Origin: Nocardioides sp. YIM 152315
Lineage (GTDB): Bacteria; Actinomycetota; Actinomycetes; Propionibacteriales; Nocardioidaceae
Assembly: GCF_029210375.1 (NCBI RefSeq)
Contig: NZ_JARGER010000023.1
Coordinates: 92,962-156,961, forward strand
Direction of reading: 5' to 3'
Length of the DNA stretch: 64,000 nucleotides
Below the pieces are notes generated by a model that worked only from the letters and a program-made list of their open reading frames with translations, had not been told where the DNA came from and ran no database searches. The position numbers and the translations under genes are program-made. Shown here in pieces: positions 1 to 64,000 of this stretch. The stretch's first letter is position 1, and the number at the start of each line of letters is the position of its first letter.

Positions 1-1
1 G

Positions 2-298
2 CAGGTCTGGTTGGCGCAGTACACGACGCCGGGCAAGGTCGCTGGCCGGTCGCGTCAGGGTGACACGAACACGCGCACGGAGACGGTCGGCGGTGTCGAG
101 CGTCCGGTGGTCGAGGGCGGTCTGCACATCCCGTTGTCTGCGCCGGTCCCGGCGGTGGGCTGGGAGTTCGCTTGCACGGCGGTGGGCGCGTCGTCGGATC
201 CGTCGCTGCTGGGTCGTCGATGGCGCGTCGTGGACGTGCCCGCGAAGTCGTTTGCGACTGCGCGACGACTGGACGTGGTGGAGGTGCCAGCGCCGTGA
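2..298 (+). CDS. Head-tail connector-type phage protein (DUF6093-like), 5' truncated
   Basis: The reading frame is open through the left window edge, so the N-terminus is missing; a TTG at 11 is probably internal. The visible part has the pattern of small actinophage connector proteins placed between the capsid and tail genes: a beta-rich LHIPLSAPVPAVGWEFACTA stretch followed by a C-terminal LLGRRWRVVDVPAKSFATARRLDVVEV segment (quoted here as LLGRRWRVVDV ... ATARRLDVVEV). The DUF6093 assignment is from memory of these endings, not from a search. Its stop overlaps the GTG start of the next small gene, so it belongs to the same late operon as the tail genes downstream. It probably acts at the capsid portal vertex during virion assembly. 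Confidence 0.6.
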   Translation, partial: QVWLAQYTTPGKVAGRSRQGDTNTRTETVGGVERPVVEGGLHIPLSAPVPAVGWEFACTAVGASSDPSLLGRRWRVVDVPAKSFATARRLDVVEVPAP

Positions 299-429
299 TC
301 ATCGACCACGCCCCAGCACCCGGCCCGGACTACTGGAATTGGCGCTGCCTCGTCTGCTCGCAGCCTGTCGCGCAACACGCAGGTCTCATTCGACGGTTGA
401 TCTGGAGGCTGCGATGCGCGTCAGGGTGA
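295..429 (+). CDS. Small phage protein with CxxC motif
   Basis: A 44-residue ORF starts at GTG 295, overlapping the stop of the connector gene (GTGA), and ends inside the start of the next gene. It contains a WNWRCLVC pattern followed by a nearby His (AQHAG), so a small zinc knuckle is possible. The C-terminus is basic (IRRLIWRLRCASG). I do not recognise a family. The tight overlaps on both sides argue that it is translated rather than accidental, but it is short enough that it could be a chance frame between two real genes. Confidence 0.45.
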   Translation: MIIDHAPAPGPDYWNWRCLVCSQPVAQHAGLIRRLIWRLRCASG

Positions 430-791
430 CCCACGGCATCGGTGACCTCGCCAACGACCTCGCCCAGATCCCGGTCTCGTTCGCCACTCGCGCGCCGCAG
501 GTCGTGGAGTGGAACGCCCAGCGCGGCAACACCATCGCGCGGCGGTTCGCTCGCGAGAAGGCCGGTCCGCACGGCAAGGACTGGTACAAGAGGCTCACGT
601 CGGAGATGACCGGCCCGTTGACCGCCGAGTACGGGCCCGAGGGCATCCCGAAGACGGACTTCGTGGGCGTCGGGTTCCGCAGCGGCACCAACCTCGACCT
701 GCCGAACTCCGCGGACATCGTCGGCCCCGACTTCGCCGACGACACCGGCGACATGGCCGAGGGCCTGTTCCGGAGCGCGGGCTTCCGATGA
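414..791 (+). CDS. HK97 gp10-like head-tail joining protein
   Basis: This 125-residue protein starts at ATG 414 behind a GGAG-type ribosome site (tggaggctgcg). Its length and its position, after the connector and just before the tail terminator, fit the HK97 gp10 / minor capsid family that closes the neck. The N-terminal half is predicted helical (GDLANDLAQIPVSF; QVVEWNAQRGNTIARRFAREK) and the C-terminal half beta-rich. The stop overlaps the ATG of the next gene (ATGA), so the two are translationally coupled. Assignment rests on order, size and helical pattern rather than a diagnostic motif. Confidence 0.55.
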   Translation: MRVRVTHGIGDLANDLAQIPVSFATRAPQVVEWNAQRGNTIARRFAREKAGPHGKDWYKRLTSEMTGPLTAEYGPEGIPKTDFVGVGFRSGTNLDLPNSADIVGPDFADDTGDMAEGLFRSAGFR

Positions 792-1180
792 CATTCCCAT
801 CGCTCCAGGAGCACTTCGATGCCGTCGAGGCACTGCTGACCGCCGCGAACGCTGTCCCGACCGACCTCGACCAGGCGCCGACCACCGACTGCAACCAGTT
901 CACGGTCGCGGACCGGTTCGGCGGTGTGCGGCGCATGACGGGCCAGATCGGCACACGGTCGGTGCGGGTCGTCGTCAAGGCTCTCGGGCAGACGGCCGAC
1001 AACGCGCGCGAGATGCAGCGGCTCCACGACGCGGCGCTGCGTGGCGTGCGGGTCACGGTCGGTGCCTACAGGTCGACGCCGATCCAGTTCGAGTCCGGTG
1101 ACGCCGTGGCACCCGACGGCGACCTGTTGACGACCGGGGCGTGGTTCTCGGCTTCGTCTACGTACACGTTCACTGTCTGA
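788..1180 (+). CDS. Probable tail terminator protein
   Basis: The product is 130 residues. A helix (FPSLQEHFDAVEALLTAANA) opens the protein, followed by beta strands and a helical stretch (TADNAREMQRLHDAALRGV). Tail terminators of siphoviruses are 120-140 residues and lie directly between gp10-like proteins and the tail tube gene, as here. It overlaps the gp10-like gene by ATGA. In the virion it would cap the tail tube at the neck. No residue-level signature can be seen, so position carries most of the weight. Confidence 0.55.
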   Translation: MTFPSLQEHFDAVEALLTAANAVPTDLDQAPTTDCNQFTVADRFGGVRRMTGQIGTRSVRVVVKALGQTADNAREMQRLHDAALRGVRVTVGAYRSTPIQFESGDAVAPDGDLLTTGAWFSASSTYTFTV

Positions 1181-1196
1181 CGCTCTAGGAGGAGCC

Positions 1197-1358
1197 ATGA
1201 ACCCCTACCTCGCCCGCGCTCTCAAGGAGCAGCAGGAGAGCCGCGCGGCCAGCAAGAAGGCCGCCCCGAAGACGCACGCGAGCAACCCGCCCGCGGCGAA
1301 GAAGGCCGCCGAGTCGGCCGAGCAGTCCGACAACAACCAGCCTTCGAAGGAGCAGTGA
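1197..1358 (+). CDS. Small Lys/Ala-rich phage protein
   Basis: A 53-residue ORF follows a strong AGGAGG-type site (ctaggaggagcc) before ATG 1197. The product is charged and low-complexity: MNPYLARALKEQQ at the N-terminus, then alternating AKK, NPP and SKEQ segments. There is no recognisable domain. It ends one base before the tail tube start and sits in the usual slot for a tiny unassigned ORF between tail terminator and tube genes. The good ribosome site makes it likely to be real. Confidence 0.55.
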   Translation: MNPYLARALKEQQESRAASKKAAPKTHASNPPAAKKAAESAEQSDNNQPSKEQ

Positions 1359-1359
1359 G

Positions 1360-1902
1360 ATGCCTCTCGCCAACCCGCCGACCGCCAAGAGCCTCGGCCA
1401 GAAGTCGGTCGTGATCCTCACGACCGCGCCCGCCGCCACGACCGGCATCCCGGTCCTCACCGAGGTCAACGCAGGCGTCTTCGGATCGCTGCACTTCTAC
1501 GGCGACTTCAACGTCACCCCGAACCAGAACACGGGCGAGGGTCCGCGGAAGCTCGGCAGCATCTTCTCGCCGACCCAGCTCGGTCAGGTGACCTACCCGG
1601 CCGTGGACGCGCAGTACTCCTACATGCCGCAGCTCGTCGCGACCACGGGCTCGGACGGCAACGAGGTCTACGAGGCGCTGGTGCCGGGCTCGACGGTGAC
1701 CGTCGTGGTCCTCGACGGCGTGGATGGCGACATCAGCGCCGTCGTGGCCGACGACGTCGCCGACATCTACCTCATGGAGTGCGGCGTGCGTCGCAAGGGT
1801 CAGACGGGTGACGGCGAGTTCGACGAGAAGTCGGTCACGCAGTCGCTGATCGTCAAGGGCGGCGAGCCGATCGCCGAGGACCACGAGATCGCTGCGGCCT
1901 GA
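1360..1902 (+). CDS. Major tail tube protein
   Basis: At 180 residues it has the size and position of a siphoviral tail tube subunit, immediately before the tail-assembly chaperones. The sequence is beta-rich with glycine turns (AGVFGSLHFYGDFNVTPN; GSTVTVVVLDGVDGD) and ends in an acidic, Ala-rich tail, as expected for the tube fold that stacks as hexameric rings around the tape measure. ATG 1360 has GAAGGAG upstream. Function is inferred from order, length and fold pattern. Confidence 0.7.
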   Translation: MPLANPPTAKSLGQKSVVILTTAPAATTGIPVLTEVNAGVFGSLHFYGDFNVTPNQNTGEGPRKLGSIFSPTQLGQVTYPAVDAQYSYMPQLVATTGSDGNEVYEALVPGSTVTVVVLDGVDGDISAVVADDVADIYLMECGVRRKGQTGDGEFDEKSVTQSLIVKGGEPIAEDHEIAAA

Positions 1903-1973
1903 TCCCCACACGCCCCGCCGCCGGTTGCCGTGGCTGGCGGCGGGGTCTCCACGGCACCACGGCAGGAGTAGTC

Positions 1974-2651
1974 ATGGCGAAGAGCGTTGCCGACCTGCGC
2001 GCCGAGAAGTCGGCCGGTCGTCCGCGCCGGCCGCTCAAGATCATCGTCGGCGAGGGCCGCAAGTACGAGATCGAGCTGGACCGGTTGACCGCCGAGCACG
2101 ACAAGCGCCTGGCGGTCGCTGCGGCCACCCCTCGCAAGACGGGCTCGGACGGTGTTCCGGAGCGCGTGACGGAGATCCGCGCCCGGATGGCCGAGCTCCT
2201 CCAGATCATCGGCGAGTACGAGGGCGAGGTCATCGTCGAGGCGACCCGCGATGACGGCGACTGGGCACAGTGGCGCATTGCCCACCCCGCCCGTCCGCAG
2301 GGTGAGCCCGGGTTCCGCGAGGACGCCTTCATCGTCGGCGGCTGGTGCAACTCCGACGACCTGATCGCGGACGTCGCTCGGTACGTCGTCTCCTGGGAGA
2401 GCGAGCCGCTCGGCGAGGGCGACTTCGACGCGCTGAACGTCCCGCGCCCGGTCAAGAAGGACATCGCGAAGATCGTCATCGACCTGTACGAGAACGGTGA
2501 TGACCTGGGAAAATCGCTGAGCGACTTGTCCGCCTTCCTCGAGAGCGTGCAGTCCTCGAGCTCGCCGAGCGAGTCGGAGTCAGCGAGAAGCGAGTCCTCG
2601 GATGGGAACCCGCCGAGCGACACGAGCACTTCGACGCCGACGGGAATCTGA
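1974..2651 (+). CDS. Tail-assembly chaperone, upstream (G-type) product
   Basis: This 225-residue zero-frame product is the first tail-assembly chaperone. It has a basic N-terminus (MAKSVADLRAEK), a central helical domain, and a Ser/Asp/Glu-rich C-terminal tail (residues about 193-225) that is low complexity. Phages express such a gene twice: as the short form, and as a longer form made by -1 slippage. The slippery site lies at codons 178-180 of this frame. Chaperones coat the tape measure during tail assembly and are absent from the virion. Position directly before the tape measure region fits. Confidence 0.75.
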   Translation: MAKSVADLRAEKSAGRPRRPLKIIVGEGRKYEIELDRLTAEHDKRLAVAAATPRKTGSDGVPERVTEIRARMAELLQIIGEYEGEVIVEATRDDGDWAQWRIAHPARPQGEPGFREDAFIVGGWCNSDDLIADVARYVVSWESEPLGEGDFDALNVPRPVKKDIAKIVIDLYENGDDLGKSLSDLSAFLESVQSSSSPSESESARSESSDGNPPSDTSTSTPTGI

Positions 2652-2989
2652 CCGGCTGGACGGTCGTCACCCGCGAGACCGAGTGGGATGACGTGCAGCG
2701 GCGACGAATGCTGGCACTGGCCCGGTACCGCGCCGACGTCTGCTCCGGCTGCGGGTTCCACTCGTCGATCGCCGACGAGGACCCGCTGTTCAAGATCGAG
2801 GACCGTCGCTGCCCGATCTGTGCGGACACGGCTCCGGCGATGCGGGCGCGGAACAAGGCCGAGGGCGACGCGGCTGCGAAGGCCGCACCCGAGGCTCACC
2901 TGCCGAGCGACGGACGCACGTCGTACCTGCGGCTGCTGACGCCGGCGGAGGTCATGGCACATGAGGCGAACCGCAAGCCACGCAAGTAG
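1974..2989 (+). CDS. Tail-assembly chaperone, -1 frameshifted (GT-type) product
   Basis: Slippage at 2507-2513 moves ribosomes from the zero frame into the -1 frame, which is open from 2513 to the stop at 2987-2989. The fusion is about 338 residues. The -1 extension reads like a T domain of actinophage chaperones: RVLGWEPAERHEHFDADG, then TEWDDVQRRRMLALARY, then a four-cysteine zinc ribbon (CSGCG and CPICAD). A GTG at 2693 could be mistaken for an independent start, but the frame is coding well before it. The C-terminal LRLLTPAEVMAHEANRK probably contacts tail tube or tape measure. The frame logic is seen in sequence; the role is from the family. Confidence 0.72.
2507..2513 (+). other. Programmed -1 frameshift slippery heptamer GGGAAAA
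   Basis: In the zero frame the site reads G GGA AAA (ctG GGA AAA tcg), the canonical X XXY YYZ arrangement. After a -1 slip the next codon is atc at 2513 and the frame stays open for 158 codons. GGGAAAA is a common slippery site in phage tail-chaperone genes. Confidence 0.78.
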
Positions 2990-2992
2990 CAC

Positions 2993-3316
2993 TCAGGCGT
3001 CGCCCAGTGGCTCCACGTCCGAGAGGGACTTCCGCTGGCGGACCGGCGTGGATCGGGTGGGCGTAGGGGTCTCCCGGCTTCCGACCATCGCGAGGCCGTA
3101 GCGGACGCCGTAGGCGATCACGGCGACGAGAACGAGGGTCTGACCGACTGCGGCTGTTCCCAGCCCGCACGCGGACAGGACCCAACTCCCTCGATCGCCC
3201 GAGAGGTCGACATGGGGCCATGTGGCGGTCGCGATAGCGAGTCCGACCAGCAGCAGCCCGAGGCCACTCCAGAGCATCGCGGACACGGCTCCGCGCGCCT
3301 CTTCCTTCGCTGACAT
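2993..3316 (-). CDS. Antisense two-TM membrane protein, prophage moron candidate
   Basis: Translation from ATG 3316 gives 107 residues with two membrane segments: roughly 12-34 (AVSAMLWSGLGLLLVGLAIA) and 47-80 (WVLSACGLGTAAVGQTLVLV ... AYGVRYGLAMV), then a basic, Thr/Pro-rich cytoplasmic tail (ETPTPTRSTPVRQRK). It lies on the opposite strand to the whole tail operon. Its end is 3 bp from the chaperone stop and its start is 30 bp from the tape-measure start. Such opposite-strand single genes are usually expressed from the prophage, and membrane products often mediate superinfection exclusion. No family recognised; function is inference. The frame extends upstream to 3460, but that would overlap the tape-measure gene. 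Confidence 0.55.
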   Translation of the reverse strand: MSAKEEARGAVSAMLWSGLGLLLVGLAIATATWPHVDLSGDRGSWVLSACGLGTAAVGQTLVLVAVIAYGVRYGLAMVGSRETPTPTRSTPVRQRKSLSDVEPLGDA

Positions 3317-3346
3317 GAATCGACTGTAGACCCGAGAGGCGGTGGC

Positions 3347-6300
3347 GTGGTGGCCGATCGTCGCGAAAGGGTCATCCTCGAGCTCGAGGACTCCGGCTTC
3401 ACGTCCGGGATGGCGAAGGACGCGGCGATCACCCGACTCCTCGCGAAGGAGCTGGACCACCTCTCCGGCACGTCCGTCAAGACGGCGCGCAACACGGACC
3501 GAGTCAGTGACTCGGTGGACCGTCAGGCGACCGTCTTCACGCGCGCCGACAAGTCGATCGACCGCTACTCGGGCCGCCTCCGCCTCATCACCGAGGCGGC
3601 GACCGTCCTCGGACCGGCGCTGATCCCCCTCGGTGGTGCGTCCATCACGGCGCTGGCAGGGCTGACCTCCGGCCTGCTCGCTGCTGGCGGCGCGCTCGGT
3701 GCGACCCTACTGGCGGTCAACGGCGTCGGCGACGCGCTCGAAGCACTCAACGACTTCCAGCTCGAGCCCACGACCGACAACCTCAAGGCGCTGCGCGAGG
3801 AGCTCGACAAGCTCGGGCCGTCCGGTGAGCACTTCGTTCGCTACCTCGACCGCATCGAGCCGGAGCTCAAGGCGTTGCAGAACACCGCCCGCGCGGGTGT
3901 GCTGCCCGGCTTCGAGGAGGGCATCGACGCGCTCCTGACGGAGGGTCCACAGGTCCAGCGGATCATCGCGAACATCTCCCGCGAGGTCGGCGACCTCGCC
4001 GCATCGGGTGGCGAGGCGCTGGCCGGCCCCCGGTTCAGCGAGTTCCTCGACTACTTGGAGACCGACGCCGCCCCGACCCTGCGCGCCTTCTCTGTCGCGA
4101 CCGGGAACGTGGTCGAGGGACTGGCGAACCTGGTCGTGGCATTCGACCCGCTGTCGACGTCGTTCTCCAACGGCCTCGTCGACCTGACGGAGCGGTTCGC
4201 GGAGTGGTCGCGCGCGGTCGACGAGACGCAGGGATTCCAGGACTTCGTTGCCTATCTCCGCGAGGCGGGTCCGGAGGCACTGGACTTCCTCGGTTCGCTG
4301 AGCATGGCGCTGGTCGGCATCGTCCAGGCGGCGGCTCCGTTCGGGCAGGCGCTGCTGCCGATCCTGTCCGACTTCCTCGACATCATCGCGGCGATCTCCG
4401 CCTCGCCCATCGGCCCGCCGCTGTTCACCGCCGCCGCGGGCTTCCTCGCGCTGAACCGGGCCGTGTCGGTCCTCGGTCCCGGCCTGTCTTCGCTCAATCA
4501 GGCGTTCCTCGATCTGCGCACGTCTCCGAACCGCGCGGCGACCGCGATGCAGCGATTCAGCGGCGTCGCCCGCACGCTGGGCGGCGCGGCGGGCATGGGC
4601 CTGTTCCTCACGTCGCTGCACGAGACGAACGACGGGCTGCGGCAGTTCGAGGCGATCGCGGGCGGTGCGCTGACCGGCCTCGCGGTCGGTGGCCCATGGG
4701 GCGCTGCGATTGGTGGCGCGATCGGTCTCGTCACGACGTTCGGCGACGCGAACCGGGACTCGGCGGGGTACGTGGCTGCGCTGACCGCTTCGCTGAACGA
4801 GCAGACGGGTGCGCTGACCGCGAGCAGTGAGGCGGCGGCGGCGAAGTACCTCGAAGACGAGGGCCTCCTCAAGACCGCCGAGGGACTGGGGCTCAACCTC
4901 AACGTCGTCACTCAGGCAGCGCTGGGCAACAAGGACGCGCTCAACGAGGTCAACTCCGAGTTGGAGCGGTTCGCGAACGTCGACACCCCCAGCGGTGTCG
5001 ACGTCGAGATGTTCAAGCAGCGCAAGGAGGGCGCCGAGCTCTCCAAGACGCTCAAGGATCTCGCCACCGACACGGACTCGACGGTCGCGGCTCAGCGTCG
5101 CGTGGCGGCGGCGTCGAACCGGACGGGCGTCGCGTTCGAGCAGCAGCAGCTCAAGATGCGCGCGGCCCGCGGGTCGGCACGCGAGACCGCGAAGGGCTTC
5201 ATCTCCCTCGGCGACTCCCTCGATGACGCGAAGGTCTCGCTGGGCGACTGGCTCAAGCAGCTCGAGGATCAGGCTGCGGCGCTGGAGGCGTTCGGGCAGA
5301 ACGCGGCGCGCGCGGCGAAGCGTGGTCTCGACCAGGGCCTCATCAAGTCGCTCAAGGAGGCGGGTCCGGCTGGCGCGCTGCGGATGAAGCAGCTCGCGAA
5401 CGCCACCGACACCGAGCTCGCCCGCGCGAACCGTGCGTGGCGTGCGGGGCGGCAGGCGATCCGCGACTACATCAACCTGACGGTGCCGAAGAAGAAGGCC
5501 GAGGTCGACAACGCTCAGGCGCTCGCTGCGATCCGCCGCATCAAGGCGGAGCTCGACTCCATCCCGCGTTCGATCCGCACCGACTACTACGTCAACCAGA
5601 TCAACACCGCCAACCGGCCGAACGCGCTGCCCGGTAACCCCGACGGTGCCGGTGCCGACGGAGCCACGGTCCCGAAGACGGGTCTGCCCTACGCCGACCG
5701 CCACCTTTACCTCCTCGCGGACGGTGAGGAGGTCATCTCCAACCGGTACGGGCAGGCGGACCGGCACCGCTCGCTGCTCAAGGCGATCAACGCGGGCCGA
5801 ATGGCTGACGGCGGCACTGCGGGCATCGCACCCCAGGGCACCCTCGACGACCGCCTCGCAGTCGCCTCCGCGTTGCAGACGATCCGTGACCTCGCGAAGC
5901 AACTCCGTGCGACGGTCAAGGAGGGCAAGCACAAGGGTGATCCGAAGGTGCGCGGCATGGAGCGCGCGTACCTCGAGCTGCAGCTCAAGGCCGCGCACGT
6001 CGAGCTCCGGAACGCGCAGAACCGTGAGAAGCGGGAGCGCAAGGAGGCCGAGCGCACCGCCCGTCAGGAGGCGCGCGAGGCAAAGCAGGCGATCGGCGAG
6101 GCGAAGGCTGGTCTGTCGCTGACCGACGGCCTGCCGATCGAGCTGTCGGCCGGCGCGCAGGCGGCGGGGTCGGTGCGGGAGTCGCTGGCGGCGTTCCGTG
6201 ACCAGATCCGTGACGCGGGCGGGAGCGTCGGGAAGAACTTCGACGACCTCGCGCTCAAGTCGTCGCTGCTGACGTACCGGTACACCGAGAACGCCGAGAA

Positions 6301-6832
6301 GATCTCGGACCTGACCTCGCAGATCGACTCCATCCGTGAGGGTGCGGCGGGGTCGTTCATGAGCGACGCCTTCGGTGGCAGCCTCGCCGCGTTCGACCGG
6401 ACCATCGGCAGGGACACCGCCAACTACGGCACCGCCACCGCAGCGTTGCAGGCTGCGGCAGCGAACGGTCTCGACGGTCCGCTCGCGACGGCGCTGGCGC
6501 AGTCGGGGAACCTCGCGCTGATCCAGTCGTTCGGTGGTCTCGACGCGGCGGGGATCGAGTCGCGCGAGTTGGCGTTCGCTGGCCGTGCCTCGGCTGCGGA
6601 CCAGTTCGGCGACGTCGCGGTGCAGGTGTCCGGGCTGGCCGAGCAGGTGTCGGCGCTGGTGGCGCAGAACCAGACGTTGGCGGCGGAGTTGAGCCGCTTC
6701 CAGACGGTGATCCTCGACGGCGCGGTGGCTGCGGGTGAGGCGGCCGGTCGTGGTCTCGGCGAGGAGCTGAACTCGACGGCGAAGAGCGCGGCACGTGGCA
6801 AGCCGAAGCGACCCGGGGGGTTCCACCGATGA
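3347..6832 (+). CDS. Tape measure protein
   Basis: The largest gene of the module encodes 1161 residues and sits straight after the chaperones. Features typical of tape measures are visible. A hydrophobic Gly/Ala-rich region at about 85-130 (ALIPLGGASITALAGLTSGL) is followed by further hydrophobic helices near 310-480, long charged helical stretches (IRDYINLTVPKKKAEVDNAQ; RNAQNREKRERKEAERTARQ) and a GGTAG loop. It sets tail length and is thought to help DNA cross the membrane. Start is GTG 3347, with another GTG immediately after; GAGAGGCGG lies upstream. Its stop overlaps the next ATG. No catalytic muralytic motif is evident. Confidence 0.85.
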   Translation: MVADRRERVILELEDSGFTSGMAKDAAITRLLAKELDHLSGTSVKTARNTDRVSDSVDRQATVFTRADKSIDRYSGRLRLITEAATVLGPALIPLGGASITALAGLTSGLLAAGGALGATLLAVNGVGDALEALNDFQLEPTTDNLKALREELDKLGPSGEHFVRYLDRIEPELKALQNTARAGVLPGFEEGIDALLTEGPQVQRIIANISREVGDLAASGGEALAGPRFSEFLDYLETDAAPTLRAFSVATGNVVEGLANLVVAFDPLSTSFSNGLVDLTERFAEWSRAVDETQGFQDFVAYLREAGPEALDFLGSLSMALVGIVQAAAPFGQALLPILSDFLDIIAAISASPIGPPLFTAAAGFLALNRAVSVLGPGLSSLNQAFLDLRTSPNRAATAMQRFSGVARTLGGAAGMGLFLTSLHETNDGLRQFEAIAGGALTGLAVGGPWGAAIGGAIGLVTTFGDANRDSAGYVAALTASLNEQTGALTASSEAAAAKYLEDEGLLKTAEGLGLNLNVVTQAALGNKDALNEVNSELERFANVDTPSGVDVEMFKQRKEGAELSKTLKDLATDTDSTVAAQRRVAAASNRTGVAFEQQQLKMRAARGSARETAKGFISLGDSLDDAKVSLGDWLKQLEDQAAALEAFGQNAARAAKRGLDQGLIKSLKEAGPAGALRMKQLANATDTELARANRAWRAGRQAIRDYINLTVPKKKAEVDNAQALAAIRRIKAELDSIPRSIRTDYYVNQINTANRPNALPGNPDGAGADGATVPKTGLPYADRHLYLLADGEEVISNRYGQADRHRSLLKAINAGRMADGGTAGIAPQGTLDDRLAVASALQTIRDLAKQLRATVKEGKHKGDPKVRGMERAYLELQLKAAHVELRNAQNREKRERKEAERTARQEAREAKQAIGEAKAGLSLTDGLPIELSAGAQAAGSVRESLAAFRDQIRDAGGSVGKNFDDLALKSSLLTYRYTENAEKISDLTSQIDSIREGAAGSFMSDAFGGSLAAFDRTIGRDTANYGTATAALQAAAANGLDGPLATALAQSGNLALIQSFGGLDAAGIESRELAFAGRASAADQFGDVAVQVSGLAEQVSALVAQNQTLAAELSRFQTVILDGAVAAGEAAGRGLGEELNSTAKSAARGKPKRPGGFHR

Positions 6833-8640
6833 CGTTCGTGACGACCCCGGTCCACGGCCTGTCGCTGGGTGTGCCCGGTGGTACGCCGTTGGTGTTCGTC
6901 GAGGACGGCGTGACGGTGGTGCACACGGATGCGCTGTCGGGTGAGACCTACGAGTTCGACGTGCTGGCCCCGGATACGCAGTGGGGCAACCCGGTGCCGG
7001 TGGTCGAGGTGCTGACGTCGATGCTGACCAACGGCGCGCGGGTGCGTCATCTGCGCGACGACAACCGGCTGCCGTCGGTGGCTTTGACAGTGCGTGCGTC
7101 GGGTCCGAACGGGCTGTCGGCGGCGGAGAAGGCGCTGCAACTGGTGTCGGGTCGTCCCGCGGAGCTGATCTGGCAGCCGCCGATCCCGAACGCGGCGCCG
7201 ACGGTGTTCGAGGTCGTGTGGTCGCAGTTCGACCACCGGATGGACGACTTCCGGGAGCGGTGGGTCGAGCGGTCGTACTTGGTGTCGTTGCAGGCGCTTC
7301 CGCATGGCCGATCAGTGTCGAAGATCATCACGCCCGCGGTGGTGGGCGCGGCGCCGACGGTGGTGGACAACGGGTCCTCGGCGACCAACTGGGCCGTCGA
7401 GATCCCGGCGACGGGCGCGCTGTCGGTCTCCTCCGGCGCGGTGACGAACACCTACGACCCGGACATCGATGTCGGGTCGGGGCTCGGCGGTGCGAACCTG
7501 CGCCGCACCGCCGACATCGACGTGTCGGACACGCCCTACCTCTCCAACGACTGGGCCACGTCGAAGGCACCCAATCCGCCGCTGATGGGCGTCACGGTCG
7601 ATGGAGAGGGCGCGCTGCTTCCCGAGGTCCGTCGCGAACCGGGGACCACGGCTGGATTCACGCGGTCGTGGTATCAGGTGCCGGCCGCCTCGTCGACCGT
7701 CAGCAGCTTCTCGTTCTTCGTGACCCACGTCCGCTCGACCGGCAGTGCGACGTTGCAGATCGACAAGGTGCAGAAGGCGGCGACCCTCCCGTCATCGGGC
7801 ACCACTCGCCAGAAGGTCGCGACCATCTTCCCCGGCGGCTCGGTCCCCGCGCACGGCACCGTGCTCGTGCAGCACGACACCGACGGCCTCGGGCACACCA
7901 TCGTGTTCTCCCACCCCATCGAGGGCGGCTACACGCCCCCGCTGCGGCAGTGGCTCGCGTCCTCCGACACCGTGACGACCGACACGACTCTGGTCTCCGG
8001 GGCCTACAACATCATGTCGCCGGTCACGCTGTTCGAGGTCCCCGTCTCGGCGATCCCGTTCGGCGACACCCAACTGTGGGCGCGGATGAAGCGTTCCACG
8101 GCGGCGGTCGTGAACATCGCGTGGGCGGCGTCCTCGACGTTCCCCGGCCATGAGGGCTTCCTCGGCAACGCGCACTCCGGCATCACCACGGTCACGTTCC
8201 CCGCCAACCAGTGGATCCTCGTGCCGCTGGGCCGGTTCACGGCGCCGCCCACGAAGACGGGCGTCGGTGGCATCCTCCGCATCGGCCTCGGCGGCGACTC
8301 GACTGCGGTGGTCGACGAGGCGTGGCTGTTCGCGATGGAGCGCGGGACCCTGACGGTGGTCGACAACTTCACCGGCACCGCGGGCCTCGGTGGGTCGGCG
8401 AACCGTCTCCGTGTCGCCGCGCCGTCGCTGGAGGAGCCCTACGGCAGCCTCGACTGCGGCTACTCCGCCGACTGGTCCGACTCCCACACGCCCGCCTCCG
8501 GGAACGTGCTGTGCGACCAGGTCAGCCACGAGTTCGACCCAGAGGGCACGATGATCTTCACCGTCACGTCGGGGGTGACCGACGCGGCCGTGTCGCTGGA
8601 GCACTATCCGCGCTGGCATACCCACGCTGGGAACATCTGA
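6829..8640 (+). CDS. Distal tail / minor tail protein
   Basis: The 603-residue product overlaps the tape-measure stop (ATGA) and occupies the distal-tail (Dit-like) position. The N-terminal ~170 residues carry the pattern seen in such proteins (GETYEFDVLAPDTQWGNPVP; ERWVERSYLVSLQALPHGRS). The rest, about 180-600, is beta-rich and may contain carbohydrate-binding-like jelly-roll domains, for example near ATLQIDKVQKA and ELWARMKRS-type strands (seen as QLWARMKRSTAAVVNIAW). It probably forms the tail tip adaptor. The C-terminal extension relative to a minimal Dit may bind host surface glycans; that is inference. Confidence 0.65.
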   Translation: MTFVTTPVHGLSLGVPGGTPLVFVEDGVTVVHTDALSGETYEFDVLAPDTQWGNPVPVVEVLTSMLTNGARVRHLRDDNRLPSVALTVRASGPNGLSAAEKALQLVSGRPAELIWQPPIPNAAPTVFEVVWSQFDHRMDDFRERWVERSYLVSLQALPHGRSVSKIITPAVVGAAPTVVDNGSSATNWAVEIPATGALSVSSGAVTNTYDPDIDVGSGLGGANLRRTADIDVSDTPYLSNDWATSKAPNPPLMGVTVDGEGALLPEVRREPGTTAGFTRSWYQVPAASSTVSSFSFFVTHVRSTGSATLQIDKVQKAATLPSSGTTRQKVATIFPGGSVPAHGTVLVQHDTDGLGHTIVFSHPIEGGYTPPLRQWLASSDTVTTDTTLVSGAYNIMSPVTLFEVPVSAIPFGDTQLWARMKRSTAAVVNIAWAASSTFPGHEGFLGNAHSGITTVTFPANQWILVPLGRFTAPPTKTGVGGILRIGLGGDSTAVVDEAWLFAMERGTLTVVDNFTGTAGLGGSANRLRVAAPSLEEPYGSLDCGYSADWSDSHTPASGNVLCDQVSHEFDPEGTMIFTVTSGVTDAAVSLEHYPRWHTHAGNI

Positions 8641-8653
8641 TGAGGAACGTCTG

Positions 8654-9685
8654 ATGTTCCACCCGAAGGTCGACGGGCTCTGGCTGCGCGCCATCGGAGG
8701 ATTCTCCCCGGTCACCGTCACCCACACGTGGCCCCACGGCTTCGACTCCGCCACCTGGGAGATGGACCCGCGATTCCACCACCCGTCGCTGCGCGCGAAC
8801 GCTCCGGTGACGATCTACGACGGCGGTGTCCCCATCGGCTTCGGGCGATTGCAGGAGCCCGGCGAGAACGGCGAGATGGTCGTCAACGGGCTGTGGCAGC
8901 AGACGCGACACTCCCCCTGTCTGACCGCGGCCGGCGGGTTCACCACCACCCCAAACTCCGCCATCGACGGCGCCATCAGCCGAGGCGACGTCACCTTCAC
9001 CCGGCCGGCGTCGATCTCCAGCACCGGATGGATCACCACCGCCAACGGAGAACTCACCCTCGAACAGTTGCTCGACGGGTACACCGCCGAGGCCGGGATG
9101 CGGTGGGGGGTCGACAACTACGGCCGCGTCGAGGTCAAGGCCGACCCGACCGCCCCGATGTGGCACGTCCCGCATGCGGTCGCCGGTCGTGGACTCCAGC
9201 CCGCCGAGGACGAGTTCTACACCCACATCACCGGCCGGTTCATCACCTCCTACGGCACCTCGGGCCCGGTGTACGACGTGCGAACCGTGGGATCCGACGA
9301 CGCCGCCGACTACTTCGGTCGCCGCGGCGTGCAGGTCGAGCTCGAAGACCTCGGCGTCATCACCGCCGCGAAGGCCATCTCCATCATCACCGGCATCTTT
9401 CTGCGCTCCGGCGCGCGGATGGGCTGGTCGGAGGGGCTCGACCTGACCTACGGGCAGATCGTCACCCCCGGCGGTGTCCCAGCGCCACTGAACCAGGTGC
9501 AGGCCGGGCAGATGGTCCGTCTCGCGGGCGTGGTGGACGGGTCGCGGGCGTACACGCTCGGCATGTCGCAGGACGTCGTGCTCGGCCGCAGCACCTACAC
9601 GGACGGGTCGGACCGGATCAGCCTGTCGATCGTCGACCAGGCGCCGCGGAACCTCGCCGACGTGTTGAAGGTGGCGGTCGAGTGA
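8654..9685 (+). CDS. Minor tail (baseplate hub-type) protein
   Basis: At 343 residues and directly after the Dit-like gene, this matches the usual place of the tail hub protein. It opens with MFHPKVDGLWLRAIGGF, continues with TWEMDPRFHHPSLRANAPV and YDGGVPIGFGRLQEPGENG, and has a late segment (LDLTYGQIVTPGGVPAPLNQ; ISLSIVDQAPRNLADVL) typical of hub proteins that build a beta-barrel platform. A short decoy ATG frame at 8640 ends after four codons, so 8654 is the likely start. Its stop overlaps the GTG of the next gene. Confidence 0.6.
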   Translation: MFHPKVDGLWLRAIGGFSPVTVTHTWPHGFDSATWEMDPRFHHPSLRANAPVTIYDGGVPIGFGRLQEPGENGEMVVNGLWQQTRHSPCLTAAGGFTTTPNSAIDGAISRGDVTFTRPASISSTGWITTANGELTLEQLLDGYTAEAGMRWGVDNYGRVEVKADPTAPMWHVPHAVAGRGLQPAEDEFYTHITGRFITSYGTSGPVYDVRTVGSDDAADYFGRRGVQVELEDLGVITAAKAISIITGIFLRSGARMGWSEGLDLTYGQIVTPGGVPAPLNQVQAGQMVRLAGVVDGSRAYTLGMSQDVVLGRSTYTDGSDRISLSIVDQAPRNLADVLKVAVE

Positions 9686-10032
9686 CGACCCCGGCGACGG
9701 TTCCCGACGACGCATGGCCCGCTGGTGACCGCACGTCGTGGGCCGATGACGAGGCGCGGCTGGTGTGGGACTTCACCGCCGAACCGTGGGAGTCGCGGCC
9801 GTACACCGACGACGAGAACGCCGCCGCCGACGCCCGGGCTGCTGAGGCGGCGGTCGTGGCGGACCGGGCGGCGCTGGTCGAGCAGGCGCGGGATGCGGTC
9901 GCCGGCAACCGCGTCTTCCTCGACCTCGATGCGCCTACCGCCGCACAGACGCTCGCGCAGGTGAGGGCGCTGACGAGGCAGATGACCGCGCTGGTCCGGC
10001 TCACGGTCGGCGATCTGTGCGGGGACGACTGA
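9682..10032 (+). CDS. Small phage structural or assembly protein
   Basis: A GTGA overlap couples this 116-residue protein to the minor tail gene. The first half is acidic and aromatic (DDAWPAGDRTSWADDEARLV; DFTAEPWESRPYTDDENAAA). The second half is a long amphipathic helix (AAVVADRAALVEQARDAVAG) followed by FLDLDAPTAAQTLAQVRALT. Proteins with this plan commonly follow baseplate genes in actinophages, but I cannot name the family. It may be a fibre-attachment or chaperone protein. Confidence 0.5.
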   Translation: MTTPATVPDDAWPAGDRTSWADDEARLVWDFTAEPWESRPYTDDENAAADARAAEAAVVADRAALVEQARDAVAGNRVFLDLDAPTAAQTLAQVRALTRQMTALVRLTVGDLCGDD

Positions 10033-10045
10033 TGGAGGGGACGCG

Positions 10046-10303
10046 ATGATCGAGGGTCTGCCGATCGTCGGCGTCGGTCAGTCCACGCTGCTGGCGTTCG
10101 TGGTGCTGCTCGTGCTCACCGACCGCCTCGTCTGGCACAAGCGCCTCGACGCGCTCCAGCAGCAGCTCGACAAGAAGGACGAGCGGATCGCGGCGCTCAT
10201 CGAACAGAACGGCGTACTGCTCAACTCCGCCGTCCCGACCGTGAACGCCGTCCTCAGTGCGTTGCACGAGGCCGCCGAGACCGCACCCCGGGACCCGTCG
10301 TGA
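10046..10303 (+). CDS. Single-TM phage membrane protein
   Basis: The 85-residue product has one N-terminal membrane helix (about 8-26, VGQSTLLAFVVLLVLTDRLV) and then a coiled-coil-like cytoplasmic helix (RLDALQQQLDKKDERIAALI). This plan, seen next to lysis genes, is shared with small accessory holin or lysis regulator proteins of actinophages. It starts at ATG 10046 after GGAGGGGACGCG and overlaps the next gene by GTGA. A direct holin role is possible but unproved. Confidence 0.55.
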   Translation: MIEGLPIVGVGQSTLLAFVVLLVLTDRLVWHKRLDALQQQLDKKDERIAALIEQNGVLLNSAVPTVNAVLSALHEAAETAPRDPS

Positions 10304-10482
10304 AGTGGCCGTGGGGACACAGCAGGGAGGACGCGGAGAACGTGGAGCGCGCCGAGCGGGAGTTGCAGGAGACGCGCTCCAGGTGGCCGCTCGTGCATCG
10401 TGCGGTCGCCGTCATGGACTACCACCGCGAGCGGAACCACTTCCGCGAGAACATCGAGAGCATCTATCGGGGGGCACGATGA
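10300..10482 (+). CDS. Small charged phage protein (DUF7620-like)
   Basis: Sixty residues start at GTG 10300, overlapping the upstream stop. The product opens MKWPWGHSREDAENVERAER, then LQETRSRWPLVHRAVAVMDY and HRERNHFRENIESIYRG. This WPW ... ERAERELQE ... WPLVH pattern resembles a small actinophage family (DUF7620 as I recall it) found beside holins. The gene overlaps the next ATG by four bases. The function is unknown. Confidence 0.55.
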   Translation: MKWPWGHSREDAENVERAERELQETRSRWPLVHRAVAVMDYHRERNHFRENIESIYRGAR

Positions 10483-10775
10483 GCGCCAACGCCTGGGCCG
10501 TGCTGCTGGTCACCATCGCGGCGATTCCCGCGACGCTGTTCCCGATCTGCTACGGCATCACCGCCCAGTGGTGGCGCTCGTTCGTCGGCTGGGGGCTGAT
10601 GGTGTCCTCGGTCGCGCTGGCGGCGCTACTGGACCTGAGCCTGATGGGCTACCGGTGGCCGGGGTTCGTGCCGACGTGGCTGGCGCTGACGGTGCTCGCG
10701 TTGATCGCCGTGGGTGCGTGGCTGATGTTCCTCGGTTGGCTCGTGACCCGGCTCCGTCCACCTCGGCGCTCCTGA
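10479..10775 (+). CDS. Putative phage holin-like membrane protein
   Basis: The 98-residue product has three predicted membrane helices: about 5-27 (AWAVLLVTIAAIPATLFPIC), 33-54 (FVGWGLMVSSVALAALLDLS) and 66-90 (WLALTVLALIAVGAWLMFLG). It ends in a basic tail (RLRPPRRS). The N-terminal WAVLLVTIAAIPATLFPI segment closely resembles actinophage proteins often annotated as putative holins. The ATG overlaps the preceding small gene. A role in membrane permeabilisation for lysin release is likely but inferred. Confidence 0.6.
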   Translation: MSANAWAVLLVTIAAIPATLFPICYGITAQWWRSFVGWGLMVSSVALAALLDLSLMGYRWPGFVPTWLALTVLALIAVGAWLMFLGWLVTRLRPPRRS

Positions 10776-10778
10776 GCC

Positions 10779-10940
10779 ATGGCCGACGAGCGTCCCGCCG
10801 AGCACACCGGGACGCTCAGCCGCCTGATGCCCTGTGACCGCTGCCAGCACGACGAGCACGTGATGCGCTGCGACGCCGAGGTCATCCCGGGCGTGCTGTG
10901 CCGGTGCCGTGACGTCCCGGTGCCGGGGCTCTACCCCTGA
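10779..10940 (+). CDS. Small Cys-rich phage protein
   Basis: A 53-residue ORF starts at ATG 10779, three bases after the holin-like stop. It contains CDRCQHDEH, then MRCDAE and LCRCRDV, so six potential Zn ligands (Cys/His) in two clusters. This suggests a treble-clef-like mini zinc finger. No family assigned. Its immediate position in the gene chain supports expression. Confidence 0.5.
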   Translation: MADERPAEHTGTLSRLMPCDRCQHDEHVMRCDAEVIPGVLCRCRDVPVPGLYP

Positions 10941-10999
10941 TCCAGCCGTAACCAAGTGACCACATCGGGACGACCGTCCCGGCTTGGAGCGGCTGTCCT

Positions 11000-11070
11000 G
11001 CGTCGCGCTCCGGGAGCGGGCCGGTCTCCAACACCGGCCCAGCGAGGTTCGACCCCTCGGCGGCGTGCCA
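11000..11070 (+). tRNA. Phage-encoded tRNA-Trp(CCA)-like gene with reduced D arm
   Basis: A cloverleaf can be drawn. The 5' acceptor GCGTCGC pairs with 11060-11066 (GCGGCGT, two G-U pairs). A mini D arm GCTC-CGG-GAGC has only a three-base loop. The anticodon stem is 8 bp with loop CTCCAAC at 11026-11032, anticodon CCA. The T arm is CGAGG-TTCGACC-CCTCG. The 3' end is G-CCA, with CCA encoded. Bases 8-9 are missing. It lies in the only gap of this block, between the small Cys-rich gene and the lysin. It may be functional, a remnant, or a structural tRNA mimic. Confidence 0.6.
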
Positions 11071-11101
11071 ACCCCCTTCCCGCCTGCCCAAAGGAGCCCC
11101 C

Positions 11102-11662
11102 ATGTTCGACCGCGAAGAGGCCGCCCGCCGAGCCGAGGCCGCCACCTCCAACGTCCCGAACACCTGCCAGAAGTGGACACGCGAAATCTTCGGTGTCGCG
11201 TCAGTTGGTGACCTCGACGGCGACGGCGCGGCGGACGCCGAGGACGGGTGGAAGTCCGAGCCCATCCGGCACCGTCACTTCGACCGCAACCCTCCGCGCG
11301 GCGTCCCGGTGTCCTACCTCGGCGGCTCCGCTGACAACGGCCACCGCGCCGTGTCCCTGGGCAACGGAATGATCCGGTCCACCGACGCGGGCGGGCGGGG
11401 CCGTGTCGCCACGGTGCCGCTCGATTGGCCCGAGCGTGCGTGGGGGCTCACCTACGCGGGCTGGTCCGAGACGTGCGACGGCGTGCTGGTCCCGCTGCCC
11501 CCGAAGCCGGAGCGCAAGCCGGAGCCGAAGCGGCGACCGCGGCGCATCGGGAACATGATCCGCGTGGGCCGCAAGGCGTTCGCCAACGCGAAGGGCCACC
11601 CGGTCCGGCGCGGCAAGATCCGGACCGCGCTCAAGTCGCTGCTCTCGATCAAGAAGCGCTGA
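11102..11662 (+). CDS. Putative endolysin-like protein (CHAP/NlpC-type)
   Basis: The 186-residue protein has a likely papain-like layout. A Cys at residue 22 is followed by an aromatic-rich helix (TCQKWTREIFGV), then a Ca-binding-type loop GDLDGDGAADAEDGW, then NPPRGVPVSYLGG. The His candidate lies in SADNGHRAVSLGNGMIRSTD. The segment WGLTYAGWSETCDGV closes the domain. The C-terminal 50 residues are very basic (KPERKPEPKRRPRR) and may bind wall polymers or DNA. There is no separate wall-binding domain. Being surrounded by holin candidates supports a lysin, but the catalytic assignment is by pattern only. Confidence 0.55.
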   Translation: MFDREEAARRAEAATSNVPNTCQKWTREIFGVASVGDLDGDGAADAEDGWKSEPIRHRHFDRNPPRGVPVSYLGGSADNGHRAVSLGNGMIRSTDAGGRGRVATVPLDWPERAWGLTYAGWSETCDGVLVPLPPKPERKPEPKRRPRRIGNMIRVGRKAFANAKGHPVRRGKIRTALKSLLSIKKR

Positions 11663-11663
11663 C

Positions 11664-12413
11664 GTGCCCAAGCGCCGCGCGACGGTCCGCCTCGCCCACC
11701 TCTCCGGCCGCTACAACCGACCCGCGTGGCTGCTGCGGCGCCAACTCCGTGATGCGGCGGTGTCGGCCGACATCATCACCGTCACCGAGGTCGACCGACC
11801 CAAGCGCGGCAAGGCACTCCGCGACGTCCCCGGCTTCCTCGCGCTGCGGCACGGCGGCGGTGGCGACTGGGGCGAGTCGGCGGTCCTGTTCCGCGACGGC
11901 GTCTGGCGGGTCCGGCGCGTGGGCTACTACCTGCTGGCCCGCGACCTCGACGGGATGCGCAAGGGCCAGGTCGCGGTCCTCGCGCTCCTCGAGCACGTCT
12001 CGACCGGCCGGACCCTCCTGGTCTCGGTGACGCACACCCCGTCAGGCGTCGAGGCAGCATGGTCGTCCGCGCGCGCCCGTCAGTACCGCGACACCTCGCA
12101 GACGTGGCGGCGACTGGTGCGCGAGTGGCGACGCGACCATCGCCCTGACGCCGAGCTGCTCGTCGCCGACTGGAACCTCGACGCGCACAAGCCGTGGGTC
12201 CGCGAGCACACGCACGCCGCATGGCCCGGGATGAAGCAGGTCAGCCCGCCCCCGATCGGCGGCACCCACGGGAAGCGCCTCATCGACTGGCCGCTGACCC
12301 GACGTGTCCGTGGCGTCAAGGTCCGCATCCTCGCCAAGACGGCCGCCTCCGACCACCGCCCGATCGGCATCACCGGCACCATCCGACCCCGCAAGCGCAA
12401 GGAGCACCGATGA
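11664..12413 (+). CDS. Endonuclease/exonuclease/phosphatase (EEP) fold protein
   Basis: The 249-residue protein shows the EEP superfamily motifs in order: TEVDR near residue 41 (metal-binding Glu), VSVTHTP near 112, LLVADWNLDAHKP near 165 (catalytic Asp/Asn), and SDHRPIG near 229 (terminal Asp-His). These enzymes cleave phosphodiester or phosphomonoester bonds in DNA, RNA or lipids using Mg. The C-terminus is basic (GTIRPRKRKEHR). It starts at GTG 11664, directly after the lysin stop, and its stop overlaps the holin-like ATG. Its presence inside a lysis block is unusual; host DNA degradation is possible. Confidence 0.75.
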   Translation: MPKRRATVRLAHLSGRYNRPAWLLRRQLRDAAVSADIITVTEVDRPKRGKALRDVPGFLALRHGGGGDWGESAVLFRDGVWRVRRVGYYLLARDLDGMRKGQVAVLALLEHVSTGRTLLVSVTHTPSGVEAAWSSARARQYRDTSQTWRRLVREWRRDHRPDAELLVADWNLDAHKPWVREHTHAAWPGMKQVSPPPIGGTHGKRLIDWPLTRRVRGVKVRILAKTAASDHRPIGITGTIRPRKRKEHR

Positions 12414-12760
12414 ACCCGCTGACCATGCTGCCCAAGAAGGTCCGCACCGCGATCTACGCCGGATACGCCACCCTGGGCGTCGCGTTCGGCGCCACTCAGG
12501 TCGGCTTCGCCACGGCTCACGTCGACCAGCCCGCGTGGCTCCTCGTCGCGTTCGGCGTCTTCGGCTACCTCGGCACCGCCCTCGGCCTCGTCGCCGCCGC
12601 CAACACCGCCGACCCGGCCCCGGTCCTCACGGACATGCCCGACATGCAGAAGCTCACCAAGCAGGTCGAGGAGCTGAACCGGACCAACGCTGGCATCGCA
12701 GAGCAGGTCACCAAGCAGCTCAACGCCACCGCCCGCGCCGCGGCCCGATCGAAGCACTAG
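12410..12760 (+). CDS. Probable holin (two-TM) with coiled-coil tail
   Basis: The product is 116 residues with a basic N-terminus (NPLTMLPKKVR), two membrane helices at about 13-34 (AIYAGYATLGVAFGATQVGF) and 42-64 (AWLLVAFGVFGYLGTALGLV), and a soluble helical tail (DMQKLTKQVEELNRTNAGIA). This is the plan of a common actinophage holin family. It overlaps the EEP gene by ATGA. It would form the lesion that lets the lysin reach peptidoglycan. Confidence 0.65.
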   Translation: MNPLTMLPKKVRTAIYAGYATLGVAFGATQVGFATAHVDQPAWLLVAFGVFGYLGTALGLVAAANTADPAPVLTDMPDMQKLTKQVEELNRTNAGIAEQVTKQLNATARAAARSKH

Positions 12761-12764
12761 CGCC

Positions 12765-12914
12765 ATGGCTGCCCTGCGCTTCGACGAGGGCCTCCTCGGG
12801 TGGCTCCTCACCGCTGCCGCCGCCGCGACCGGCGTTGGCCTCTGCGCACTCGGCGCCTACCTCGGCAGCCACCTCGCACGCATCGGCGACGACCACCTCG
12901 CCGACTTCGACTGA
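12765..12914 (+). CDS. Very small single-TM phage protein
   Basis: A 49-residue ORF from ATG 12765 encodes one hydrophobic helix at about 9-33 (LLGWLLTAAAAATGVGLCAL) and an acidic C-terminus (RIGDDHLADFD). It lies four bases after the holin-like gene stop. It could be an antiholin or second holin; paired membrane proteins are common in lysis blocks. No family is recognised. Confidence 0.5.
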   Translation: MAALRFDEGLLGWLLTAAAAATGVGLCALGAYLGSHLARIGDDHLADFD

Positions 12915-12940
12915 CCCGACACCAGCAAGGGAGCACCACC

Positions 12941-13273
12941 ATGGCCCTCACCAACGCCGCCCTCAACGCCGCAGTCGAGGGCATCACCACCCAGGTCACC
13001 CACATCGCGCTCACCGACGGCGGCACCGAGCTGACCGGCGGCTCCTACGCCCGCCAGGCCGTCACCTGGGGCACCGCCACCGCAGGCGCCCAGAACATCG
13101 CCGCCGACGAGACCTTCGAGGTCCCCGCAGGCGCGACCGTCGACGGCTGGGTCGGCTACGACGCGCTCACCGGCGGCACGTCCTACGGCGGTGCCGCGCT
13201 CACGGCGGAGACCTACGCGGGCGCCGGCCAGTACGTGCTCGAAGCCGCTTCGACCAACTACGACGTGAACTGA
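12941..13273 (+). CDS. Tail fibre-associated structural protein
   Basis: The 110-residue product starts MALTNAALNAAVEGITTQVT and continues HIALTDGGTELTGGSYARQ and AVTWGTATAGAQN. This ALTNAALNA ... HIAL ... GGSYARQAVTWG pattern is shared by small beta-rich actinophage proteins lying among fibre genes. It has AGGGAG before ATG 12941. The stop overlaps the ATG of the beta-helix gene. A fibre tip or fibre-chaperone role is likely; no enzymatic motif is seen. Confidence 0.55.
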   Translation: MALTNAALNAAVEGITTQVTHIALTDGGTELTGGSYARQAVTWGTATAGAQNIAADETFEVPAGATVDGWVGYDALTGGTSYGGAALTAETYAGAGQYVLEAASTNYDVN

Positions 13274-14319
13274 TGAAGACCCCGGCAACCGTCGTCGCTG
13301 GCCTCTCCGTCCTCGCCGCGACCGCCGTCGGCGGCCTGTTCGTCGCTGCCGTGGCTGGAGACGACGAACCGCAGCAGACCGCCACGTGCACGAAGCACCC
13401 GAAGGTCCAGGACGTCGAGGCCGGGCAGCGGATCACGGTCGTGTGCACGGTCCCGAGGCCACCCGCCGAGACGGTCACCGTCACGCCCGAGCCGAGCACC
13501 GAGTCGACGCCCAGCGAGGAGCCGAGTCCGACGCCCAGCGAGGAGCCGACCAGCACCCCGCCGCCCACCGAGGAGCCGACCGAGGTGCCCGGCGACTGCG
13601 TGAAGCCCGGCCCGTCCAACACGGGCGCGACGGGCACGCTCGCGGCGTACTCCGGGCCGAACCCGATCACCAAGGCGGGCACCGTCGTCAAGGGCGTCCG
13701 GGTCAACGGCACGCTCGTGGTCCGCGCCGACAACGTGACCATCCGCAACGTCGCAGCGACCGGCGGCGTCTTCGTGCAGCGCGCGAAGAACACGACGATC
13801 AGCCACCTGACCGGCCCCGGGGTCGCGACGTCGTCCGGCGCCGGCATGACGGTCGAGTACAGCGACCTCGGCGGCGTCGACGACGGCGACTCGCTCACGA
13901 TCACCAGCGACTCCGGCACCTACATCACGGGCGCGACCATCCGAGGGAACTGGATCCACGACCCGCGACCGTCCGGCGGTGCGCACTACGACGGGCTGCA
14001 GGTCCGGGGCGCGTCGAACGTGGTCGTGGACTGCAACCACTTCGACCTCGGCTCCTACGTGTCGCAGCTCAACGCGGCGGTGTACTTCGAGGACGCCAAC
14101 GGCGGCTACTCGGGCGTCTCGGTCACGCGGAACTGGCTGACCGGCGGCGCGTGGTCGACGATGTGGGGCCACGCCAACGACGGCAACACGGTCCTGTCCG
14201 GCAACCGGTTCGACGGCGACATCCACTGGGGCACCTGCTACCACCAGGAGCCCAACTCCCGCCCGCCCACGCAGGACGGGAACCTCCTCGGCGGGAAGCC
14301 CTTCACGCCCTGCCCCTAG
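13273..14319 (+). CDS. Secreted right-handed beta-helix protein of the prophage
   Basis: The 348-residue protein has an N-terminal signal or anchor helix (about 5-29, VVAGLSVLAATAVGGLFVAA). A Pro/Thr/Glu-rich linker follows (about 65-110, TPEPSTESTPSEEPSPTPSE). Then comes a beta-helix domain with repeated N-V-T-I-R-N-V strands. Key patches are NTGATG, AHYDGLQVRG, LNAAVYFEDANGG, RNWLTGG and DIHWGTCY. The same patches occur in the two beta-helix proteins of the polysaccharide locus (44508-45362 and 52365-53216). A polysaccharide lyase or binding role is inferred. A secretion signal is unusual for a virion tailspike and points to lysogenic conversion. Confidence 0.7.
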   Translation: MKTPATVVAGLSVLAATAVGGLFVAAVAGDDEPQQTATCTKHPKVQDVEAGQRITVVCTVPRPPAETVTVTPEPSTESTPSEEPSPTPSEEPTSTPPPTEEPTEVPGDCVKPGPSNTGATGTLAAYSGPNPITKAGTVVKGVRVNGTLVVRADNVTIRNVAATGGVFVQRAKNTTISHLTGPGVATSSGAGMTVEYSDLGGVDDGDSLTITSDSGTYITGATIRGNWIHDPRPSGGAHYDGLQVRGASNVVVDCNHFDLGSYVSQLNAAVYFEDANGGYSGVSVTRNWLTGGAWSTMWGHANDGNTVLSGNRFDGDIHWGTCYHQEPNSRPPTQDGNLLGGKPFTPCP

Positions 14320-14350
14320 ACCTGACCGAACCGCACCCGAGGGGGCTGTC

Positions 14351-15880
14351 GTGACCGACCCGTCGATCCGCGACTTCCAGTCCTTCGACACCCTCACCGG
14401 AGCCCTGTCGGTCACCCTCACCGGCTGTCAGGTCGGCGACTGGCTGGTCGTCTTCGTCTCCGAGGACTACGAGCCCGACAACATCTCCGCGCCCGCCGCG
14501 GTGACCGGGGTCGGGACGTGGACCGAGGGCACGAAGACGCCGAACTTCACCTCGACCGGCTGCGGCGTCCGGACCTTCTGGGCGCAGGTGACCGCGGCCG
14601 GCGACAAGACGATCACCGCGACCACCACGAACGGCGACTTCGGCAACCTCGCCGCCTACTGCGCCAAGGACTGCTCCGGGGTCACCGCGCAAGTCGTCAA
14701 CGCCTCCGCGACCTACTCCCAGTCCCTAGTGTCCGGGTCCATCCCCGCCGCCGACACCAACGGCGGCCTCGCCGTGAGCGAGTGGGCCTACTTCGACAAC
14801 GCACCCGAGGGCACCGCCGGCGTCACGATGCCCGCCGGGTGGACCGAGGACGCCGACCACGGCAACGGCGGCTACGGCGCCATGGCCTACGCCCACAGGC
14901 CGGTCGCGGCTGGTGTCGCGCTCGGCACCCAGACCGCGACCGCGCCCAACTCCTCGGGTGCGAGGGTGTCGGTCTCCACCGTGCTGCTCGCCGGCACCAG
15001 CGGCGGCGGCGAGGAGTCCCACTCGGGCGGCTCCACGGTCACCGCGACCGCGACCGCATCCGGCGACGGGCGCAAGCAGAGCAGCGGTGGCGGCGACGTC
15101 ACCGCCGTGGCGTCGGCGAGCGGTGGCGGCTCCAAGGTCGTCGGCGGTGGCTCGGTCGTCCCGGCAGCGGCTACGGCGACCGGCGGTGGACGCGCACTCC
15201 ACGGCGACGGGTCCACGGTCACCGCCACAGCCACCGCAGCGGGCGCCGGCCATCCGGTCCACATCGGCGGGTCGGCGGTCACGGGCACCGCGAGCTCGAC
15301 CGGCGCGGGTCACAAGCGCGCATCGGGCGGCAGTGCCGCGGCGGCCACCGTCACGACGAGCGGCGGAGGGCACGCGGTCACCCAGGGCCGCGGAGGCTCG
15401 ACGGCGACCGCGACTGCAGGAGCATCGGGCGGCGGCCGGAAGGTCATCACCGCCGGAGCACCCGCCCTCGCTGTCTCCGACGTCACCGGCTCCGGAGTCA
15501 AGGTCGGGCACGGTGGCTCTCCTGCCACGGCGACCGCCACGGCGACCGGTGCCGGTCACGCCGTCATCCCCGGGCGAGGCGGCTCCACAGCCCACGCCAC
15601 TGCGACAGCGACCGGGGCAGGCTACGCGGTCCGGTTCGGCGGTGGCTCCATCACCGTCGTCGCCAGTGGCACCGGAGACGGCACGACCCTCCGGCGCGGT
15701 GGGTCGACCGCTGCGGCCACAGCGACCGCAACCGGAGGCGGCGGCAACCCCGAGCACCAGCGCGACCTCACCGTGACCGCCGCCCTCGAGCCCCCGCGCC
15801 TCGCAGCGACACTCGCCGGAGCACGTCACGCCGTCACGCTCAACCCGCCCCGACTCACCGCACGACTGGAGACGCCATGA
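14351..15880 (+). CDS. Repeat-rich tail fibre protein
   Basis: The 509-residue product has two parts. Residues about 1-220 form a beta-rich globular domain (SIRDFQSFDTLTGALSVTLT ... GWTEDADHGNGGYGAMAYAH) like those in actinophage fibres. Residues about 224-470 hold about 12 imperfect repeats of 19-22 residues with a GGS-x-ATATATATGAGH core. The last 35 residues return to ordinary sequence (LTVTAALEPPRLAATLAGAR). The repeats probably form an extended beta-solenoid or fibrous shaft. The start is GTG 14351. Low-complexity repeats suggest variable copy number between relatives. Confidence 0.65.
   Translation: MTDPSIRDFQSFDTLTGALSVTLTGCQVGDWLVVFVSEDYEPDNISAPAAVTGVGTWTEGTKTPNFTSTGCGVRTFWAQVTAAGDKTITATTTNGDFGNLAAYCAKDCSGVTAQVVNASATYSQSLVSGSIPAADTNGGLAVSEWAYFDNAPEGTAGVTMPAGWTEDADHGNGGYGAMAYAHRPVAAGVALGTQTATAPNSSGARVSVSTVLLAGTSGGGEESHSGGSTVTATATASGDGRKQSSGGGDVTAVASASGGGSKVVGGGSVVPAAATATGGGRALHGDGSTVTATATAAGAGHPVHIGGSAVTGTASSTGAGHKRASGGSAAAATVTTSGGGHAVTQGRGGSTATATAGASGGGRKVITAGAPALAVSDVTGSGVKVGHGGSPATATATATGAGHAVIPGRGGSTAHATATATGAGYAVRFGGGSITVVASGTGDGTTLRRGGSTAAATATATGGGGNPEHQRDLTVTAALEPPRLAATLAGARHAVTLNPPRLTARLETP
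15020..15760 (+). repeat. Imperfect tandem repeat coding for fibre shaft
   Basis: About 12 diverged copies, each about 57-66 bp, code for a Gly-Gly-Ser / Ala-Thr-rich unit. The codons vary, so the repeat is clearer at protein than DNA level, which implies old duplications or selection against recombination. Confidence 0.7.
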
Positions 15881-16176
15881 TCACCATCCGCGCCACCGCC
15901 GGGGAGACCGAGTACCTCACGGCGACGGTCGCCGAGAAGAACGGCGCCGACCTGACCGGTGCCACGTTCACGGTCGGCCTGTCAGCGTCGCGCGAGACGC
16001 CGCCCGAGAGCTGGGGAGCACCGGACGACGTGACGATCGACGGCTCCACCGCGACGGTCAAGCTGCTCGTCGACAGCGACACGACCGCCGGCACCTACTG
16101 GATGTGGGTCAAGGTCGACGACTCGCCCGAGGTCATCCTGCTCGCCTGCACGAACCAGAAGGTCAGCGTCGTCTGA
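15877..16176 (+). CDS. Small beta-sandwich phage protein (Ig-like)
   Basis: This 99-residue product is almost all beta strands with turns (MITIRATAGETEYLTATVAE; LTGATFTVGLSASRETPPES; TAGTYWMWVKVDDSPEVILL). It resembles the small BppU/Ig-like modules that accompany phage fibre genes. It starts at ATG 15877, overlapping the fibre gene stop. It is the last gene of the rightward operon and is followed by a strong hairpin. Confidence 0.55.
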   Translation: MITIRATAGETEYLTATVAEKNGADLTGATFTVGLSASRETPPESWGAPDDVTIDGSTATVKLLVDSDTTAGTYWMWVKVDDSPEVILLACTNQKVSVV

Positions 16177-16193
16177 CGCTCGCTCCAACGCGC

Positions 16194-16232
16194 ACCGCCC
16201 CCGCCGCCTCATGCCGAGGTGGTGGGGGCGGT
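16194..16232. terminator. Bidirectional terminator between convergent phage operons
   Basis: A 17-bp stem starting ACCGCCCCCGCCGCCTC pairs with 16216-16232 (two G-U positions), with loop ATGCC, and is followed by TTTCGTCATTT. It lies between the last rightward fibre gene and the end of the leftward mini-operon, so it can serve both. Confidence 0.75.
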
Positions 16233-16236
16233 TTCG

Positions 16237-16359
16237 TCATTTCCGGACGCGCCCCAGTGTCCGCCGTACCCGCCGCGTGCGTCGTCGCAGCCACCAGCGC
16301 GCCAGCATCCCGCGCAGGCCGGTGTCGTGGCGGTGGGTGTAGCCGATGGGCTGACTCAT
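16237..16359 (-). CDS. Tiny basic prophage protein, last gene of leftward chain
   Basis: A 40-residue ORF from ATG 16359 overlaps the upstream tiny ORF by ATGA. The N-terminus is MSQPIGYTHRHDTGLRGML and the second half is strongly basic and aromatic (ARWWLRRRTRRVRRTLGRVR). It could bind DNA, RNA or membranes. No family recognised. The coupled overlap and downstream terminator support expression. Confidence 0.45.
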   Translation of the reverse strand: MSQPIGYTHRHDTGLRGMLARWWLRRRTRRVRRTLGRVRK

Positions 16360-16418
16360 CGCAGCCACCGCCGAGTGATGCGGTTCAGCCACAGGGCGAG
16401 GCGGTGGCGGAGGGTCAT
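16356..16418 (-). CDS. Micro-ORF of 20 residues in leftward chain
   Basis: The product MTLRHRLALWLNRITRRWLR (20 residues) is an amphipathic basic helix. Its ATG overlaps the stop of the upstream gene and its stop overlaps the ATG of the downstream gene, both as ATGA. It may be a translational coupling relay or a short membrane-active peptide. At this length the protein product is uncertain. Confidence 0.35.
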   Translation of the reverse strand: MTLRHRLALWLNRITRRWLR

Positions 16419-16552
16419 CGGTTCACCCCGCACCACGACACGGGGCCGAACTTCGGGGTCAGGAATACGACCACTGCCGGCATTCCGCACGAGCACGGCG
16501 GGTCACTGGGCGTGGCCGGCCGCTGGGTCGGGTGCTGCTCGCCCTCGCCCAT
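16415..16552 (-). CDS. Small prophage protein with CxCG motif
   Basis: Forty-five residues from ATG 16552. The middle holds DPPCSCGMPAVVVFLTPKFG followed by SWCGV, a possible mini zinc ribbon with three Cys. It starts four bases after the stop of the upstream membrane-anchored gene and overlaps the next micro-ORF. Function unknown. Confidence 0.45.
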   Translation of the reverse strand: MGEGEQHPTQRPATPSDPPCSCGMPAVVVFLTPKFGPVSWCGVNR

Positions 16553-16556
16553 CTGC

Positions 16557-16961
16557 TCACTCACAGAAACGCACCGCCCTCCCGTAGTCGCCCGACGTCA
16601 GGATCGCGTCGACCGCCGCCTGACCCCGCAGCACGTACTTGACGTCGCCCGAGCCGCCATAGGGAGCAACGACCCACACGCGCGACGGGTAGGGGTGCGT
16701 GTGCCCGTCGTTGCCCCAGCACGCGCCGGCCTTCGTCATCGCGGCGAGACGGTCGGCGCCGGGGACGTAGCGGTCGGCGTGGGCATCGGCACTGGCGGGC
16801 TGGGGTGCCGGTGCGGTGGCGGTCGCGTGGGCGAGGACGCCACACGTCGCGACGAGCGCCGCGGCGGGAAGGAGCTGAACGAGGTAGGGGGTACGGCGAC
16901 AGCTGCTGTGGCGGCTTCGGAACGGTCTCTGCACGGTGACTCCGGTGTAGTTCTGTGGCAC
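16557..16961 (-). CDS. Membrane-anchored or secreted prophage-end protein
   Basis: The 134-residue product starts at GTG 16961. A basic N-terminus (RPFRSRHSSCRRTPY) precedes a hydrophobic signal or anchor helix at about 26-50 (LVQLLPAAALVATCGVLAHA). An external domain of about 80 residues follows (ADRYVPGADRLAAMTKAGAC; SRVWVVAPYGGSGDVKYVLR; DAILTSGDYGRAVRFCE). No family recognised. It is the first gene of the leftward chain and the closest gene to the tRNA attachment site, a usual place for lysogenic conversion genes. An 11-bp inverted repeat brackets its start codon. Confidence 0.5.
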   Translation of the reverse strand: MPQNYTGVTVQRPFRSRHSSCRRTPYLVQLLPAAALVATCGVLAHATATAPAPQPASADAHADRYVPGADRLAAMTKAGACWGNDGHTHPYPSRVWVVAPYGGSGDVKYVLRGQAAVDAILTSGDYGRAVRFCE

Positions 16962-16989
16962 GATGGCCGACTAGATGGCTACACCGGAG
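16940..16989. promoter_or_regulatory. Perfect 11-bp inverted repeat bracketing a start codon
   Basis: CTCCGGTGTAG (16940-16950) and CTACACCGGAG (16979-16989) are perfect reverse complements separated by 28 bp. The GTG start at 16961 of the leftward gene lies in the spacer. On the minus strand a TAGTCG sequence sits about 7-12 bases upstream of the GTG, so a leaderless promoter between two operator halves is possible. Alternatively the RNA forms a hairpin that hides the start. Confidence 0.45.
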
Positions 16990-16999
16990 CGGTTCAGAC

Positions 17000-17076
17000 T
17001 GGTGCCCCCGCTGGGACTCGAACCCAGACTGCGCCGCTTTTAAGGCGGCTTCCTCTGCCGGTTGGGATACGGGGGC
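17000..17076 (-). tRNA. Class I tRNA with UAA anticodon; likely prophage attachment site
   Basis: On the minus strand the acceptor GCCCCCG pairs with CGGGGGC, the T arm is CTGGG-TTCGAGT-CCCAG, and the anticodon stem GCCGC/GCGGC closes loop CTTAAAA, giving anticodon UAA (codon UUA). A discriminator A and encoded CCA (17002-17000) follow. The variable loop is only five bases (GCAGT). Standard leucine tRNAs have a long variable arm, so this is not a normal tRNA-Leu(UAA). The D arm is weak (about 3 bp). Its 3' end faces the prophage, as expected for tRNA-targeted integration. Confidence 0.72.
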
Positions 17077-17090
17077 GTCCCCGAGCGGCG

Positions 17091-18359
17091 TTAGTCTGCC
17101 AGCCCGAGCGGCAGCCGCACCGTGAACGTCGTGCCGGAGCCGGGGGTGCTGTCGACGTCGAACGTCCCGTCCATCTGCTCGATGAGCTGACGGCAGATCG
17201 CGAGGCCGAGGCCGGTGCCGCCGTAGCGGCGGGTGATCGAGGAGTCGGCCTGACGGAACGGCTCGAAGACCGTGCGCACCTGCTCCGGCGTCATGCCGAT
17301 GCCGGTGTCGGCGACCTCGAGGTGCAGGTCGAGGCCACGGTCGGCGTCCTTGGCGCGCGCGACCAACCGGACGCTGCCGGCTTCGGTGAACTTCACGGCG
17401 TTGTCGAGCAGGTTCGTGACCACCTGCGCGATGCGCACCGGGTCGCCGACCAGGCGGGCCGGGAGCTCGGCGTACGCCGTCTCGAAGGCGAGCCCGCGCT
17501 CGGCAGCCGCCCGGCGGCTCGGGGCGAGCGCCTCCTCGAGCAGGGCGGCGACGTCGAAGGGGACCGCCTCGAGCTGGGTGCGGCCGGCCTCGATCCGGGA
17601 GAAGTCGAGGATGTCGTCGACGAGCCGCAGCAGCCGCACCCCGGAACGGTGCAGCGTGTCGGTGAGCCGGCGCTGCACGTCGTCGAGCTCGGTGTCGTCG
17701 AGCATCTCTGACGCGGCGATCACGCTCGTCAGCGGCGTACGCACCTCGTGGCTCATCGTGGCGAGGAAGAGCGACTTGGCCCGGTTGGCCTCCTCGGCGT
17801 CCGCCCGCGCCTGCTCGACCTCCCGCTGCATCCGGTTGCGCCGCGTGATGTCCTCGGCGATGCCGTAGACCCCGACGATCTCGTCGTCGACCACGATCGG
17901 CAGCCCGGTGAGGCTCAGGTCGACGCGGTGCCCGTCCTTGTGCCGGATGGTCGCCTCGAGGTGCCGCGGCCGGCGCGCCACGACGTCGTCCCAGCTGCGG
18001 CCGACCGCCTCGACCTGGTCGTCCGGCAGCAGGTCGGTGAAGCTCATCCGGCACAGCTCGTCCTCGGTGTAGCCGCTCAGCCGCGCCGAGACCTCGTTGG
18101 CGCTGGTGAACCGACCGTCGAGGCTGAGCGAGAAGACCCCGTCCGGGTGGTACTCGAAGAGGGTCCGGTAGCGCTCGGTCGTCTCGGCCAGCGCCCGGTC
18201 GACCGCGCGGTGCGTGGAGGCGGCGCGACGCGCCTGGCGGTAGCGCAGCACCGAGTACGTCGTGGCCGCCAGGCATGCCGTCGCGGCGACGGCCATGGCG
18301 GTGTCGGCCGTCGACCCCCATTGGCCACGGACCTGGGCAGGGAGGCGGGGGATCCTCAC
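17091..18359 (-). CDS. PAS-domain sensor histidine kinase
   Basis: From GTG 18359 the product is 422 residues. There is one membrane helix (about 19-39), a PAS domain (about 65-175, FEYHPDGVFSLSLDGRFTSA ... GVYGIAEDI), a HisKA domain with phospho-acceptor His at about 204 (FLATMSHEVRTPLTSVI), and a HATPase domain with N box NLLDNAVKFTE, DTGIGM and GGTGLGLAI. The frame extends to 18437, but that would overlap the glycosylase gene by 29 bp, so 18359 is preferred. No response regulator is adjacent, so it is an orphan. The stimulus is unknown. Confidence 0.85.
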   Translation of the reverse strand: MRIPRLPAQVRGQWGSTADTAMAVAATACLAATTYSVLRYRQARRAASTHRAVDRALAETTERYRTLFEYHPDGVFSLSLDGRFTSANEVSARLSGYTEDELCRMSFTDLLPDDQVEAVGRSWDDVVARRPRHLEATIRHKDGHRVDLSLTGLPIVVDDEIVGVYGIAEDITRRNRMQREVEQARADAEEANRAKSLFLATMSHEVRTPLTSVIAASEMLDDTELDDVQRRLTDTLHRSGVRLLRLVDDILDFSRIEAGRTQLEAVPFDVAALLEEALAPSRRAAAERGLAFETAYAELPARLVGDPVRIAQVVTNLLDNAVKFTEAGSVRLVARAKDADRGLDLHLEVADTGIGMTPEQVRTVFEPFRQADSSITRRYGGTGLGLAICRQLIEQMDGTFDVDSTPGSGTTFTVRLPLGLAD

Positions 18360-18408
18360 CCCGAGGACATCCTCACGTGCACCCCCGAGAACGACGCGCG
18401 CATGGGTG

Positions 18409-19239
18409 TCAGCGTAGCGATGCCAGGGTGGCGGCACGCCCGAGGACGTCGTCGAGCATCTGCTCGGTGAGTCGGCCGGTGAAGGTGTTCTGCTGGCTCG
18501 GGTGGTAGCAGCCGAGCAGCGTCACCTCGCGCGGCCCGTCCGCGTCGCCGGGGCCGACGAGGCGCGCCTCGGCTCCGTGGCCGAACCGCGGGCGTGGCCG
18601 CGCCACGCCCCAGCCGAGCCCGGCGTACGAGCGCAGCGCGGCGTCCCACCCGAACCCGCCGAGCGCCACGACGACCCGCACGTGGTCGACGAGCATCCCG
18701 AGCTCCGCCTCGATCCACGGGGCGCAGGTGTCGCGCTCGGCGACGGTCGGCTTGTTCTGCGGCGGCGCGCACCGCACGGTCGCGACCATCCGGGTGTCGA
18801 TCAGCTCCTGGCCGTCGTCGGCGTACGCGCTGGTCGGCAGTCGCGCCAGCCCGACCCGGTGCAGGCTCGCGAAGAGCCAGTCTCCGCTGCGGTCGCCGGT
18901 GAAGATCCGTCCGGTGCGGTTGGCGCCGTTCGCGGCCGGCGCGAGTCCGACGATCAGGATGCGGGCGGTCGGCGGTCCCCAGCCCGGCACCGGCCGGCCC
19001 CAGTACGTCTCGTGGGCGAACGACGCGCGCTTGACGTCCGCGACCTCCTCGCGCCAGCGGACCAGTCGCGGACAGGCGCGACACACCGAGACCCGCGCGT
19101 CGAGCTCCTCGACGCCCTCGATGCCCTCGCGCGCCGCGGCCCGGGCGAGGCGGCGCACCTGCGCCGGTGTACGCGCCACCGGGGTCTCGGCGGTCGCGGG
19201 ATCCCCGGGCCAACCGGTGCCGGGCGGGACGTGGCTCAC
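18409..19239 (-). CDS. udgB: Type-5 uracil-DNA glycosylase (UdgB-like)
   Basis: The 276-residue protein has the family signatures: [19 protein letters not shown] (uracil pocket, motif A, with no catalytic Asp/Asn of classical UDG) and [15 protein letters not shown] (motif B with His). Four cysteines placed for a 4Fe-4S cluster are seen in [17 protein letters not shown] and RDTCAPW. It removes uracil and related deaminated bases from DNA, a useful activity in a GC-rich genome. It starts at ATG 19239. The upstream 138-bp gap holds the ppx terminator hairpin. Confidence 0.88.
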
Positions 19240-19322
19240 CGGGTCAGTGTGCCGTCACCGGTGGACCTTCTCCATGGGCGCCCCGTGCCCGCGGGGCGGT
19301 CGGACAAACCCGCAAATGGGAG

Positions 19323-19379
19323 AGTCCCTGACGTTTTCGGGGTCTCCGGACGCTCGGGACCCCGAAGACGTCAGGGACT
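19323..19379. terminator. Long 22-bp inverted repeat at the ppx stop codon
   Basis: Arms 19323-19344 and 19358-19379 pair over 22 bp with one mismatch around a 13-bp loop. The left arm begins AGTCCCTGACG. The right arm runs into the TAG stop of ppx. No T run is visible. It is probably a terminator or mRNA-stabilising hairpin for the ppx operon. Confidence 0.6.
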
Positions 19380-20286
19380 ATTCCCGTTCGGCCACCGACC
19401 AGGCGATCCCGTCGAGGATGTCGGAGTCGGAGACGAGCAGCGAGTCGGCACCCGCGCGGCGCAGCACCCGGTCGAGGATCAGCGCGCCCGCGCCGATCAC
19501 GTCGGCCCGGCCGGGGTGCATCGACGGGATCGCGCGCCGCTCGGCGGCGGTCATCGCCAGCAGCCGGTCGACGACGCCGTGGACGTCGGCCACCGGGAGC
19601 TCGTGCTGGTCGACGGCCGCACGGTCGTACGCCGTGAGGCCGAGCGCCACCGCCGCGAGCTGGGTCACGGTGCCGGCGACGCCGACGACCGTCGCCGCGT
19701 CGGCGGGGTCGACCCGGCACGCGTCGAGGTGCTCGTCGACGTCGGCGACGCACGCCGCGATCTCGGCGGCGGTCGGCGGGTCGGAGTGCAGGTGCCGCTC
19801 GGTCAGCCGCACGGAGCCGATGTCCATCGACTCCGACGACTCCGGGGCCGTCGCGCCGAGGATCAGCTCGGTCGACCCGCCGCCGATGTCGACCACGAGC
19901 ACCGGCGTCGCGGGCGGCGTGCGCAGGTTGCGCACCGCTCCGTCGAACGAGAGCGCGGCCTCGACGTCGCCGCTCACCACCTCCGGCTCGACACCGAGCC
20001 GCTCGCGGACCCCGGCCACGAAGGCGTCGGCGTTCGACGCGTCCCGGCTGGCCGACGTCGCCACGAACCGCACCAGCGACGGCGGCACGTCGTACGACCG
20101 GATCAGCGCGGCGTACTCCTCGATGGCGGCGAACGCCCGCTCCAGTGCCGCGTCGGCGATCCGGCCGGTGCGGTCGAGGTCCTGTCCGAGCCGCACCATC
20201 CGCATCTCGCGGACGTCGACGGCGGGGAGGTCGCCGATGAGCAGCTTGACGGTGTTGGTGCCGCAGTCGATCGCTGCTACACGCAC
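19378..20286 (-). CDS. ppx: Exopolyphosphatase / guanosine pentaphosphate phosphohydrolase
   Basis: The 302-residue protein is the short single-module Ppx/GppA form of actinobacteria. It shows the ASKHA phosphate motifs: AAIDCGTNTVKLLIGD at the N-terminus, FVATSASRDASN near 80, VVDIGGGSTELILG near 140, and GVAGTVTQLAAV near 215. It hydrolyses polyphosphate or pppGpp. The start is GTG 20286, overlapping the DUF501 stop by 10 bp. It follows eno, ftsB and the DUF501 gene in the classical actinobacterial order, which supports orthology with the mycobacterial ppx2 locus. Confidence 0.9.
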   Translation of the reverse strand: MRVAAIDCGTNTVKLLIGDLPAVDVREMRMVRLGQDLDRTGRIADAALERAFAAIEEYAALIRSYDVPPSLVRFVATSASRDASNADAFVAGVRERLGVEPEVVSGDVEAALSFDGAVRNLRTPPATPVLVVDIGGGSTELILGATAPESSESMDIGSVRLTERHLHSDPPTAAEIAACVADVDEHLDACRVDPADAATVVGVAGTVTQLAAVALGLTAYDRAAVDQHELPVADVHGVVDRLLAMTAAERRAIPSMHPGRADVIGAGALILDRVLRRAGADSLLVSDSDILDGIAWSVAERE

Positions 20287-20756
20287 GGTCCCGGCTCCCA
20301 CCACTCGCCGAGCCGGTCGAGCACCTCGTCGCCGAGAGGGTTCACGCCGCGCCCCTGCGCCAGGGCCTGCCCCGCGAGCACATGCAGGCACTTCACCCGA
20401 TCGGGCATGCCGCCGGCCGAGATGCCCTCGATCTCCTCGACGTCCCCGAGGGTCGCGCGGTAGTCCAGGTAGGTCTCGTGGGCGCGCCGGTACGCCGCCG
20501 CGAGGTCCGGGTCCTCACCCAGCCGCTCCTGCATCTCCTTCATCAGCCCCGAGCCCTCGAGCGTGCCGATCCGCGACGCCGCGCGCGGGCAGGTGAGGTA
20601 GAACGTGGTCGGGAACGGCGTGCCGTTGGGCAGCCGCGGCTCGGTCGTCACGACGTCGGGGTGGCCGCACGGACAGCGGTGGCCGATCGCGTGGATCGAG
20701 CGGGGCTCGCGGCCGAGCTGGGCCTCGACGGCGGACACGTCGGCGGGATCGATCAC
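20277..20756 (-). CDS. DUF501 family protein
   Basis: The 159-residue protein shows the family pattern: HAIGHRCPCGHPDVVTTEPR, then GTPFPTTFYLTCP, then ISAGGMPDRVKCLHVLAGQA and a GRGVNPLGDEVLD tail. CPCGHP and several later Cys/His residues suggest metal binding. The function is unknown, but the gene is nearly always between ftsB and ppx in actinobacteria. Start is GTG 20756. A small hairpin with arms CTCCCACG/CGTGGGAG lies in its leader (20766-20800). Confidence 0.88.
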   Translation of the reverse strand: MIDPADVSAVEAQLGREPRSIHAIGHRCPCGHPDVVTTEPRLPNGTPFPTTFYLTCPRAASRIGTLEGSGLMKEMQERLGEDPDLAAAYRRAHETYLDYRATLGDVEEIEGISAGGMPDRVKCLHVLAGQALAQGRGVNPLGDEVLDRLGEWWEPGPCV

Positions 20757-20820
20757 GGCCCGATCCTCCCACGCACAGCGACCACCGGCGGTCGTGGGAG
20801 CCGCACAATGGTGCCACCTT

Positions 20821-20976
20821 GGTGGTCGAGGAGGTTGCGCCGGCAACCGTCTCCAAGCCACCGCAACCCCGACGCCAACGGTGGTTTCGAGACAGGCGCC
20901 AGCGCGCCTTCCTCAACCACCGACACGTCCCCAGTGCGCCTTCCTCAACCACCGGGGCGGCGTTCCTCAACCACCA
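20821..20976. repeat. Cluster of REP-like palindromic elements
   Basis: The region between ftsB and the DUF501 gene is filled with variants of one element: GGTGGTCGAGGAGGTTGCGC at 20821, a complete 43-bp copy at 20880-20922, then partial copies ending CCTCAACCACC at about 20954 and 20976. The 43-bp copy matches, inverted and with one difference, 63934-63976 at the other end of the window. The element runs into the end of ftsB and supplies its stop codon. Confidence 0.75.
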
Positions 20977-21545
20977 CTGCCGTTGATCTTCGACGCCGGC
21001 GCCTTCTCCGGCTTCGGGGGGTGGCCGGCGACCTCGACCGACCGCCACGCGGTCGACCACCAGGCTCGGGGCTGGCGGGGGGCCACCGCGTCGGGGTCGC
21101 TCAGCGTCGCCTCGCCGTCGAGCGGCTCACCGTCCTCGTCCAGCACGACGTACGCCGTCTCGCCCGGCATCACGTAGTTGAGGTCGCGGGCCTGCTGGCG
21201 CACGTACGCCGGGTCCTCCCAGCGCCGCTTCTCGCGCTCGAGGTCGTCGATCTCGGCCTCACGCAGCGCGATCTGGCCCTTGAGGTCGTCGATGTGCTCT
21301 CGCTGGTCGAGGTAGGCGCGCAGCGACGATGCGTAGGAGATCGTCAGCAGCGACAGCACCAGTACGAGGACCGCGGCGCGGCCGGTCAGCCGCGGGCGAC
21401 GCCGGCCGGGCAGGCCGACGGACCCGGGCTGGTCTGCAGCCGGCCGCCCACCGGGGCGCGCGGTCGCCTGGGCCCGTCCGGGTCCGGTTCGGCCACGGGG
21501 TCGCGCGCCGCGTGAGGACGACGTACGGCGGGACTCGGGCGGCAT
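20967..21545 (-). CDS. ftsB: Septum formation initiator FtsB/DivIC
   Basis: The 192-residue protein has a long Arg/Pro-rich cytoplasmic N-terminus (about 1-53), one membrane helix (about 54-74, AAVLVLVLSLLTISYASSLR), and an extracytoplasmic coiled coil (DQREHIDDLKGQIALREAEI). Then come the conserved RRWEDPAYVRQQARDLNYVM and PGETAYVVLDE segments. It acts with FtsL and FtsQ in the divisome. It lies 15 bp after eno. The last codons and the stop lie inside a REP-like element, so the C-terminal tail has probably been altered by repeat insertion. Confidence 0.9.
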   Translation of the reverse strand: MPPESRRTSSSRGARPRGRTGPGRAQATARPGGRPAADQPGSVGLPGRRRPRLTGRAAVLVLVLSLLTISYASSLRAYLDQREHIDDLKGQIALREAEIDDLEREKRRWEDPAYVRQQARDLNYVMPGETAYVVLDEDGEPLDGEATLSDPDAVAPRQPRAWWSTAWRSVEVAGHPPKPEKAPASKINGSGG

Positions 21546-21560
21546 GTCTCCTAGGGTCGC

Positions 21561-24899
<3,339 letters not shown>

Positions 24900-24903
<4 letters not shown>

Positions 24904-25280
24904 CCGCGGCTCGGTCCCTTCGTGAGGGCGCGACGTGCGGCGGCCCGCAGGTCGTCGGGGTCGAAGGGCTTGGCGACGCGCTCGGCACCGGTCCGCTCGA
25001 TCCGGTCGATGATCTCCCCGGTCCACTGCACGGTGACGAAGACGGCCGGCAGGTCGGGCCAGCGCTCGACGATCTCGGCGAGCAGCGCGACGCCGTCGGT
25101 GTCGGGCAGCGCGTAGTCCATGAGCACCAGGTCGGGCCGGTAGCCCGGCTCCTCCTGGTGCAGGCGGCGCAGCGTGGCACCGGACGGCACGCCACGGATC
25201 TCGTGGCCGTCGCTGAGCATGCAGTGTGCGATCCAGTCGCGGACGTCGGCGTCGTCCTCGACGATCAGAACCCGCGGCAT
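24900..25280 (-). CDS. Single-domain response regulator
   Basis: The 126-residue product is only a receiver domain: VLIVEDDADVRDW (acidic pocket), LVLMDYALPDTDG (phospho-acceptor Asp), FVTVQWTG in the Thr/Ser position, and ERVAKPFDPDDL with the conserved Lys. There is no output domain. It likely relays phosphate or interacts with another protein. It is the first gene of the pair with the MASE1 kinase. Start at ATG 25280 rather than further upstream, because the receiver fold begins there. Confidence 0.88.
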
Positions 25281-25359
25281 GTGGTCGACCCTAGACGACG
25301 CGGGCGTCGAAGAAGCGCGCCGTCGACTCTGCGGCGTCGCAGCGGACATCGGGAGCTGC

Positions 25360-26133
25360 TCACGCGCCCGCGAGGTCGGCGGCGAGGGCGGCGGCCGCCC
25401 GTCCGAGGGCCGGCACCGCGCGCTCCTCGAGCTCCGCGGTCATGCGCGGCCCCGGTCCTGAGACTGACAGCGCGAGGGGGAGGTTCGAGTCGGTCAGCGC
25501 GACCGCGACGCAGCGCACGCCGACCTCCTGCTCACCGTCGTCGACGGCGTACCCGCGCGCCCGGACGTCGGCCAGGGCGTGAGCCAGCCCCTCCTCGGTC
25601 GTGAGCGTCTGGCTGGTGGCCGCCGGGAGGCCCGTACGTCGGACCAGGGCGAGCGACTCGCTCTCGGGGAGCCCGGCGAGCAGCGCCTTGCCGACCGCGG
25701 TGCAGTGCGGCAGCACCCGCCGACCCACCTCCGTGAACATCCGCATGGCGTGCCGCGAGGGGACCTGCGCGACGTACACGATCCGGTCGCCGTCGAGCAT
25801 CGCGAGGTTGGCCGTCTCGCCCAGCTCGTCGACCAGGCTCGTCAGGTGGGGCAGCGACCACCGCGACAACATCCGGCTGGCCCGCTCGCCGAGGTGGATC
25901 AGCCGCGGGGCGAGGGAGTAGGTCTTGCCGTCGGCGCGCACGTAGCCGAGGTCGGAGAGCGTCGCGACCAGCCGGTGCACGGTGCTGAGCGGGAGCCCGG
26001 ACTGCTGCGCCAGCCTCGACAGTCGCATCGGGCCGCGCTCGGCCATCACCTCGAGCACCTCGAAGGCCCGGACCACGGACTGCACCCCGCCGCCCGCACC
26101 CGCGTGCACCGCATCGGGGACGCCTCGCGTCAT
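25360..26133 (-). CDS. IclR-family transcriptional regulator
   Basis: The 257-residue protein has the N-terminal winged helix (SVVRAFEVLEVMAERGPMRL; LAQQSGLPLSTVHRLVATLS; LGYVRADGKTYSLAP) and the C-terminal ligand-binding domain with LPHCTAVGKALLAGLPE and GYAVDDGEQEVGVRCVA. It is divergent from the Nramp-like transporter gene, with two operator-like palindromes in the shared region, so it probably controls that transporter and itself. ATG 26133 is used; the frame extends upstream but through the operator region. Confidence 0.9.
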   Translation of the reverse strand: MTRGVPDAVHAGAGGGVQSVVRAFEVLEVMAERGPMRLSRLAQQSGLPLSTVHRLVATLSDLGYVRADGKTYSLAPRLIHLGERASRMLSRWSLPHLTSLVDELGETANLAMLDGDRIVYVAQVPSRHAMRMFTEVGRRVLPHCTAVGKALLAGLPESESLALVRRTGLPAATSQTLTTEEGLAHALADVRARGYAVDDGEQEVGVRCVAVALTDSNLPLALSVSGPGPRMTAELEERAVPALGRAAAALAADLAGA

Positions 26134-26196
26134 CGTCGACCCTCCCCTCCCCGGCCCGCGACCACTGTTGACCCCTCGATCGCGATCGGCATAGCG

Positions 26197-26232
26197 TTCC
26201 AGATCGTAGAAGAAAATTTCCACATCGTGGAA
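26197..26232. promoter_or_regulatory. Paired IclR-type operators in divergent promoter region
   Basis: TTCCACATCGTGGAA (26218-26232) is a perfect 6-3-6 palindrome. TTCCAGATCGTAGAA (26197-26211) is a diverged copy. Their centres are 21 bp apart, two helical turns, so protomers could bind on one DNA face. They lie 64 bp from the regulator start and 77 bp from the transporter start. Confidence 0.65.
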
Positions 26233-26309
26233 GGTCTCGGGATGGGTCGATGGCACCGGGACGATCCGGCCCCGCACCGGAGCGGGCGCCGCGAACCAGG
26301 AGGACTGTC

Positions 26310-27770
26310 ATGACCGACGCGACGGGCGCCCGCGGCGACACCGCGGACGAGGCCTCGGAGATCCCCGCGAAGTACCTGCCACCGGTGCAGTACGCCGACC
26401 TCCCCGAGGTCCTGCCGATGAAGAAGGTCATCGGGCCGAGCGTGCTGCTCCTCGCGGGGGCGATCGGGTCCGGCGAGTACGTGCTGTGGCCGAACATCAC
26501 CGCCCAGGTCGGGCTCGCGCTGGTCTGGCTCACCGTGCTGGGGGTGCTCACCCAGTACTTCCTCAACATGGAGATCGAGCGATACACGCTCGCCACCGGC
26601 GAGACCGCCGTCACCGGGTTCACGCGGCTGTGGAAGCCGTGGGGCGTGCTGTTCATCGTGATGGCGGTCGGCGCCTGGATGTGGCCGGGCTGGGCCTCGG
26701 GCGGCACGACGACGCTGAGCTTCGCGCTCGGCTTCTCCGAGGACGCGATCCCCTACGTCACCATCGGGGTGCTGGTGCTGATCGGCCTGATCCTGACCAT
26801 CTCCCCCGTGGTCTACCGGACCGTGGAGAAGATCCAGTTCTTCCTGGTCGCGCTCATCGTGCTCTTCGTCCTGTACGCGATCTTCTTCCTGCTCGGCGGC
26901 GACGGGTACGAGGCGCTCGGCCGCGGCTTCGTGGAGGTCGACAAGATCCCGGACGCGATCTCGGACATCGGTGCGGCGCCGCTGCTGGGCGCGATCGCGT
27001 TCGCCGGCGCGGGCGGCGTGATGAACCTGGTGCAGTCCAACTGGGTGCGCGACAAGGGCCTCGGCATGGGCGCCCGGATGCCGCGCGTGGTCTCGCCGTT
27101 CACCGGGGAGGAGTCGGCCGCGCCCACCACCGGCTACTTCTTCCGCCGCGACGAGGAGAACATGCGGCGCTGGAACGAGTGGTGGAAGGTCGCCAACCGC
27201 GAGCAGTTCGTGACGTTCTTCGTGATCGGCGCGGTCGCCCTCCTCACGTTCATGACCCTGACCTACGTGACGATCGGCCTCACCGGCGAGGAGAGCTTCG
27301 ACTTCATCAAGGTGGAGGGCGAGGCGCTCAAGGCCCTCGAGGGCGACTGGCTCGGCACCGCGTTCTGGCTCATCGGCAGCGTCGTGCTCTTCTCCACCAA
27401 CCTGACCGTGCTCGACATGGTCGCCCGCCTGACCGCCGACGTGCTCAAGACCGGGGCCCTGCGCGAGAGCGCGACCTGGAGCGAGAGCCGCCTCTACTTC
27501 GCGACCGTCTGGCTGATGATCCTCTTCGGCTCGATCATCCTGCTCTCCGGCGTCGACCAGCCCCTGGTCCTGCTCGTGATCGCCTCGGCACTCAACGGCG
27601 TCGTGATGTTCGTCTACTCGGTGCTGCTGATCCAGCTCAACCGCGGGGTCCTGCCGCGCGAGATCGGGCTCCGGGGCGGCCGGTTCGCCGTCCTCATCTG
27701 GGCCGTGCTCTTCTACGGCGGTTTCTCGGTCGTGCTGCTGATCGACCAGGCCAAGCAGCTCTTCGGCTGA
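26310..27770 (+). CDS. Nramp-family transporter, atypical metal-site
   Basis: The 486-residue protein has about 11 membrane helices and the overall Nramp layout, including KVIGPSVLLLAGAIGSGEYV in helix 1. The classic DPGN ligand motif of helix 1 is replaced by AIGSGE, and helix 6 shows AFAGAGGVMNLVQSNWVRDK instead of an MPH motif. The family members with DPGN carry Mn or Fe; loss of both motifs suggests another substrate. ATG 26310 follows AGGAGG-type sequence (aggaggactgtc). It is divergent from the IclR gene and convergent with mazG, where a weak GCCGGA/TCCGGC hairpin lies (27771-27789). Confidence 0.8.
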   Translation: MTDATGARGDTADEASEIPAKYLPPVQYADLPEVLPMKKVIGPSVLLLAGAIGSGEYVLWPNITAQVGLALVWLTVLGVLTQYFLNMEIERYTLATGETAVTGFTRLWKPWGVLFIVMAVGAWMWPGWASGGTTTLSFALGFSEDAIPYVTIGVLVLIGLILTISPVVYRTVEKIQFFLVALIVLFVLYAIFFLLGGDGYEALGRGFVEVDKIPDAISDIGAAPLLGAIAFAGAGGVMNLVQSNWVRDKGLGMGARMPRVVSPFTGEESAAPTTGYFFRRDEENMRRWNEWWKVANREQFVTFFVIGAVALLTFMTLTYVTIGLTGEESFDFIKVEGEALKALEGDWLGTAFWLIGSVVLFSTNLTVLDMVARLTADVLKTGALRESATWSESRLYFATVWLMILFGSIILLSGVDQPLVLLVIASALNGVVMFVYSVLLIQLNRGVLPREIGLRGGRFAVLIWAVLFYGGFSVVLLIDQAKQLFG

Positions 27771-27779
27771 GCCGGAGAC

Positions 27780-28427
27780 TCAGTCCGGCGGCAGGAGCCG
27801 GCGTACGGCGTCGCGCAGGGCCTGCTCCGGGTCGACGCCGGTCGTCCGCGCCTCGGCGACCAGGCCCAGCAGCCGGCCGCCGAGGTCGGCCGGGTCGGGC
27901 GCGGCCGGCCGGCCGGCCCGCTCGAGCCGGTCGAGGACCTTGTCGGCGTAGAGCAGCGCAGGCAGGCCCGGAGGCAGTCCCTCGGTCACCGACGTCCGCT
28001 GCTTCTCCGACGCCTTGATCGACTCCCAGACCTCGTTGATCCGTGCCGGGTCCGTCGGGGCCGGCGTGTCGCCGGGCTCCGACCCGAAGACGTGCGGGTT
28101 GCGGCGGTGCATCTTCGCGATGATGTCGCCGGCCACGTCGTCGATCGTGAACTCGCCGGCCTCCTCGGCGATGACGGCGTGGAAGTAGACCTGCAGCAGC
28201 AGGTCGCCGAGCTCCTCGCGCAGCAGTGCGGCGTCGCCGGTGTCGATCGCCTCGAGGGTCTCGTGGGTCTCCTCGAGCAGGTACCGCGCGAGCGAGCGGT
28301 GGGTCTGTCCGGCCTTCCAAGCGCACTCGGCGCGCAGCCGGCGCATCACCTCGAGGAACTCGAGGAGGGGTGGTTCCTGAGGAGCCGACGGGGTCGGCGT
28401 CTCGAAGGATTCGCCGGAGTCCGACAC
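27780..28427 (-). CDS. mazG: Nucleoside triphosphate pyrophosphohydrolase MazG
   Basis: From GTG 28427 the product is 215 residues. It has the MazG signature: LLEFLEVMRRLRAECAWKAG, THRSLARYLLEETHETLEAI, REELGDLLLQVYFHAVIAEE (metal-binding EExxE and ExxD) and AKMHRRNPHVFG. The protein has one full MazG core and a degenerate second half, shorter than the tandem E. coli form. In the first motif, ECAWKAGQTH replaces the usual CPWDxEQTH; the Asp-to-Ala/Lys difference may affect activity. It degrades non-canonical NTPs. It overlaps the lipoprotein gene region as in mycobacteria. Confidence 0.88.
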   Translation of the reverse strand: MSDSGESFETPTPSAPQEPPLLEFLEVMRRLRAECAWKAGQTHRSLARYLLEETHETLEAIDTGDAALLREELGDLLLQVYFHAVIAEEAGEFTIDDVAGDIIAKMHRRNPHVFGSEPGDTPAPTDPARINEVWESIKASEKQRTSVTEGLPPGLPALLYADKVLDRLERAGRPAAPDPADLGGRLLGLVAEARTTGVDPEQALRDAVRRLLPPD

Positions 28428-28428
28428 G

Positions 28429-29088
28429 TCAACCGCAGCGCTGGGTCTGCGGCAGGCCCGCGGCGTACGTCGGGTCGGGCTCGGCCGAGGCGCCACTGCG
28501 CGCGGTCGAACTGACGGAGTAGGAGACGCTGGTGTCGGACGAGGCGATCGCGCCGTCGGCGACCGACACCGAGAAGCGCGGGTCGATCCGCACGTCCTGG
28601 TCGGAGAGCCAGTCGGCGAAGGTCTGCTGTCCGGCGCCCAGCGCCTCGTCGTCGCCGGCGCCACCCTGCTTGCCGACCGCGACCTGCACGGCCTCGGCGT
28701 ACGGCCGCGCGAGGTTGACGTCGCGCACGGCCTCCTGCTGGTCCGCCGTCAGCTCCGCGATCGACGCGTCGAGCTGCTGCTGCGCCTGCTCGTACGTCGC
28801 GTCGGGGCTGACGCCCTCCTCGCCGGCGAACTGCTCGGCGGCCGCCCGCAGCGCCAGCGACCCCGCGACCTGCGAGTTGATGACGGCGTTGGCGACCATC
28901 TCCCCCTCCTGGAGCTGCGTCCTGACGGCGTCGCAGTAGTCGCCCGCGAGATCGGCGACCTCGTCCAGGGAGTACGTCGTGTCGTCGACGCGCACCGCCG
29001 TGCCCGGGTTGAGGTCGGGCACCGCACCGCATCCGGTGAGGAGCGTGGCGGCCACGGCGAGGCCGACCAGCGAGGACACACGCGTCAC
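28429..29088 (-). CDS. Lipoprotein of SurA/PrsA N-terminal type
   Basis: From GTG 29088 the protein is 219 residues with a lipoprotein signal (VTRVSSLVGLAVAATLLTGC, lipobox LTGC). The mature part resembles the N-terminal helical domain of SurA-like chaperones: VRVDDTTYSLDEVADLAGDY, VINSQVAGSLALRAAAEQFA, and helices through AELTADQQEAV. No PPIase domain follows. It probably sits on the outer face of the membrane. The start overlaps the mfd stop (GTGA), and the position between mfd and mazG matches the mycobacterial lpqU-region order, although it is not clearly LpqU itself. Confidence 0.72.
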   Translation of the reverse strand: MTRVSSLVGLAVAATLLTGCGAVPDLNPGTAVRVDDTTYSLDEVADLAGDYCDAVRTQLQEGEMVANAVINSQVAGSLALRAAAEQFAGEEGVSPDATYEQAQQQLDASIAELTADQQEAVRDVNLARPYAEAVQVAVGKQGGAGDDEALGAGQQTFADWLSDQDVRIDPRFSVSVADGAIASSDTSVSYSVSSTARSGASAEPDPTYAAGLPQTQRCG

Positions 29089-32000
29089 TTGTTCTCCTGG
29101 GGGTCGATAACTGGGTCGATCACGGAGTCGATCACCTGCCGGGCCCATTCAAGCAGGGCGATGCCGGTCAGCGGCTGACCCCCGATGCCCGCCGTCATCG
29201 GACGGGGCACGAGGATCGTGCTGACCGGCGCCTTGACGATCGACTTCGGGTAGAGCCGGTTGAGTCGGACGACCCGCGACTCGGGGAGGTCGACCGGCGC
29301 GAACCGCACGTTGCGGCCTGCGATCGTGACCTCGCCGACGCCGGCCCGGCGGGCGCGGGCGCGGAACCGGGCGACCAGCAGCAGCGACACGACCTCGACC
29401 GGCGGCTCGCCGTACCGGTCCAGGAGCTCCTCGTTGATGAGGTCGACGTCGTCGTCGGAGCGCACCTCGGCGAGCCGCTTGTACATCTCCAGGCGGAGCC
29501 GCTCGCTCGGGATGTAGCCGTGCGGCAGGTGGGCGTCGACCGGCAGCTCGATGCGCACCTCGTCGAGCTCGGGCTCCCTGTCGCCGCGGAACTCGTGCAC
29601 CGCCTCGCCGACCAGCCGGACGTAGAGGTCGAAGCCGACGTCGGCGATGTGTCCCGACTGCTCACCGCCGAGCAGGTTGCCCGCGCCGCGGATCTCGAGG
29701 TCCTTCATCGCGATCGCCATGCCGCCGCCGAGGTCGGAGTGCTGCGCGAGCGTCGCGAGCCGCTCGTGGGCGGTCTCGGTGAGCGGCTTCTCCGACGGAT
29801 AGAGGAAGTAGGCGTAGGCGCGCTCGCGGGACCGGCCCACGCGCCCGCGCAGCTGGTGCAGCTGCGAGAGGCCGAGGGTGTCGGACCGCTCGATGATCAT
29901 CGTGTTGGCGTTGGAGACGTCGAGGCCCGACTCGACGAGCGTCGTGCAGACGAGCACGTCGAAGCGCTTCTCCCAGAAGTCCAGCATCACCTGCTCGAGC
30001 TGCCGCTCGTTCATCTGGCCGTGGGCCGTCGCGACCCGGGCCTCCGGCACCAGCTCCCGGATGCGGGCGGCCGCCTTCTCGATCGAGTTGACCCGGTTGT
30101 GGATGTAGAAGACCTGGCCCTCGCGAAGCAGCTCACGGCGTACGGCGGCGATCACCTGGCGGTCCTCGTAGCCGCCGACGTAGGTCAGCACGGGGTGCCG
30201 CTCCTCGGGCGGCGTGGTGATCGTCGACATCTCCCGGATGCCGGTGATCGCCATCTCGAGCGTGCGCGGGATCGGCGTCGCCGACATGGAGAGCACGTCG
30301 ACCGAGGTGCGCAGCCGCTTCATCTGCTCCTTGTGCTCGACGCCGAACCGCTGCTCCTCGTCGACGATGATCAGCCCGAGGTCCTTGAACCGCACGTCGG
30401 GATTGAGCAGCCGGTGGGTGCCCACGACGACGTCCACCGATCCGTCGGCCATGCCGGCCATCACCTCGCGCGCCTCGGCGTCGGTCTGGAACCGGCTCAG
30501 GCCCTTGAGCACGACGGGGAAGCCGCTCATCCGCTCGGAGAACGTGCTCAGGTGCTGGGTGACCAGCAGCGTGGTCGGCACCAGCACCGCAACCTGCTTG
30601 CCCTCCTGCACGGCCTTGAACGCCGCCCGCACCGCGATCTCGGTCTTGCCGTAGCCGACGTCGCCACACACGAGCCGGTCCATCGGGACCGTGCGCATCA
30701 TGTCGCCCTTGACCTCGTCGACCGTGCTCAGCTGGTCGGGGGTCTCCTGGAAGGGGAAGGCGTCCTCGAGCTCGCGCTGCCACGGGGTGTCCACCCCGAA
30801 CGCGTAGCCCTTCGTGGCCTGGCGCGCGGCGTACAGCTTGATCAGCTCGGCCGCGATCTCGCGGACCGCGCGGCGGGCCTTGTTCTTGCGCTTGGTCCAG
30901 TCGGCGCCACCGAGGCGGTCGAGCGAGGGCGCCTCGCCTCCGACGTACCGCGTCACCTGGTCGAGCGCGTCGGCCGGCACGTAGAGCCGGTCGGGCGGCC
31001 CACCCCGCTTGGAGGCGCCGTACTCGAGCACGAGGTACTCGCGCACCGCTCCACCGACCTCGCGCTGCTTCATCTCCACGAAGCGGCCGACGCCGTGCTG
31101 CTCGTGCACGACGTAGTCGCCGGCGCGCAGCTCGAGCGGGTCGATCTGGCGCTTGCGCCGGGCCGGCATCCTGCGCATGTCGCGCGTGGAGGCCTTCTGC
31201 CCGGACAGGTCCTCGCCCGTGAGCACGACGAGCCGGTTGGTCTCGTCGACGAAGCCGTGGGTGGCGGCACCGCAGCTGATCGTGACGACGTCGGCGGACA
31301 GGTCGGCGGCCTCCTGGACGTCCTCGGCGACCCGCGCAGGTACGTCGTGCTCGGCGAGCACCTCGCGCATGCGCTCGGCCGGGCCGTGGCCGGCGTGCAG
31401 CACGACGACGCGGTGGCCGTCGGCGCGCCAGCGCGCGATGTCGGCGATCGCGCGCTCCATCTCCCCGCGGTAGGCGTCGGCGGGCCTGGCGGACAGCGCC
31501 CGGGTCGGCACGGCGCCGGTGAGCACGTCGGGGTCGACCTGCCGCTCGAGGTCCGTGTCGGTCTCGATGCCGAAGGGACTCACCGTCCACCACGGCTTGC
31601 CCAGCGCGAGGGCGTGGGCCCGGACGTCGGCGATCTCGCGGTACGACGCGGCGCCGAGGTCGATCGGCGCCTGTCCGCCGCCGGCTGCGGCCGCCCAGCT
31701 CGCCCCGAGGAACTCCTCGCTGGTCGCCACCAGGTCGTGCGCCCGCCGGCGCGCGCGCTCGGGGTCGAGCACCAGCACGTGGGTGTCGTCGGGCATCAGG
31801 TCGACGAGCAGCTCCATCTCGTCGACGAGCACCGGGGCGAGCGACTCCATGCCGTCCACGGCGATGCCGGCCGCGATCTTGTCGGTCAGCTCGAGCAGCT
31901 GCGGGTGCCGGCGCCCGAGCTCGGCGGCCCGCTCGCGCACGTCGTCGGTGAGCAGCAGCTCGCGGCACGGCGGCGCCCAGAGCCGGTCCACCTTCTCCAG

Positions 32001-32663
32001 CGTGCGCTGGTCGGCGACGGAGAAGGAGCGGATCTCCTCGACGTCGTCACCCCAGAACTCCACGCGCAGCGGGTGCTCCTCGGTCGGCGGGAAGACGTCG
32101 ACGATGCCACCCCGCACCGCGAACTCGCCGCGCTTCTCCACGAGGTCCACGCGGGAGTACGCCGCGCCCGCGAGACGGCGCACGACGTCGTCGAGCGGCG
32201 CGGTGCCACCGGGCTCGAGCTCGACCGGCTCGAGGTCGGCCAGGCCCTCGACCTGCGGCTGCAGCACCGACCGGACCGGTGCGACGACCACGTCGAGCGG
32301 CCCGTTGCTCGGATCGTCACCGGGGTGCTTGAGCCGGCGCAGGACGGCGAGCCGCCGGCCGACGGTGTCGCTGCGCGGGCTCAGCCGCTCGTGAGGCAGG
32401 GTCTCCCAGCTCGGGTAGTAGGCGACCCGCGCCGGGTCGACGAGGTCGCCGAGCGCCTCGACCAGGTCCTCGGCCTCGCGGGAGGTGGCCGTCACCGCCA
32501 GCACCGAGCGGCCGGCCCCGACCAGCCCGGCGACGACGTACGGCCGCAGCGCCTCGGGTCCGGTGAGGTCGAGGGCGGGCACGACGCCGCCGCGGGCGTC
32601 GGCCAACGACTCGTCGAGCGTCGGGTCGGCGAGGACGGCAGCGGCGAGGCCGGACAGGTGCAC
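29085..32663 (-). CDS. mfd: Transcription-repair coupling factor Mfd
   Basis: The product is about 1192 residues and has all Mfd modules. The UvrB-like N-terminal part includes AVTATSREAEDLVEALGDL and RGGIVDVFPPTEEHPLR. The RNA polymerase-interaction domain has LRAGDYVVHEQHGVGRFVEM. The helicase core has VCGDVGYGKTEIAVRAAFKA (Walker A), LIIVDEEQRFGV (DEEQ), SMSATPIPRT and LVESGLDVSNANT with QLRGRVGRS. A C-terminal TRCF domain follows. It removes stalled RNA polymerase and recruits UvrA. A GTG at 32684 is in frame, but GAAAGGA lies just before GTG 32663, which I prefer. Confidence 0.96.
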   Translation of the reverse strand: MHLSGLAAAVLADPTLDESLADARGGVVPALDLTGPEALRPYVVAGLVGAGRSVLAVTATSREAEDLVEALGDLVDPARVAYYPSWETLPHERLSPRSDTVGRRLAVLRRLKHPGDDPSNGPLDVVVAPVRSVLQPQVEGLADLEPVELEPGGTAPLDDVVRRLAGAAYSRVDLVEKRGEFAVRGGIVDVFPPTEEHPLRVEFWGDDVEEIRSFSVADQRTLEKVDRLWAPPCRELLLTDDVRERAAELGRRHPQLLELTDKIAAGIAVDGMESLAPVLVDEMELLVDLMPDDTHVLVLDPERARRRAHDLVATSEEFLGASWAAAAGGGQAPIDLGAASYREIADVRAHALALGKPWWTVSPFGIETDTDLERQVDPDVLTGAVPTRALSARPADAYRGEMERAIADIARWRADGHRVVVLHAGHGPAERMREVLAEHDVPARVAEDVQEAADLSADVVTISCGAATHGFVDETNRLVVLTGEDLSGQKASTRDMRRMPARRKRQIDPLELRAGDYVVHEQHGVGRFVEMKQREVGGAVREYLVLEYGASKRGGPPDRLYVPADALDQVTRYVGGEAPSLDRLGGADWTKRKNKARRAVREIAAELIKLYAARQATKGYAFGVDTPWQRELEDAFPFQETPDQLSTVDEVKGDMMRTVPMDRLVCGDVGYGKTEIAVRAAFKAVQEGKQVAVLVPTTLLVTQHLSTFSERMSGFPVVLKGLSRFQTDAEAREVMAGMADGSVDVVVGTHRLLNPDVRFKDLGLIIVDEEQRFGVEHKEQMKRLRTSVDVLSMSATPIPRTLEMAITGIREMSTITTPPEERHPVLTYVGGYEDRQVIAAVRRELLREGQVFYIHNRVNSIEKAAARIRELVPEARVATAHGQMNERQLEQVMLDFWEKRFDVLVCTTLVESGLDVSNANTMIIERSDTLGLSQLHQLRGRVGRSRERAYAYFLYPSEKPLTETAHERLATLAQHSDLGGGMAIAMKDLEIRGAGNLLGGEQSGHIADVGFDLYVRLVGEAVHEFRGDREPELDEVRIELPVDAHLPHGYIPSERLRLEMYKRLAEVRSDDDVDLINEELLDRYGEPPVEVVSLLLVARFRARARRAGVGEVTIAGRNVRFAPVDLPESRVVRLNRLYPKSIVKAPVSTILVPRPMTAGIGGQPLTGIALLEWARQVIDSVIDPVIDPQENK

Positions 32664-32739
32664 GACGGTCCTTTCGGGCAACACGGAAGCCCCCGGTCAC
32701 GCCTGACAGGGGGTGCGCGCCCGAGTCTACGAGAACGTC

Positions 32740-32805
32740 GAATCGGGACTTTCGACGGTTGAGTCGGGAGATCAATCCGGATTCAACCGTCAGAAGTCCC
32801 GACTC
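32740..32805. terminator. 26-bp imperfect inverted repeat downstream of VOC gene
   Basis: Arms 32740-32765 (begins GAATCGGGACTT) and 32780-32805 (ends AGTCCCGACTC) match over 26 bp with a few mismatches around a 14-bp loop. The right arm includes the TGA stop of the VOC gene. It probably terminates that gene before mfd. Part of the palindrome (TCGGGAGATC) may form a nested stem. Confidence 0.55.
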
Positions 32806-33205
32806 AACCCTGTTGTGCCGCGACCTCGGCCTCGGAGCGCAGGATGCAGAACTCGTTGCCCTCCGGATCGGCCAGGACGACCCAGGCGGTGCCGGGGCCG
32901 TACTTGCCTCGCAGGTCGTCGACGACCGTGGCGCCGTGGGCGACGAGGATCTCGAGCTCCTCGTCGCGGGTGGCCGATCGGGGGCGCAGGTCGAAGTGCA
33001 GGCGGTTCTTGGTCGACTTCGCCTCCGGGACCTCGATGAAGAGCACCATGTGGCCGGTCTCGGGGTCGCGGATCATGCACTCCTCGTGGTCGGGGAGGTT
33101 GGGGTCGCCGTCGATGTCGACGTAGCCGAGCACGACCTTCCACCACTCCGAGAGCTCGTAGGCGTTGGTGCAGTCGACGGTCGTGTGCGAGATGAAGGCA
33201 GCCAT
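32804..33205 (-). CDS. VOC-superfamily (glyoxalase/bleomycin-resistance-like) protein
   Basis: The 133-residue protein has two beta-alpha-beta-beta-beta modules: an N-terminal one (SHTTVDCTNAYELSEWWKVV, LGYVDIDGD) and a C-terminal one with KNRLHFDLRPRSATRDEELE and VVLADPEGNEFCIL. The H-F-D and E-F-C patches match the metal-site positions of the VOC fold. Substrate unknown; these small actinobacterial members are common. It stands alone between mfd and ugd. Confidence 0.8.
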   Translation of the reverse strand: MAAFISHTTVDCTNAYELSEWWKVVLGYVDIDGDPNLPDHEECMIRDPETGHMVLFIEVPEAKSTKNRLHFDLRPRSATRDEELEILVAHGATVVDDLRGKYGPGTAWVVLADPEGNEFCILRSEAEVAAQQG

Positions 33206-33245
33206 GTGGTCAGCCTTCCGGCCGACCGGCCCGGGCTCAACGGGA

Positions 33246-34562
33246 TTACGGCCGACCCAGTGCCCGGTACCGCCAGCCCGCCGCTCGCCACGCGTCCGGG
33301 TCGAGAGCGTTGCGGCCGTCGATGATCCGCCGCGTCTGCACCAGACCGCCGAGCTCGACCGGGTCGAGGGCGACGTACTCGGGCCACTCCGTCAGCAGCA
33401 GCACGAGCTCGGCGGCGGTGACCGCCTCCTCCGCGCTGTAGGCGAACTTCAGGTCCGGCCACCTCGTCCGGGCGTTCTCGACGGCCCGTGGATCGGTGAC
33501 GACCACGTCGGCACCCTGCAGGGCCATCTGCGCGGCCACGTTGAGGGCCGGAGAGTCGCGTACGTCGTCGCTGTGCGGCTTGAAGGCGGCGCCGAGGATC
33601 GCGATCCGCCGGCCGACGATCGAGCCGTGGCACTCCTCGCGGGCGAGATCGACCATCCGCACCCGCCGGCGCATGTTGATCGAGTCGACCTCGTGGAGGA
33701 AGGTCAGCGCCTGGTCGACTCCGAGCTCGCCGGCGCGGGCCATGAACGCACGGATGTCCTTGGGCAGGCAGCCTCCGCCGAACCCGAGACCCGCACTGAG
33801 GAACTGCCGCCCGATCCGCTCGTCGTGCCCGATCGCCTCGGCGAGCCGGACGACGTCGCCGCCGGTCGCCTCGCACATCTCCGCCATCGCGTTGATGAAG
33901 GAGATCTTCGTGGCCAGGAAGGAGTTCGCGGCCACCTTGACGAGCTGCGCGGTCGCGTAGTCGGTGCACACCAGGGGCGCCCCGCCGGCGAGGACCTCGG
34001 CGTACACCTCGGTCAGCAACTGCGCCGCGGCCTCTCCGGCGGCGCCCGGCGCGACGCCGAAGACCAGCCGGTCGGGCCTGAGCGTGTCCTCGACGGCATG
34101 CCCCTCGCGCAGGAACTCGGGGTTCCACACGAGCTCGGCGCGCGGCTGGACTTCGTGGATGCGGCGGGCGAGGCGCTCGGCGGTGCCCACCGGCACCGTC
34201 GACTTGCCGGCCACGACGTCGCGCGCCGACAGGTGGGGTAGCAGCCCATCGATCGCCGCATCCACGAAGGTCAGGTCGGCGGCGTCCTCGCCGCCACGCT
34301 TCTGAGGGGTGCCCACGCAGATGAAGTGGACGGCGCAGTCGGCGACGTCGGCGACGTCGGCGCTGAACCGCAGCCGTCCGCTTGCCATGCCCGACTCCAG
34401 CAGCTCGGGGAGGCCGGGCTCGTAGAACGGCGCCTCGCCGCGCGACAGCAGCTCGATCCGGGCCGGGTCGGTGTCGACGCCGACGACGTCGTGACCCATC
34501 GCCGCGAGCCCGGCGGCGTGCACCGCGCCCAGGTAGCCGCAGCCGATCACCGAAATCCGCAC
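33246..34562 (-). CDS. ugd: UDP-glucose 6-dehydrogenase
   Basis: The 438-residue enzyme oxidises UDP-glucose to UDP-glucuronate with NAD. It has the N-terminal Rossmann motif (RISVIGCGYLGAVHAAGLAA), the VGTPQ segment (FICVGTPQKRGGED), the KSTVPVGTAERL motif, and the catalytic Cys in LGFGGGCLPKDIRAFMA. The C-terminal half has ILGAAFKPHSDDVRDSP and a second Rossmann domain. It is the first gene of the polysaccharide locus and would supply glucuronate units. It follows the GT4 gene with a 24-bp gap and is likely co-transcribed. Confidence 0.94.
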   Translation of the reverse strand: MRISVIGCGYLGAVHAAGLAAMGHDVVGVDTDPARIELLSRGEAPFYEPGLPELLESGMASGRLRFSADVADVADCAVHFICVGTPQKRGGEDAADLTFVDAAIDGLLPHLSARDVVAGKSTVPVGTAERLARRIHEVQPRAELVWNPEFLREGHAVEDTLRPDRLVFGVAPGAAGEAAAQLLTEVYAEVLAGGAPLVCTDYATAQLVKVAANSFLATKISFINAMAEMCEATGGDVVRLAEAIGHDERIGRQFLSAGLGFGGGCLPKDIRAFMARAGELGVDQALTFLHEVDSINMRRRVRMVDLAREECHGSIVGRRIAILGAAFKPHSDDVRDSPALNVAAQMALQGADVVVTDPRAVENARTRWPDLKFAYSAEEAVTAAELVLLLTEWPEYVALDPVELGGLVQTRRIIDGRNALDPDAWRAAGWRYRALGRP

Positions 34563-34586
34563 GATGTCTCCCCTTCGCTCGGTCTG

Positions 34587-35927
34587 TCAGGCCCCGACGG
34601 CCCGGTCCTCGGGCACCGGCTCGACCTCCGGCACCGGCCCCCGGCCGAGCACGAAGGCCCGGAACTCGAGCTCGTCGCCGAGGTCGACGTACGCCTCTGC
34701 GCCGTCGCTGGCGGCCGCGGCGCGGTCGGCGCGCAGCAGCTGGTCGTAGACGCGCACGTACGCCACCGACTGCGGCTTCCAGTCGAGCGAGAGCGACACC
34801 CGGCGACGCGCGCGCCGCGCCAGGTCGAACCGCAGGTCCGGGTCGTCCAGCAGCCGCTCCACCGCGTCGGCGAAGGCCTGGATGTCGCCGGAGGGGACGT
34901 AGAGGCACGAGTCGCCACCCGAGACCCGCGTCTCCGCCAGGTCGAACGAGACCGACGGCACGGCGTAGGCCATGTACTCCATGGTCTTGTTCATCGTCGA
35001 CACGTCGTTGAGCGGCGTCTTCTGGTCCGGGCACAGCCCCACTGCGGCGGCGCTCAGGTGCTGGGCGATCGCCGCGGGGCCGACCCGACCGGTGAAGGTC
35101 ACGAGGTCGTCGAGATCGAGGTCGCGCGAGAGCTCCTGGAGATCGCGCAGGCAGTCGCCGAAGCCCATCAGCGTCGCCTGTACGTCGGTGCGGCCGCGCC
35201 GGTGCACGAGCTCGTCCATGACGTGCAGCACGGTGTCCACCCCGTCCTGCGGCCCCATGATGCCGAGGTAGGCGAGCGTGTGCCGCCCCGGGGGCGGCGA
35301 GCTCTCGGGCCGGTGCACCGGCCGCATCACCGTCGTGTCCGGACCGCTCCGGACGACGGTGACGTCGTCCGGAGCGAACCCGCCACGGTCGATGGCGATG
35401 CGCTTGTAGGACTCGTTCGTCGAGATCACGTGGTCGGCGGTCGCGTAGGTGCGCCGTTCGAGCCAGCGCAGCCCCCACAGCTGGAGGCGCCCCGACATGC
35501 CCTCGGGCTCCCCGAAGCGCGACAGGAAGAGCTCGGGGTTGAGGTCGTGCTGGTCGAAGACGAAGGCCACACCACGCCGCTTCCACCAGCGCGCGAGGGC
35601 CCAGTAGGTGTCCGGCGGGTTGCACGCCTGGATCGCGTCGAACGGCCGCCGGCGCCACACCCGCCGGGAGAGGAGCGCGGTGCGCACCCACGAGTACACG
35701 AACTCCACCAGGTAGCCGAGCACACCGTGCGCCTCGGGCGCGGGCCGGTACTTGTAGAGGTGAACGCCCTCGATGGTGGATCGGGAGGGGTCTCCCGGTC
35801 CCCGGGGGCAGATCACGCTGACCTCGTACCCAGCAGCGGTCAGCGCCTGGCACTCCAGCCAGACGCGCCGGTCCAGCGGCACCGGCAGGTTCTGCACGAT
35901 CACCAGCACGTGAGGGTTCTCTGCCAT
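34587..35927 (-). CDS. GT4-family glycosyltransferase
   Basis: The 446-residue product has two Rossmann-like halves of the GT-B fold. The N-terminal one (VLVIVQNLPVPLDRRVWLEC, then FDQHDLNPELFL) resembles WcaI/GumH-type sugar transferases. The C-terminal one shows LAYLGIMGPQDGVDTVLHVM, MGFGDCLRDLQ and the donor site region NDVSTMNKTMEYMAYAVPSV, with the conserved Glu in the helix. ATG 35927 is used rather than an upstream in-frame ATG. Divergent from the lasso cluster. It probably adds a hexose or uronic acid to the exopolysaccharide repeat unit. Confidence 0.85.
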   Translation of the reverse strand: MAENPHVLVIVQNLPVPLDRRVWLECQALTAAGYEVSVICPRGPGDPSRSTIEGVHLYKYRPAPEAHGVLGYLVEFVYSWVRTALLSRRVWRRRPFDAIQACNPPDTYWALARWWKRRGVAFVFDQHDLNPELFLSRFGEPEGMSGRLQLWGLRWLERRTYATADHVISTNESYKRIAIDRGGFAPDDVTVVRSGPDTTVMRPVHRPESSPPPGRHTLAYLGIMGPQDGVDTVLHVMDELVHRRGRTDVQATLMGFGDCLRDLQELSRDLDLDDLVTFTGRVGPAAIAQHLSAAAVGLCPDQKTPLNDVSTMNKTMEYMAYAVPSVSFDLAETRVSGGDSCLYVPSGDIQAFADAVERLLDDPDLRFDLARRARRRVSLSLDWKPQSVAYVRVYDQLLRADRAAAASDGAEAYVDLGDELEFRAFVLGRGPVPEVEPVPEDRAVGA

Positions 35928-35980
35928 GCGGCACACCTTGTGGGGGTGGGCTGGGAGCCGCGCGACGGTAGGGGCGAACA

Positions 35981-35994
35981 TCCCTGAAATCGGT
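35981..35994. promoter_or_regulatory. Weak copy of the CCC-N6-GGG dyad
   Basis: TCCCTGAAATCGGT lies in the divergent region between the GT4 gene (start 35927) and the lasso cluster (start 36143). Only part of the right half-site matches the consensus seen at 44441 and 62786, so this is the least certain site of the group. The rest of the 215-bp region shows no clear repeat. Confidence 0.3.
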
Positions 35995-36142
35995 GAGCAC
36001 CCTGTCGCGCCACCGCTTCAGCGACGGATACCGCATTGTGAGGATCCCGGGCGCGATTGCCACTTCGGCCGCCGCCGATTCGTACGGTTTCAGCATCATT
36101 CGATCGCGCCGCTGGCGGCGTGTCCACGGAGAAGAGACGTAG

Positions 36143-36400
36143 ATGAGGCTTCGGGGCGACAACCTCACCTGGCGGGAGATCGACGGTGACCTGGTGATCC
36201 TGGATCTCCGGTCGTCGACGTACCTGACGGCGAACGCGAGCGCCACGTTGCTCATGAAGCAGCTGATCGAGGAACGGTCGGCCGGCGAGCTCGTCCACTC
36301 CCTGGTCACCGCCTTCGGGATCAGGCAGCAGCAGGCCGAACACGACGTGCAGGCGTTCCTCGACGACCTCGAGGGGAGCGACCTGCTGGAGACTGCCTGA
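36143..36400 (+). CDS. Lasso peptide RRE protein (PqqD-like, B1)
   Basis: The 85-residue protein has the PqqD/RRE winged-helix fold: LRGDNLTWREIDGDLVILDL, then SSTYLTANASATLLMKQLIE, then a helical tail (FGIRQQQAEHDVQAFLDDLE, GSDLLETA). In split lasso systems this protein binds the leader peptide and presents the precursor to the cysteine protease and cyclase. Placement before the precursor is unusual, since B1 normally follows the cyclase in actinobacterial clusters. It is preceded by GAAGAGACGTAG. A clear match to the family by pattern. Confidence 0.88.
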   Translation: MRLRGDNLTWREIDGDLVILDLRSSTYLTANASATLLMKQLIEERSAGELVHSLVTAFGIRQQQAEHDVQAFLDDLEGSDLLETA

Positions 36401-36414
36401 GGGCAGAGTCCACG

Positions 36415-36440
36415 CCGACGGAGACTCCGAATTCCGTCGG
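36415..36440 (+). promoter_or_regulatory. Hairpin in the leader of the lasso precursor gene
   Basis: CCGACGGA (36415-36422) pairs with TCCGTCGG (36433-36440) around a 10-base loop. It lies between the B1 gene and the precursor ribosome site AGGAGGGAGG. Together with the stronger hairpin downstream it would isolate the precursor mRNA segment. Confidence 0.5.
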
Positions 36441-36467
36441 GATGAGTTCCCAGGAGGGAGGTGAATC

Positions 36468-36599
36468 ATGGACACCCAGTACGAGTCCCCGAGGCTGAAG
36501 CAGCTCGGATCGGTGAAGGACCTGACCCTTGGTGAAGGCTGGGAGGGCGACGACGACACGTTCCTCTTCTTCTTCCACTACGGCGTCGACTACAGCTGA
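36468..36599 (+). CDS. Lasso peptide precursor, class with C-terminal Ser
   Basis: The 43-residue precursor has the leader pattern YxxPxLxxxG-x5-T: Tyr5, Pro8, Leu10, Gly14 and Thr20 (MDTQYESPRLKQLGSVKDLT). Thr20 is the usual penultimate leader residue, so cleavage should occur after Leu21. The core would be 22 residues: it begins GEGWEGDDD, continues TFLFFF and ends HYGVDYS. Gly1 can close a ring on Asp7, Asp8 or Asp9 (8- and 9-residue rings are commonest). The FLFFFHY stretch gives bulky plugs. The final Ser is the phosphorylation site expected for the kinase at 38326. A very strong ribosome site precedes ATG 36468. Confidence 0.9.
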   Translation: MDTQYESPRLKQLGSVKDLTLGEGWEGDDDTFLFFFHYGVDYS

Positions 36600-36614
36600 T
36601 CGACACGACCGCGA

Positions 36615-36649
36615 TGTCAGGGGTCGCCCGATCCGGGCGACCCCTGACA
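36615..36649 (+). terminator. Perfect 15-bp hairpin after the lasso precursor
   Basis: TGTCAGGGGTCGCCC (36615-36629) pairs perfectly with 36635-36649 around loop GATCC. It lies 15 bp after the precursor stop and before the cyclase ribosome site AGGAGGGGGG. No T run follows, so it is likely an attenuator or 3' stabiliser giving more precursor than enzyme mRNA. Confidence 0.75.
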
Positions 36650-36695
36650 CTCGTCAGCCCACGACCGAACATCGACGCAGGAGGGGGGTGCGAGG

Positions 36696-37862
36696 ATGAC
36701 GACCAAGGCTCAGGACGACTACGTCCGCTGCAGTCCGCTCGAGACCGCATCCGGCTGGGTCTACGGACGTACGACGCCGCCGCCGCTGTCGGCCACGCGG
36801 CGCACGCCGCGCGAGGCGCTCGACGACGCCATCCGGCCCGCGCTGCTCGACGGTCCGTGCTACGTGACGTTCTCCGGCGGTCGCGACTCCTCGGCCGTGC
36901 TGGCCGCCGCCACCGCGCTCGCCCGCCGGGAGGGCCATCCGCTGCCGATCCCGGTCACCCGGTGCTACCCCGACATCCCGGCCACCGACGAGTCCGCGTG
37001 GCAGCGCATGGTCGTCGACCACCTGGGCCTCACCGAGTGGATCCGCTTCGAGCTCCGCGAGGACGAGAGCGATCTGCTGGGCGACACCGCGCGCGCCGGA
37101 CTGCGCGCCCGCGGCCTCCTCTGGCCGGCACCCCTGCAGACGCACGGGTTCGTCTTCGAGCGACTGCGGGGCGGCTCGCTCCTCACGGGTGAGGGCGGAG
37201 ACGCCGTGTTCGGCGCCCGTCGGATCACTCCGCTGACCGTGCTGCGCCGTCACGGGAAGCCGAGCCGCGCACTCGTGGCCGCTGCCCTCACGACCACGCT
37301 CCCCGCCTCGCTGCGACGACGCCAGGCGGTGCGCGGCGCACGCACCTCCGCCCAGAGCCGGTGGCTGACGCCGGCCGCCCTCGAGCGGCACGCACGCCTC
37401 GTCGTGGACGACCTGGCCCGCGAGCCGCTGCGCTACGACGAGGCGACCTGGGCGATCGCGGGATGGCGCTCCTTCGCGACGGTCCGGCACAACCACACAC
37501 GCGCCGCGGCCGAGTTCGACATCGACGCGCACGACCCGCTGCTCGACGCGGGCTTCCTCGCCGCACTGGCGCGTGCGGGAGGCATCGCCGGATTCAACGG
37601 GCGGACGTCGGTCATGCGCGCACTCTTCTCCGACGTCCTGCCGGCGGCGCTGATCGCGCGCCCGACGAAGGCGGCCTTCAACCTCGCCAATCGCGGCGAG
37701 GCGACGACCGAGTTCGCGCGAGGCTGGGACGGCTCCGGCGTCGACCACGACCTCGTGGACGCCGAGCGGCTGCGGGAGGTCTGGCTCTCCGACCGCCCGA
37801 CCATGGCCAGCGGGCTGCTCCTGCAGCAGGCATGGCTGGCCTCGGAAGGACTGCTCCCATGA
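36696..37862 (+). CDS. Lasso peptide macrolactam synthetase (C protein)
   Basis: The 388-residue protein has an asparagine-synthetase-type ATP domain with PP-loop FSGGRDSSAVLAAATAL (residues 59-75), LTGEGGDAVFG (near 165), and a late R-T-S-V-M-R helical part. It lacks most of the N-terminal glutaminase domain found in full-length homologues, keeping only about 40 residues before the ATP domain. It adenylates the Asp side chain and joins it to Gly1 to close the ring. It overlaps the B2 gene by four bases. Family match is clear; the truncated N-terminus is the odd point. Confidence 0.88.
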   Translation: MTTKAQDDYVRCSPLETASGWVYGRTTPPPLSATRRTPREALDDAIRPALLDGPCYVTFSGGRDSSAVLAAATALARREGHPLPIPVTRCYPDIPATDESAWQRMVVDHLGLTEWIRFELREDESDLLGDTARAGLRARGLLWPAPLQTHGFVFERLRGGSLLTGEGGDAVFGARRITPLTVLRRHGKPSRALVAAALTTTLPASLRRRQAVRGARTSAQSRWLTPAALERHARLVVDDLAREPLRYDEATWAIAGWRSFATVRHNHTRAAAEFDIDAHDPLLDAGFLAALARAGGIAGFNGRTSVMRALFSDVLPAALIARPTKAAFNLANRGEATTEFARGWDGSGVDHDLVDAERLREVWLSDRPTMASGLLLQQAWLASEGLLP

Positions 37863-38329
37863 GCCTGCCTCGACGGCGGATCCCGCGAGTGACCCCGGCG
37901 GAGCTCCCCACCCTGCTCGCCACCCTGCTCATGGCCGTCGTGGTCGAGGTCGGGCTGCGAGTGACCACCCTCCCCCGGCTGGCGCGCCTGCTCGGCACGA
38001 CCCTCGTCGTGGACGGGGCCGGGTCGACCAACAGGCCGATGGACCGTGGGCCGGTGGCGCCGCTCCCGCCGCGCGCCGTCAAGCAGCTCCAGGCCATCCG
38101 TCGCGTGCTGCGGCACTGGCCGTTCGGTGACACCTGCCTGCGCCAGGCCCTCGTCGGCGGCGGGCGGCTGCGCCGTCTCGACCCGTCGCTCGTGGTCGGC
38201 GTGGCGAAGATCGACGGCGAGGTCCGAGCGCACTCCTGGCTGCTCGTCAACGGCACGGTCGTGGACCCGCTGTTCGCCGCCGCCTCCTACCAGCCCTTGA
38301 CCTCGATCTCGACAGGACTCGCGACATGA
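37859..38329 (+). CDS. Lasso leader peptidase (B2, transglutaminase-like)
   Basis: The 156-residue protein has a hydrophobic N-terminus (about 16-32, ELPTLLATLLMAVVVEVGLR), then the catalytic core: Cys93 in FGDTCLRQALVGGGRLRRL, His125 in VRAHSWLLVNG and Asp136 in TVVDPLFA. This Cys-His-Asp triad is that of the lasso B2 family. It removes the leader after Leu21 with help from B1. It overlaps both the cyclase and kinase genes by ATGA, so translation is coupled. Confidence 0.9.
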   Translation: MSLPRRRIPRVTPAELPTLLATLLMAVVVEVGLRVTTLPRLARLLGTTLVVDGAGSTNRPMDRGPVAPLPPRAVKQLQAIRRVLRHWPFGDTCLRQALVGGGRLRRLDPSLVVGVAKIDGEVRAHSWLLVNGTVVDPLFAAASYQPLTSISTGLAT

Positions 38330-39294
38330 CGACACTGACTCGGCTGTACGGCCTGACCGTCCGGTCGGAGGTCCCGCTCCACCAGGACCGACCGGCAGCG
38401 CCGTCCGCGCCCGTCGACCTCGACATCGTCCTCGGCGCGCGACGGGGCGCGACCGACGCGCCTCCCCCGGGCCGCACCCTGCTGGACCTCCGGATGGATC
38501 GGCAGCTCTACACCGGGAGCATGACGGACGACGCCTACCACCTGCGCTTCTACAACGCGTGCGACATCGAGATCAACCGCGAAATGGACCACGCCGTGAT
38601 CCATCCTGTCGGCGACACCGACGAGGCGCTCCTCTCGGTGATCGCAGGAGGCACGCTGCTCGCGTTCGTGCTCGCGCTGCGCGGCGAGACCGTGCTGCAC
38701 GCCAGTGCCGTCCAGGTCGGGGACGTCGCCCTCGGCTTCGTCGGCGCCTCGGGCATGGGCAAGTCCACGACCGCCACCCTCATGTGCGCGGACGGCGGGC
38801 GGCTCATCACCGACGACCTGCTGCGCCTCGACCTGTCCCAGTCGCCACCGACCTGCTCGCTGGGCGCGACGGAGCTGCGCCTCCGCAAGGCGGCCGGCGA
38901 CCTCGCGGGGCGGTTCGAGCGCCAGCCGACACAGCGCATCACCGGTGACGAGCGCGACGCCCTCGCCGTCTCCGTGGCCGACACCGAGGGCCTCCCGCTC
39001 GTCGGGCTCGTCGTGCCGGCTCCCGATCACTCGGGACAGTCGACGCGCGCGAGCGTGCACCGGCTCGGGGCGAAGGAGTCCTTCATCATGCTCTCGCGGT
39101 TCCCTCGCCTGCTGGGGTGGCAGGACACCAGGATGCTCGGACAGCAGTTCCAGCAGCTGGGCGACGTCGTCGAGCGGGTGCCGCTGTACGTCGCGCGGCT
39201 GCCGTGGGGTCCGCCGTTCGCCCACGACCTCGCGGCGGACGTCCGAAGGGCGGTCGGCATCGACGAGCTCGTGCCGGCGGCCGTGGCGGGATGA
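38326..39294 (+). CDS. HPr-kinase-like lasso peptide kinase
   Basis: The 322-residue protein has the HPr kinase fold in its C-terminal half: TVLHASAVQVGDVALGFVGA, P-loop GASGMGKST (residues 140-148), and TDDLLRLDL, the acidic motif with catalytic Asp. The N-terminal 110 residues form a beta-rich domain common to this subfamily. Homologues in lasso clusters phosphorylate the C-terminal Ser of the peptide, and the precursor here ends in Ser. It overlaps the B2 gene by ATGA. Confidence 0.88.
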   Translation: MTTLTRLYGLTVRSEVPLHQDRPAAPSAPVDLDIVLGARRGATDAPPPGRTLLDLRMDRQLYTGSMTDDAYHLRFYNACDIEINREMDHAVIHPVGDTDEALLSVIAGGTLLAFVLALRGETVLHASAVQVGDVALGFVGASGMGKSTTATLMCADGGRLITDDLLRLDLSQSPPTCSLGATELRLRKAAGDLAGRFERQPTQRITGDERDALAVSVADTEGLPLVGLVVPAPDHSGQSTRASVHRLGAKESFIMLSRFPRLLGWQDTRMLGQQFQQLGDVVERVPLYVARLPWGPPFAHDLAADVRRAVGIDELVPAAVAG

Positions 39295-39307
39295 CGAGGA
39301 GCCAGGC

Positions 39308-40579
39308 GTGACCAGCGAGCAGAAGGAGCGCGGCGTGGGGACCCGCCGGGCGAGACGGGAGCGCGCGATCGACGACCTGTTGGTCGACGTCTGCGCCGGC
39401 CGCCCCCCACGGCTCCCCGCGGGAGACGAGGTCGCCGGCGAGGTCTTCGACGAGATCGTCCGCGCCACGAGGTTCCACCGGATCGCTCCGCTGACCCAGG
39501 TCGCCCTGCGCGAGCAGTATCCGGAGGCCGCCAAGCGGCTGCGGGGGCACCGTGACCACGCCATGCTGCACCACCTGCGGACGATGGCCGCGCTGGGCGG
39601 GATCGCGAAGGCCCTGGACGGGATCCCCTGGCTCACCTTCAAGGGTCCGGTGCTGTCCGAGCTCGCTCACCCGCTCCCGGGGCTGCGTTCCTACGCGGAT
39701 CTCGACCTGCTGCTGGCACCCGAGGACCTCCGTGCCGGCTGCGAGCGCCTGGCCGAGGCCGGATGGACGATCACCGGCCCGGAGGCAGCGCTCCGCTTCC
39801 GACCGGTGAACGGGGAGATCTCCCTCGTCGGCTCCGACGGCACGGTCCTGGACCTGCACTGGGCCATGATCAACCCGGCCCGGAGGCGATCGCACTTCAC
39901 GGTCTCGACCGGCAGCCTGCTCGCGCGGCGCGTGCCGGTGACGCTGGGACCGACACGGGCGTGGACGCTGGACGACGCCGACGCGCTCGTCCACGTCTGC
40001 ATGCACGCCGCGCTCGCGGGCGCCAACCGGCTCGGTCACCTTCTCGACGCCGACCAGCTGGCGCGGCAGACCGAGGACTGGGACGCGATCGCCCGGCGCG
40101 CGCGGGAGTGGTCGGCAACGCCTCAGGTCGCACTCGTCCTCGGCCGGGCGTCCCGTCTGCTCGGAACGCCGGTGCCCGACGACCTGCGCCGCCGGCTCGG
40201 ACTGTCGTCGGCGTTCGAAGCGCTCACCGCGACGGTCGATCGGCACTGGCCGGTCCATCGTCTGCGGCACGACGCGTCGGTCCCGCGCCTGGTCGCCCGC
40301 GGCGCCCGGGACGGCGCGCTCCGCAGCCTCGCGTCGATCGGCCGGAACGGGTTCCTGGGGATCGTCGACCGCGTCCGGCCACTCACCTCGGCGCCGCCCC
40401 CGGTGCCGCCCGGTGCCCCGCCTCGGCGCACCCCTGTCGACCCCCACGCGGTCGAGGACTACCTCGCCGCGGTCGAGGACCTCGCGCACCGGCCGGGCGG
40501 CGCGCGCTCACGGCCGCGCGTCCTGCGACGGGCCGAGCCGCTCATGTCGGCCGTCGGGCCGACACGACAGGACGCCTGA
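39308..40579 (+). CDS. Nucleotidyltransferase-family tailoring protein of the lasso cluster
   Basis: From GTG 39308 the product is 423 residues. It matches the nucleotidyltransferase family often annotated as PF14907: FKGPVLSELAHPLPGLRSYA, DLDLLL with the paired Asp131 and Asp133, and VGSDGTVLDLHWAMI. Members commonly sit beside HPr-like kinases in lasso clusters and are thought to act on the phosphate added to the C-terminus. The C-terminal 60 residues are Pro/Arg-rich and probably disordered. It starts 13 bases after the kinase stop. Exact chemistry is unknown. Confidence 0.75.
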   Translation: MTSEQKERGVGTRRARRERAIDDLLVDVCAGRPPRLPAGDEVAGEVFDEIVRATRFHRIAPLTQVALREQYPEAAKRLRGHRDHAMLHHLRTMAALGGIAKALDGIPWLTFKGPVLSELAHPLPGLRSYADLDLLLAPEDLRAGCERLAEAGWTITGPEAALRFRPVNGEISLVGSDGTVLDLHWAMINPARRRSHFTVSTGSLLARRVPVTLGPTRAWTLDDADALVHVCMHAALAGANRLGHLLDADQLARQTEDWDAIARRAREWSATPQVALVLGRASRLLGTPVPDDLRRRLGLSSAFEALTATVDRHWPVHRLRHDASVPRLVARGARDGALRSLASIGRNGFLGIVDRVRPLTSAPPPVPPGAPPRRTPVDPHAVEDYLAAVEDLAHRPGGARSRPRVLRRAEPLMSAVGPTRQDA

Positions 40580-40580
40580 G

Positions 40581-42446
40581 ATGGCTGCGGACGTCGCACC
40601 GACGGACCCGCTCGCGCTTCGCGCGGCCGCGCGCTCAGCACCCAAGTCGTTCGGACGGCTGTCGCAGCTGGTGGGGGCCAGCGTCTCGCTCGTGTGGTCC
40701 GCTGCCCGCCTCCTGTTCCTCGCCCTCGTGGCGCTGCAGCTGCTCGCGGCCGTCGCGCTGGCCGCGCAGGTCCTGGCCGTGCGCGAGCTCCTCGACGCGG
40801 TCCTGACCGCGGACAGCCAGGGCGACACCGGCATCGTGCTCACCCCGATCGTCATGCTCGCTGCGCTGACGGCGGTCGCCGCCGTGACGACGGCACTCCA
40901 GGGTCAGCTGCAGCGCCTGCTCGGCGAGTGCGTCACCCGCACGATGTGGAGCAAGGTGCTGTCGGTCGCGACGGGCGTGGGGCTCCGCTTCTTCGAGTCC
41001 CCGGAGTTCTTCAACCGGCTCAACCGGGTCCAGACGAGCGCCCTCGTCCGCCCGTACCAGGTGACCCAGGGGCTGCTGACCATGGCCGGCGCGCTCGCCG
41101 CCAGCCTCGGCCTCGGCCTCGTCCTCCTGCGGGTGGCCCCCGTGCTCCTGCCGCTGGTCGTCATCGGCGGCATCCCCATGCTGATCACCAGCCGACGCGA
41201 GTCGAGGCTGGAGTTCGACTTCGCAGTCGAGCAGACCCCCACCGTCCGGCTCCGGAGCTACCTGGCGATGCTGCAGACGGGCCGGCCCGAGGCGAAGGAG
41301 GTCCGGGCCTTCGGCCTCGGCAGGTGGCTGGGCAACCGGTTCGACGGGCTCTACGCCACCTACCTGCACGATCTGAAGCGGCACGTACGACGCCGCAGCA
41401 TCCTCAGCCTCGTGGGGCAGGTCGGCTCCGCCGTCGTCCTCGGCGGCACGCTGATCGTGCTCGCCGGGCTCATCGCCCGCGGCCGGATCGACGTGGCCAC
41501 CGCCGGCGCCGCGGTCGTCGCCATCCGGTTGCTCGCCACCCAGGTCCAGACCCTTTTCCGCGGGGTGCAGACGATCTTCGAGTCGGGACTCTTTCTCGAC
41601 GATCTCGACGAGTTCCTCGCCTACGGTCGCCCGGCGGGCGAGGAGGACTCCGGTGCAGAGGCACCGGAGTCGTTCGACGCGCTGCGCGCCGAGGGTCTGA
41701 CCTTCCGCTATCCCGGCTCCGAGACGCCCGCGCTGCGCGGTGTGGACATCGACCTGCGCGCGGGCGAGGTCGTCGCCCTGGTCGGAGAGAACGGCTCGGG
41801 CAAGACCACGCTCGCGAAGCTGCTCGCCGGACTCTACGAACCGGAGGCCGGCCGCATCCTGTGGGACGACCGGGACGCCGCCGCCTTCCGGCCGTCGAGC
41901 CTGCGCAGCCGGATCAGCGTCGTCTTCCAGGACTTCGTGCGCTACGCCCTGCCGGCGACGGAGAACATCGCCGTCGGGCGCGTCGACGAGCCGGCGGACC
42001 CGCTCCGGGTCCGGATGGCGGCGGCCGCCGCCGGCGCCGATGCCACCCTGGACAGCCTCCCCCACGGCTACGACACCGTGCTCTCGCGCATGTTCGCCGA
42101 CGGCACCGACCTCTCCGGGGGCCAGTGGCAGCGGGTCGCGCTCGCGCGCTCGTTCTACCGCGACGCGCCGCTGGTGATCCTCGACGAGCCCAGCGCCGCC
42201 CTCGACCCCCGCGCGGAGCACGAGCTCTTCTCGACGCTCCGCGAGGCACTGCACGGCCGGACCGCGCTCTTCATCTCCCACCGCTTCTCCACGGTCCGGG
42301 GAGCCGACCGGATCTACGTCCTCCACGAGGGCGAGGTCGTCGAGCAGGGCAGCCACGACGACCTCATCGCCCAGGACGGCCGGTACGCCGAGCTCTACCG
42401 GCTGCAGTCCGACGCCTACGTCGCCAAGGAGATGCAGCGCAGATGA
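40581..42446 (+). CDS. ABC exporter (lasso D protein)
   Basis: The 621-residue half-transporter has a membrane domain of about six helices (40-350) and a nucleotide-binding domain with Walker A VGENGSGKTTLAKLL, Q-loop VVFQDFVRYAL, signature LSGGQWQRVALAR, Walker B LVILDEPSAAL, and H-loop ISHRFSTV. It is the expected exporter and immunity protein for the lasso peptide. No peptidase C39 domain is present, consistent with leader removal by B2. It overlaps the next glycosyltransferase by ATGA, linking export to the polysaccharide genes. Confidence 0.87.
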   Translation: MAADVAPTDPLALRAAARSAPKSFGRLSQLVGASVSLVWSAARLLFLALVALQLLAAVALAAQVLAVRELLDAVLTADSQGDTGIVLTPIVMLAALTAVAAVTTALQGQLQRLLGECVTRTMWSKVLSVATGVGLRFFESPEFFNRLNRVQTSALVRPYQVTQGLLTMAGALAASLGLGLVLLRVAPVLLPLVVIGGIPMLITSRRESRLEFDFAVEQTPTVRLRSYLAMLQTGRPEAKEVRAFGLGRWLGNRFDGLYATYLHDLKRHVRRRSILSLVGQVGSAVVLGGTLIVLAGLIARGRIDVATAGAAVVAIRLLATQVQTLFRGVQTIFESGLFLDDLDEFLAYGRPAGEEDSGAEAPESFDALRAEGLTFRYPGSETPALRGVDIDLRAGEVVALVGENGSGKTTLAKLLAGLYEPEAGRILWDDRDAAAFRPSSLRSRISVVFQDFVRYALPATENIAVGRVDEPADPLRVRMAAAAAGADATLDSLPHGYDTVLSRMFADGTDLSGGQWQRVALARSFYRDAPLVILDEPSAALDPRAEHELFSTLREALHGRTALFISHRFSTVRGADRIYVLHEGEVVEQGSHDDLIAQDGRYAELYRLQSDAYVAKEMQRR

Positions 42447-43381
42447 CCCAGCCCGACGTCGCCATCGTCCTGGTCACCTTCAACAGCGCCGACTGGGTCA
42501 ACCGGTGCCTGGACGCGATTCCCGCTGCGCTCGACGGCCGCGAGGCGGAGATCGTCGTGGTCGACAACGCCTCGAGTGACGAGAGTGCCGCCCTGGTCGA
42601 GCAGGGGTACCCGGGGGTCACGCTGATCCGCAACGCGGAGAACGTCGGCTTCGCGAAGGCGGTCAACCGCGGTGCCGCCGCGACCACGGCGCCCTGGGTG
42701 CTCCTGCTCAACCCCGACATGGAGGCGCGGCCCAGAGCGCTGCGCAACCTCCTGGAGTTCGCCGAGAAGAACCCCGACAACGGCCTGTACGGCGGCCGCA
42801 CCCTCACCGTCGACGGCGAGCTCGAGCGGTCCTCGTGCTGGGGCCTGCCCACGGTCTGGAGCACCTTCTGCTTCGCCGTGGGACTGAGCACGGCCTTCAA
42901 GCACTCGCCGGTCTTCGACCCCGAGTCACTCGGCCGGTGGCAGCGTGACTCCGTCCGCGAGGTGGGGATGGTCACGGGCTGCCTGTTCCTGGTCCGCCGG
43001 GACGACTGGCAGCGGCTCGGGGGGCTGGACGAGCGCTACTTCGTGTGCGGCGAGGACGCCGACTTCAGCGCGCGGGCGCGCGCCCACGGCATGCGACCGG
43101 TCGTGACCCCCGACGCCGAGGTGGTGCACGCGGTCGGCAAGTCGTCCACCAGCCAGGCGGGCAGCACGCCCCTGATGCTGGCCGGGCGGGTGGTCTACGC
43201 CCGCATGCACTTCCCACGGGGATCCGCCGCGCTGGTCGTCACCCTGCTGCGCACCGGCGTGGCCGTGCGTGCGCTGGGCTCCCGGTGCACAGGCCGCGCC
43301 CCGAAGTGGCTGGCGACCTGGCGACGACGCTCCGAATGGTGGCAGGGGTTCCCCGCGGCCGCCACGCCCCCGGGTTCCTGA
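42443..43381 (+). CDS. GT2 glycosyltransferase (rhamnosyltransferase-like)
   Basis: The 312-residue GT-A protein has VAIVLVTFNSADWVNRCLDA, the donor site EIVVVDNASSDES and VGFAKAVNRGAAA, LLLNPDME (the DxD-like position is NPDM), and GGLDERYFVCGEDADFSARA. This is the wbbL-like rhamnosyltransferase plan. It overlaps the lasso exporter and is the last gene of that rightward transcript. It may serve the polysaccharide, or could modify the lasso peptide; the first is more likely. Confidence 0.82.
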   Translation: MTQPDVAIVLVTFNSADWVNRCLDAIPAALDGREAEIVVVDNASSDESAALVEQGYPGVTLIRNAENVGFAKAVNRGAAATTAPWVLLLNPDMEARPRALRNLLEFAEKNPDNGLYGGRTLTVDGELERSSCWGLPTVWSTFCFAVGLSTAFKHSPVFDPESLGRWQRDSVREVGMVTGCLFLVRRDDWQRLGGLDERYFVCGEDADFSARARAHGMRPVVTPDAEVVHAVGKSSTSQAGSTPLMLAGRVVYARMHFPRGSAALVVTLLRTGVAVRALGSRCTGRAPKWLATWRRRSEWWQGFPAAATPPGS

Positions 43382-43399
43382 CCCGGCGGCTGGGTCAGG
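43377..43399. terminator. Shared hairpin over two convergent stop codons
   Basis: CCTGACCC (43377-43384) pairs with GGGTCAGG (43392-43399) around GGCGGCT. It includes the stop codons of both the rightward GT2 gene and the leftward GT2 gene, which are 13 bp apart. It probably terminates both. Confidence 0.55.
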
Positions 43400-44270
43400 G
43401 TCGGGCCCGGGAGCTCTCGTCGCGCAGCCAGGTGGTGTAGTCGCCCGATCGCACGGCCCTGCGTGAGTTCCTGCGGGCCACGAGGACGATGCCGAGGAAG
43501 ACGGGCATCCGGAGGCCGATGCGCGGGTCGCGCAGCGCCATCCGCAGCAGCACCGACGGCGTCGTGACCGACGAGCGACGGCGGATCCCGAGGTCGCTGG
43601 CCTGGGCGTTGCCGGTGACGACGCGCACCCGCCGTCGGAGCAGGTCGGCCGTGGTGCGTGGCGGGTGCACCACGACGGTGGCGTCCGCGACGACCCGACG
43701 TTCGGACTCGGCGAACGCGTCCGAGAACGCCAGGTCGTCACTCATCACCCGCGGCAGGCTGTCGACGCGGCTCTGGCCCTCCTCCGACAGCGCGACCACT
43801 CCCCTGCCGAAGAGACCGTCGCGGACCTGCGGCAGCTGCTCCCAGACGCGGTAGTAGCTGCGCACGGGCCACGACGAGTCCCGCAGCGGCACCAGTCGGG
43901 CCGGCGCGGCGGCGTGGACGCCGCCGCGGACGGCGCGCGCCAGGGCGATCGCGTCGGCGCCGGAGATCATCACGTCGGCGTCGAGGTGGATCCGCGGGAA
44001 GACGGTGGCGGCGCGGTTGCCGACGGCCGTCGCCTGCGCCTTCGAGGGCTCGGCGATCTCGATCACTCGTACGCCGTCGAAGCCCCGCGCGACCTCGGCG
44101 GTGTCGTCCGTGCACCCGTTGCAGACGACGACCACCTCGAGGCGGCCGGCCCCGGCGCGGTCCAGGAGCGAGCGCAGCGTCGCCCCGATCACCTGGGCCT
44201 CGTCGTGCGCGGGGATCACGACGCTCGCGATCACCGGTCGACCCGAACGGCTGCCCTGGACGTCCACCAT
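43395..44270 (-). CDS. GT2 glycosyltransferase
   Basis: The 291-residue protein has the GT-A pattern ASVVIPAHDEAQVIGATLRS, VVVVCNGCTDDTAEVAR, and LDADVMIS as the DxD region. A later acidic site is MSDDLAFSDAF. The C-terminal ~50 residues contain a weak membrane-associated helix (IGLRMPVFLGIVLVARRN). It is similar in plan to glycosyltransferases that act at the membrane on lipid-linked sugars. Divergent from the beta-helix gene at 44508, with two dyad motifs between. Confidence 0.82.
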   Translation of the reverse strand: MVDVQGSRSGRPVIASVVIPAHDEAQVIGATLRSLLDRAGAGRLEVVVVCNGCTDDTAEVARGFDGVRVIEIAEPSKAQATAVGNRAATVFPRIHLDADVMISGADAIALARAVRGGVHAAAPARLVPLRDSSWPVRSYYRVWEQLPQVRDGLFGRGVVALSEEGQSRVDSLPRVMSDDLAFSDAFAESERRVVADATVVVHPPRTTADLLRRRVRVVTGNAQASDLGIRRRSSVTTPSVLLRMALRDPRIGLRMPVFLGIVLVARRNSRRAVRSGDYTTWLRDESSRARP

Positions 44271-44373
44271 CCACCCCCTCGATCGTCACGTCGTACGCCG
44301 CGAACCCACGCCGCGCACCGGCAACCCATCCTGCAGCGGCTACGCACGGACCCGGTCGAACGACGGTCGGCTT

Positions 44374-44454
44374 CCCGGCTATTGGGTAGCCGGGGCGCGC
44401 GCTCGGCGGGCGTGCCACGGTGCGGCCGAGCGCGGCTCATACCCAGAGTTGGGG
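44374..44454. promoter_or_regulatory. Pair of CCC-N6-GGG dyads in divergent region
   Basis: CCCGGCTATTGGGT (44374-44387) and ACCCAGAGTTGGGG (44441-44454) are 67 bp apart. The first is also the core of a hairpin CCCGGCTA/TAGCCGGG. The second lies 54 bp before the GTG of the beta-helix lipoprotein. Similar sites occur at 52181, 52246, 53239 and 62786. No other feature is evident in the 237-bp gap. Confidence 0.5.
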
Positions 44455-44507
44455 GAGCCGGTCGGGCGGCCGGGGTCTGACCGGTCCTGCGCGACGACGA
44501 TGCATCC

Positions 44508-45362
44508 GTGGACGCGCTCGAACTCGTCATCGCGGGAGCGCTCGCGGCGACACTGGCCGCGAGCTGCCTGACCGGCTGCTCGGACGACGCGGACGGCGGC
44601 ACGGCGAAGGAAGCACCGTGCGACGTCCGGCCGTCGGCCGACAACACCGGTGCCACCGGCGACCTGCGGCGCGACTCGACGGCCGTCGTCGAGGAGGACG
44701 GCGCGACGCTGGAGGACGTCCACCTCGGCAGCGTCGAGGTGCGCGCGGACGACGTCACGCTCCGCAACGTGCGGGTCGACGGGAACATCCTCGTCACCGG
44801 GGACGGCGTCACGATCGACCACGTCAGCACCACCGGGATCGCGATCTCGAGCGCCTCGAAGGCCGAGGTGCGGTACTCGAACATCGGCGGGGGCGCCGAG
44901 GACGGCATCCACGTCACCTCCGACCGGGGCCGGCTCGCGACGGACATCACGCTGAGCTACAACTTCGTGCACTCACCGGAGGTCCCGCCAGGCGGACACT
45001 ACGACGGCACCCAGGTGCGGGGCGTCGACGGGCTCCTCGTGACGTGCTCGACGTACGACGCGGGCCCCTATGAGAGCACCCACAACGCCGCCATCTACCT
45101 CGAGGACGCGAACGGCGGTGACGCCAACGTCGCGATCGAGCACAACTGGCTGCTCGGCTCGGGCTTCTCCGTGATGCTCGACGCGCCCGGCACCCGGCTG
45201 ATCGGCAACCGGGTCGCCGGTGATCCCCACTGGGGCACCTGCTACCTCGGCCCGGGCACCACCCCCGACGCGCTGACGATCCGCGACAACGTCGACGAGG
45301 CGACCGGCGATCCCGACCCTCTGTGCACCGCGTCACCGAGCGCCGCTCCGGGCGACTCGTGA
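44508..45362 (+). CDS. Beta-helix lipoprotein of the polysaccharide locus
   Basis: The 284-residue protein has a lipoprotein signal (LVIAGALAATLAASCLTGCS, lipobox LTGC). The mature part is a right-handed beta-helix with VRADDVTLRNVRVDGNILV strands. Patches shared with the prophage protein at 13273 and the protein at 52365 are DNTGATG, HYDGTQVRG, HNAAIYLEDANGGD, HNWLLGS and DPHWGTCYLG. It may be a membrane-anchored polysaccharide lyase, hydrolase or binding protein that trims or holds the exopolymer. No catalytic residues can be assigned. Start at GTG 44508. Confidence 0.75.
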   Translation: MDALELVIAGALAATLAASCLTGCSDDADGGTAKEAPCDVRPSADNTGATGDLRRDSTAVVEEDGATLEDVHLGSVEVRADDVTLRNVRVDGNILVTGDGVTIDHVSTTGIAISSASKAEVRYSNIGGGAEDGIHVTSDRGRLATDITLSYNFVHSPEVPPGGHYDGTQVRGVDGLLVTCSTYDAGPYESTHNAAIYLEDANGGDANVAIEHNWLLGSGFSVMLDAPGTRLIGNRVAGDPHWGTCYLGPGTTPDALTIRDNVDEATGDPDPLCTASPSAAPGDS

Positions 45363-45426
45363 CGGCACCGACCAGATCCAGGAACCACCCAGAAGACACG
45401 ACCGGGGACGCGAAGGAGACAGCGAG

Positions 45427-46167
45427 ATGATGGCAGTGATCTTGGCCGGAGGTCTGGGCCTGCGGCTGCGCCCGTACACCATGAACATCCCCAAGCCGCT
45501 GCTGCCGCTCGGCGACACGCCCACGATGGAGATCGTGCTGCGACAGCTGGCCGACCAGGGCTTCACGAGAGTCGTGCTGACCCTGGGTCACCTGCCCGAG
45601 CTGATCGTCGCCCTGCTCGGCGACGGTGAGCGCTACGGCCTCCAGATCGACTACCAGTTCGAGGACGAGCCGCTCGGCACGGCCGGGCCGCTGCGTCTGG
45701 TCGACGACCTCGACGAGACGTTCCTGGTGATGAACGGCGACCTGCTGACCACGGTCGACTACGGCGACGTGATCCGCGACCTCGAGTCCCGGGAGAGTGC
45801 CGCGACGATCGTGCTCGCGCGGCGCCAGGTCCACATCGACTACGGCGTGGTCCACGCCGCGCCGACGGGCTCCCTGGAGCGCTACGAGGAGAAGCCCACC
45901 CTGGACTACTTCGTCAGCACCGGCATCTACGGGCTCACCAGGAGGTCGGTCGCGACGATCCCGGAGGGTCGGTTCGACATGCCGTCCCTGATGTCGCGAC
46001 TCGCCGAGAACGGCGAGGACGTCCATTGCATGAAGTCCGACGCCTACTGGCAGGACATCGGACGATTCGACGACTACCAGCGGGCCAGCGCGGACTTCGC
46101 CGACGCCCCCCATCGCTTCCTGCCGGGGCTGCCCGCCCCGGAGGCACCGGGGGTCGTGCTCACGTGA
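45427..46167 (+). CDS. NDP-sugar nucleotidyltransferase
   Basis: The 246-residue protein has the NTP-transferase signature AVILAGGLGLRLRPYTMNIP and KPLLPLGDTPTMEI, VMNGDLLTTVDYGDV (metal Asp), and GVVHAAPTGSLERYEEKPTL. It is short and lacks the C-terminal left-handed beta-helix. It resembles mannose-1-phosphate guanylyltransferase or glucose-1-phosphate thymidylyltransferase-like enzymes; specificity cannot be read. Its stop overlaps the GTG of the epimerase/dehydratase gene, so they are coupled. Confidence 0.85.
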   Translation: MMAVILAGGLGLRLRPYTMNIPKPLLPLGDTPTMEIVLRQLADQGFTRVVLTLGHLPELIVALLGDGERYGLQIDYQFEDEPLGTAGPLRLVDDLDETFLVMNGDLLTTVDYGDVIRDLESRESAATIVLARRQVHIDYGVVHAAPTGSLERYEEKPTLDYFVSTGIYGLTRRSVATIPEGRFDMPSLMSRLAENGEDVHCMKSDAYWQDIGRFDDYQRASADFADAPHRFLPGLPAPEAPGVVLT

Positions 46168-47396
46168 ACCCGGTGCACACGGCACGCCGTCCGGTCGGTC
46201 GGACGGCCCGCCTCGCCCGCGAGGTCGTCCGTCGCCAGGACTCGCTGCTCCGACCCGACCTCGACTCCCACGCCGAGAGGATGGCCGACGAGGTGCGCGG
46301 CGAGCGGGTGCTGGTCGTCGGCGGGGCCGGGAGCATCGGGTCGGCGACGGTCGCCGAGCTGGCCCGGCTCCGACCGCGGCAGCTCCACGTCGTCGACACG
46401 GACGAGAACGGGCTCACGGAGCTGGTGCGCGACCTGCGCAACCGCGACCTGGTGAGGGCGGAGACCGAGCTGCGCACCACGCCGATGGACGCGGGCTGCC
46501 CGAGCATGCTGCGCCTGATCACGGAGAACGGCGGCTACGACCGCGTGCTGAACTTCGCGGCGGTCAAGCACGTGCGCTCGGAGAAGGACGTCTACTCCCT
46601 GCTGCGGATGCTGGAGATCAACGTGCGGCTGCCGCGGCGGCTGCTCGAGTGGGTCGGTGGCAGCACCCGTCGCTACTTCGCGGTGTCGACCGACAAGGCG
46701 GCGAACCCCGTGAACCTGATGGGTGCCTCCAAGCGGGCGATGGAGCACGTCATCCTCGACGAGCAGCTCGGCCCCGAGGTCACGAGCGCCCGCTTCGCCA
46801 ATGTCGCCTTCTCCCAAGGATCCCTCCTCGACGGCTGGCTGCGACGGATGGACAAGGGCCAGGCCTGGGCGGTGCCGCGCGACACCCGGCGCTACTTCGT
46901 GACGCTCGAGGAGTCGGGTCACCTCTGCACGCTGGCGGCTGTCCTGGGGCGCCCCGGCGAGGTCGTCATCCCGCACCTGGATCCCCGGACGGAGCTTCGC
47001 GACCTCGTCGAGGTGGCCGAGGACGTGCTCGGGAGCCTGGGCCTCCGACCGAACTTCTGCGAGGAGGAGGACGAGGCCCGACGCTCGGCCGCCGATCCGG
47101 CGCCCGGGACCTGGCCGGTGCTCCTCACCGACCTCGACACCACCGGTGAGAAGGAGTTCGAGGAGTTCGCCGCGCCCGGGGACGTCGTCGGCGACGCCGG
47201 CTTCACGGCGCTGCGCTCGCTGCGAGCCCCCCGGACGCACTCGGAGCTCATCGGGTCGGCGCTGCGCGCACTGGCCGGTTGGCTCGACGACCCGACGGCG
47301 CCGGTGGACGAGGAGGACGTCGCAGACCTCCTCCGCACGCTGGTGCCCGAGCTCCAGCACCGCGGCAGTGCGCGAGGACTCGATGCGCGCATGTGA
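46164..47396 (+). CDS. CapD/FnlA-like nucleotide-sugar dehydratase (SDR)
   Basis: The 410-residue protein has an SDR Rossmann motif VLVVGGAGSIGSATVAELAR, FAAVKHVRSEKD, the Ser/Thr-Asp-Lys-Ala STDKAANPVNLMGASKRAME segment typical of UDP-GlcNAc 4,6-dehydratases of the CapD/FlaA1 type, and a C-terminal extension (FCEEEDEARRSAADPAPGTW). An extra N-terminal ~40 residues precede the fold but there are no membrane helices, so it is the soluble type. It would provide a 6-deoxy-amino sugar precursor. Confidence 0.85.
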   Translation: MNPVHTARRPVGRTARLAREVVRRQDSLLRPDLDSHAERMADEVRGERVLVVGGAGSIGSATVAELARLRPRQLHVVDTDENGLTELVRDLRNRDLVRAETELRTTPMDAGCPSMLRLITENGGYDRVLNFAAVKHVRSEKDVYSLLRMLEINVRLPRRLLEWVGGSTRRYFAVSTDKAANPVNLMGASKRAMEHVILDEQLGPEVTSARFANVAFSQGSLLDGWLRRMDKGQAWAVPRDTRRYFVTLEESGHLCTLAAVLGRPGEVVIPHLDPRTELRDLVEVAEDVLGSLGLRPNFCEEEDEARRSAADPAPGTWPVLLTDLDTTGEKEFEEFAAPGDVVGDAGFTALRSLRAPRTHSELIGSALRALAGWLDDPTAPVDEEDVADLLRTLVPELQHRGSARGLDARM

Positions 47397-47427
47397 TCCG
47401 GCCGCGCGCTGACAGGAGAGTGATCCG

Positions 47428-48585
47428 GTGACGCACGTCCTCTACAGCTTCCCGCACCCGGTCGGCGGTGTCGGCATCGGCACGGTCGCCTGGCACCACG
47501 TCGACAGCCTCGCCCGAGCCGGCGCCCGGGTGACCGTCGTCTGCACCGCACTGCACCGCTCCTTCGACCCGCGCCTGCCGATCCGGGTCGTGCCGGTGCT
47601 CGGCCCGATCCGGCCGCGCATGATCGGGCGCGCGCGAGCGGCCGACCTGGTCGACCGGATGACGGCGCGCCAGCTCCGGATCGCGCGTCCGGACGTCGTC
47701 CACACCTGGCCCCGGGCCGTCCTCAGGACCGCGGCCCGCGCGGCCGAGCTGGGCGTGCCGTCGGTCCGTGAGGCGCCCAGCCCCTACACGCGTACGGCGA
47801 TCTCCGAGGCGGCCGCCGCCTGGACCGCCGTCGGGCTGGACGTGCCCGCCGGGCACTTCCACCGGATCCCCGAGTCCGTGCTCGCGCTCGAGGACCGCGA
47901 GTTCAGCGCGGTCGACCTCGTGCTGGTCGGCTCTCCCGAGGCCGCCAGGTCGTTCGACGCGGCCCCGGTCCCGGTGCGTGTCTGCGTCAACCGCTACGGG
48001 TTCGACGCGGCCGGCTTCCACCGGCGCGAGCGGTCCGATCGGGCGCGCACCGCGGTCTTCATCGGCCGGGCCGAGCCCGCCAAGGGGGTCCACGTGCTGC
48101 TGCGCGCGTGGTCCCGCGCGCACCGGCCCCGGGACACGCGCCTGCTCATCCGCGGCGCCATCCCGCCCGACGTACGCCAGCTCCTCGCCGGCGAGCTCGA
48201 CGACCCCAGCGTCGTGGAGTGCCCACCGGTCGACGACATCGGCGCCTTCCTCGCCGGCACCGACGTGCTGATCCACCCCAGCTTCTCGGAGGGCAGCGCC
48301 CTCGTCACCTACGAGGCCCTCGGCGCCGGCGTCGTCCCGCTGGTGTCGACGGCCGCGGGGTCGCCCGTGCGCCACGACGTCGACGGGCTCGTGCACGCGA
48401 CCGGGTCGGAGGCCGAGCTCGTGTGCCACCTCGAGCGGGTGCTCACCGACCCGGCGGAGTGGAGCCGGTTGCGCGCCAACGGCGAGTCCAGCGCACCGGG
48501 GTGGACCTGGGACGCGGCCGCCGCCCGCATGCTCGAGCTCTACCGCGGTCTCGGCAGCAGCTCGCCGACGGCGACGGCGTCCTGA
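47428..48585 (+). CDS. GT4-family glycosyltransferase
   Basis: The 385-residue GT-B enzyme begins VLYSFPHPVGGVGIGTVAWH (glycine-rich acceptor loop). The C-terminal half has AVFIGRAEPAKGVHVLLRAW, a donor-site helix at DVLIHPSFSEGSALVTYEAL (the E-x7-E-type Glu), and AAGSPVRHDVDGLV. It starts at GTG 47428. Convergent with the next gene, with only 21 bp between stops. The role is transfer of one sugar in the repeat unit. Confidence 0.85.
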   Translation: MTHVLYSFPHPVGGVGIGTVAWHHVDSLARAGARVTVVCTALHRSFDPRLPIRVVPVLGPIRPRMIGRARAADLVDRMTARQLRIARPDVVHTWPRAVLRTAARAAELGVPSVREAPSPYTRTAISEAAAAWTAVGLDVPAGHFHRIPESVLALEDREFSAVDLVLVGSPEAARSFDAAPVPVRVCVNRYGFDAAGFHRRERSDRARTAVFIGRAEPAKGVHVLLRAWSRAHRPRDTRLLIRGAIPPDVRQLLAGELDDPSVVECPPVDDIGAFLAGTDVLIHPSFSEGSALVTYEALGAGVVPLVSTAAGSPVRHDVDGLVHATGSEAELVCHLERVLTDPAEWSRLRANGESSAPGWTWDAAAARMLELYRGLGSSSPTATAS

Positions 48586-48606
48586 CCGGCCGAGCCGTCG
48601 ACGCCG

Positions 48607-49761
48607 TCAGGCACCCAGGGCAGCCGCCCGCCAGTCCCGGTAGCGCCCCGACCAGTCGTGCCGCTGACGGAACGCGGCCAGCTCCGCGGAGGTGTCACTC
48701 GGAAGCGCCGCCGCCGCCACGACGGCCGGCGCCAACGGCTCCCCCGGCTCGACGAGCAGGCACCGGTCGGAGAGGCCGCGCATGGGCGGCAGGTCCGTGG
48801 CCACGACCGGCGACCCGGCGCCCAGGTACTCGAAGAGCTTCAGCGGGCTCATCGCCATCGTCATCGGCGTCCGGCGGTGCGGCACGAGGCACACGTCCGC
48901 CGCGGCCATCATCGCCAGGATCACCGGCCTGGGCTCGAGAGTGCGCAGCACGACGTTCGGGAGGCGCGCCAGGTCGGCGAACAGGTCGGGCGCCGCGAGG
49001 TAGCCGACGAGGACGAACGTCCAGTCGGGCAGCTCCCGGGCGCAGGCTTCCAGGGCCGGGACGTCGATGCGCTCCTCGAGCGATCCGGCGTAGAACGCGA
49101 TGGGGCCGTCCAGGCGGCGGAACCAGTCCGGCAGCTCGCCCATCTCGTCGAAGTCGGAGGCCGACACGCCATTCGGGACGACGGTCCCGCGCTCGGCGCC
49201 GATCCGCTCCACGATCGCCTCGGTGACGCCGATGACGTGCACGTCGCGGGCCGCCATCTGCTGGTAGCTCCAGGAGATCAGGTCCCGCGCCGGCCGGAAG
49301 GGCGGGTAGGACAGCCAGTCGTCCCACCCGTAGTAGACGACGTCGGCCCAGGCGTCGCGGTCGGCCACGGCGGCGAGGACCGGGTGGCAGGACACGAGCA
49401 CGGGCCTGGTCATGCTCCGGTCGCGGCTGTGTTGCTCGAGTCGGCGGGCGAGTCGCACGTAGTCACGCGTCGTCGTCGACAGGGCTTCGCTGTCGGAGCG
49501 GCGCCACCGCCGGGGCCTGACCAGCGTCCGGGTGGGGTCGTCCGGGAAGCCCGCGTCCCAGGCACGCGCCCGCCGCCTCAGCCGGGCGGCATGGCTGCGC
49601 AACGGGTCGGCGACGAGCAGGGACGAGACCTGGGGGTCCGCGCAGAGCTGCGCCGCCATCCGGTCCGCCGACCAGGACATCCCCCGGCCGGCGCCGTCCG
49701 CCCACGTGTTGTACGCCAGGGCGAACACGACAGAGTCGTGGCGGGGACCGGCGATGCTCAT
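48607..49761 (-). CDS. Glycosyltransferase (GT4-like)
   Basis: The 384-residue protein has a first half with VVFALAYNTWADGAGRGMSW and VVYYGWDDWLSYPPFR, and a second half with IAFYAGSLEERIDVPALEAC, VLVGYLAAPDLFADLARLPN, MAMSPLKLFEYLGAGSPVVA (donor-binding Glu). The plan is that of WcaK/teichuronic-type GT4 enzymes. It overlaps the polymerase-like gene upstream by ATGA, so it is part of a three-gene leftward operon with Wzy- and Wzz-like proteins. Confidence 0.82.
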   Translation of the reverse strand: MSIAGPRHDSVVFALAYNTWADGAGRGMSWSADRMAAQLCADPQVSSLLVADPLRSHAARLRRRARAWDAGFPDDPTRTLVRPRRWRRSDSEALSTTTRDYVRLARRLEQHSRDRSMTRPVLVSCHPVLAAVADRDAWADVVYYGWDDWLSYPPFRPARDLISWSYQQMAARDVHVIGVTEAIVERIGAERGTVVPNGVSASDFDEMGELPDWFRRLDGPIAFYAGSLEERIDVPALEACARELPDWTFVLVGYLAAPDLFADLARLPNVVLRTLEPRPVILAMMAAADVCLVPHRRTPMTMAMSPLKLFEYLGAGSPVVATDLPPMRGLSDRCLLVEPGEPLAPAVVAAAALPSDTSAELAAFRQRHDWSGRYRDWRAAALGA

Positions 49762-51248
49762 CCGACCGGCACCGGGGTCGGTGGTGCCTCCGGCTGGCGC
49801 ACCTCGCCCGACGGGTGCCGCCTCGGCGCCTCGCGCACCAGCGTCCACAGCGCACCTGCGCAGCCGAGCAGGAGGAAGAGCACGAACGCGGTCTGCAGGA
49901 AGCCGAGCTCGTCGAAGGTCACGGCCGAGACCGCCAGCGCCGCGATGGCGCCGACGAGCGCCTGCGCCAGGCCGCGCAGCGCCGGGTCCCCGGTCCGGTG
50001 GCGGACCCCGCGCGCGACGCACATGCCCGTCACGTAGACGCCGATCAGCACGGCGAGCGCCAGCACGCCTCCCTCCAGCAGCGACCCGAGGTACTGGTTG
50101 TCGAGGAAGAAGTACTTCGTCGGCTGGAAGGTGCCGAGCCCACGGCCGAACCACACGTGGCCCTCCAGGAGGCCGGGGATCTGGGCGTAGTCCTCGGTCC
50201 GTCCCGCGATGCTCGGATCGTCCTCGCCGACCAGGAAGAGGCTCTTGAGCGTGCCGAGCAGGCCGGGGACCATCGCGCGGAAGACCCCGATCCCGATCAC
50301 GCCGACGACCAGGGCGTTGAAACGCGCGCGCCCGGACAGGTGCGCGACGTAGATGGCGAGCCCGACCGCCAGTGCCAGGATGCCCGACCGCGACACGCTC
50401 ATCGGGCTGACCACCAGCATCAACGTCAGCGCCAGCGCGCACCGATGCCGGCGCTTGGGCGTCGGGGCGTTCAGTGCCAGGTGGAGGGCCAGAGGAGCGA
50501 GGCAGGCGATGACGACGGCGTACTCGATCGGGTGCGCGGCCGCTCCGTCGATGCGCGAGAAGCCGGAGCGCGTGTCGTTGATGATCGTGGTGTTCGACGT
50601 GAGCCCGGGCAGGTGCATCACCTGGGAGTAGACGAACCCGCCGTCGAAGAACTCCAGGATGCCGATCGCCGCGGCGACCCCCCCGATGAGCACGAGTCGC
50701 TCCAGGAGCGACTCGACACGCTGGCGGCTCTCGAGCCCGTCCAGCGCCAGCAACCCGATGCCGAGCATCGCCACGACCGGGAACAGCGCCCGGACCGCAC
50801 CTGCGCTCTCCTCACCCGTCAGCGTCCGCGACATCCCCGCGGCGAACGAGATCAGGGTCGTGATCGCGTAGGCCAGGAGCATCCAGCGGACCGGATGCCC
50901 GCGCCGGGCCTCGAGCAGGCCGAGGATCCGTCCGGCCGCCCAGAGCGCGAGCGCCATCATGCCGACCAGGAGCGCGGGCTGGCCGACCGACCTGAGCGGT
51001 CCCACCAGCACGTAGTTCTCGGGGACCAGGAAGAGCAGCAGCAACAGCAACGTCAGCACCGCCTGCGCGTCGCGACGCGAGAGCGCGATCAGGCCGACGA
51101 GGAACGACAGGATCAGCAGCCCCAGCACCAGGAACACCGCCGCGGCGTTCGACATCGTCGCCATGGCGAGGGCAGCGGCGCCCAGGAGCGTGGCGACACG
51201 CAGCGTCCACTGCAGCAGCCGCGGCCGGCGTACCGTGCGGGACTCCAC
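49758..51248 (-). CDS. O-antigen ligase/polymerase-like membrane protein (Wzy-like)
   Basis: The 496-residue protein has about 11-12 membrane helices (VATLLGAAALAMATMSNAAA; VFLVLGLLILSFLVGLIALS and others). A large extracytoplasmic loop carries VWFGRGLGTFQPTKYFFLDN, the G-x-G-x-G-T-F-type motif of Wzy_C/O-antigen ligase proteins, and DDPSIAGRTEDYAQIPGLL, typical of the R-x-x-x-W/Y-like loop. It would polymerise exported repeat units. It overlaps the GT downstream by ATGA. Confidence 0.85.
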   Translation of the reverse strand: MESRTVRRPRLLQWTLRVATLLGAAALAMATMSNAAAVFLVLGLLILSFLVGLIALSRRDAQAVLTLLLLLLFLVPENYVLVGPLRSVGQPALLVGMMALALWAAGRILGLLEARRGHPVRWMLLAYAITTLISFAAGMSRTLTGEESAGAVRALFPVVAMLGIGLLALDGLESRQRVESLLERLVLIGGVAAAIGILEFFDGGFVYSQVMHLPGLTSNTTIINDTRSGFSRIDGAAAHPIEYAVVIACLAPLALHLALNAPTPKRRHRCALALTLMLVVSPMSVSRSGILALAVGLAIYVAHLSGRARFNALVVGVIGIGVFRAMVPGLLGTLKSLFLVGEDDPSIAGRTEDYAQIPGLLEGHVWFGRGLGTFQPTKYFFLDNQYLGSLLEGGVLALAVLIGVYVTGMCVARGVRHRTGDPALRGLAQALVGAIAALAVSAVTFDELGFLQTAFVLFLLLGCAGALWTLVREAPRRHPSGEVRQPEAPPTPVPVG

Positions 51249-51259
51249 GACCGCCTGCC

Positions 51260-52099
51260 TCAGCGGACTCGCCGGAGCTCACGGCTCCGTCGTGCATCCT
51301 GGCGTGCGTCCTGCTCGTCCTCGTCGGGATGCACCTCGTGGAGGGGGCGGCCCTGCCGGTTCACGGCACCGGGGCCCACGCTCGGGACGTGCGAGCCCGC
51401 GTCGGGGGTGGCGACCGCGTCGTCGACGTCGTCCGCCTGCTGACGCGCCGCGAGCCGGGCACGCCGCCGCGACATCAGCCGGTCGAAGAGGATGGAGAGC
51501 GCGGCGCCTGCGAGCAGTCCGATGCCGGCGATCGCGATCAGGAGCTTCATCTTCGACGAGGGCGGCAGCGCCGACACCTGCACGGGTGCCGTCGTGAACG
51601 TCGTCCACTGCGACGACCTCGGCGCCCCGGCCCGGTCCTGGATCTGCTGGGCGATCATCGGCGTCGACTCGAGGACGTCGGAGACGACGTCGCGGACCGC
51701 GTCCGGGCTCGGGCCCCACGCCTGCACGACGTACGCCTTCGACCACTCGGGGCGAGCGGCGACGAACGAGGAGCCGTCCGCCGGGTCGCCCGGCGCGTAG
51801 CCCTGGGTCCCGGCCGACGCGCGGGCGCGTTGCTGGGTCGGGGACCTCAGCTCGTCGGCGAGCGCCTCCGCCAGGAGCGCCGCGTTGTCGCCGCCGAGCG
51901 GGTTGGCGCTGCGCGGATCGGCCTGGTTGGGCAGGACGTCCTCTCCGTGCGTGTAGACCAGGGCGTAGTTGCCGGACGCCCTGAACACGGGCGCCTGGTC
52001 ACGCACCAGGCCGGCACCGGCGCCGGCGGCGATCAGGATGACTGCCATCATCACGTACCACCGGCGCAAGCACACCTTCATGACGTCGAGCGCGTCCAC
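51260..52099 (-). CDS. Chain-length determinant protein (Wzz-like)
   Basis: The 279-residue protein has an N-terminal membrane helix (about 14-35, WYVMMAVILIAAGAGAGLVR), an extracytoplasmic domain of about 150 residues, and a second helix (about 193-215, MKLLIAIAGIGLLAGAALSI) followed by a basic then acidic tail. This is the Wzz/YveK plan without a kinase domain. It modulates polymer length with the Wzy-like protein. It begins at GTG 52099 with AGAGATGGGG upstream. A pair of dyad motifs lies in the divergent region. Confidence 0.82.
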   Translation of the reverse strand: MDALDVMKVCLRRWYVMMAVILIAAGAGAGLVRDQAPVFRASGNYALVYTHGEDVLPNQADPRSANPLGGDNAALLAEALADELRSPTQQRARASAGTQGYAPGDPADGSSFVAARPEWSKAYVVQAWGPSPDAVRDVVSDVLESTPMIAQQIQDRAGAPRSSQWTTFTTAPVQVSALPPSSKMKLLIAIAGIGLLAGAALSILFDRLMSRRRARLAARQQADDVDDAVATPDAGSHVPSVGPGAVNRQGRPLHEVHPDEDEQDARQDARRSRELRRVR

Positions 52100-52180
52100 G
52101 GTTCCCCATCTCTGTCGTCCTTGCCTCGTCGGCAGACTAGGCGGGGGGTGTCGCCCGGATCGTGGGGGAGACGGCGTCGT

Positions 52181-52259
52181 ACTCAGAATGGGGTACGGGC
52201 TGGTCCGAGGAGCCGTCATGTGCTCGGATGGAGGACGCCTCGGCTCCCCGAAATTGGGT
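52181..52259. promoter_or_regulatory. Second pair of CCC-N6-GGG dyads in divergent region
   Basis: ACTCAGAATGGGGT (52181-52194) and CCCCGAAATTGGGT (52246-52259) lie 65 bp apart between the Wzz-like gene (start 52099) and the beta-helix gene (start 52365). The arrangement repeats the pair at 44374/44441 in both sequence and spacing. The remaining ~265-bp gap contains only an AAGGAGG site for the beta-helix gene. Confidence 0.55.
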
Positions 52260-52364
52260 GTGGGCCGGCGCGGTCCCGGGAAGCTGTCCTCCGGGCCCGA
52301 GGTCGGCTCCCGGTCAGGTCGCGGAGCCACCCCCCACTCCTCCCGACCCCCAAGGAGGGCCCGC

Positions 52365-53216
52365 ATGTCCACTCTCGCCAGCCCAGTCCTCAGGGCCGTC
52401 GCTCTCGGCGCCCTGCTCGCACCGCTCCTGGCCGCGACGACCGCCACCGGCGCGCCGAGCGCCTCGGCCGCCGCCGCGTCGGCGTCGCCCGGACCCTGCA
52501 AGTTCCGCCCGGGGCCGGAGAACACCGGTGCGCACGGAGTCCGGAACGACCGGTCGGTGACGACGCTCGGGTCCGGCCAGACGCTCCAGGACGCCAACGT
52601 CGACAGCCTCGAGATCAGCGGCTCCGACGTCACCGTGAAGAACGTCCACGTGCGCGGGAACATCTTCGTCACCCCGGGCAGCAGCCGCGTCCGGATCGTG
52701 CGGACGACCAGCCAGGGCGTGGGCATCTCCAGCGCGTCGAGGATCTCGGTCATCCGATCCGACATCGGCTACAGCACCGACGACGCGATCCACGTCACCT
52801 CCGACGCCGGCAGCCTCGTCCGGAAGATCAGGCTGCGCTACAACTACATCCACGACCCGCGCGTCACCGACGGGTCTCACTACGACGGCACCCAGGTCCG
52901 CGGCGTCGACCGGATGGTGATCGAGTGCTCGACCTACCGGGCCGGCCCCTACCGCGACAACTACAACGCCGCGGTCTACCTCGAGAACGCCAACGGTGGT
53001 GACTCGAACGTGACCGTCCACCACAACTGGCTGATCGGGTTCGCGTTCTCGGTCATGGTCGACGCGGAGAGCGCCAGCTTCACGAAGAACCGCATCCGCG
53101 ACCCGCACTGGCGCGCGTGCTACCTGGGCAACAGCTCGGGGAGCGGCGGGTTCGAGAGCTCGGACAACCTGCGGCTGCCCTCGCGGCGGCACGTGAGCCT
53201 CTGCGGTCAGGGCTGA
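52365..53216 (+). CDS. Secreted beta-helix protein of the polysaccharide locus
   Basis: The 283-residue protein has a Sec signal (VLRAVALGALLAPLLAATTA, likely cut near SASAAAASA). The beta-helix core includes ISGSDVTVKNVHVRGNIFVT. It shares with the paralogue at 44508 the patches ENTGAHG, GSHYDGTQVRGVD, YNAAVYLENANGGDSNVTVH, HNWLIGF and DPHWRACYLG. It lacks a lipobox, so it is secreted rather than anchored. A polysaccharide-active role is inferred. It has AAGGAGG before ATG 52365. Confidence 0.75.
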   Translation: MSTLASPVLRAVALGALLAPLLAATTATGAPSASAAAASASPGPCKFRPGPENTGAHGVRNDRSVTTLGSGQTLQDANVDSLEISGSDVTVKNVHVRGNIFVTPGSSRVRIVRTTSQGVGISSASRISVIRSDIGYSTDDAIHVTSDAGSLVRKIRLRYNYIHDPRVTDGSHYDGTQVRGVDRMVIECSTYRAGPYRDNYNAAVYLENANGGDSNVTVHHNWLIGFAFSVMVDAESASFTKNRIRDPHWRACYLGNSSGSGGFESSDNLRLPSRRHVSLCGQG

Positions 53217-53238
53217 CCTGCGCGGGCAGCGCCGCTGA

Positions 53239-53252
53239 CCCCAAGGTAGGGG
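53239..53252. promoter_or_regulatory. CCC-N6-GGG dyad upstream of the flippase gene
   Basis: CCCCAAGGTAGGGG is a symmetric 4-6-4 dyad, 96 bp before the flippase start and 23 bp after the beta-helix stop. It is one of the best copies of the motif. Confidence 0.5.
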
Positions 53253-53347
53253 ATGTGGCGCCACCATTTCCGGGCCCGTCGTCCCGCGCGACATAGGTTC
53301 GGCTCGCCCGCGGATGGTCCGCGGGCGCAGTCAGCCGCGGAGCACGG

Positions 53348-54841
53348 ATGAGCGAGCCGAAGACCTCGGCCGGAGTGGGGACCACCGAGGACGTGACGAC
53401 GGCGTCCGTCGCACGGGCCACCCGTCACACCGCCCTCTCGCAGGGGTTCACCCAGGCGGTGCGGTTCGCGACGACGATCGTCCTCGCCCGCCTGCTCACT
53501 CCGGACGACTTCGGCGTGGTGGCGATCGCCATGGTCGTCAGCATGCTCATCGACCAGCTCAAGGACGTGGGCACGGGGTCGGCGATCGTCCAGAAGGACA
53601 TGGTGGACGACGCGCTGATCAACGCCGTCTTCTACCTCAACCTGGTGCTGGGCACCCTCCTGGCGGCGACCATGTACCTCACCGCGGGGCCGGTCGCCTC
53701 GCTGCTGGGCAACCAGGACGCCGAACCGGTCCTGCAGGCGTTCGCCGCCATCACCTTCCTCACCTCCTTCGCCCAGATCCACCACGCGCTGCTGCGTCGC
53801 CAGCTGCGTTTCTTCGAGCTGGCCGTCGTCACCACCACCACGGCGGCGGTGACCGCGGCGGTCTCGATCGCGGCGGCGGTCCTGGGACTCGACTACTGGG
53901 CGCTGGTCGCGGGCACGGCCGCCGGAGCGGTCGTGGGCACCGTGATGGTCTGGCACTACGACCGGTGGCGGCCGACCTGGGGCCGGGTCGAGCTCTCCAG
54001 CCTGCAGTCGATCTGGCGCTTCAGCTACCACCTCTTCCTCTCCAACCTCCTCTTCCTGGTCTTCAACCAGGTCGACAAGGTCATCGTCAGCAGATTCCTC
54101 GGCGGCGGCGCGCTGGGCACCTACACCCTCGCCCAGCGGACCGTGACCTCACCGATCGCGACGGTCGGCTCGGTGGTCGCCGAGGTGACCTTCCCGGCGT
54201 TCTCCCGCCGTCAGGACGACGACGCCGCCCTGCGCGCCGGCTACGTGAAGTCGTCCCGTGTCGTCGCCCTCGTGACCTTCCCGGCGATGTGTGGACTGGC
54301 CGCCCTGGCCACGCCGGCCGTCGCCGTGGTCTTCGGCCCCGACTGGAACGACCTGGTGCCCATCATCTGGCTGCTGGCGCCCGTCGCCGCGATCCAGTCC
54401 GTGACGGCGAGCTCCGGCCAGATCCTGCTGGCCAAGGGCCGCAGCGACATCTCCTACCGCTGGGGGATCGTCTACTGCGTCGTGCTCACCGTCGGCGAGC
54501 TCTGTGCCGTCCCGTGGGGCCTGCCGGGCGTGGCCGCCGCGTTCGCCGCCGGCGTGCTCCTCCTCATGCCCTTCGGCCTGATGCTCGCCTTCCGCGAGAT
54601 CGACCTGAGGCTGAGGGACTACGCGCGAGAGATGCTGCCGTACGTCTGGATCACGCTCGTCATGACGGCGATCGCGTTCGGAGCCTCGCAGGGAGTCCGG
54701 GCCGTCGGCGGGTCCCAGCTGCTCGAGCTCGCCGTCGGGACGCTGGCGGGCGGGCTCGCCTACGTCCTCCTGCTCCGGCGGGTGCGCCCGCAGGGCCTGC
54801 TGGACGCGATGTCCGCGCTCCGAGAGCGGCCGTCCGCATGA
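53348..54841 (+). CDS. Polysaccharide flippase (Wzx/MOP family)
   Basis: The 497-residue protein has about 12-14 membrane helices. It shows patterns of oligosaccharide flippases: ALSQGFTQAVRFATTIVLAR at the N-terminus, LLTPDDFGVVAIAMVVSML, FNQVDKVIVSRFLGGGALGT in the second half, and FPAFSRRQDDDA. It would translocate lipid-linked repeat units. It overlaps the GT2 gene downstream by ATGA and forms a three-gene rightward operon with two glycosyltransferases. Confidence 0.88.
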   Translation: MSEPKTSAGVGTTEDVTTASVARATRHTALSQGFTQAVRFATTIVLARLLTPDDFGVVAIAMVVSMLIDQLKDVGTGSAIVQKDMVDDALINAVFYLNLVLGTLLAATMYLTAGPVASLLGNQDAEPVLQAFAAITFLTSFAQIHHALLRRQLRFFELAVVTTTTAAVTAAVSIAAAVLGLDYWALVAGTAAGAVVGTVMVWHYDRWRPTWGRVELSSLQSIWRFSYHLFLSNLLFLVFNQVDKVIVSRFLGGGALGTYTLAQRTVTSPIATVGSVVAEVTFPAFSRRQDDDAALRAGYVKSSRVVALVTFPAMCGLAALATPAVAVVFGPDWNDLVPIIWLLAPVAAIQSVTASSGQILLAKGRSDISYRWGIVYCVVLTVGELCAVPWGLPGVAAAFAAGVLLLMPFGLMLAFREIDLRLRDYAREMLPYVWITLVMTAIAFGASQGVRAVGGSQLLELAVGTLAGGLAYVLLLRRVRPQGLLDAMSALRERPSA

Positions 54842-55722
54842 CCAGGGAACCCGCCGCGTGCGCGGTCAGCGTGGTCGTGCCGGTCTACAACCCCGGACCG
54901 CTGCTCCGCGAGCAGCTGGTCGCCCTTGCCGCCCAGCGCCTCTCGGAGCCGTGGGAGGTCGTGCTCGCCGACAACGGCTGCACCGACGGCTCCCTCGCGG
55001 TCGTCGAGGAGTTCCGCGACCTGCTCGACGTCCGGATCGTCGATGCGTCCGATCACCCCAGCGCGTCGTACGCGCGCAACAAGGGAGCGGCCGAGGCGCG
55101 CGGGCAGTGGCTGGTCTTCTGCGACAGCGACGACGTCGCCGCGCACGACTGGCTCGCCAACCTGTGGGCCGCGCGCCACTCGGGTGACATCGTCTGCGGC
55201 CCCTTCGACGTCACCCTGCTCAACGACCCGGACCTGCTCAAGGCCCGGGGCGGCCCCGACTACGGAAGGGCGCTGCCGGATGGTCCCTGCGGCTACCTGC
55301 CCTACGCGTCGTCGGCCAACGTCCTCGTCAACGGCGCGACGTTCGAGAAGCTCGGGGGGTGGGACGAGTCGCTCCCGCATTGCGAGGACGTCGACTTCAG
55401 CTGGCGCGCGCAGCTCGCCGGAGCCAGCCTCGTCTTCGCGCCGGGCGCGACGATGCACTATCGCTATCGAAGCACGGTGACCGAGCTCTTCCACCAGATG
55501 CGCCGCTACAAGGCGAGCGAGGCCCTCCTCTTCGTGCGGTACCGGGCCGTCGGCGCGAAGCGCCAGTCCGCACTCGAGGTGCTGGAGCGGGCCTGGTGGA
55601 TCGGCTCGCGGAGCCCCTACCTGCTGCTCGGGAGGGAACGCCGGGCGCTGTGGTTCTCCATCGCCGGTACCGTGGCCGGACGGATCGAGGGAAGCCTGCG
55701 GCACCGGGTGGTCTACCTGTGA
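54838..55722 (+). CDS. GT2 glycosyltransferase
   Basis: The 294-residue GT-A enzyme has VSVVVPVYNPGPLLREQLVA, LADNGCTDGS, VFCDSDDVAAHDWLAN (DxD motif) and KLGGWDESLPHCEDVDFSWR (acceptor ED). It overlaps the flippase stop by ATGA. It probably adds one sugar to the lipid-linked unit. Sugar specificity is not predictable. Confidence 0.85.
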   Translation: MTREPAACAVSVVVPVYNPGPLLREQLVALAAQRLSEPWEVVLADNGCTDGSLAVVEEFRDLLDVRIVDASDHPSASYARNKGAAEARGQWLVFCDSDDVAAHDWLANLWAARHSGDIVCGPFDVTLLNDPDLLKARGGPDYGRALPDGPCGYLPYASSANVLVNGATFEKLGGWDESLPHCEDVDFSWRAQLAGASLVFAPGATMHYRYRSTVTELFHQMRRYKASEALLFVRYRAVGAKRQSALEVLERAWWIGSRSPYLLLGRERRALWFSIAGTVAGRIEGSLRHRVVYL

Positions 55723-55744
55723 ACGTCAGGACGAGGAGAGTCGG

Positions 55745-56683
55745 ATGACGCGCGTGTCGGTCGGGCTGCCGGTCTACAACGGAGAGCGCTACCTCGAGCA
55801 GGCGCTCGACGACCTGCTGGCGCAGACGCACGCCGACCTGGAGATCGTGATCAGCGACAACGGGTCGACGGACCGGACCCAGGCGATCTGCGAGCGGTAC
55901 GCCGCGCTGGACTCCCGCATCGTCTACCTGCGCCACGAGGTCAACCGCGGCGCCTCCTGGAACCACAGTGAGGTCGTGCGGCGCGCGTCCGGTCCCTACT
56001 TCCGCTGGTACTCCTACGACGACCGCCTCGATCCCCGCTGCATCGAGGCGTGCGCGGCAGTGCTGGACTCCGACCGGTCCGTCGTGCTGGCGTGGCCGCT
56101 CACGACGGTCATCGACGCGGACGGCGCGGTCACGTCCCAGTACCGCGCCGACCTCCCCTTCCGAAACGGCTCGCCGTCGGCCCGCCTGCGCAGCCTGCTC
56201 GGAGCGCGCACCGACGAGACGCTCCTGCACATGTGCTACCCGGTCTACGGGGTGATCCGGCACGATGTCTTCCTCAGCACCCACCTGCTCGGCACGATGC
56301 CCGGCGCCGACACCGTCCTGCTGTGCGAGCTCGCGCTCCGCGGGGACTGGGCCCTCGTCGAGCAGCGGCTCTTCTACAACCGGCGGCACGCCGACTCCTC
56401 GGCGATCGACAAGACCCCGGAGCAGATCTCCGCGTGGTTCGACCCGGACGGCGGTCGCGCCTTCCCCATGCCCCAGCACCAGCTGCTGGTCGCCTATCTC
56501 CGGGCGGTCCTGACTGCCCCGATCGGGGGCGTCGAGCGGGCGCGCTGCCTGCTGGTGGTCGCGAGGTGGCTCGGCGCCAACCGTCAGTGGCGCATCATCC
56601 TCGGTGAGTACCGGATCCGACTGCGTCAGCTCCGAGCCCGACGACCTGGGCGCCCGGCGACAGCGACTCGACAAGCGCACTGA
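55745..56683 (+). CDS. GT2 glycosyltransferase
   Basis: The 312-residue GT-A enzyme has VSVGLPVYNGERYLEQALDD, IVISDNGSTDRTQAICER and FRWYSYDDRLDPRCIEAC, with a YDD motif in place of DxD. The C-terminal 40 residues are Arg-rich and helical. Its 3' end overlaps the convergent methyltransferase gene by 89 bp, an unusual amount, with both frames coding. It is the last gene of the flippase operon. Confidence 0.82.
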   Translation: MTRVSVGLPVYNGERYLEQALDDLLAQTHADLEIVISDNGSTDRTQAICERYAALDSRIVYLRHEVNRGASWNHSEVVRRASGPYFRWYSYDDRLDPRCIEACAAVLDSDRSVVLAWPLTTVIDADGAVTSQYRADLPFRNGSPSARLRSLLGARTDETLLHMCYPVYGVIRHDVFLSTHLLGTMPGADTVLLCELALRGDWALVEQRLFYNRRHADSSAIDKTPEQISAWFDPDGGRAFPMPQHQLLVAYLRAVLTAPIGGVERARCLLVVARWLGANRQWRIILGEYRIRLRQLRARRPGRPATATRQAH

Positions 56684-57830
56684 TCTCCGCGACGTACACG
56701 GGATTCATCACGACGACGAGGTCGCAGCCGGCGGCAGCGAGCTCGTCGGGTGCGACGATCCGGTGACCGGTGCCGGCGACGAACCTGCCGTGCAGGTGCG
56801 GGTTGATGTCGACCACGCGATCGACGACCTCGGCCAGGTCCCCCATGGCGACGAGGAACGCCGTGCCCTTCGACCCGGATCCCCAGATCACGACGCGGAG
56901 TCCGGCTCGACGAGCCTCCTCCAGCCTCTCCCGCCACGCCTGGAGCTCCTCGCCGACGCTGTCGCGGAAGCCCAGCGCGCTGGCTCGAAGGGTCTCGAGC
57001 CGGTCGGAGGAGAGCCGCGGCTCACGACGGGTGCCCGTCGGCGTCGCCTCGACCAGGAGGTACTGGCCCGCGTAGGCGAGGGTCAGGTCGCGGACCTCGA
57101 AGCCGCAGGACTCGAACATCTCGGTGACGGTCGCGGGGGTCAGGTAGGCGCAGTGCTCGTAGTAGACGTCCCAGAAGGCGCCCTCGTCGAGGATCCTGGT
57201 GGCGTCGGGCACCTCCACCAGCACCGGCACCTCGGGCCGCTCGGCCAGCGCCGTGCGTAGCTGGGTGAGCAGCGCGACCGGGTCGTCGACGTGCTCGAGG
57301 ACGTGGCGCATCACGACGGCGTCGCAGGCAGGCAGGTCGGCGGCGACGTCGAATCGCCGTACCAGGGGCTCGACCCGCGGGTCGGCGCTGCCGAACCGCA
57401 CGGGGTCGATGGTCGGGTCCATGGCCACCACCCGCGCCGCCCCGGCCGCCGACAGCATCCGGCTGAAGTCGCCGCGGCCGGCGCCGACCTCCACGATGAC
57501 GCCATCGGCGAGCCCCCACCTCGAGACCCAGTGGTCGGCCAGCCCGGTGGCGTAGGACACGAACGTCCCGGAGAAGGCCTGGGAGTCCTCGTAGCGGTCG
57601 CTGTACGCCGTCCTGCGCTCGTCGAAGTCGCGGTTCGCGAGGTAGCCGCAGGAGTCGCACAGCGTGAGGTCGAGCGATCCGACGGGCACGGCGAGCGCGT
57701 CCTCGCGGCTGTCCATGAGCAGGCAGCTGTGCACCGGCAGCGAGCCGATGCGGTGCACCGACAACCCGCCGGGTGCGGCGCACAGCGGGCAGCGCGTGCC
57801 GGTCGACGGCTCAGGGACGGCGGAGGTCAA
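56595..57830 (-). CDS. Sugar C-methyltransferase (TylCIII-like)
   Basis: The 411-residue protein has the three-part layout of NDP-sugar C-methyltransferases. An N-terminal zinc domain has CPLCAAPGG and LTLCDSCGYL. The SAM domain has VIVEVGAGRGDFSRMLSAAG and VVMRHVLEHVDD. The C-terminal Rossmann-like domain has VVIWGSGSKGTAFLVAMGDL and VVVMNPVYVAEI. It would add a methyl to C3 of a keto sugar. It is the last gene of the leftward six-gene operon and overlaps the PIG-L gene by 20 bp. Confidence 0.85.
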   Translation of the reverse strand: MTSAVPEPSTGTRCPLCAAPGGLSVHRIGSLPVHSCLLMDSREDALAVPVGSLDLTLCDSCGYLANRDFDERRTAYSDRYEDSQAFSGTFVSYATGLADHWVSRWGLADGVIVEVGAGRGDFSRMLSAAGAARVVAMDPTIDPVRFGSADPRVEPLVRRFDVAADLPACDAVVMRHVLEHVDDPVALLTQLRTALAERPEVPVLVEVPDATRILDEGAFWDVYYEHCAYLTPATVTEMFESCGFEVRDLTLAYAGQYLLVEATPTGTRREPRLSSDRLETLRASALGFRDSVGEELQAWRERLEEARRAGLRVVIWGSGSKGTAFLVAMGDLAEVVDRVVDINPHLHGRFVAGTGHRIVAPDELAAAGCDLVVVMNPVYVAEISALVESLSPGAQVVGLGADAVGSGTHRG

Positions 57831-58449
57831 GGAGCACCTTCGGGGCCGTGAACGCTTCCGCGTAGGGGGCTCGGCACTCGATCCCGCGCAGGCGCATCAG
57901 GCCGAGGAACGTCTCGTCGTCCCACCAGTCGCGGTCCTTCTGCGACACGAAGCTGTCGTGGAGCAGCTCCACCTTGCGGTGTGCCTGCTCGGCGGTCAGC
58001 GGGACGTAGTGGGTGGCGCGGGAGAGGTCCCCGTCCCACTTCGGGATCTCGTAGTGCAGGACGAGCGAGTCCCGCCAGGTGGTCGAGACGAGCTCGGCGA
58101 TCAGGCGGTGGTCCTGGTGGCTGTCGTCCGGACGCGGCGCCAGGACGACGTCGGGGCGTGGTCCCGTGGCGAGGTCCTCGAGGGTCTGCTTGACCTCGGC
58201 CCAGTGCGCGGGAAGGCGTCCGTCCGGCAGGGAGCTGAGGGCGAGATCGGTGACGCCGAACGCTCTCGCGGCGTTCCGCGCCTCCTCGGCCCGCAGCTCC
58301 GAGCCGGTCAGGACGGCCGAGCGCACCGTCGTGCGCTCACGCGCGCCCAGAGCGAGCAAGGTGCCCCCGCACCCGATCTCGATGTCGTCCGGGTGGGCTC
58401 CCAGGCACAGGACGTCGAGCCCGTCCGACGGCAGGTGCAACCCGATCAC
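57811..58449 (-). CDS. PIG-L family deacetylase
   Basis: The 212-residue protein has the PIG-L metal motifs: LCLGAHPDDIEIGCGG near the N-terminus (His-Pro-Asp-Asp) and PRPDDSHQDHRLIAELV (His-x-Asp-His). It is a zinc-dependent deacetylase of N-acetyl groups on sugars. GTG 58449 starts it one base from the cytidylyltransferase stop. In this operon it may deacetylate an amino sugar before C-methylation or transfer. Confidence 0.88.
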   Translation of the reverse strand: MIGLHLPSDGLDVLCLGAHPDDIEIGCGGTLLALGARERTTVRSAVLTGSELRAEEARNAARAFGVTDLALSSLPDGRLPAHWAEVKQTLEDLATGPRPDVVLAPRPDDSHQDHRLIAELVSTTWRDSLVLHYEIPKWDGDLSRATHYVPLTAEQAHRKVELLHDSFVSQKDRDWWDDETFLGLMRLRGIECRAPYAEAFTAPKVLLDLRRP

Positions 58450-58450
58450 G

Positions 58451-59269
58451 TCACCACCACCGGTCGGAGACCGACGGCACCGGCTCCTCGTAGGAACGCC
58501 AGACCGCCCAGGGTGGGGCACCGCTGCGGTAGAGGTCGTCCAGCTCGGCCCGCTCCTTGAGCGTGTCCATCGGCTGCCAGAAGCCGTCGTACGGGATGGC
58601 GAGCATGCGCCCGTCGCGGGCCGCCTTCTCGCACCCGTCCGCCACCAGGTCCTCGCCCTCGTCGATGTAGTCGAAGATGTCCTGGCGGAGCACGAAGAAG
58701 CCGCCGTTGATCCGCAGCGCCAGCTCGGTCGCGGGCTGGAAGCCGCGGATCCGGTTGGACTGCTCGTCGACGTGCACGACGTGGAAGGAGCCCGGCGGCC
58801 GGATGGCGAGCAGCGACGCCGCGGCGTCAGACGCCTTGAACTCGTCGATGACGTCGTTCATCGGCGCGTCGGTGAGGACGTCCCCGTAGTGGGCGAGGAA
58901 CATCTCGTCGTCGCCGAGGTAGCGACGCACCCGACGCAGCCGCTCGCCGATCTGGGTGTTGATACCGGTGTCGACGAACGTGATGCGCCAATCGCTGATG
59001 TCGCTGCTGATGAGATCGATCGTCCGCCCGCCGTCGGAGAGCACGAAGTCGTTGGAGGCGGTCTCCTGGTAGTGCAGGAAGTAGTCCTTGACGACCTGCG
59101 CGCCGTAGCCGAGGCACAGGATGAACTCGGTGTGCCCGAAGTGCGCGTAGTACCGCATGATGTGCCAGAGCACGGGACGGTCGCCGATCGTCATCATCGG
59201 CTTCGGTCGCGGGTCGTCGCCGACTCGCATCCGCAGGCCGAGACCGCCGCAGAAGAGCACGACCTTCAT
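58451..59269 (-). CDS. rfbF: Glucose-1-phosphate cytidylyltransferase-like
   Basis: The 272-residue protein matches RfbF: KVVLFCGGLGLRMRVGDDPR, PKPMMTIGDRPVLWHIMRYY, FILCLGYGAQVVKDYFLHYQ, FVDTGINTQIGERLRRVRRY, AHYGDVLTDAPMNDVID and GFWQPMDTLKERAELDDLY. It makes CDP-glucose from CTP and glucose-1-phosphate, the entry to CDP-deoxy and branched sugars. It overlaps the methyltransferase upstream by ATGA. A CDP-glucose 4,6-dehydratase is not in the window. Confidence 0.9.
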   Translation of the reverse strand: MKVVLFCGGLGLRMRVGDDPRPKPMMTIGDRPVLWHIMRYYAHFGHTEFILCLGYGAQVVKDYFLHYQETASNDFVLSDGGRTIDLISSDISDWRITFVDTGINTQIGERLRRVRRYLGDDEMFLAHYGDVLTDAPMNDVIDEFKASDAAASLLAIRPPGSFHVVHVDEQSNRIRGFQPATELALRINGGFFVLRQDIFDYIDEGEDLVADGCEKAARDGRMLAIPYDGFWQPMDTLKERAELDDLYRSGAPPWAVWRSYEEPVPSVSDRWW

Positions 59270-60498
59270 GGCAGCACCTCGAGCTTCGGGAGGGGGACGA
59301 CCAGGCGGGCACCCCAGCTCTTCGTGTACTCGAGCTGTGCGGCGATCTCGTCGCGGAGGTTCCACGGCAGGATGAGGATGTAGTCGGGCTTCTCCTCGGC
59401 GAGCCTCTCCGGCGGATGGATCGGGATGTGCGTGCCCGGCAGGAACATGCCGTGCTTGAACGTGCTGCGGTCGACGGTGAACGACAGCAGGTCGGTGCGG
59501 ATGCCGGCGTGGTTGAGCAGGGTGTTGCCCTTGCCCGGCGCGCCGTACCCGGCGACCTTGGCGCCCTCCCGCTGACGAGCGACGAGGAACTCGACGAGCT
59601 CGTTGCGGGCCTCGGCGACCACGGCGGCGAAGCCGGCGTGGCCCTCCAGCGAGTGGAGCCCCGCGGCCCGCTCCTCCTCAAGCACGGCCGCCACCCGCGC
59701 GCTGGGCGCCGGCGCGGTCTCCGTCGGCATCGACCAGGTCCGCAGCGAACCGCCGTGCGTGCTGAGCTGCTCGACGTCGACGACCGTGAGGCCGGCCTCC
59801 GCGAGCACGCGCTGCGTCGTCAGGAGGGAGAGGTAGGAGAAGTGCTCGTGGTAGATCGTGTCGTACAGGCGGTCCTCGATCAGCCGGTGCAGGTGCGGGA
59901 TCTCGATGCTGACCGTGCCGCCGTCGGCCACCAGCGCCCGCAGGCCGCGGGAGAAGTCGACGATGTCGGGCACGTGGGCGAAGACGTTGTTGGCCACCAC
60001 CAGGTCGGCACGCCCGTGCTCCTTGGCGATCATCGTGCCGGTCTCCTCGCCGAGGAACTCCACCGTGGTGGGGATCCCCTTCGCCCGCGCGACCTCGGCC
60101 ACGTTGCCGGCCGGCTCGACGCCGTGGCAGCGGATGCCGCGGTCCTTCACGTGCTGCAGCAGGTAGCCGTCGTTGCTCGCGACCTCGACCACGAACGAGT
60201 CCGAGTCGAGCCCGAGCCGGTCGACGGCACCGTCGACGAAGCGACGCGCGTGCTCGACCCAGGAGTCGCTGAAGGACGAGAAGTAGGCGTAGTAGCTGAA
60301 GATGTCGGAGGCCGGGATGTACGTCGGCAGCTGCACCAGCAGGCAGCTCGGGCAGATCCGGACGTGCAGCGGGTAGAAGGTCTCGCCGGCGTCGAGCCGG
60401 TCGGCGTCGAGGTAGCTCTCGCAGGGCGGCGACATCCCCAGGTCGACGAAGGTGTGGGTGAGCTCGGCGTGGCACAGGCGGCACTCGGGTGCGTTCAT
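59266..60498 (-). CDS. Second sugar C-methyltransferase
   Basis: The 410-residue protein has the same three-part layout as the gene at 56595: zinc region ECRLCHAEL and ICPSCLLVQL, SAM domain FVVEVASNDGYLLQHVKDRG (typical END/SND-type motif of this family), NNVFAHVPDI, and C-terminal VAGYGAPGKGNTLLNHAGI. It belongs to the C-methyltransferase family that includes MtmC/TylCIII relatives. It is distinct in sequence from the other copy, so both may act on different intermediates. Overlaps on both sides are ATGA. Confidence 0.87.
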   Translation of the reverse strand: MNAPECRLCHAELTHTFVDLGMSPPCESYLDADRLDAGETFYPLHVRICPSCLLVQLPTYIPASDIFSYYAYFSSFSDSWVEHARRFVDGAVDRLGLDSDSFVVEVASNDGYLLQHVKDRGIRCHGVEPAGNVAEVARAKGIPTTVEFLGEETGTMIAKEHGRADLVVANNVFAHVPDIVDFSRGLRALVADGGTVSIEIPHLHRLIEDRLYDTIYHEHFSYLSLLTTQRVLAEAGLTVVDVEQLSTHGGSLRTWSMPTETAPAPSARVAAVLEEERAAGLHSLEGHAGFAAVVAEARNELVEFLVARQREGAKVAGYGAPGKGNTLLNHAGIRTDLLSFTVDRSTFKHGMFLPGTHIPIHPPERLAEEKPDYILILPWNLRDEIAAQLEYTKSWGARLVVPLPKLEVLP

Positions 60499-61544
60499 GC
60501 CCGCACCCCCTCGGCGTGCAGCGGCTGGAGCATCCGGAGGTCGTTGCCCAACCGTCCCGCATCGGTCAGCTCCCGGATCCGCGCGAGCCGCACGAACCTG
60601 GGCCCCTCGAAGTCCTCGGCGGAGAGCGAGTTCACCGCCATGTCGCGGGCCAGCTCCTCGACCCCCAGCGGGACCGACCACTGCGGCTGGTACGCCGGGA
60701 GGACCCGGTGGATCTTGGTGAAGTCGACCCGGTAGTCGCGCTTGTCGGGACCCGCGTCCGCGGCGAACGTCACGGGAGCGTCCATCCGGGACGACACCTC
60801 GAGGGCGATCTCACGGATCTGCACCACGTCCTCGTCCCGCCCGACGTTGAAGGCCTCGTCGTGCACGAGCTCACGTGGCGCCTGGAGCGCCGCGAGGAAG
60901 GCCAGTGAGATGTCCTCCACGTGCACCAGCGGGCGCCACGGGCTGCCGTCGCTCTGCAGCTCGACCTTGCCGCGGGTGAAGGCCGTGCCGGTCAGGTTGT
61001 TGACCACGATGTCCGCCCGCAGTCGCGGCGAGGAGCCGTACGCCGTGGCGTTGCGGAGGTAGCACGGGCTGAAGTCGTCGTCGGCGAGGATCGAGAGGCC
61101 GCGTTCGGCAAGCACCTTGCTCTCGCCGTAGGGCGTCACCGGGTTGAACTGCGCATCCTCCGTGACCGGCGCGTCGCCCGCTGCTCCGTAGAGCGAGCAC
61201 GAGGAGGAGAACAGGAACCGGGTGACGCCGGCCTCCTTCGCCATCCGACCCATGTGGACGGCGGCGTCCGCGTTGACGGAGTACGTCGCCGCGGGGTTGA
61301 GATGACCGATCGGGTCGTTGGAGATGGCGGCGAGGTGGACGACCGCGTCGAACCCGCGGAGGTCGTCGACCGTCGCGTCGCGGCAGTCGCCGGTGCGCTG
61401 CTCGTACCCCTCGGGGACCCGACCGAAGTCGCACCCGTCGTACCAGCCGGCGTCGAGGCCCACGACCTCGTGCCCCGCCCCGATCAGGTGGGGCACCATG
61501 ACCGCCCCGATGTATCCGCGGTCCCCTGTCACCAGGATCTTCAT
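60495..61544 (-). CDS. NAD-dependent sugar epimerase/dehydratase (extended SDR)
   Basis: The 349-residue protein has KILVTGDRGYIGAVMVPHLI (glycine-rich NAD motif), VVHLAAISNDPIG, FLFSSSCSLYGAAGD, and the catalytic TPYGESKVLAER (YxxxK). The remainder shows LVHVEDISLAFLAAL. It acts on nucleotide-linked sugars at C4/C5. It is probably the reductase or epimerase step for the CDP-linked branched sugar, although an unusual dehydratase role cannot be excluded. It overlaps neighbours by ATGA. Confidence 0.87.
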   Translation of the reverse strand: MKILVTGDRGYIGAVMVPHLIGAGHEVVGLDAGWYDGCDFGRVPEGYEQRTGDCRDATVDDLRGFDAVVHLAAISNDPIGHLNPAATYSVNADAAVHMGRMAKEAGVTRFLFSSSCSLYGAAGDAPVTEDAQFNPVTPYGESKVLAERGLSILADDDFSPCYLRNATAYGSSPRLRADIVVNNLTGTAFTRGKVELQSDGSPWRPLVHVEDISLAFLAALQAPRELVHDEAFNVGRDEDVVQIREIALEVSSRMDAPVTFAADAGPDKRDYRVDFTKIHRVLPAYQPQWSVPLGVEELARDMAVNSLSAEDFEGPRFVRLARIRELTDAGRLGNDLRMLQPLHAEGVRA

Positions 61545-62608
61545 GCCGTGACTCCATTGCTGTCGGCGTGCTCGGTCTTGTCGTCTGTGGCGCCGGCCGC
61601 GGCAGCCGCCACGGCGGGCGCAGCGCCCTCGGGACGCTTCACCCAGATCTCCCGGAAGAAGGCGTAGTCCTGGCGGGGGCAGAGCTTGTGGTAGTCGCCC
61701 ACGCACACGGCCCCGTCGAGCACGAGGCTCGGTGTGCGCGTCTGGATCATCTCGCCGGTCTTCTCGTCGATGAGCCGGTCGACCCGACGCAGGACACGGA
61801 ACCGACGTCCGCAGTAGCGGATCATCTCGCGGTCGAACCAGAGGTTCCGGTTGCGCTGGTTGGTGTCGAGCGTCGCCACGATCTCCGGCAGGCTCCGGAC
61901 CTCGACGATCTCGCCCGGCTGGAGGTCGAGCGACTCCACCGGCGTGCGCTTGAGCGTGCCGCGGACGTCGGGCAGCTCGGCGCCGCCCTGGACGCGCGCC
62001 CACCCCGGCAGCCGCCGCCTCGAGAACCGCTGGTAGCGGTCGACGAACGCGATCCGCATCGCACGCAGGAACAACCGCGGTGAGACATTGCGGGTCTGCA
62101 CGTCCCGCAGGTAGTGGCGCATGCCCGACATCGGGCGCGTGGCGTCCGGGAGGGCGGTGGCCTGGCACCGGTAGACGCCCGGCGCCACGGTCGTCCGCGC
62201 CTCGACACGGGCGGTCAGCTCGGCCAGCGCGGCGGCCTCGTCGGCGGCCGGCTGCTGAGGGGCCGCGTCGTCGCGGCTGAGCCACTCTTCCTTGAAGAAG
62301 AGCAGGCAGCCGGCCTGGCAGCCACCGTGGGCCGAGCCGTCGCACCGGACCTCGGTGAGGTGGACCGTGTCGTCCATCTCGCGGCTGCAACCGGTGATGT
62401 TGACGGTGTCGCACGTCTTGTCGGCGCGCGCCGAGACCGTGAACGAGCTGCCCAGCAGGGGCAGCATCTCCGGCATGAACGGGAGATGCTCCAGGTCACC
62501 CGACTCGTCCAGCGACGCCAGGATCTCGCTCGCCGATCGCACGCGTACTTCGTCCCCCCGACGCAGCTCGCGCCGCGCCGCTCCATCTGCGTTCGTCACG
62601 CCGACCAT
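61541..62608 (-). CDS. Cys-rich protein with internally duplicated domain
   Basis: The 355-residue product has two related halves. The first has GDEVRVRSASEILASLDESG, LPFMPEMLPLLGSSFTVSAR and DKTCDT. The second has GEIVEVRSLPEIVATLDTNQ, LWFDREMIRYCGRRFRVLRR and DRLIDEKT. Each domain ends with Cys-rich and aromatic segments (RCDGSAHGGCQAGCLLFFKE; GDYHKLCPRQDYAFFREIWV). It is not one of the standard sugar-enzyme families and I do not recognise it as an enzyme. First gene of the C-methyl-sugar operon, overlapping the next by ATGA. The Ala-rich C-terminus (APAVAAAAAGATDD) looks disordered. Confidence 0.65.
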   Translation of the reverse strand: MVGVTNADGAARRELRRGDEVRVRSASEILASLDESGDLEHLPFMPEMLPLLGSSFTVSARADKTCDTVNITGCSREMDDTVHLTEVRCDGSAHGGCQAGCLLFFKEEWLSRDDAAPQQPAADEAAALAELTARVEARTTVAPGVYRCQATALPDATRPMSGMRHYLRDVQTRNVSPRLFLRAMRIAFVDRYQRFSRRRLPGWARVQGGAELPDVRGTLKRTPVESLDLQPGEIVEVRSLPEIVATLDTNQRNRNLWFDREMIRYCGRRFRVLRRVDRLIDEKTGEMIQTRTPSLVLDGAVCVGDYHKLCPRQDYAFFREIWVKRPEGAAPAVAAAAAGATDDKTEHADSNGVTA

Positions 62609-62785
62609 GCCCCCTCATCGCCCCCACTTCGCTTCGTCCTGCGAAGGGAGCCTGACCCAGCGGACAGGACGCCACCCGGCGGCGTGAGAGACCTTCGCCA
62701 ATATTGATGAGCCCCTTGCTGCAGGCCTCGGAGGAGGACTCGAGGCGCGACCGACGACCCGACCGGCGAGCCGACGGCGTTCGGC

Positions 62786-62799
62786 ACCCACGATTGGGG
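62786..62799. promoter_or_regulatory. CCC-N6-GGG dyad upstream of the LCP gene
   Basis: ACCCACGATTGGGG shares ACCCA-N4-TTGGGG-like positions with the site at 44441. It lies 46 bp before the LCP start and in the divergent region with the operon starting at 62608. The remainder of the 236-bp gap shows no other clear repeat. Confidence 0.5.
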
Positions 62800-62844
62800 A
62801 TATGCACCCGCTCCCGGGCGATCCCGCCGGCGAACGATGACTCG

Positions 62845-63933
62845 ATGGGGTCCATGAGTCTTCTGCAGGACCTCGGCGGCGAGGTGGAGGAGGAAGCCCC
62901 GCCCCGTCGGCGTCGTCGACTGAGGCGGGCGCTGATCGGCGTGGTCGTCTGCCTGACCGTCCTGGCGATGGTGCCCGTCGGCGCGTTCCTCTACCTCGAG
63001 CACCGGCTGTCGGGCAACGTCGCCCGGATCCCGGGGGTGTTCGACGGCCTCACCGATCGGCCCGAGCGGCCGTCGGGACCTGCCGGTGACGCCGTCAACG
63101 TCCTCGTCATCGGCACGGATCGCCGTTCCGGCGTGCCGACGACGGGCAGCGACGCGAGGGCGTCGTCCTGGATCCCCGGCGCCCAACGCAGCGACGCGCT
63201 GATGATCCTGCACATCGACGCCGACCGGCGGGCCGCGTCCATCGTGTCGATCCCCCGCGACACCTGGGTCAACGTGCCCGGCTACGGCATGAACAAGATC
63301 AACGCGGCGTTCTCCTTCTCCGGCCCGTCCCTGGCGATCCAGACGGTCGAGTACCTCACCGACATCCGGATCGACCACCTGGCGGTGATCGACTGGGCCG
63401 GCTTCGAGGCGCTCATCGACACCGTCGGGGGCATCGACGTGACCGTGCCCGAGACCGTCGTCGACTCCGCGCGGGACGTCACGTGGACCGCCGGCGTCCA
63501 CCACCTCGACGGCGCCGACGCACTCGACTACGTCGGGCAGCGGTACGGCCTGCCGAACGGCGACCTGGACCGGGTGGCCCGGCAGCAGGTGGTGCTGCGC
63601 ACGCTCATGCAGGAGAGCCTGCACCAGGAGATGCGCAAGGACCCCCGCATGCTCTACGACTTCCTGGCCACCGTCACGCGGCACCTGTCGATCGACGACG
63701 AGTGGTCGACGCGCGACATGCTCAAGCTCGTCGTGTCGATGCGGAGCTTCCACACGAGCAGGCTCACCTACCTGACGATGCCCGTCGCGGGGTTCGGCAC
63801 CGAGCGCGGCCAGAGCGTCGTGTACGCCGACCGCCGGGCCGCCCGGGGCCTGTGGGGCGCGGTCATCGCCGACGAGGTCGACGACTGGGCAGGCCGGCAC
63901 CAGGCCCGCCTCACACCGTCCGTCGTCAGCTGA
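62845..63933 (+). CDS. LCP (LytR-CpsA-Psr) family polymer ligase
   Basis: The 362-residue protein has a basic cytoplasmic start (PPRRRRRLRRAL), a membrane helix (about 25-46, IGVVVCLTVLAMVPVGAFLY), and the LCP domain. Motifs are VNVLVIGTDRRS (conserved Asp/Arg), RSDALMILHIDADRRAASIV, SIPRDTWVNVPG with the catalytic Arg-Asp, NKINAAFSFSG and DHLAVIDWAGFEALIDTVGG. It transfers the lipid-linked polymer to peptidoglycan, which would anchor the polysaccharide made by this locus. A start at 62854 is possible. Confidence 0.92.
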   Translation: MGSMSLLQDLGGEVEEEAPPRRRRRLRRALIGVVVCLTVLAMVPVGAFLYLEHRLSGNVARIPGVFDGLTDRPERPSGPAGDAVNVLVIGTDRRSGVPTTGSDARASSWIPGAQRSDALMILHIDADRRAASIVSIPRDTWVNVPGYGMNKINAAFSFSGPSLAIQTVEYLTDIRIDHLAVIDWAGFEALIDTVGGIDVTVPETVVDSARDVTWTAGVHHLDGADALDYVGQRYGLPNGDLDRVARQQVVLRTLMQESLHQEMRKDPRMLYDFLATVTRHLSIDDEWSTRDMLKLVVSMRSFHTSRLTYLTMPVAGFGTERGQSVVYADRRAARGLWGAVIADEVDDWAGRHQARLTPSVVS

Positions 63934-64000
63934 CGGTGGTTGAGGAAGGCGCCCTGGCGCCTGTCTCGAAACCACCCGAGCCTCACGGTGGTTGAGGAAG
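63934..64000. repeat. REP-like element, complete copy and start of another
   Basis: A 43-bp copy (63934-63976) begins CGGTGGTTGAGGAAGGCGCC one base after the LCP stop. It is the reverse complement of 20880-20922 with one difference. A further copy starts at 63986 (CGGTGGTTGAGGAAG) and runs off the window. Confidence 0.75.

Follow-up and report, generated by a model that had tools for sequence, protein, structure and literature searches.

A predicted kinase-bearing lasso-peptide cluster with a synthetase-only cyclase inside a surface-polysaccharide locus of Nocardioides

Judged from its sequence, a cluster in Nocardioides sp. YIM 152315 is a full lasso-peptide gene set inside a surface-polysaccharide locus. 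Profile searches of the window (the whole stretch of 64,000 nucleotides that was analysed) recovered all seven genes at 36143-42446 on the + strand, in the order B1-A-C-B2-K-N-D. The gene set itself is already known from pseudomycoidin and bsf, and the pathway is of a known kind that appears here in an unusual form, with a short cyclase. We consider it fairly probable that the product is a 22-residue lasso peptide whose ring joins Gly1 to what is likely Asp9, and whose Ser22 is phosphorylated by K and then likely capped with hexose by N before its presumed export. Sequence backs the gene set, the catalytic residues, the C-terminal Ser, Asp9, the short-cyclase group with its kinase matches, and the polysaccharide locus.

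Gene content and organization of the cluster

The sequence-only reading had placed an RRE, precursor, cyclase, B2 protease, kinase, nucleotidyltransferase and ABC exporter together, and all seven were found in that place on the + strand. B1 (36143..36400, +) is a PqqD-like RRE of 85 aa (PF05402, E 3e-12) whose top NCBIfam match, lasso_PqqD_Strm, reaches 47.5 bits, under the cut-off of 70. The 43-aa precursor A (36468..36599, +) matches NF033521 at 23.9 bits (cut-off 19), and the 156-aa leader peptidase B2 (37859..38329, +) matches PF13471 as well as NF033537 at 55 bits (cut-off 33). Cys93-His125-Asp136 of B2 were assigned by eye as its presumed triad, following the motif of these peptidases. 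D (40581..42446, +) is an MsbA-like ABC exporter of 621 aa (PF00005, E 7e-31), with TIGR02203 as its top NCBIfam match, under the cut-off. The matches to NF033521, NF033537, PF05402, PF00733, PF14907 and PF00005 all exceed the curated cut-offs.

The proposal of one rightward transcript with ATGA overlaps held in part: the genes share the + strand and overlaps occur at C/B2 (37859), B2/K (38326) and D/glycosyltransferase (42443), but the B1-A, A-C, K-N and N-D junctions of the cluster have none. Since N frequently lies on the opposite strand between K and D in relatives (L007, L008, L045, L050, L051), transcription as one unit is not conserved. A perfect 16-bp hairpin (36615..36649, +; fold z -4.0) separates A from C, so that expression across the cluster is probably not uniform. 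Perfect stems of at least 11 bp, no more than 120 nt after A, were present at 7 of the 26 loci inspected among the 31 described below versus 15 of 799 operon-like junctions, with the 11-bp limit chosen after inspection of the loci.

The short cyclase and its precursors

C (36696..37862, +) is an Asn-synthetase-like macrolactam cyclase, as in lasso clusters generally, of 388 aa. Its sole Pfam domain is PF00733 (E 5e-17), which starts at residue 39, a front part far shorter than the 89-288 residues ahead of the synthetase domain in nine longer lasso cyclases scanned. An in-frame stop lies 17 codons upstream of the ATG with no start codon in between. Across several actinobacterial families, 31 synthetase-only cyclases form one group with support of 100/100, and all 31 regions contain a kinase match, the weakest at 84 bits (L105). 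From these sequence comparisons, the enzyme that likely closes the ring falls in a separate actinobacterial clade that lacks the long front part typical of such cyclases, and this clade, with a nearby kinase match at each locus, is new here. The short cyclase did not figure in the sequence-only reading. A literature search returned no truncated or front-domain-free lasso cyclases, with a query too broad to claim their absence, and no paper on kinase-bearing lasso clusters in Nocardioides, as judged by listing. According to a 2026 review, lasso cyclase crystal structures do not exist (PMC13352647).

Several regions were left out of these counts: L038, L054 and L140 (without a cyclase match), L042 and L044 (B1 and B2 with no cyclase match, L044 being a 4-kb contig end), L144, L150 and L155 (partial contigs that bear K and C), the fragment L112, the weak C relatives L113-L122, and L093, L094 and L097, which duplicate loci L041, L045 and L009. 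The phylum-wide search gave 46 matches, 6 of them left out of the examined regions.

The precursor carries the lasso hallmarks of a YxxPxL...T(-2) leader accompanied by an RRE and a B2 peptidase, and a Gly1 amine with Asp/Glu at core positions 7-9. Its leader is MDTQYESPRLKQLGSVKDLTL and its predicted core, GEGWEGDDDTFLFFFHYGVDYS, has 22 residues with Gly1, Asp7, Asp8, Asp9 and a C-terminal Ser22. Three relatives (P0001-P0003) are 84-86% identical to it and 29 more distant precursors share its leader spacing, the distance from Tyr to Thr(-2) being 15 in 30/30 with the window's included; this conservation supports the precursor call. The C-terminus is Ser in 27 of the 30 and Ser-Arg in the other 3, against a background of C-terminal Ser in 158 of 1539 called genes, and this preference, seen in the sequences of the group, is new here. 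Precursors were chosen by eye among pattern matches, with antisense and in-gene matches dropped; L105 yielded none, the L148 precursor (Ser end, Asp at position 9) stands outside the 30, and those of L102 and L104 are identical.

Alternatively, the short C may not be a lasso cyclase, and the product would then be a linear phosphopeptide or would bear some other ATP-dependent modification. The missing front part speaks for this, as does a sister system carried by relatives in the same genus, which has proteins of the same K, N, B1 and B2 families but no cyclase; the 17 precursors found for it, all ending in Ser, are new here. We nevertheless regard this alternative as quite unlikely. C is placed between the precursor and B2, its SGGRDSS stretch is invariant in 59/59 sequences, and its predicted structure (pLDDT 93.4) covers the synthetase domain found in beta-lactam synthetase and AsnB. 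Furthermore, precursors of the short-cyclase group begin the core with Gly or Ala (24/30) and have Asp at position 9 (26/30), a pattern that was absent, as judged by eye, from the 17 cyclase-less precursors.

Kinase K, protein N and the predicted product

K (38326..39294, +) is an HprK-like peptide kinase of 322 aa whose PF07475 match, 24.6 bits, falls below the cut-off of 33.3. Its residues His125, Gly140, Lys146, Asp163 and Asp164 are invariant in 14/14 kinases, in agreement with the published His-Lys-Asp-Asp motif (PMC9266682, PMC10368454). An HprK-like kinase with this motif and a precursor ending in Ser are the features of paeninodin-type systems, and the earlier proposal of a lasso cluster whose kinase phosphorylates the C-terminus is supported as a prediction by the gene families, the invariant motif and the near-fixed Ser. 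According to PMC13381572, what phosphorylated lasso peptides do in the cell is not known.

N (39308..40579, +; GTG start) is an NTP_transf_5 protein of 423 aa (PF14907, E 9e-41) in which Lys112-Gly113, Arg127, Asp131-x-Asp133 and Asp182-Leu-His-Trp are invariant in 62/62. Its predicted structure (pLDDT 91.1) has a nucleotidyltransferase fold, with the nucleotidyltransferases MenT1, MenT3, ANT(2'') and LnuA as best structural neighbours. The intact Asp-x-Asp and distal Asp signature, together with these neighbours, would suit an enzyme that transfers a nucleotide (e.g. CMP or AMP) onto the phosphoserine and so yields the nucleotidylated lasso peptide that had been thought possible, and one review allows that PsmN nucleotidylates and the E. 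coli host then glycosylates. Two lines of evidence make this outcome unlikely. Expression of the psm cluster, as summarized in reviews, gave PsmN-dependent hexose additions, with PsmN reported to put one or two hexoses on the phosphorylated Ser (PMC9266682, PMC8498205), and 13/13 examined PF14907 loci without a nearby B2 sit with sugar-nucleotide or glycosyltransferase genes, compared with 0/20 random regions. Because B2-less PF14907 genes keep this company, an observation new here, a sugar role of N is favoured, and combined with the PsmN hexose transfer it makes a phosphoglycosylated product the better inference over a nucleotidylated one, as chemistry predicted by analogy for the N of the window.

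In the favoured pathway to a phosphoglycosylated lasso peptide, B1 would serve K, B2 and C by presenting the leader, and the linear precursor would be the substrate on which K phosphorylates the C-terminal Ser22. C, despite its short front part, would use ATP to activate the side chain of Asp9 and would close the ring with Gly1, N would build Ser-phosphate-hexose from a sugar nucleotide with one or more hexoses, and D would export the product. Monoisotopic masses calculated for the possible products are 2602.060 for the linear core, 2584.049 for the lasso, 2664.016 for the lasso with one phosphate, 2826.069 with phosphate and one hexose, 2988.121 with phosphate and two hexoses, and 2969.057 with phosphate and CMP.

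Comparison with known systems rests on review descriptions for pseudomycoidin and paeninodin. Pseudomycoidin (psm, Bacillus pseudomycoides) likewise combines lasso core genes with a kinase and a nucleotidyltransferase-family gene, and its modification is placed on a C-terminal Ser; it comes from another phylum. Paeninodin (pade, Paenibacillus dendritiformis) shares the split B1/B2, an HprK-like kinase with the same motif and the C-terminal Ser, whereas its constructs are named, in those descriptions, without the N that the Nocardioides cluster has. The bsf cluster of Bradymonas sediminis has the same seven genes A, B1, B2, C, D, K and N but differs in a kinase that targets Ser3, a precursor that ends in Asp and an Ile(-2) leader.

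Polysaccharide surroundings

The cluster lies among genes for glycan assembly. To its left are a UDP-glucose/GDP-mannose dehydrogenase and a GT4 glycosyltransferase (33246..35981, -). To its right follow a GT2 glycosyltransferase (42443..43381, +; PF00535, E 2e-24) that shares an ATGA overlap with D, then a GT2, NTP_transferase, Polysacc_synt_2, two GT4, a Wzy-like O-antigen ligase, a Wzx-like flippase and a GT2 (43395..56683), and finally methyltransferases, a PIG-L deacetylase and a LytR-CpsA-Psr protein (62704-63933, +) up to the contig end (56595..63933). The window ends where its contig does. The sequence-only reading had put the cluster within such a locus and the exporter in overlap with a glycosyltransferase gene; the location is real and recurs in relatives, and the D/GT2 overlap at 42443 is found in one relative also (L008).

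Glycosyltransferases flank 20 of the 31 loci with a short cyclase, 3 of the 13 lasso loci that lack a kinase and 0/20 random regions, the last taken from 20 genomes carrying B1/B2/K, on the same contig, 300 kb to 1 Mb off and picked unseen. The difference between the first two groups gives p 0.020 with kinship ignored, and such p values are too optimistic because relatives are not independent (e.g. L098/L099; L102 and L104). The 13 include L053 (C, B2, one GT4), which is outside the Pfam tally, and kinase-bearing long-cyclase loci have a glycosyltransferase in 3/8, among them L039 (one GT4) and L049 (none). Per-region counts used profiles built from the window's own enzymes, which found 19 on the 120 A1 flank genes where Pfam found 12 GT4 (PF13692) and 9 GT2 (PF00535). 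Flank set A1 comprised 119 of 135 listed genes (without 16 exporter or antisense calls) and the manually included GT2 at 42443, and sets A2, A3 and A4 comprised 120/140, 112/126 and 84/84 genes. In these sequences, frequent glycosyltransferase flanks at actinobacterial short-cyclase loci are new here, with the phylum-wide subset alone showing no contrast (3/5 kinase-bearing loci, L127, L134, L148, L149 and L154, vs 2/5 kinase-free, L123-L126 and L129).

The neighbourhood may nevertheless be incidental, the lasso cluster being independent cargo such as an antibacterial peptide; this is compatible with the phosphoglycosylated product, and we give it somewhat less than an even chance. Polysaccharide loci are recombination hot spots. 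The neighbouring glycan genes vary among relatives, 11/31 short-cyclase regions have no glycosyltransferase match, N shifts strand and distance among relatives, and some kinase-free lasso loci have glycosyltransferases too. Against incidental cargo, the pairing recurs across several actinobacterial families and not in random regions, and lasso clusters within capsule loci are already published for Bacilli, where a lasso, a linear polyphosphorylated peptide (LPP) and an EPS gene were jointly up-regulated in one strain (PMC13381572). Those Bacilli clusters (Popov 2026, PMC13381572) are likewise kinase/NTP-transferase RiPP clusters inside polysaccharide loci, of lasso and LPP type; they belong to Bacillota, and the LPP systems use a SipW-like peptidase and Ser3, whereas the Nocardioides cluster belongs to Actinomycetota and has a B2 peptidase, a C-terminal Ser and a short cyclase. 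Membership of the LPP class itself was considered and set aside, since B2 and C are both in the cluster.

A more far-reaching scheme, which we judge very unlikely, would have the synthetase-only clade make a surface-built lasso: K would form a C-terminal phosphoserine, the phosphodiester-linked hexose that N makes of it would serve as a primer joined to polysaccharide by the neighbouring glycosyltransferases and the LCP protein, the peptide would end up as a covalent component of the glycan coat, and the linear Ser-ended peptides of the sister system would take the same route. If true, such a glycan-bound peptide would add a novel type of decoration to those known from cell surfaces, and the synthetase-only cyclase, if it is one, would offer a small lasso-closing enzyme for study. 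The actinobacterial group, with its minimal cyclase, near-fixed C-terminal Ser and frequent polysaccharide neighbours, provides a testable set outside Bacilli.

Gene content of the cluster

Seven genes, every one on the + strand, occupy positions 36143-42446 and encode a PqqD-like RRE (B1, 85 aa), the precursor (A, 43 aa), an Asn-synthase-like protein (C, 388 aa), the leader peptidase B2, an HprK-like kinase (K), an NTP_transf_5 (PF14907) protein (N, 423 aa) and an ABC exporter (D). Family profile searches passed curated cut-offs for the leader, B2, PqqD, Asn_synthase, PF14907 and ABC_tran; the kinase, to which the genome holds one match, falls below the Pfam cut-off yet carries the published residues. 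The complete lasso cluster with kinase and nucleotidyltransferase proposed by the sequence-only reading is upheld as real, complete and of a known kind, in variant form. Unlike in the window, N lies between K and D but on the opposite strand in the related loci L007, L008, L045, L050 and L051. Loci L096 and L106 each hold two lasso-type precursors, and L096 has an additional second, longer cyclase-like frame (642 aa).

Between the precursor and cyclase genes stands a perfect hairpin of 16 bp (36615-36649). Perfect stems of at least 11 bp, a limit fixed after the fact, follow the precursor gene in 7 of 26 loci versus 15 of 799 operon-like junctions, and strong hairpins of different sequence, unrelated to the window's, occupy the same place in L008, L040, L045, L050, L100 and L148. 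The hairpin may boost the yield of precursor over that of the enzymes.

Predicted product and a cyclase-less sister system

Precursors were found by leader patterns with no demand on the core and then selected by eye, giving 30 sequences (29 different, the window's included) from actinobacterial loci with a short, synthetase-only cyclase. The window leader carries a YxxPxL motif and Thr at -2, and the Tyr-to-Thr spacing is 15 in all 30. Nineteen cores start with Gly and five with Ala; 26 have Asp at position 9 and one has Glu; and 27 terminate in Ser and three in Ser-Arg, compared with C-terminal Ser in 158 of 1539 called genes. P0001 and P0003, two of the three closest relatives, are altered at position 7 and retain Asp8 and Asp9. 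Because Asp9 is conserved among relatives, the window's Asp run at 7-9 is best resolved as Asp9, and this conservation, together with the nearly fixed C-terminal Ser, leads us to predict from sequence a Gly1-Asp9 ring and phosphorylation at Ser22. The product itself, its cyclisation by the short C, the transfer of a sugar and a possible polysaccharide bond are likewise predictions. Precursor-like peptides with Trp replacing the leader Tyr and a C-terminal Ser adjoin B1, B2 and K in L044 (500, - strand) and L049 (6658, - strand).

Eighteen regions of the same order (L010, L011, L015, L019, L021-L028, L030-L033, L035, L037) contain N, B2, K and B1, the B2 of L021 and L026's neighbours being taken from a separate search, and have neither a cyclase-profile match nor an SGGxDS stretch. 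Seventeen precursors were identified there, with none found in L037; all 17 end in Ser, 16 of them in Gly-Ser, and their leader Thr lies at Tyr+13, in contrast to Tyr+15 in short-cyclase precursors. Four of them searched against NCBIfam gave zero matches. A GT4 glycosyltransferase lies near N in 12 of the 18 regions, which are not independent, as many share neighbours (BipA, a sigma factor). One module of kinase and N seems to serve knotted and linear Ser-ending peptides alike.

Among the phylum's other members, L130, L135, L137-L139, L141-L143, L145 and L152 have B1-B2-K-N with no cyclase match and adjoining Cys-containing precursors with a common INRFF...C...WP.CY-like core. The PF14907 genes of L057-L069, without B2 or cyclase, sit amid polysaccharide or sugar-nucleotide genes and are adjoined by an HprK-like kinase, mostly distant, in 9 of 13.

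The surface-polysaccharide setting

Placement of the cluster inside a surface-polysaccharide locus was also confirmed. A UDP-glucose/GDP-mannose dehydrogenase and a GT4 lie to its left; to its right are two GT2, an NTP_transferase, a Polysacc_synt_2 protein, two GT4, a Wzy-like ligase, a Wzx-like flippase, a further GT2, methyltransferases, a PIG-L deacetylase and finally, where the contig ends, a LytR-CpsA-Psr protein (62704-63933). The surroundings resemble a Wzx/Wzy-type locus that is almost complete. Among the subset of window genes searched individually, no Bac_transf initiating enzyme turned up; contig and window end together, and the locus may continue on another contig.

Pfam searches of 120 genes flanking 13 short-cyclase clusters gave 12 GT4 (PF13692), 9 GT2 (PF00535) and 3 Bac_transf matches; no glycosyltransferase family appeared among the 25 families listed for 120 random genes, or among those listed for the 84 genes around seven lasso clusters that lack a kinase, and profiles built from the window's own glycosyltransferases had zero matches in both sets. 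By region, a glycosyltransferase is present at 20 of 31 short-cyclase loci, whereas kinase-free lasso loci have one in 3 of 13 cases (p 0.020) and random regions in none of 20 (p 1e-6). As the relatives are not independent, both p values overstate the significance. The phylum-wide part taken alone shows no contrast (3/5 versus 2/5 regions), and kinase-bearing loci with a long cyclase do not stand out (3/8).

In Bacilli, one report already describes a glycan-locus association for paeninodin-like and linear polyphosphorylated peptide (LPP) clusters, with one lasso, one LPP and one EPS gene jointly up-regulated in Paenibacillus alginolyticus (PMC13381572). The setting is thus known in kind, and the present analysis extends it to Actinomycetota, where the cyclase is distinct.
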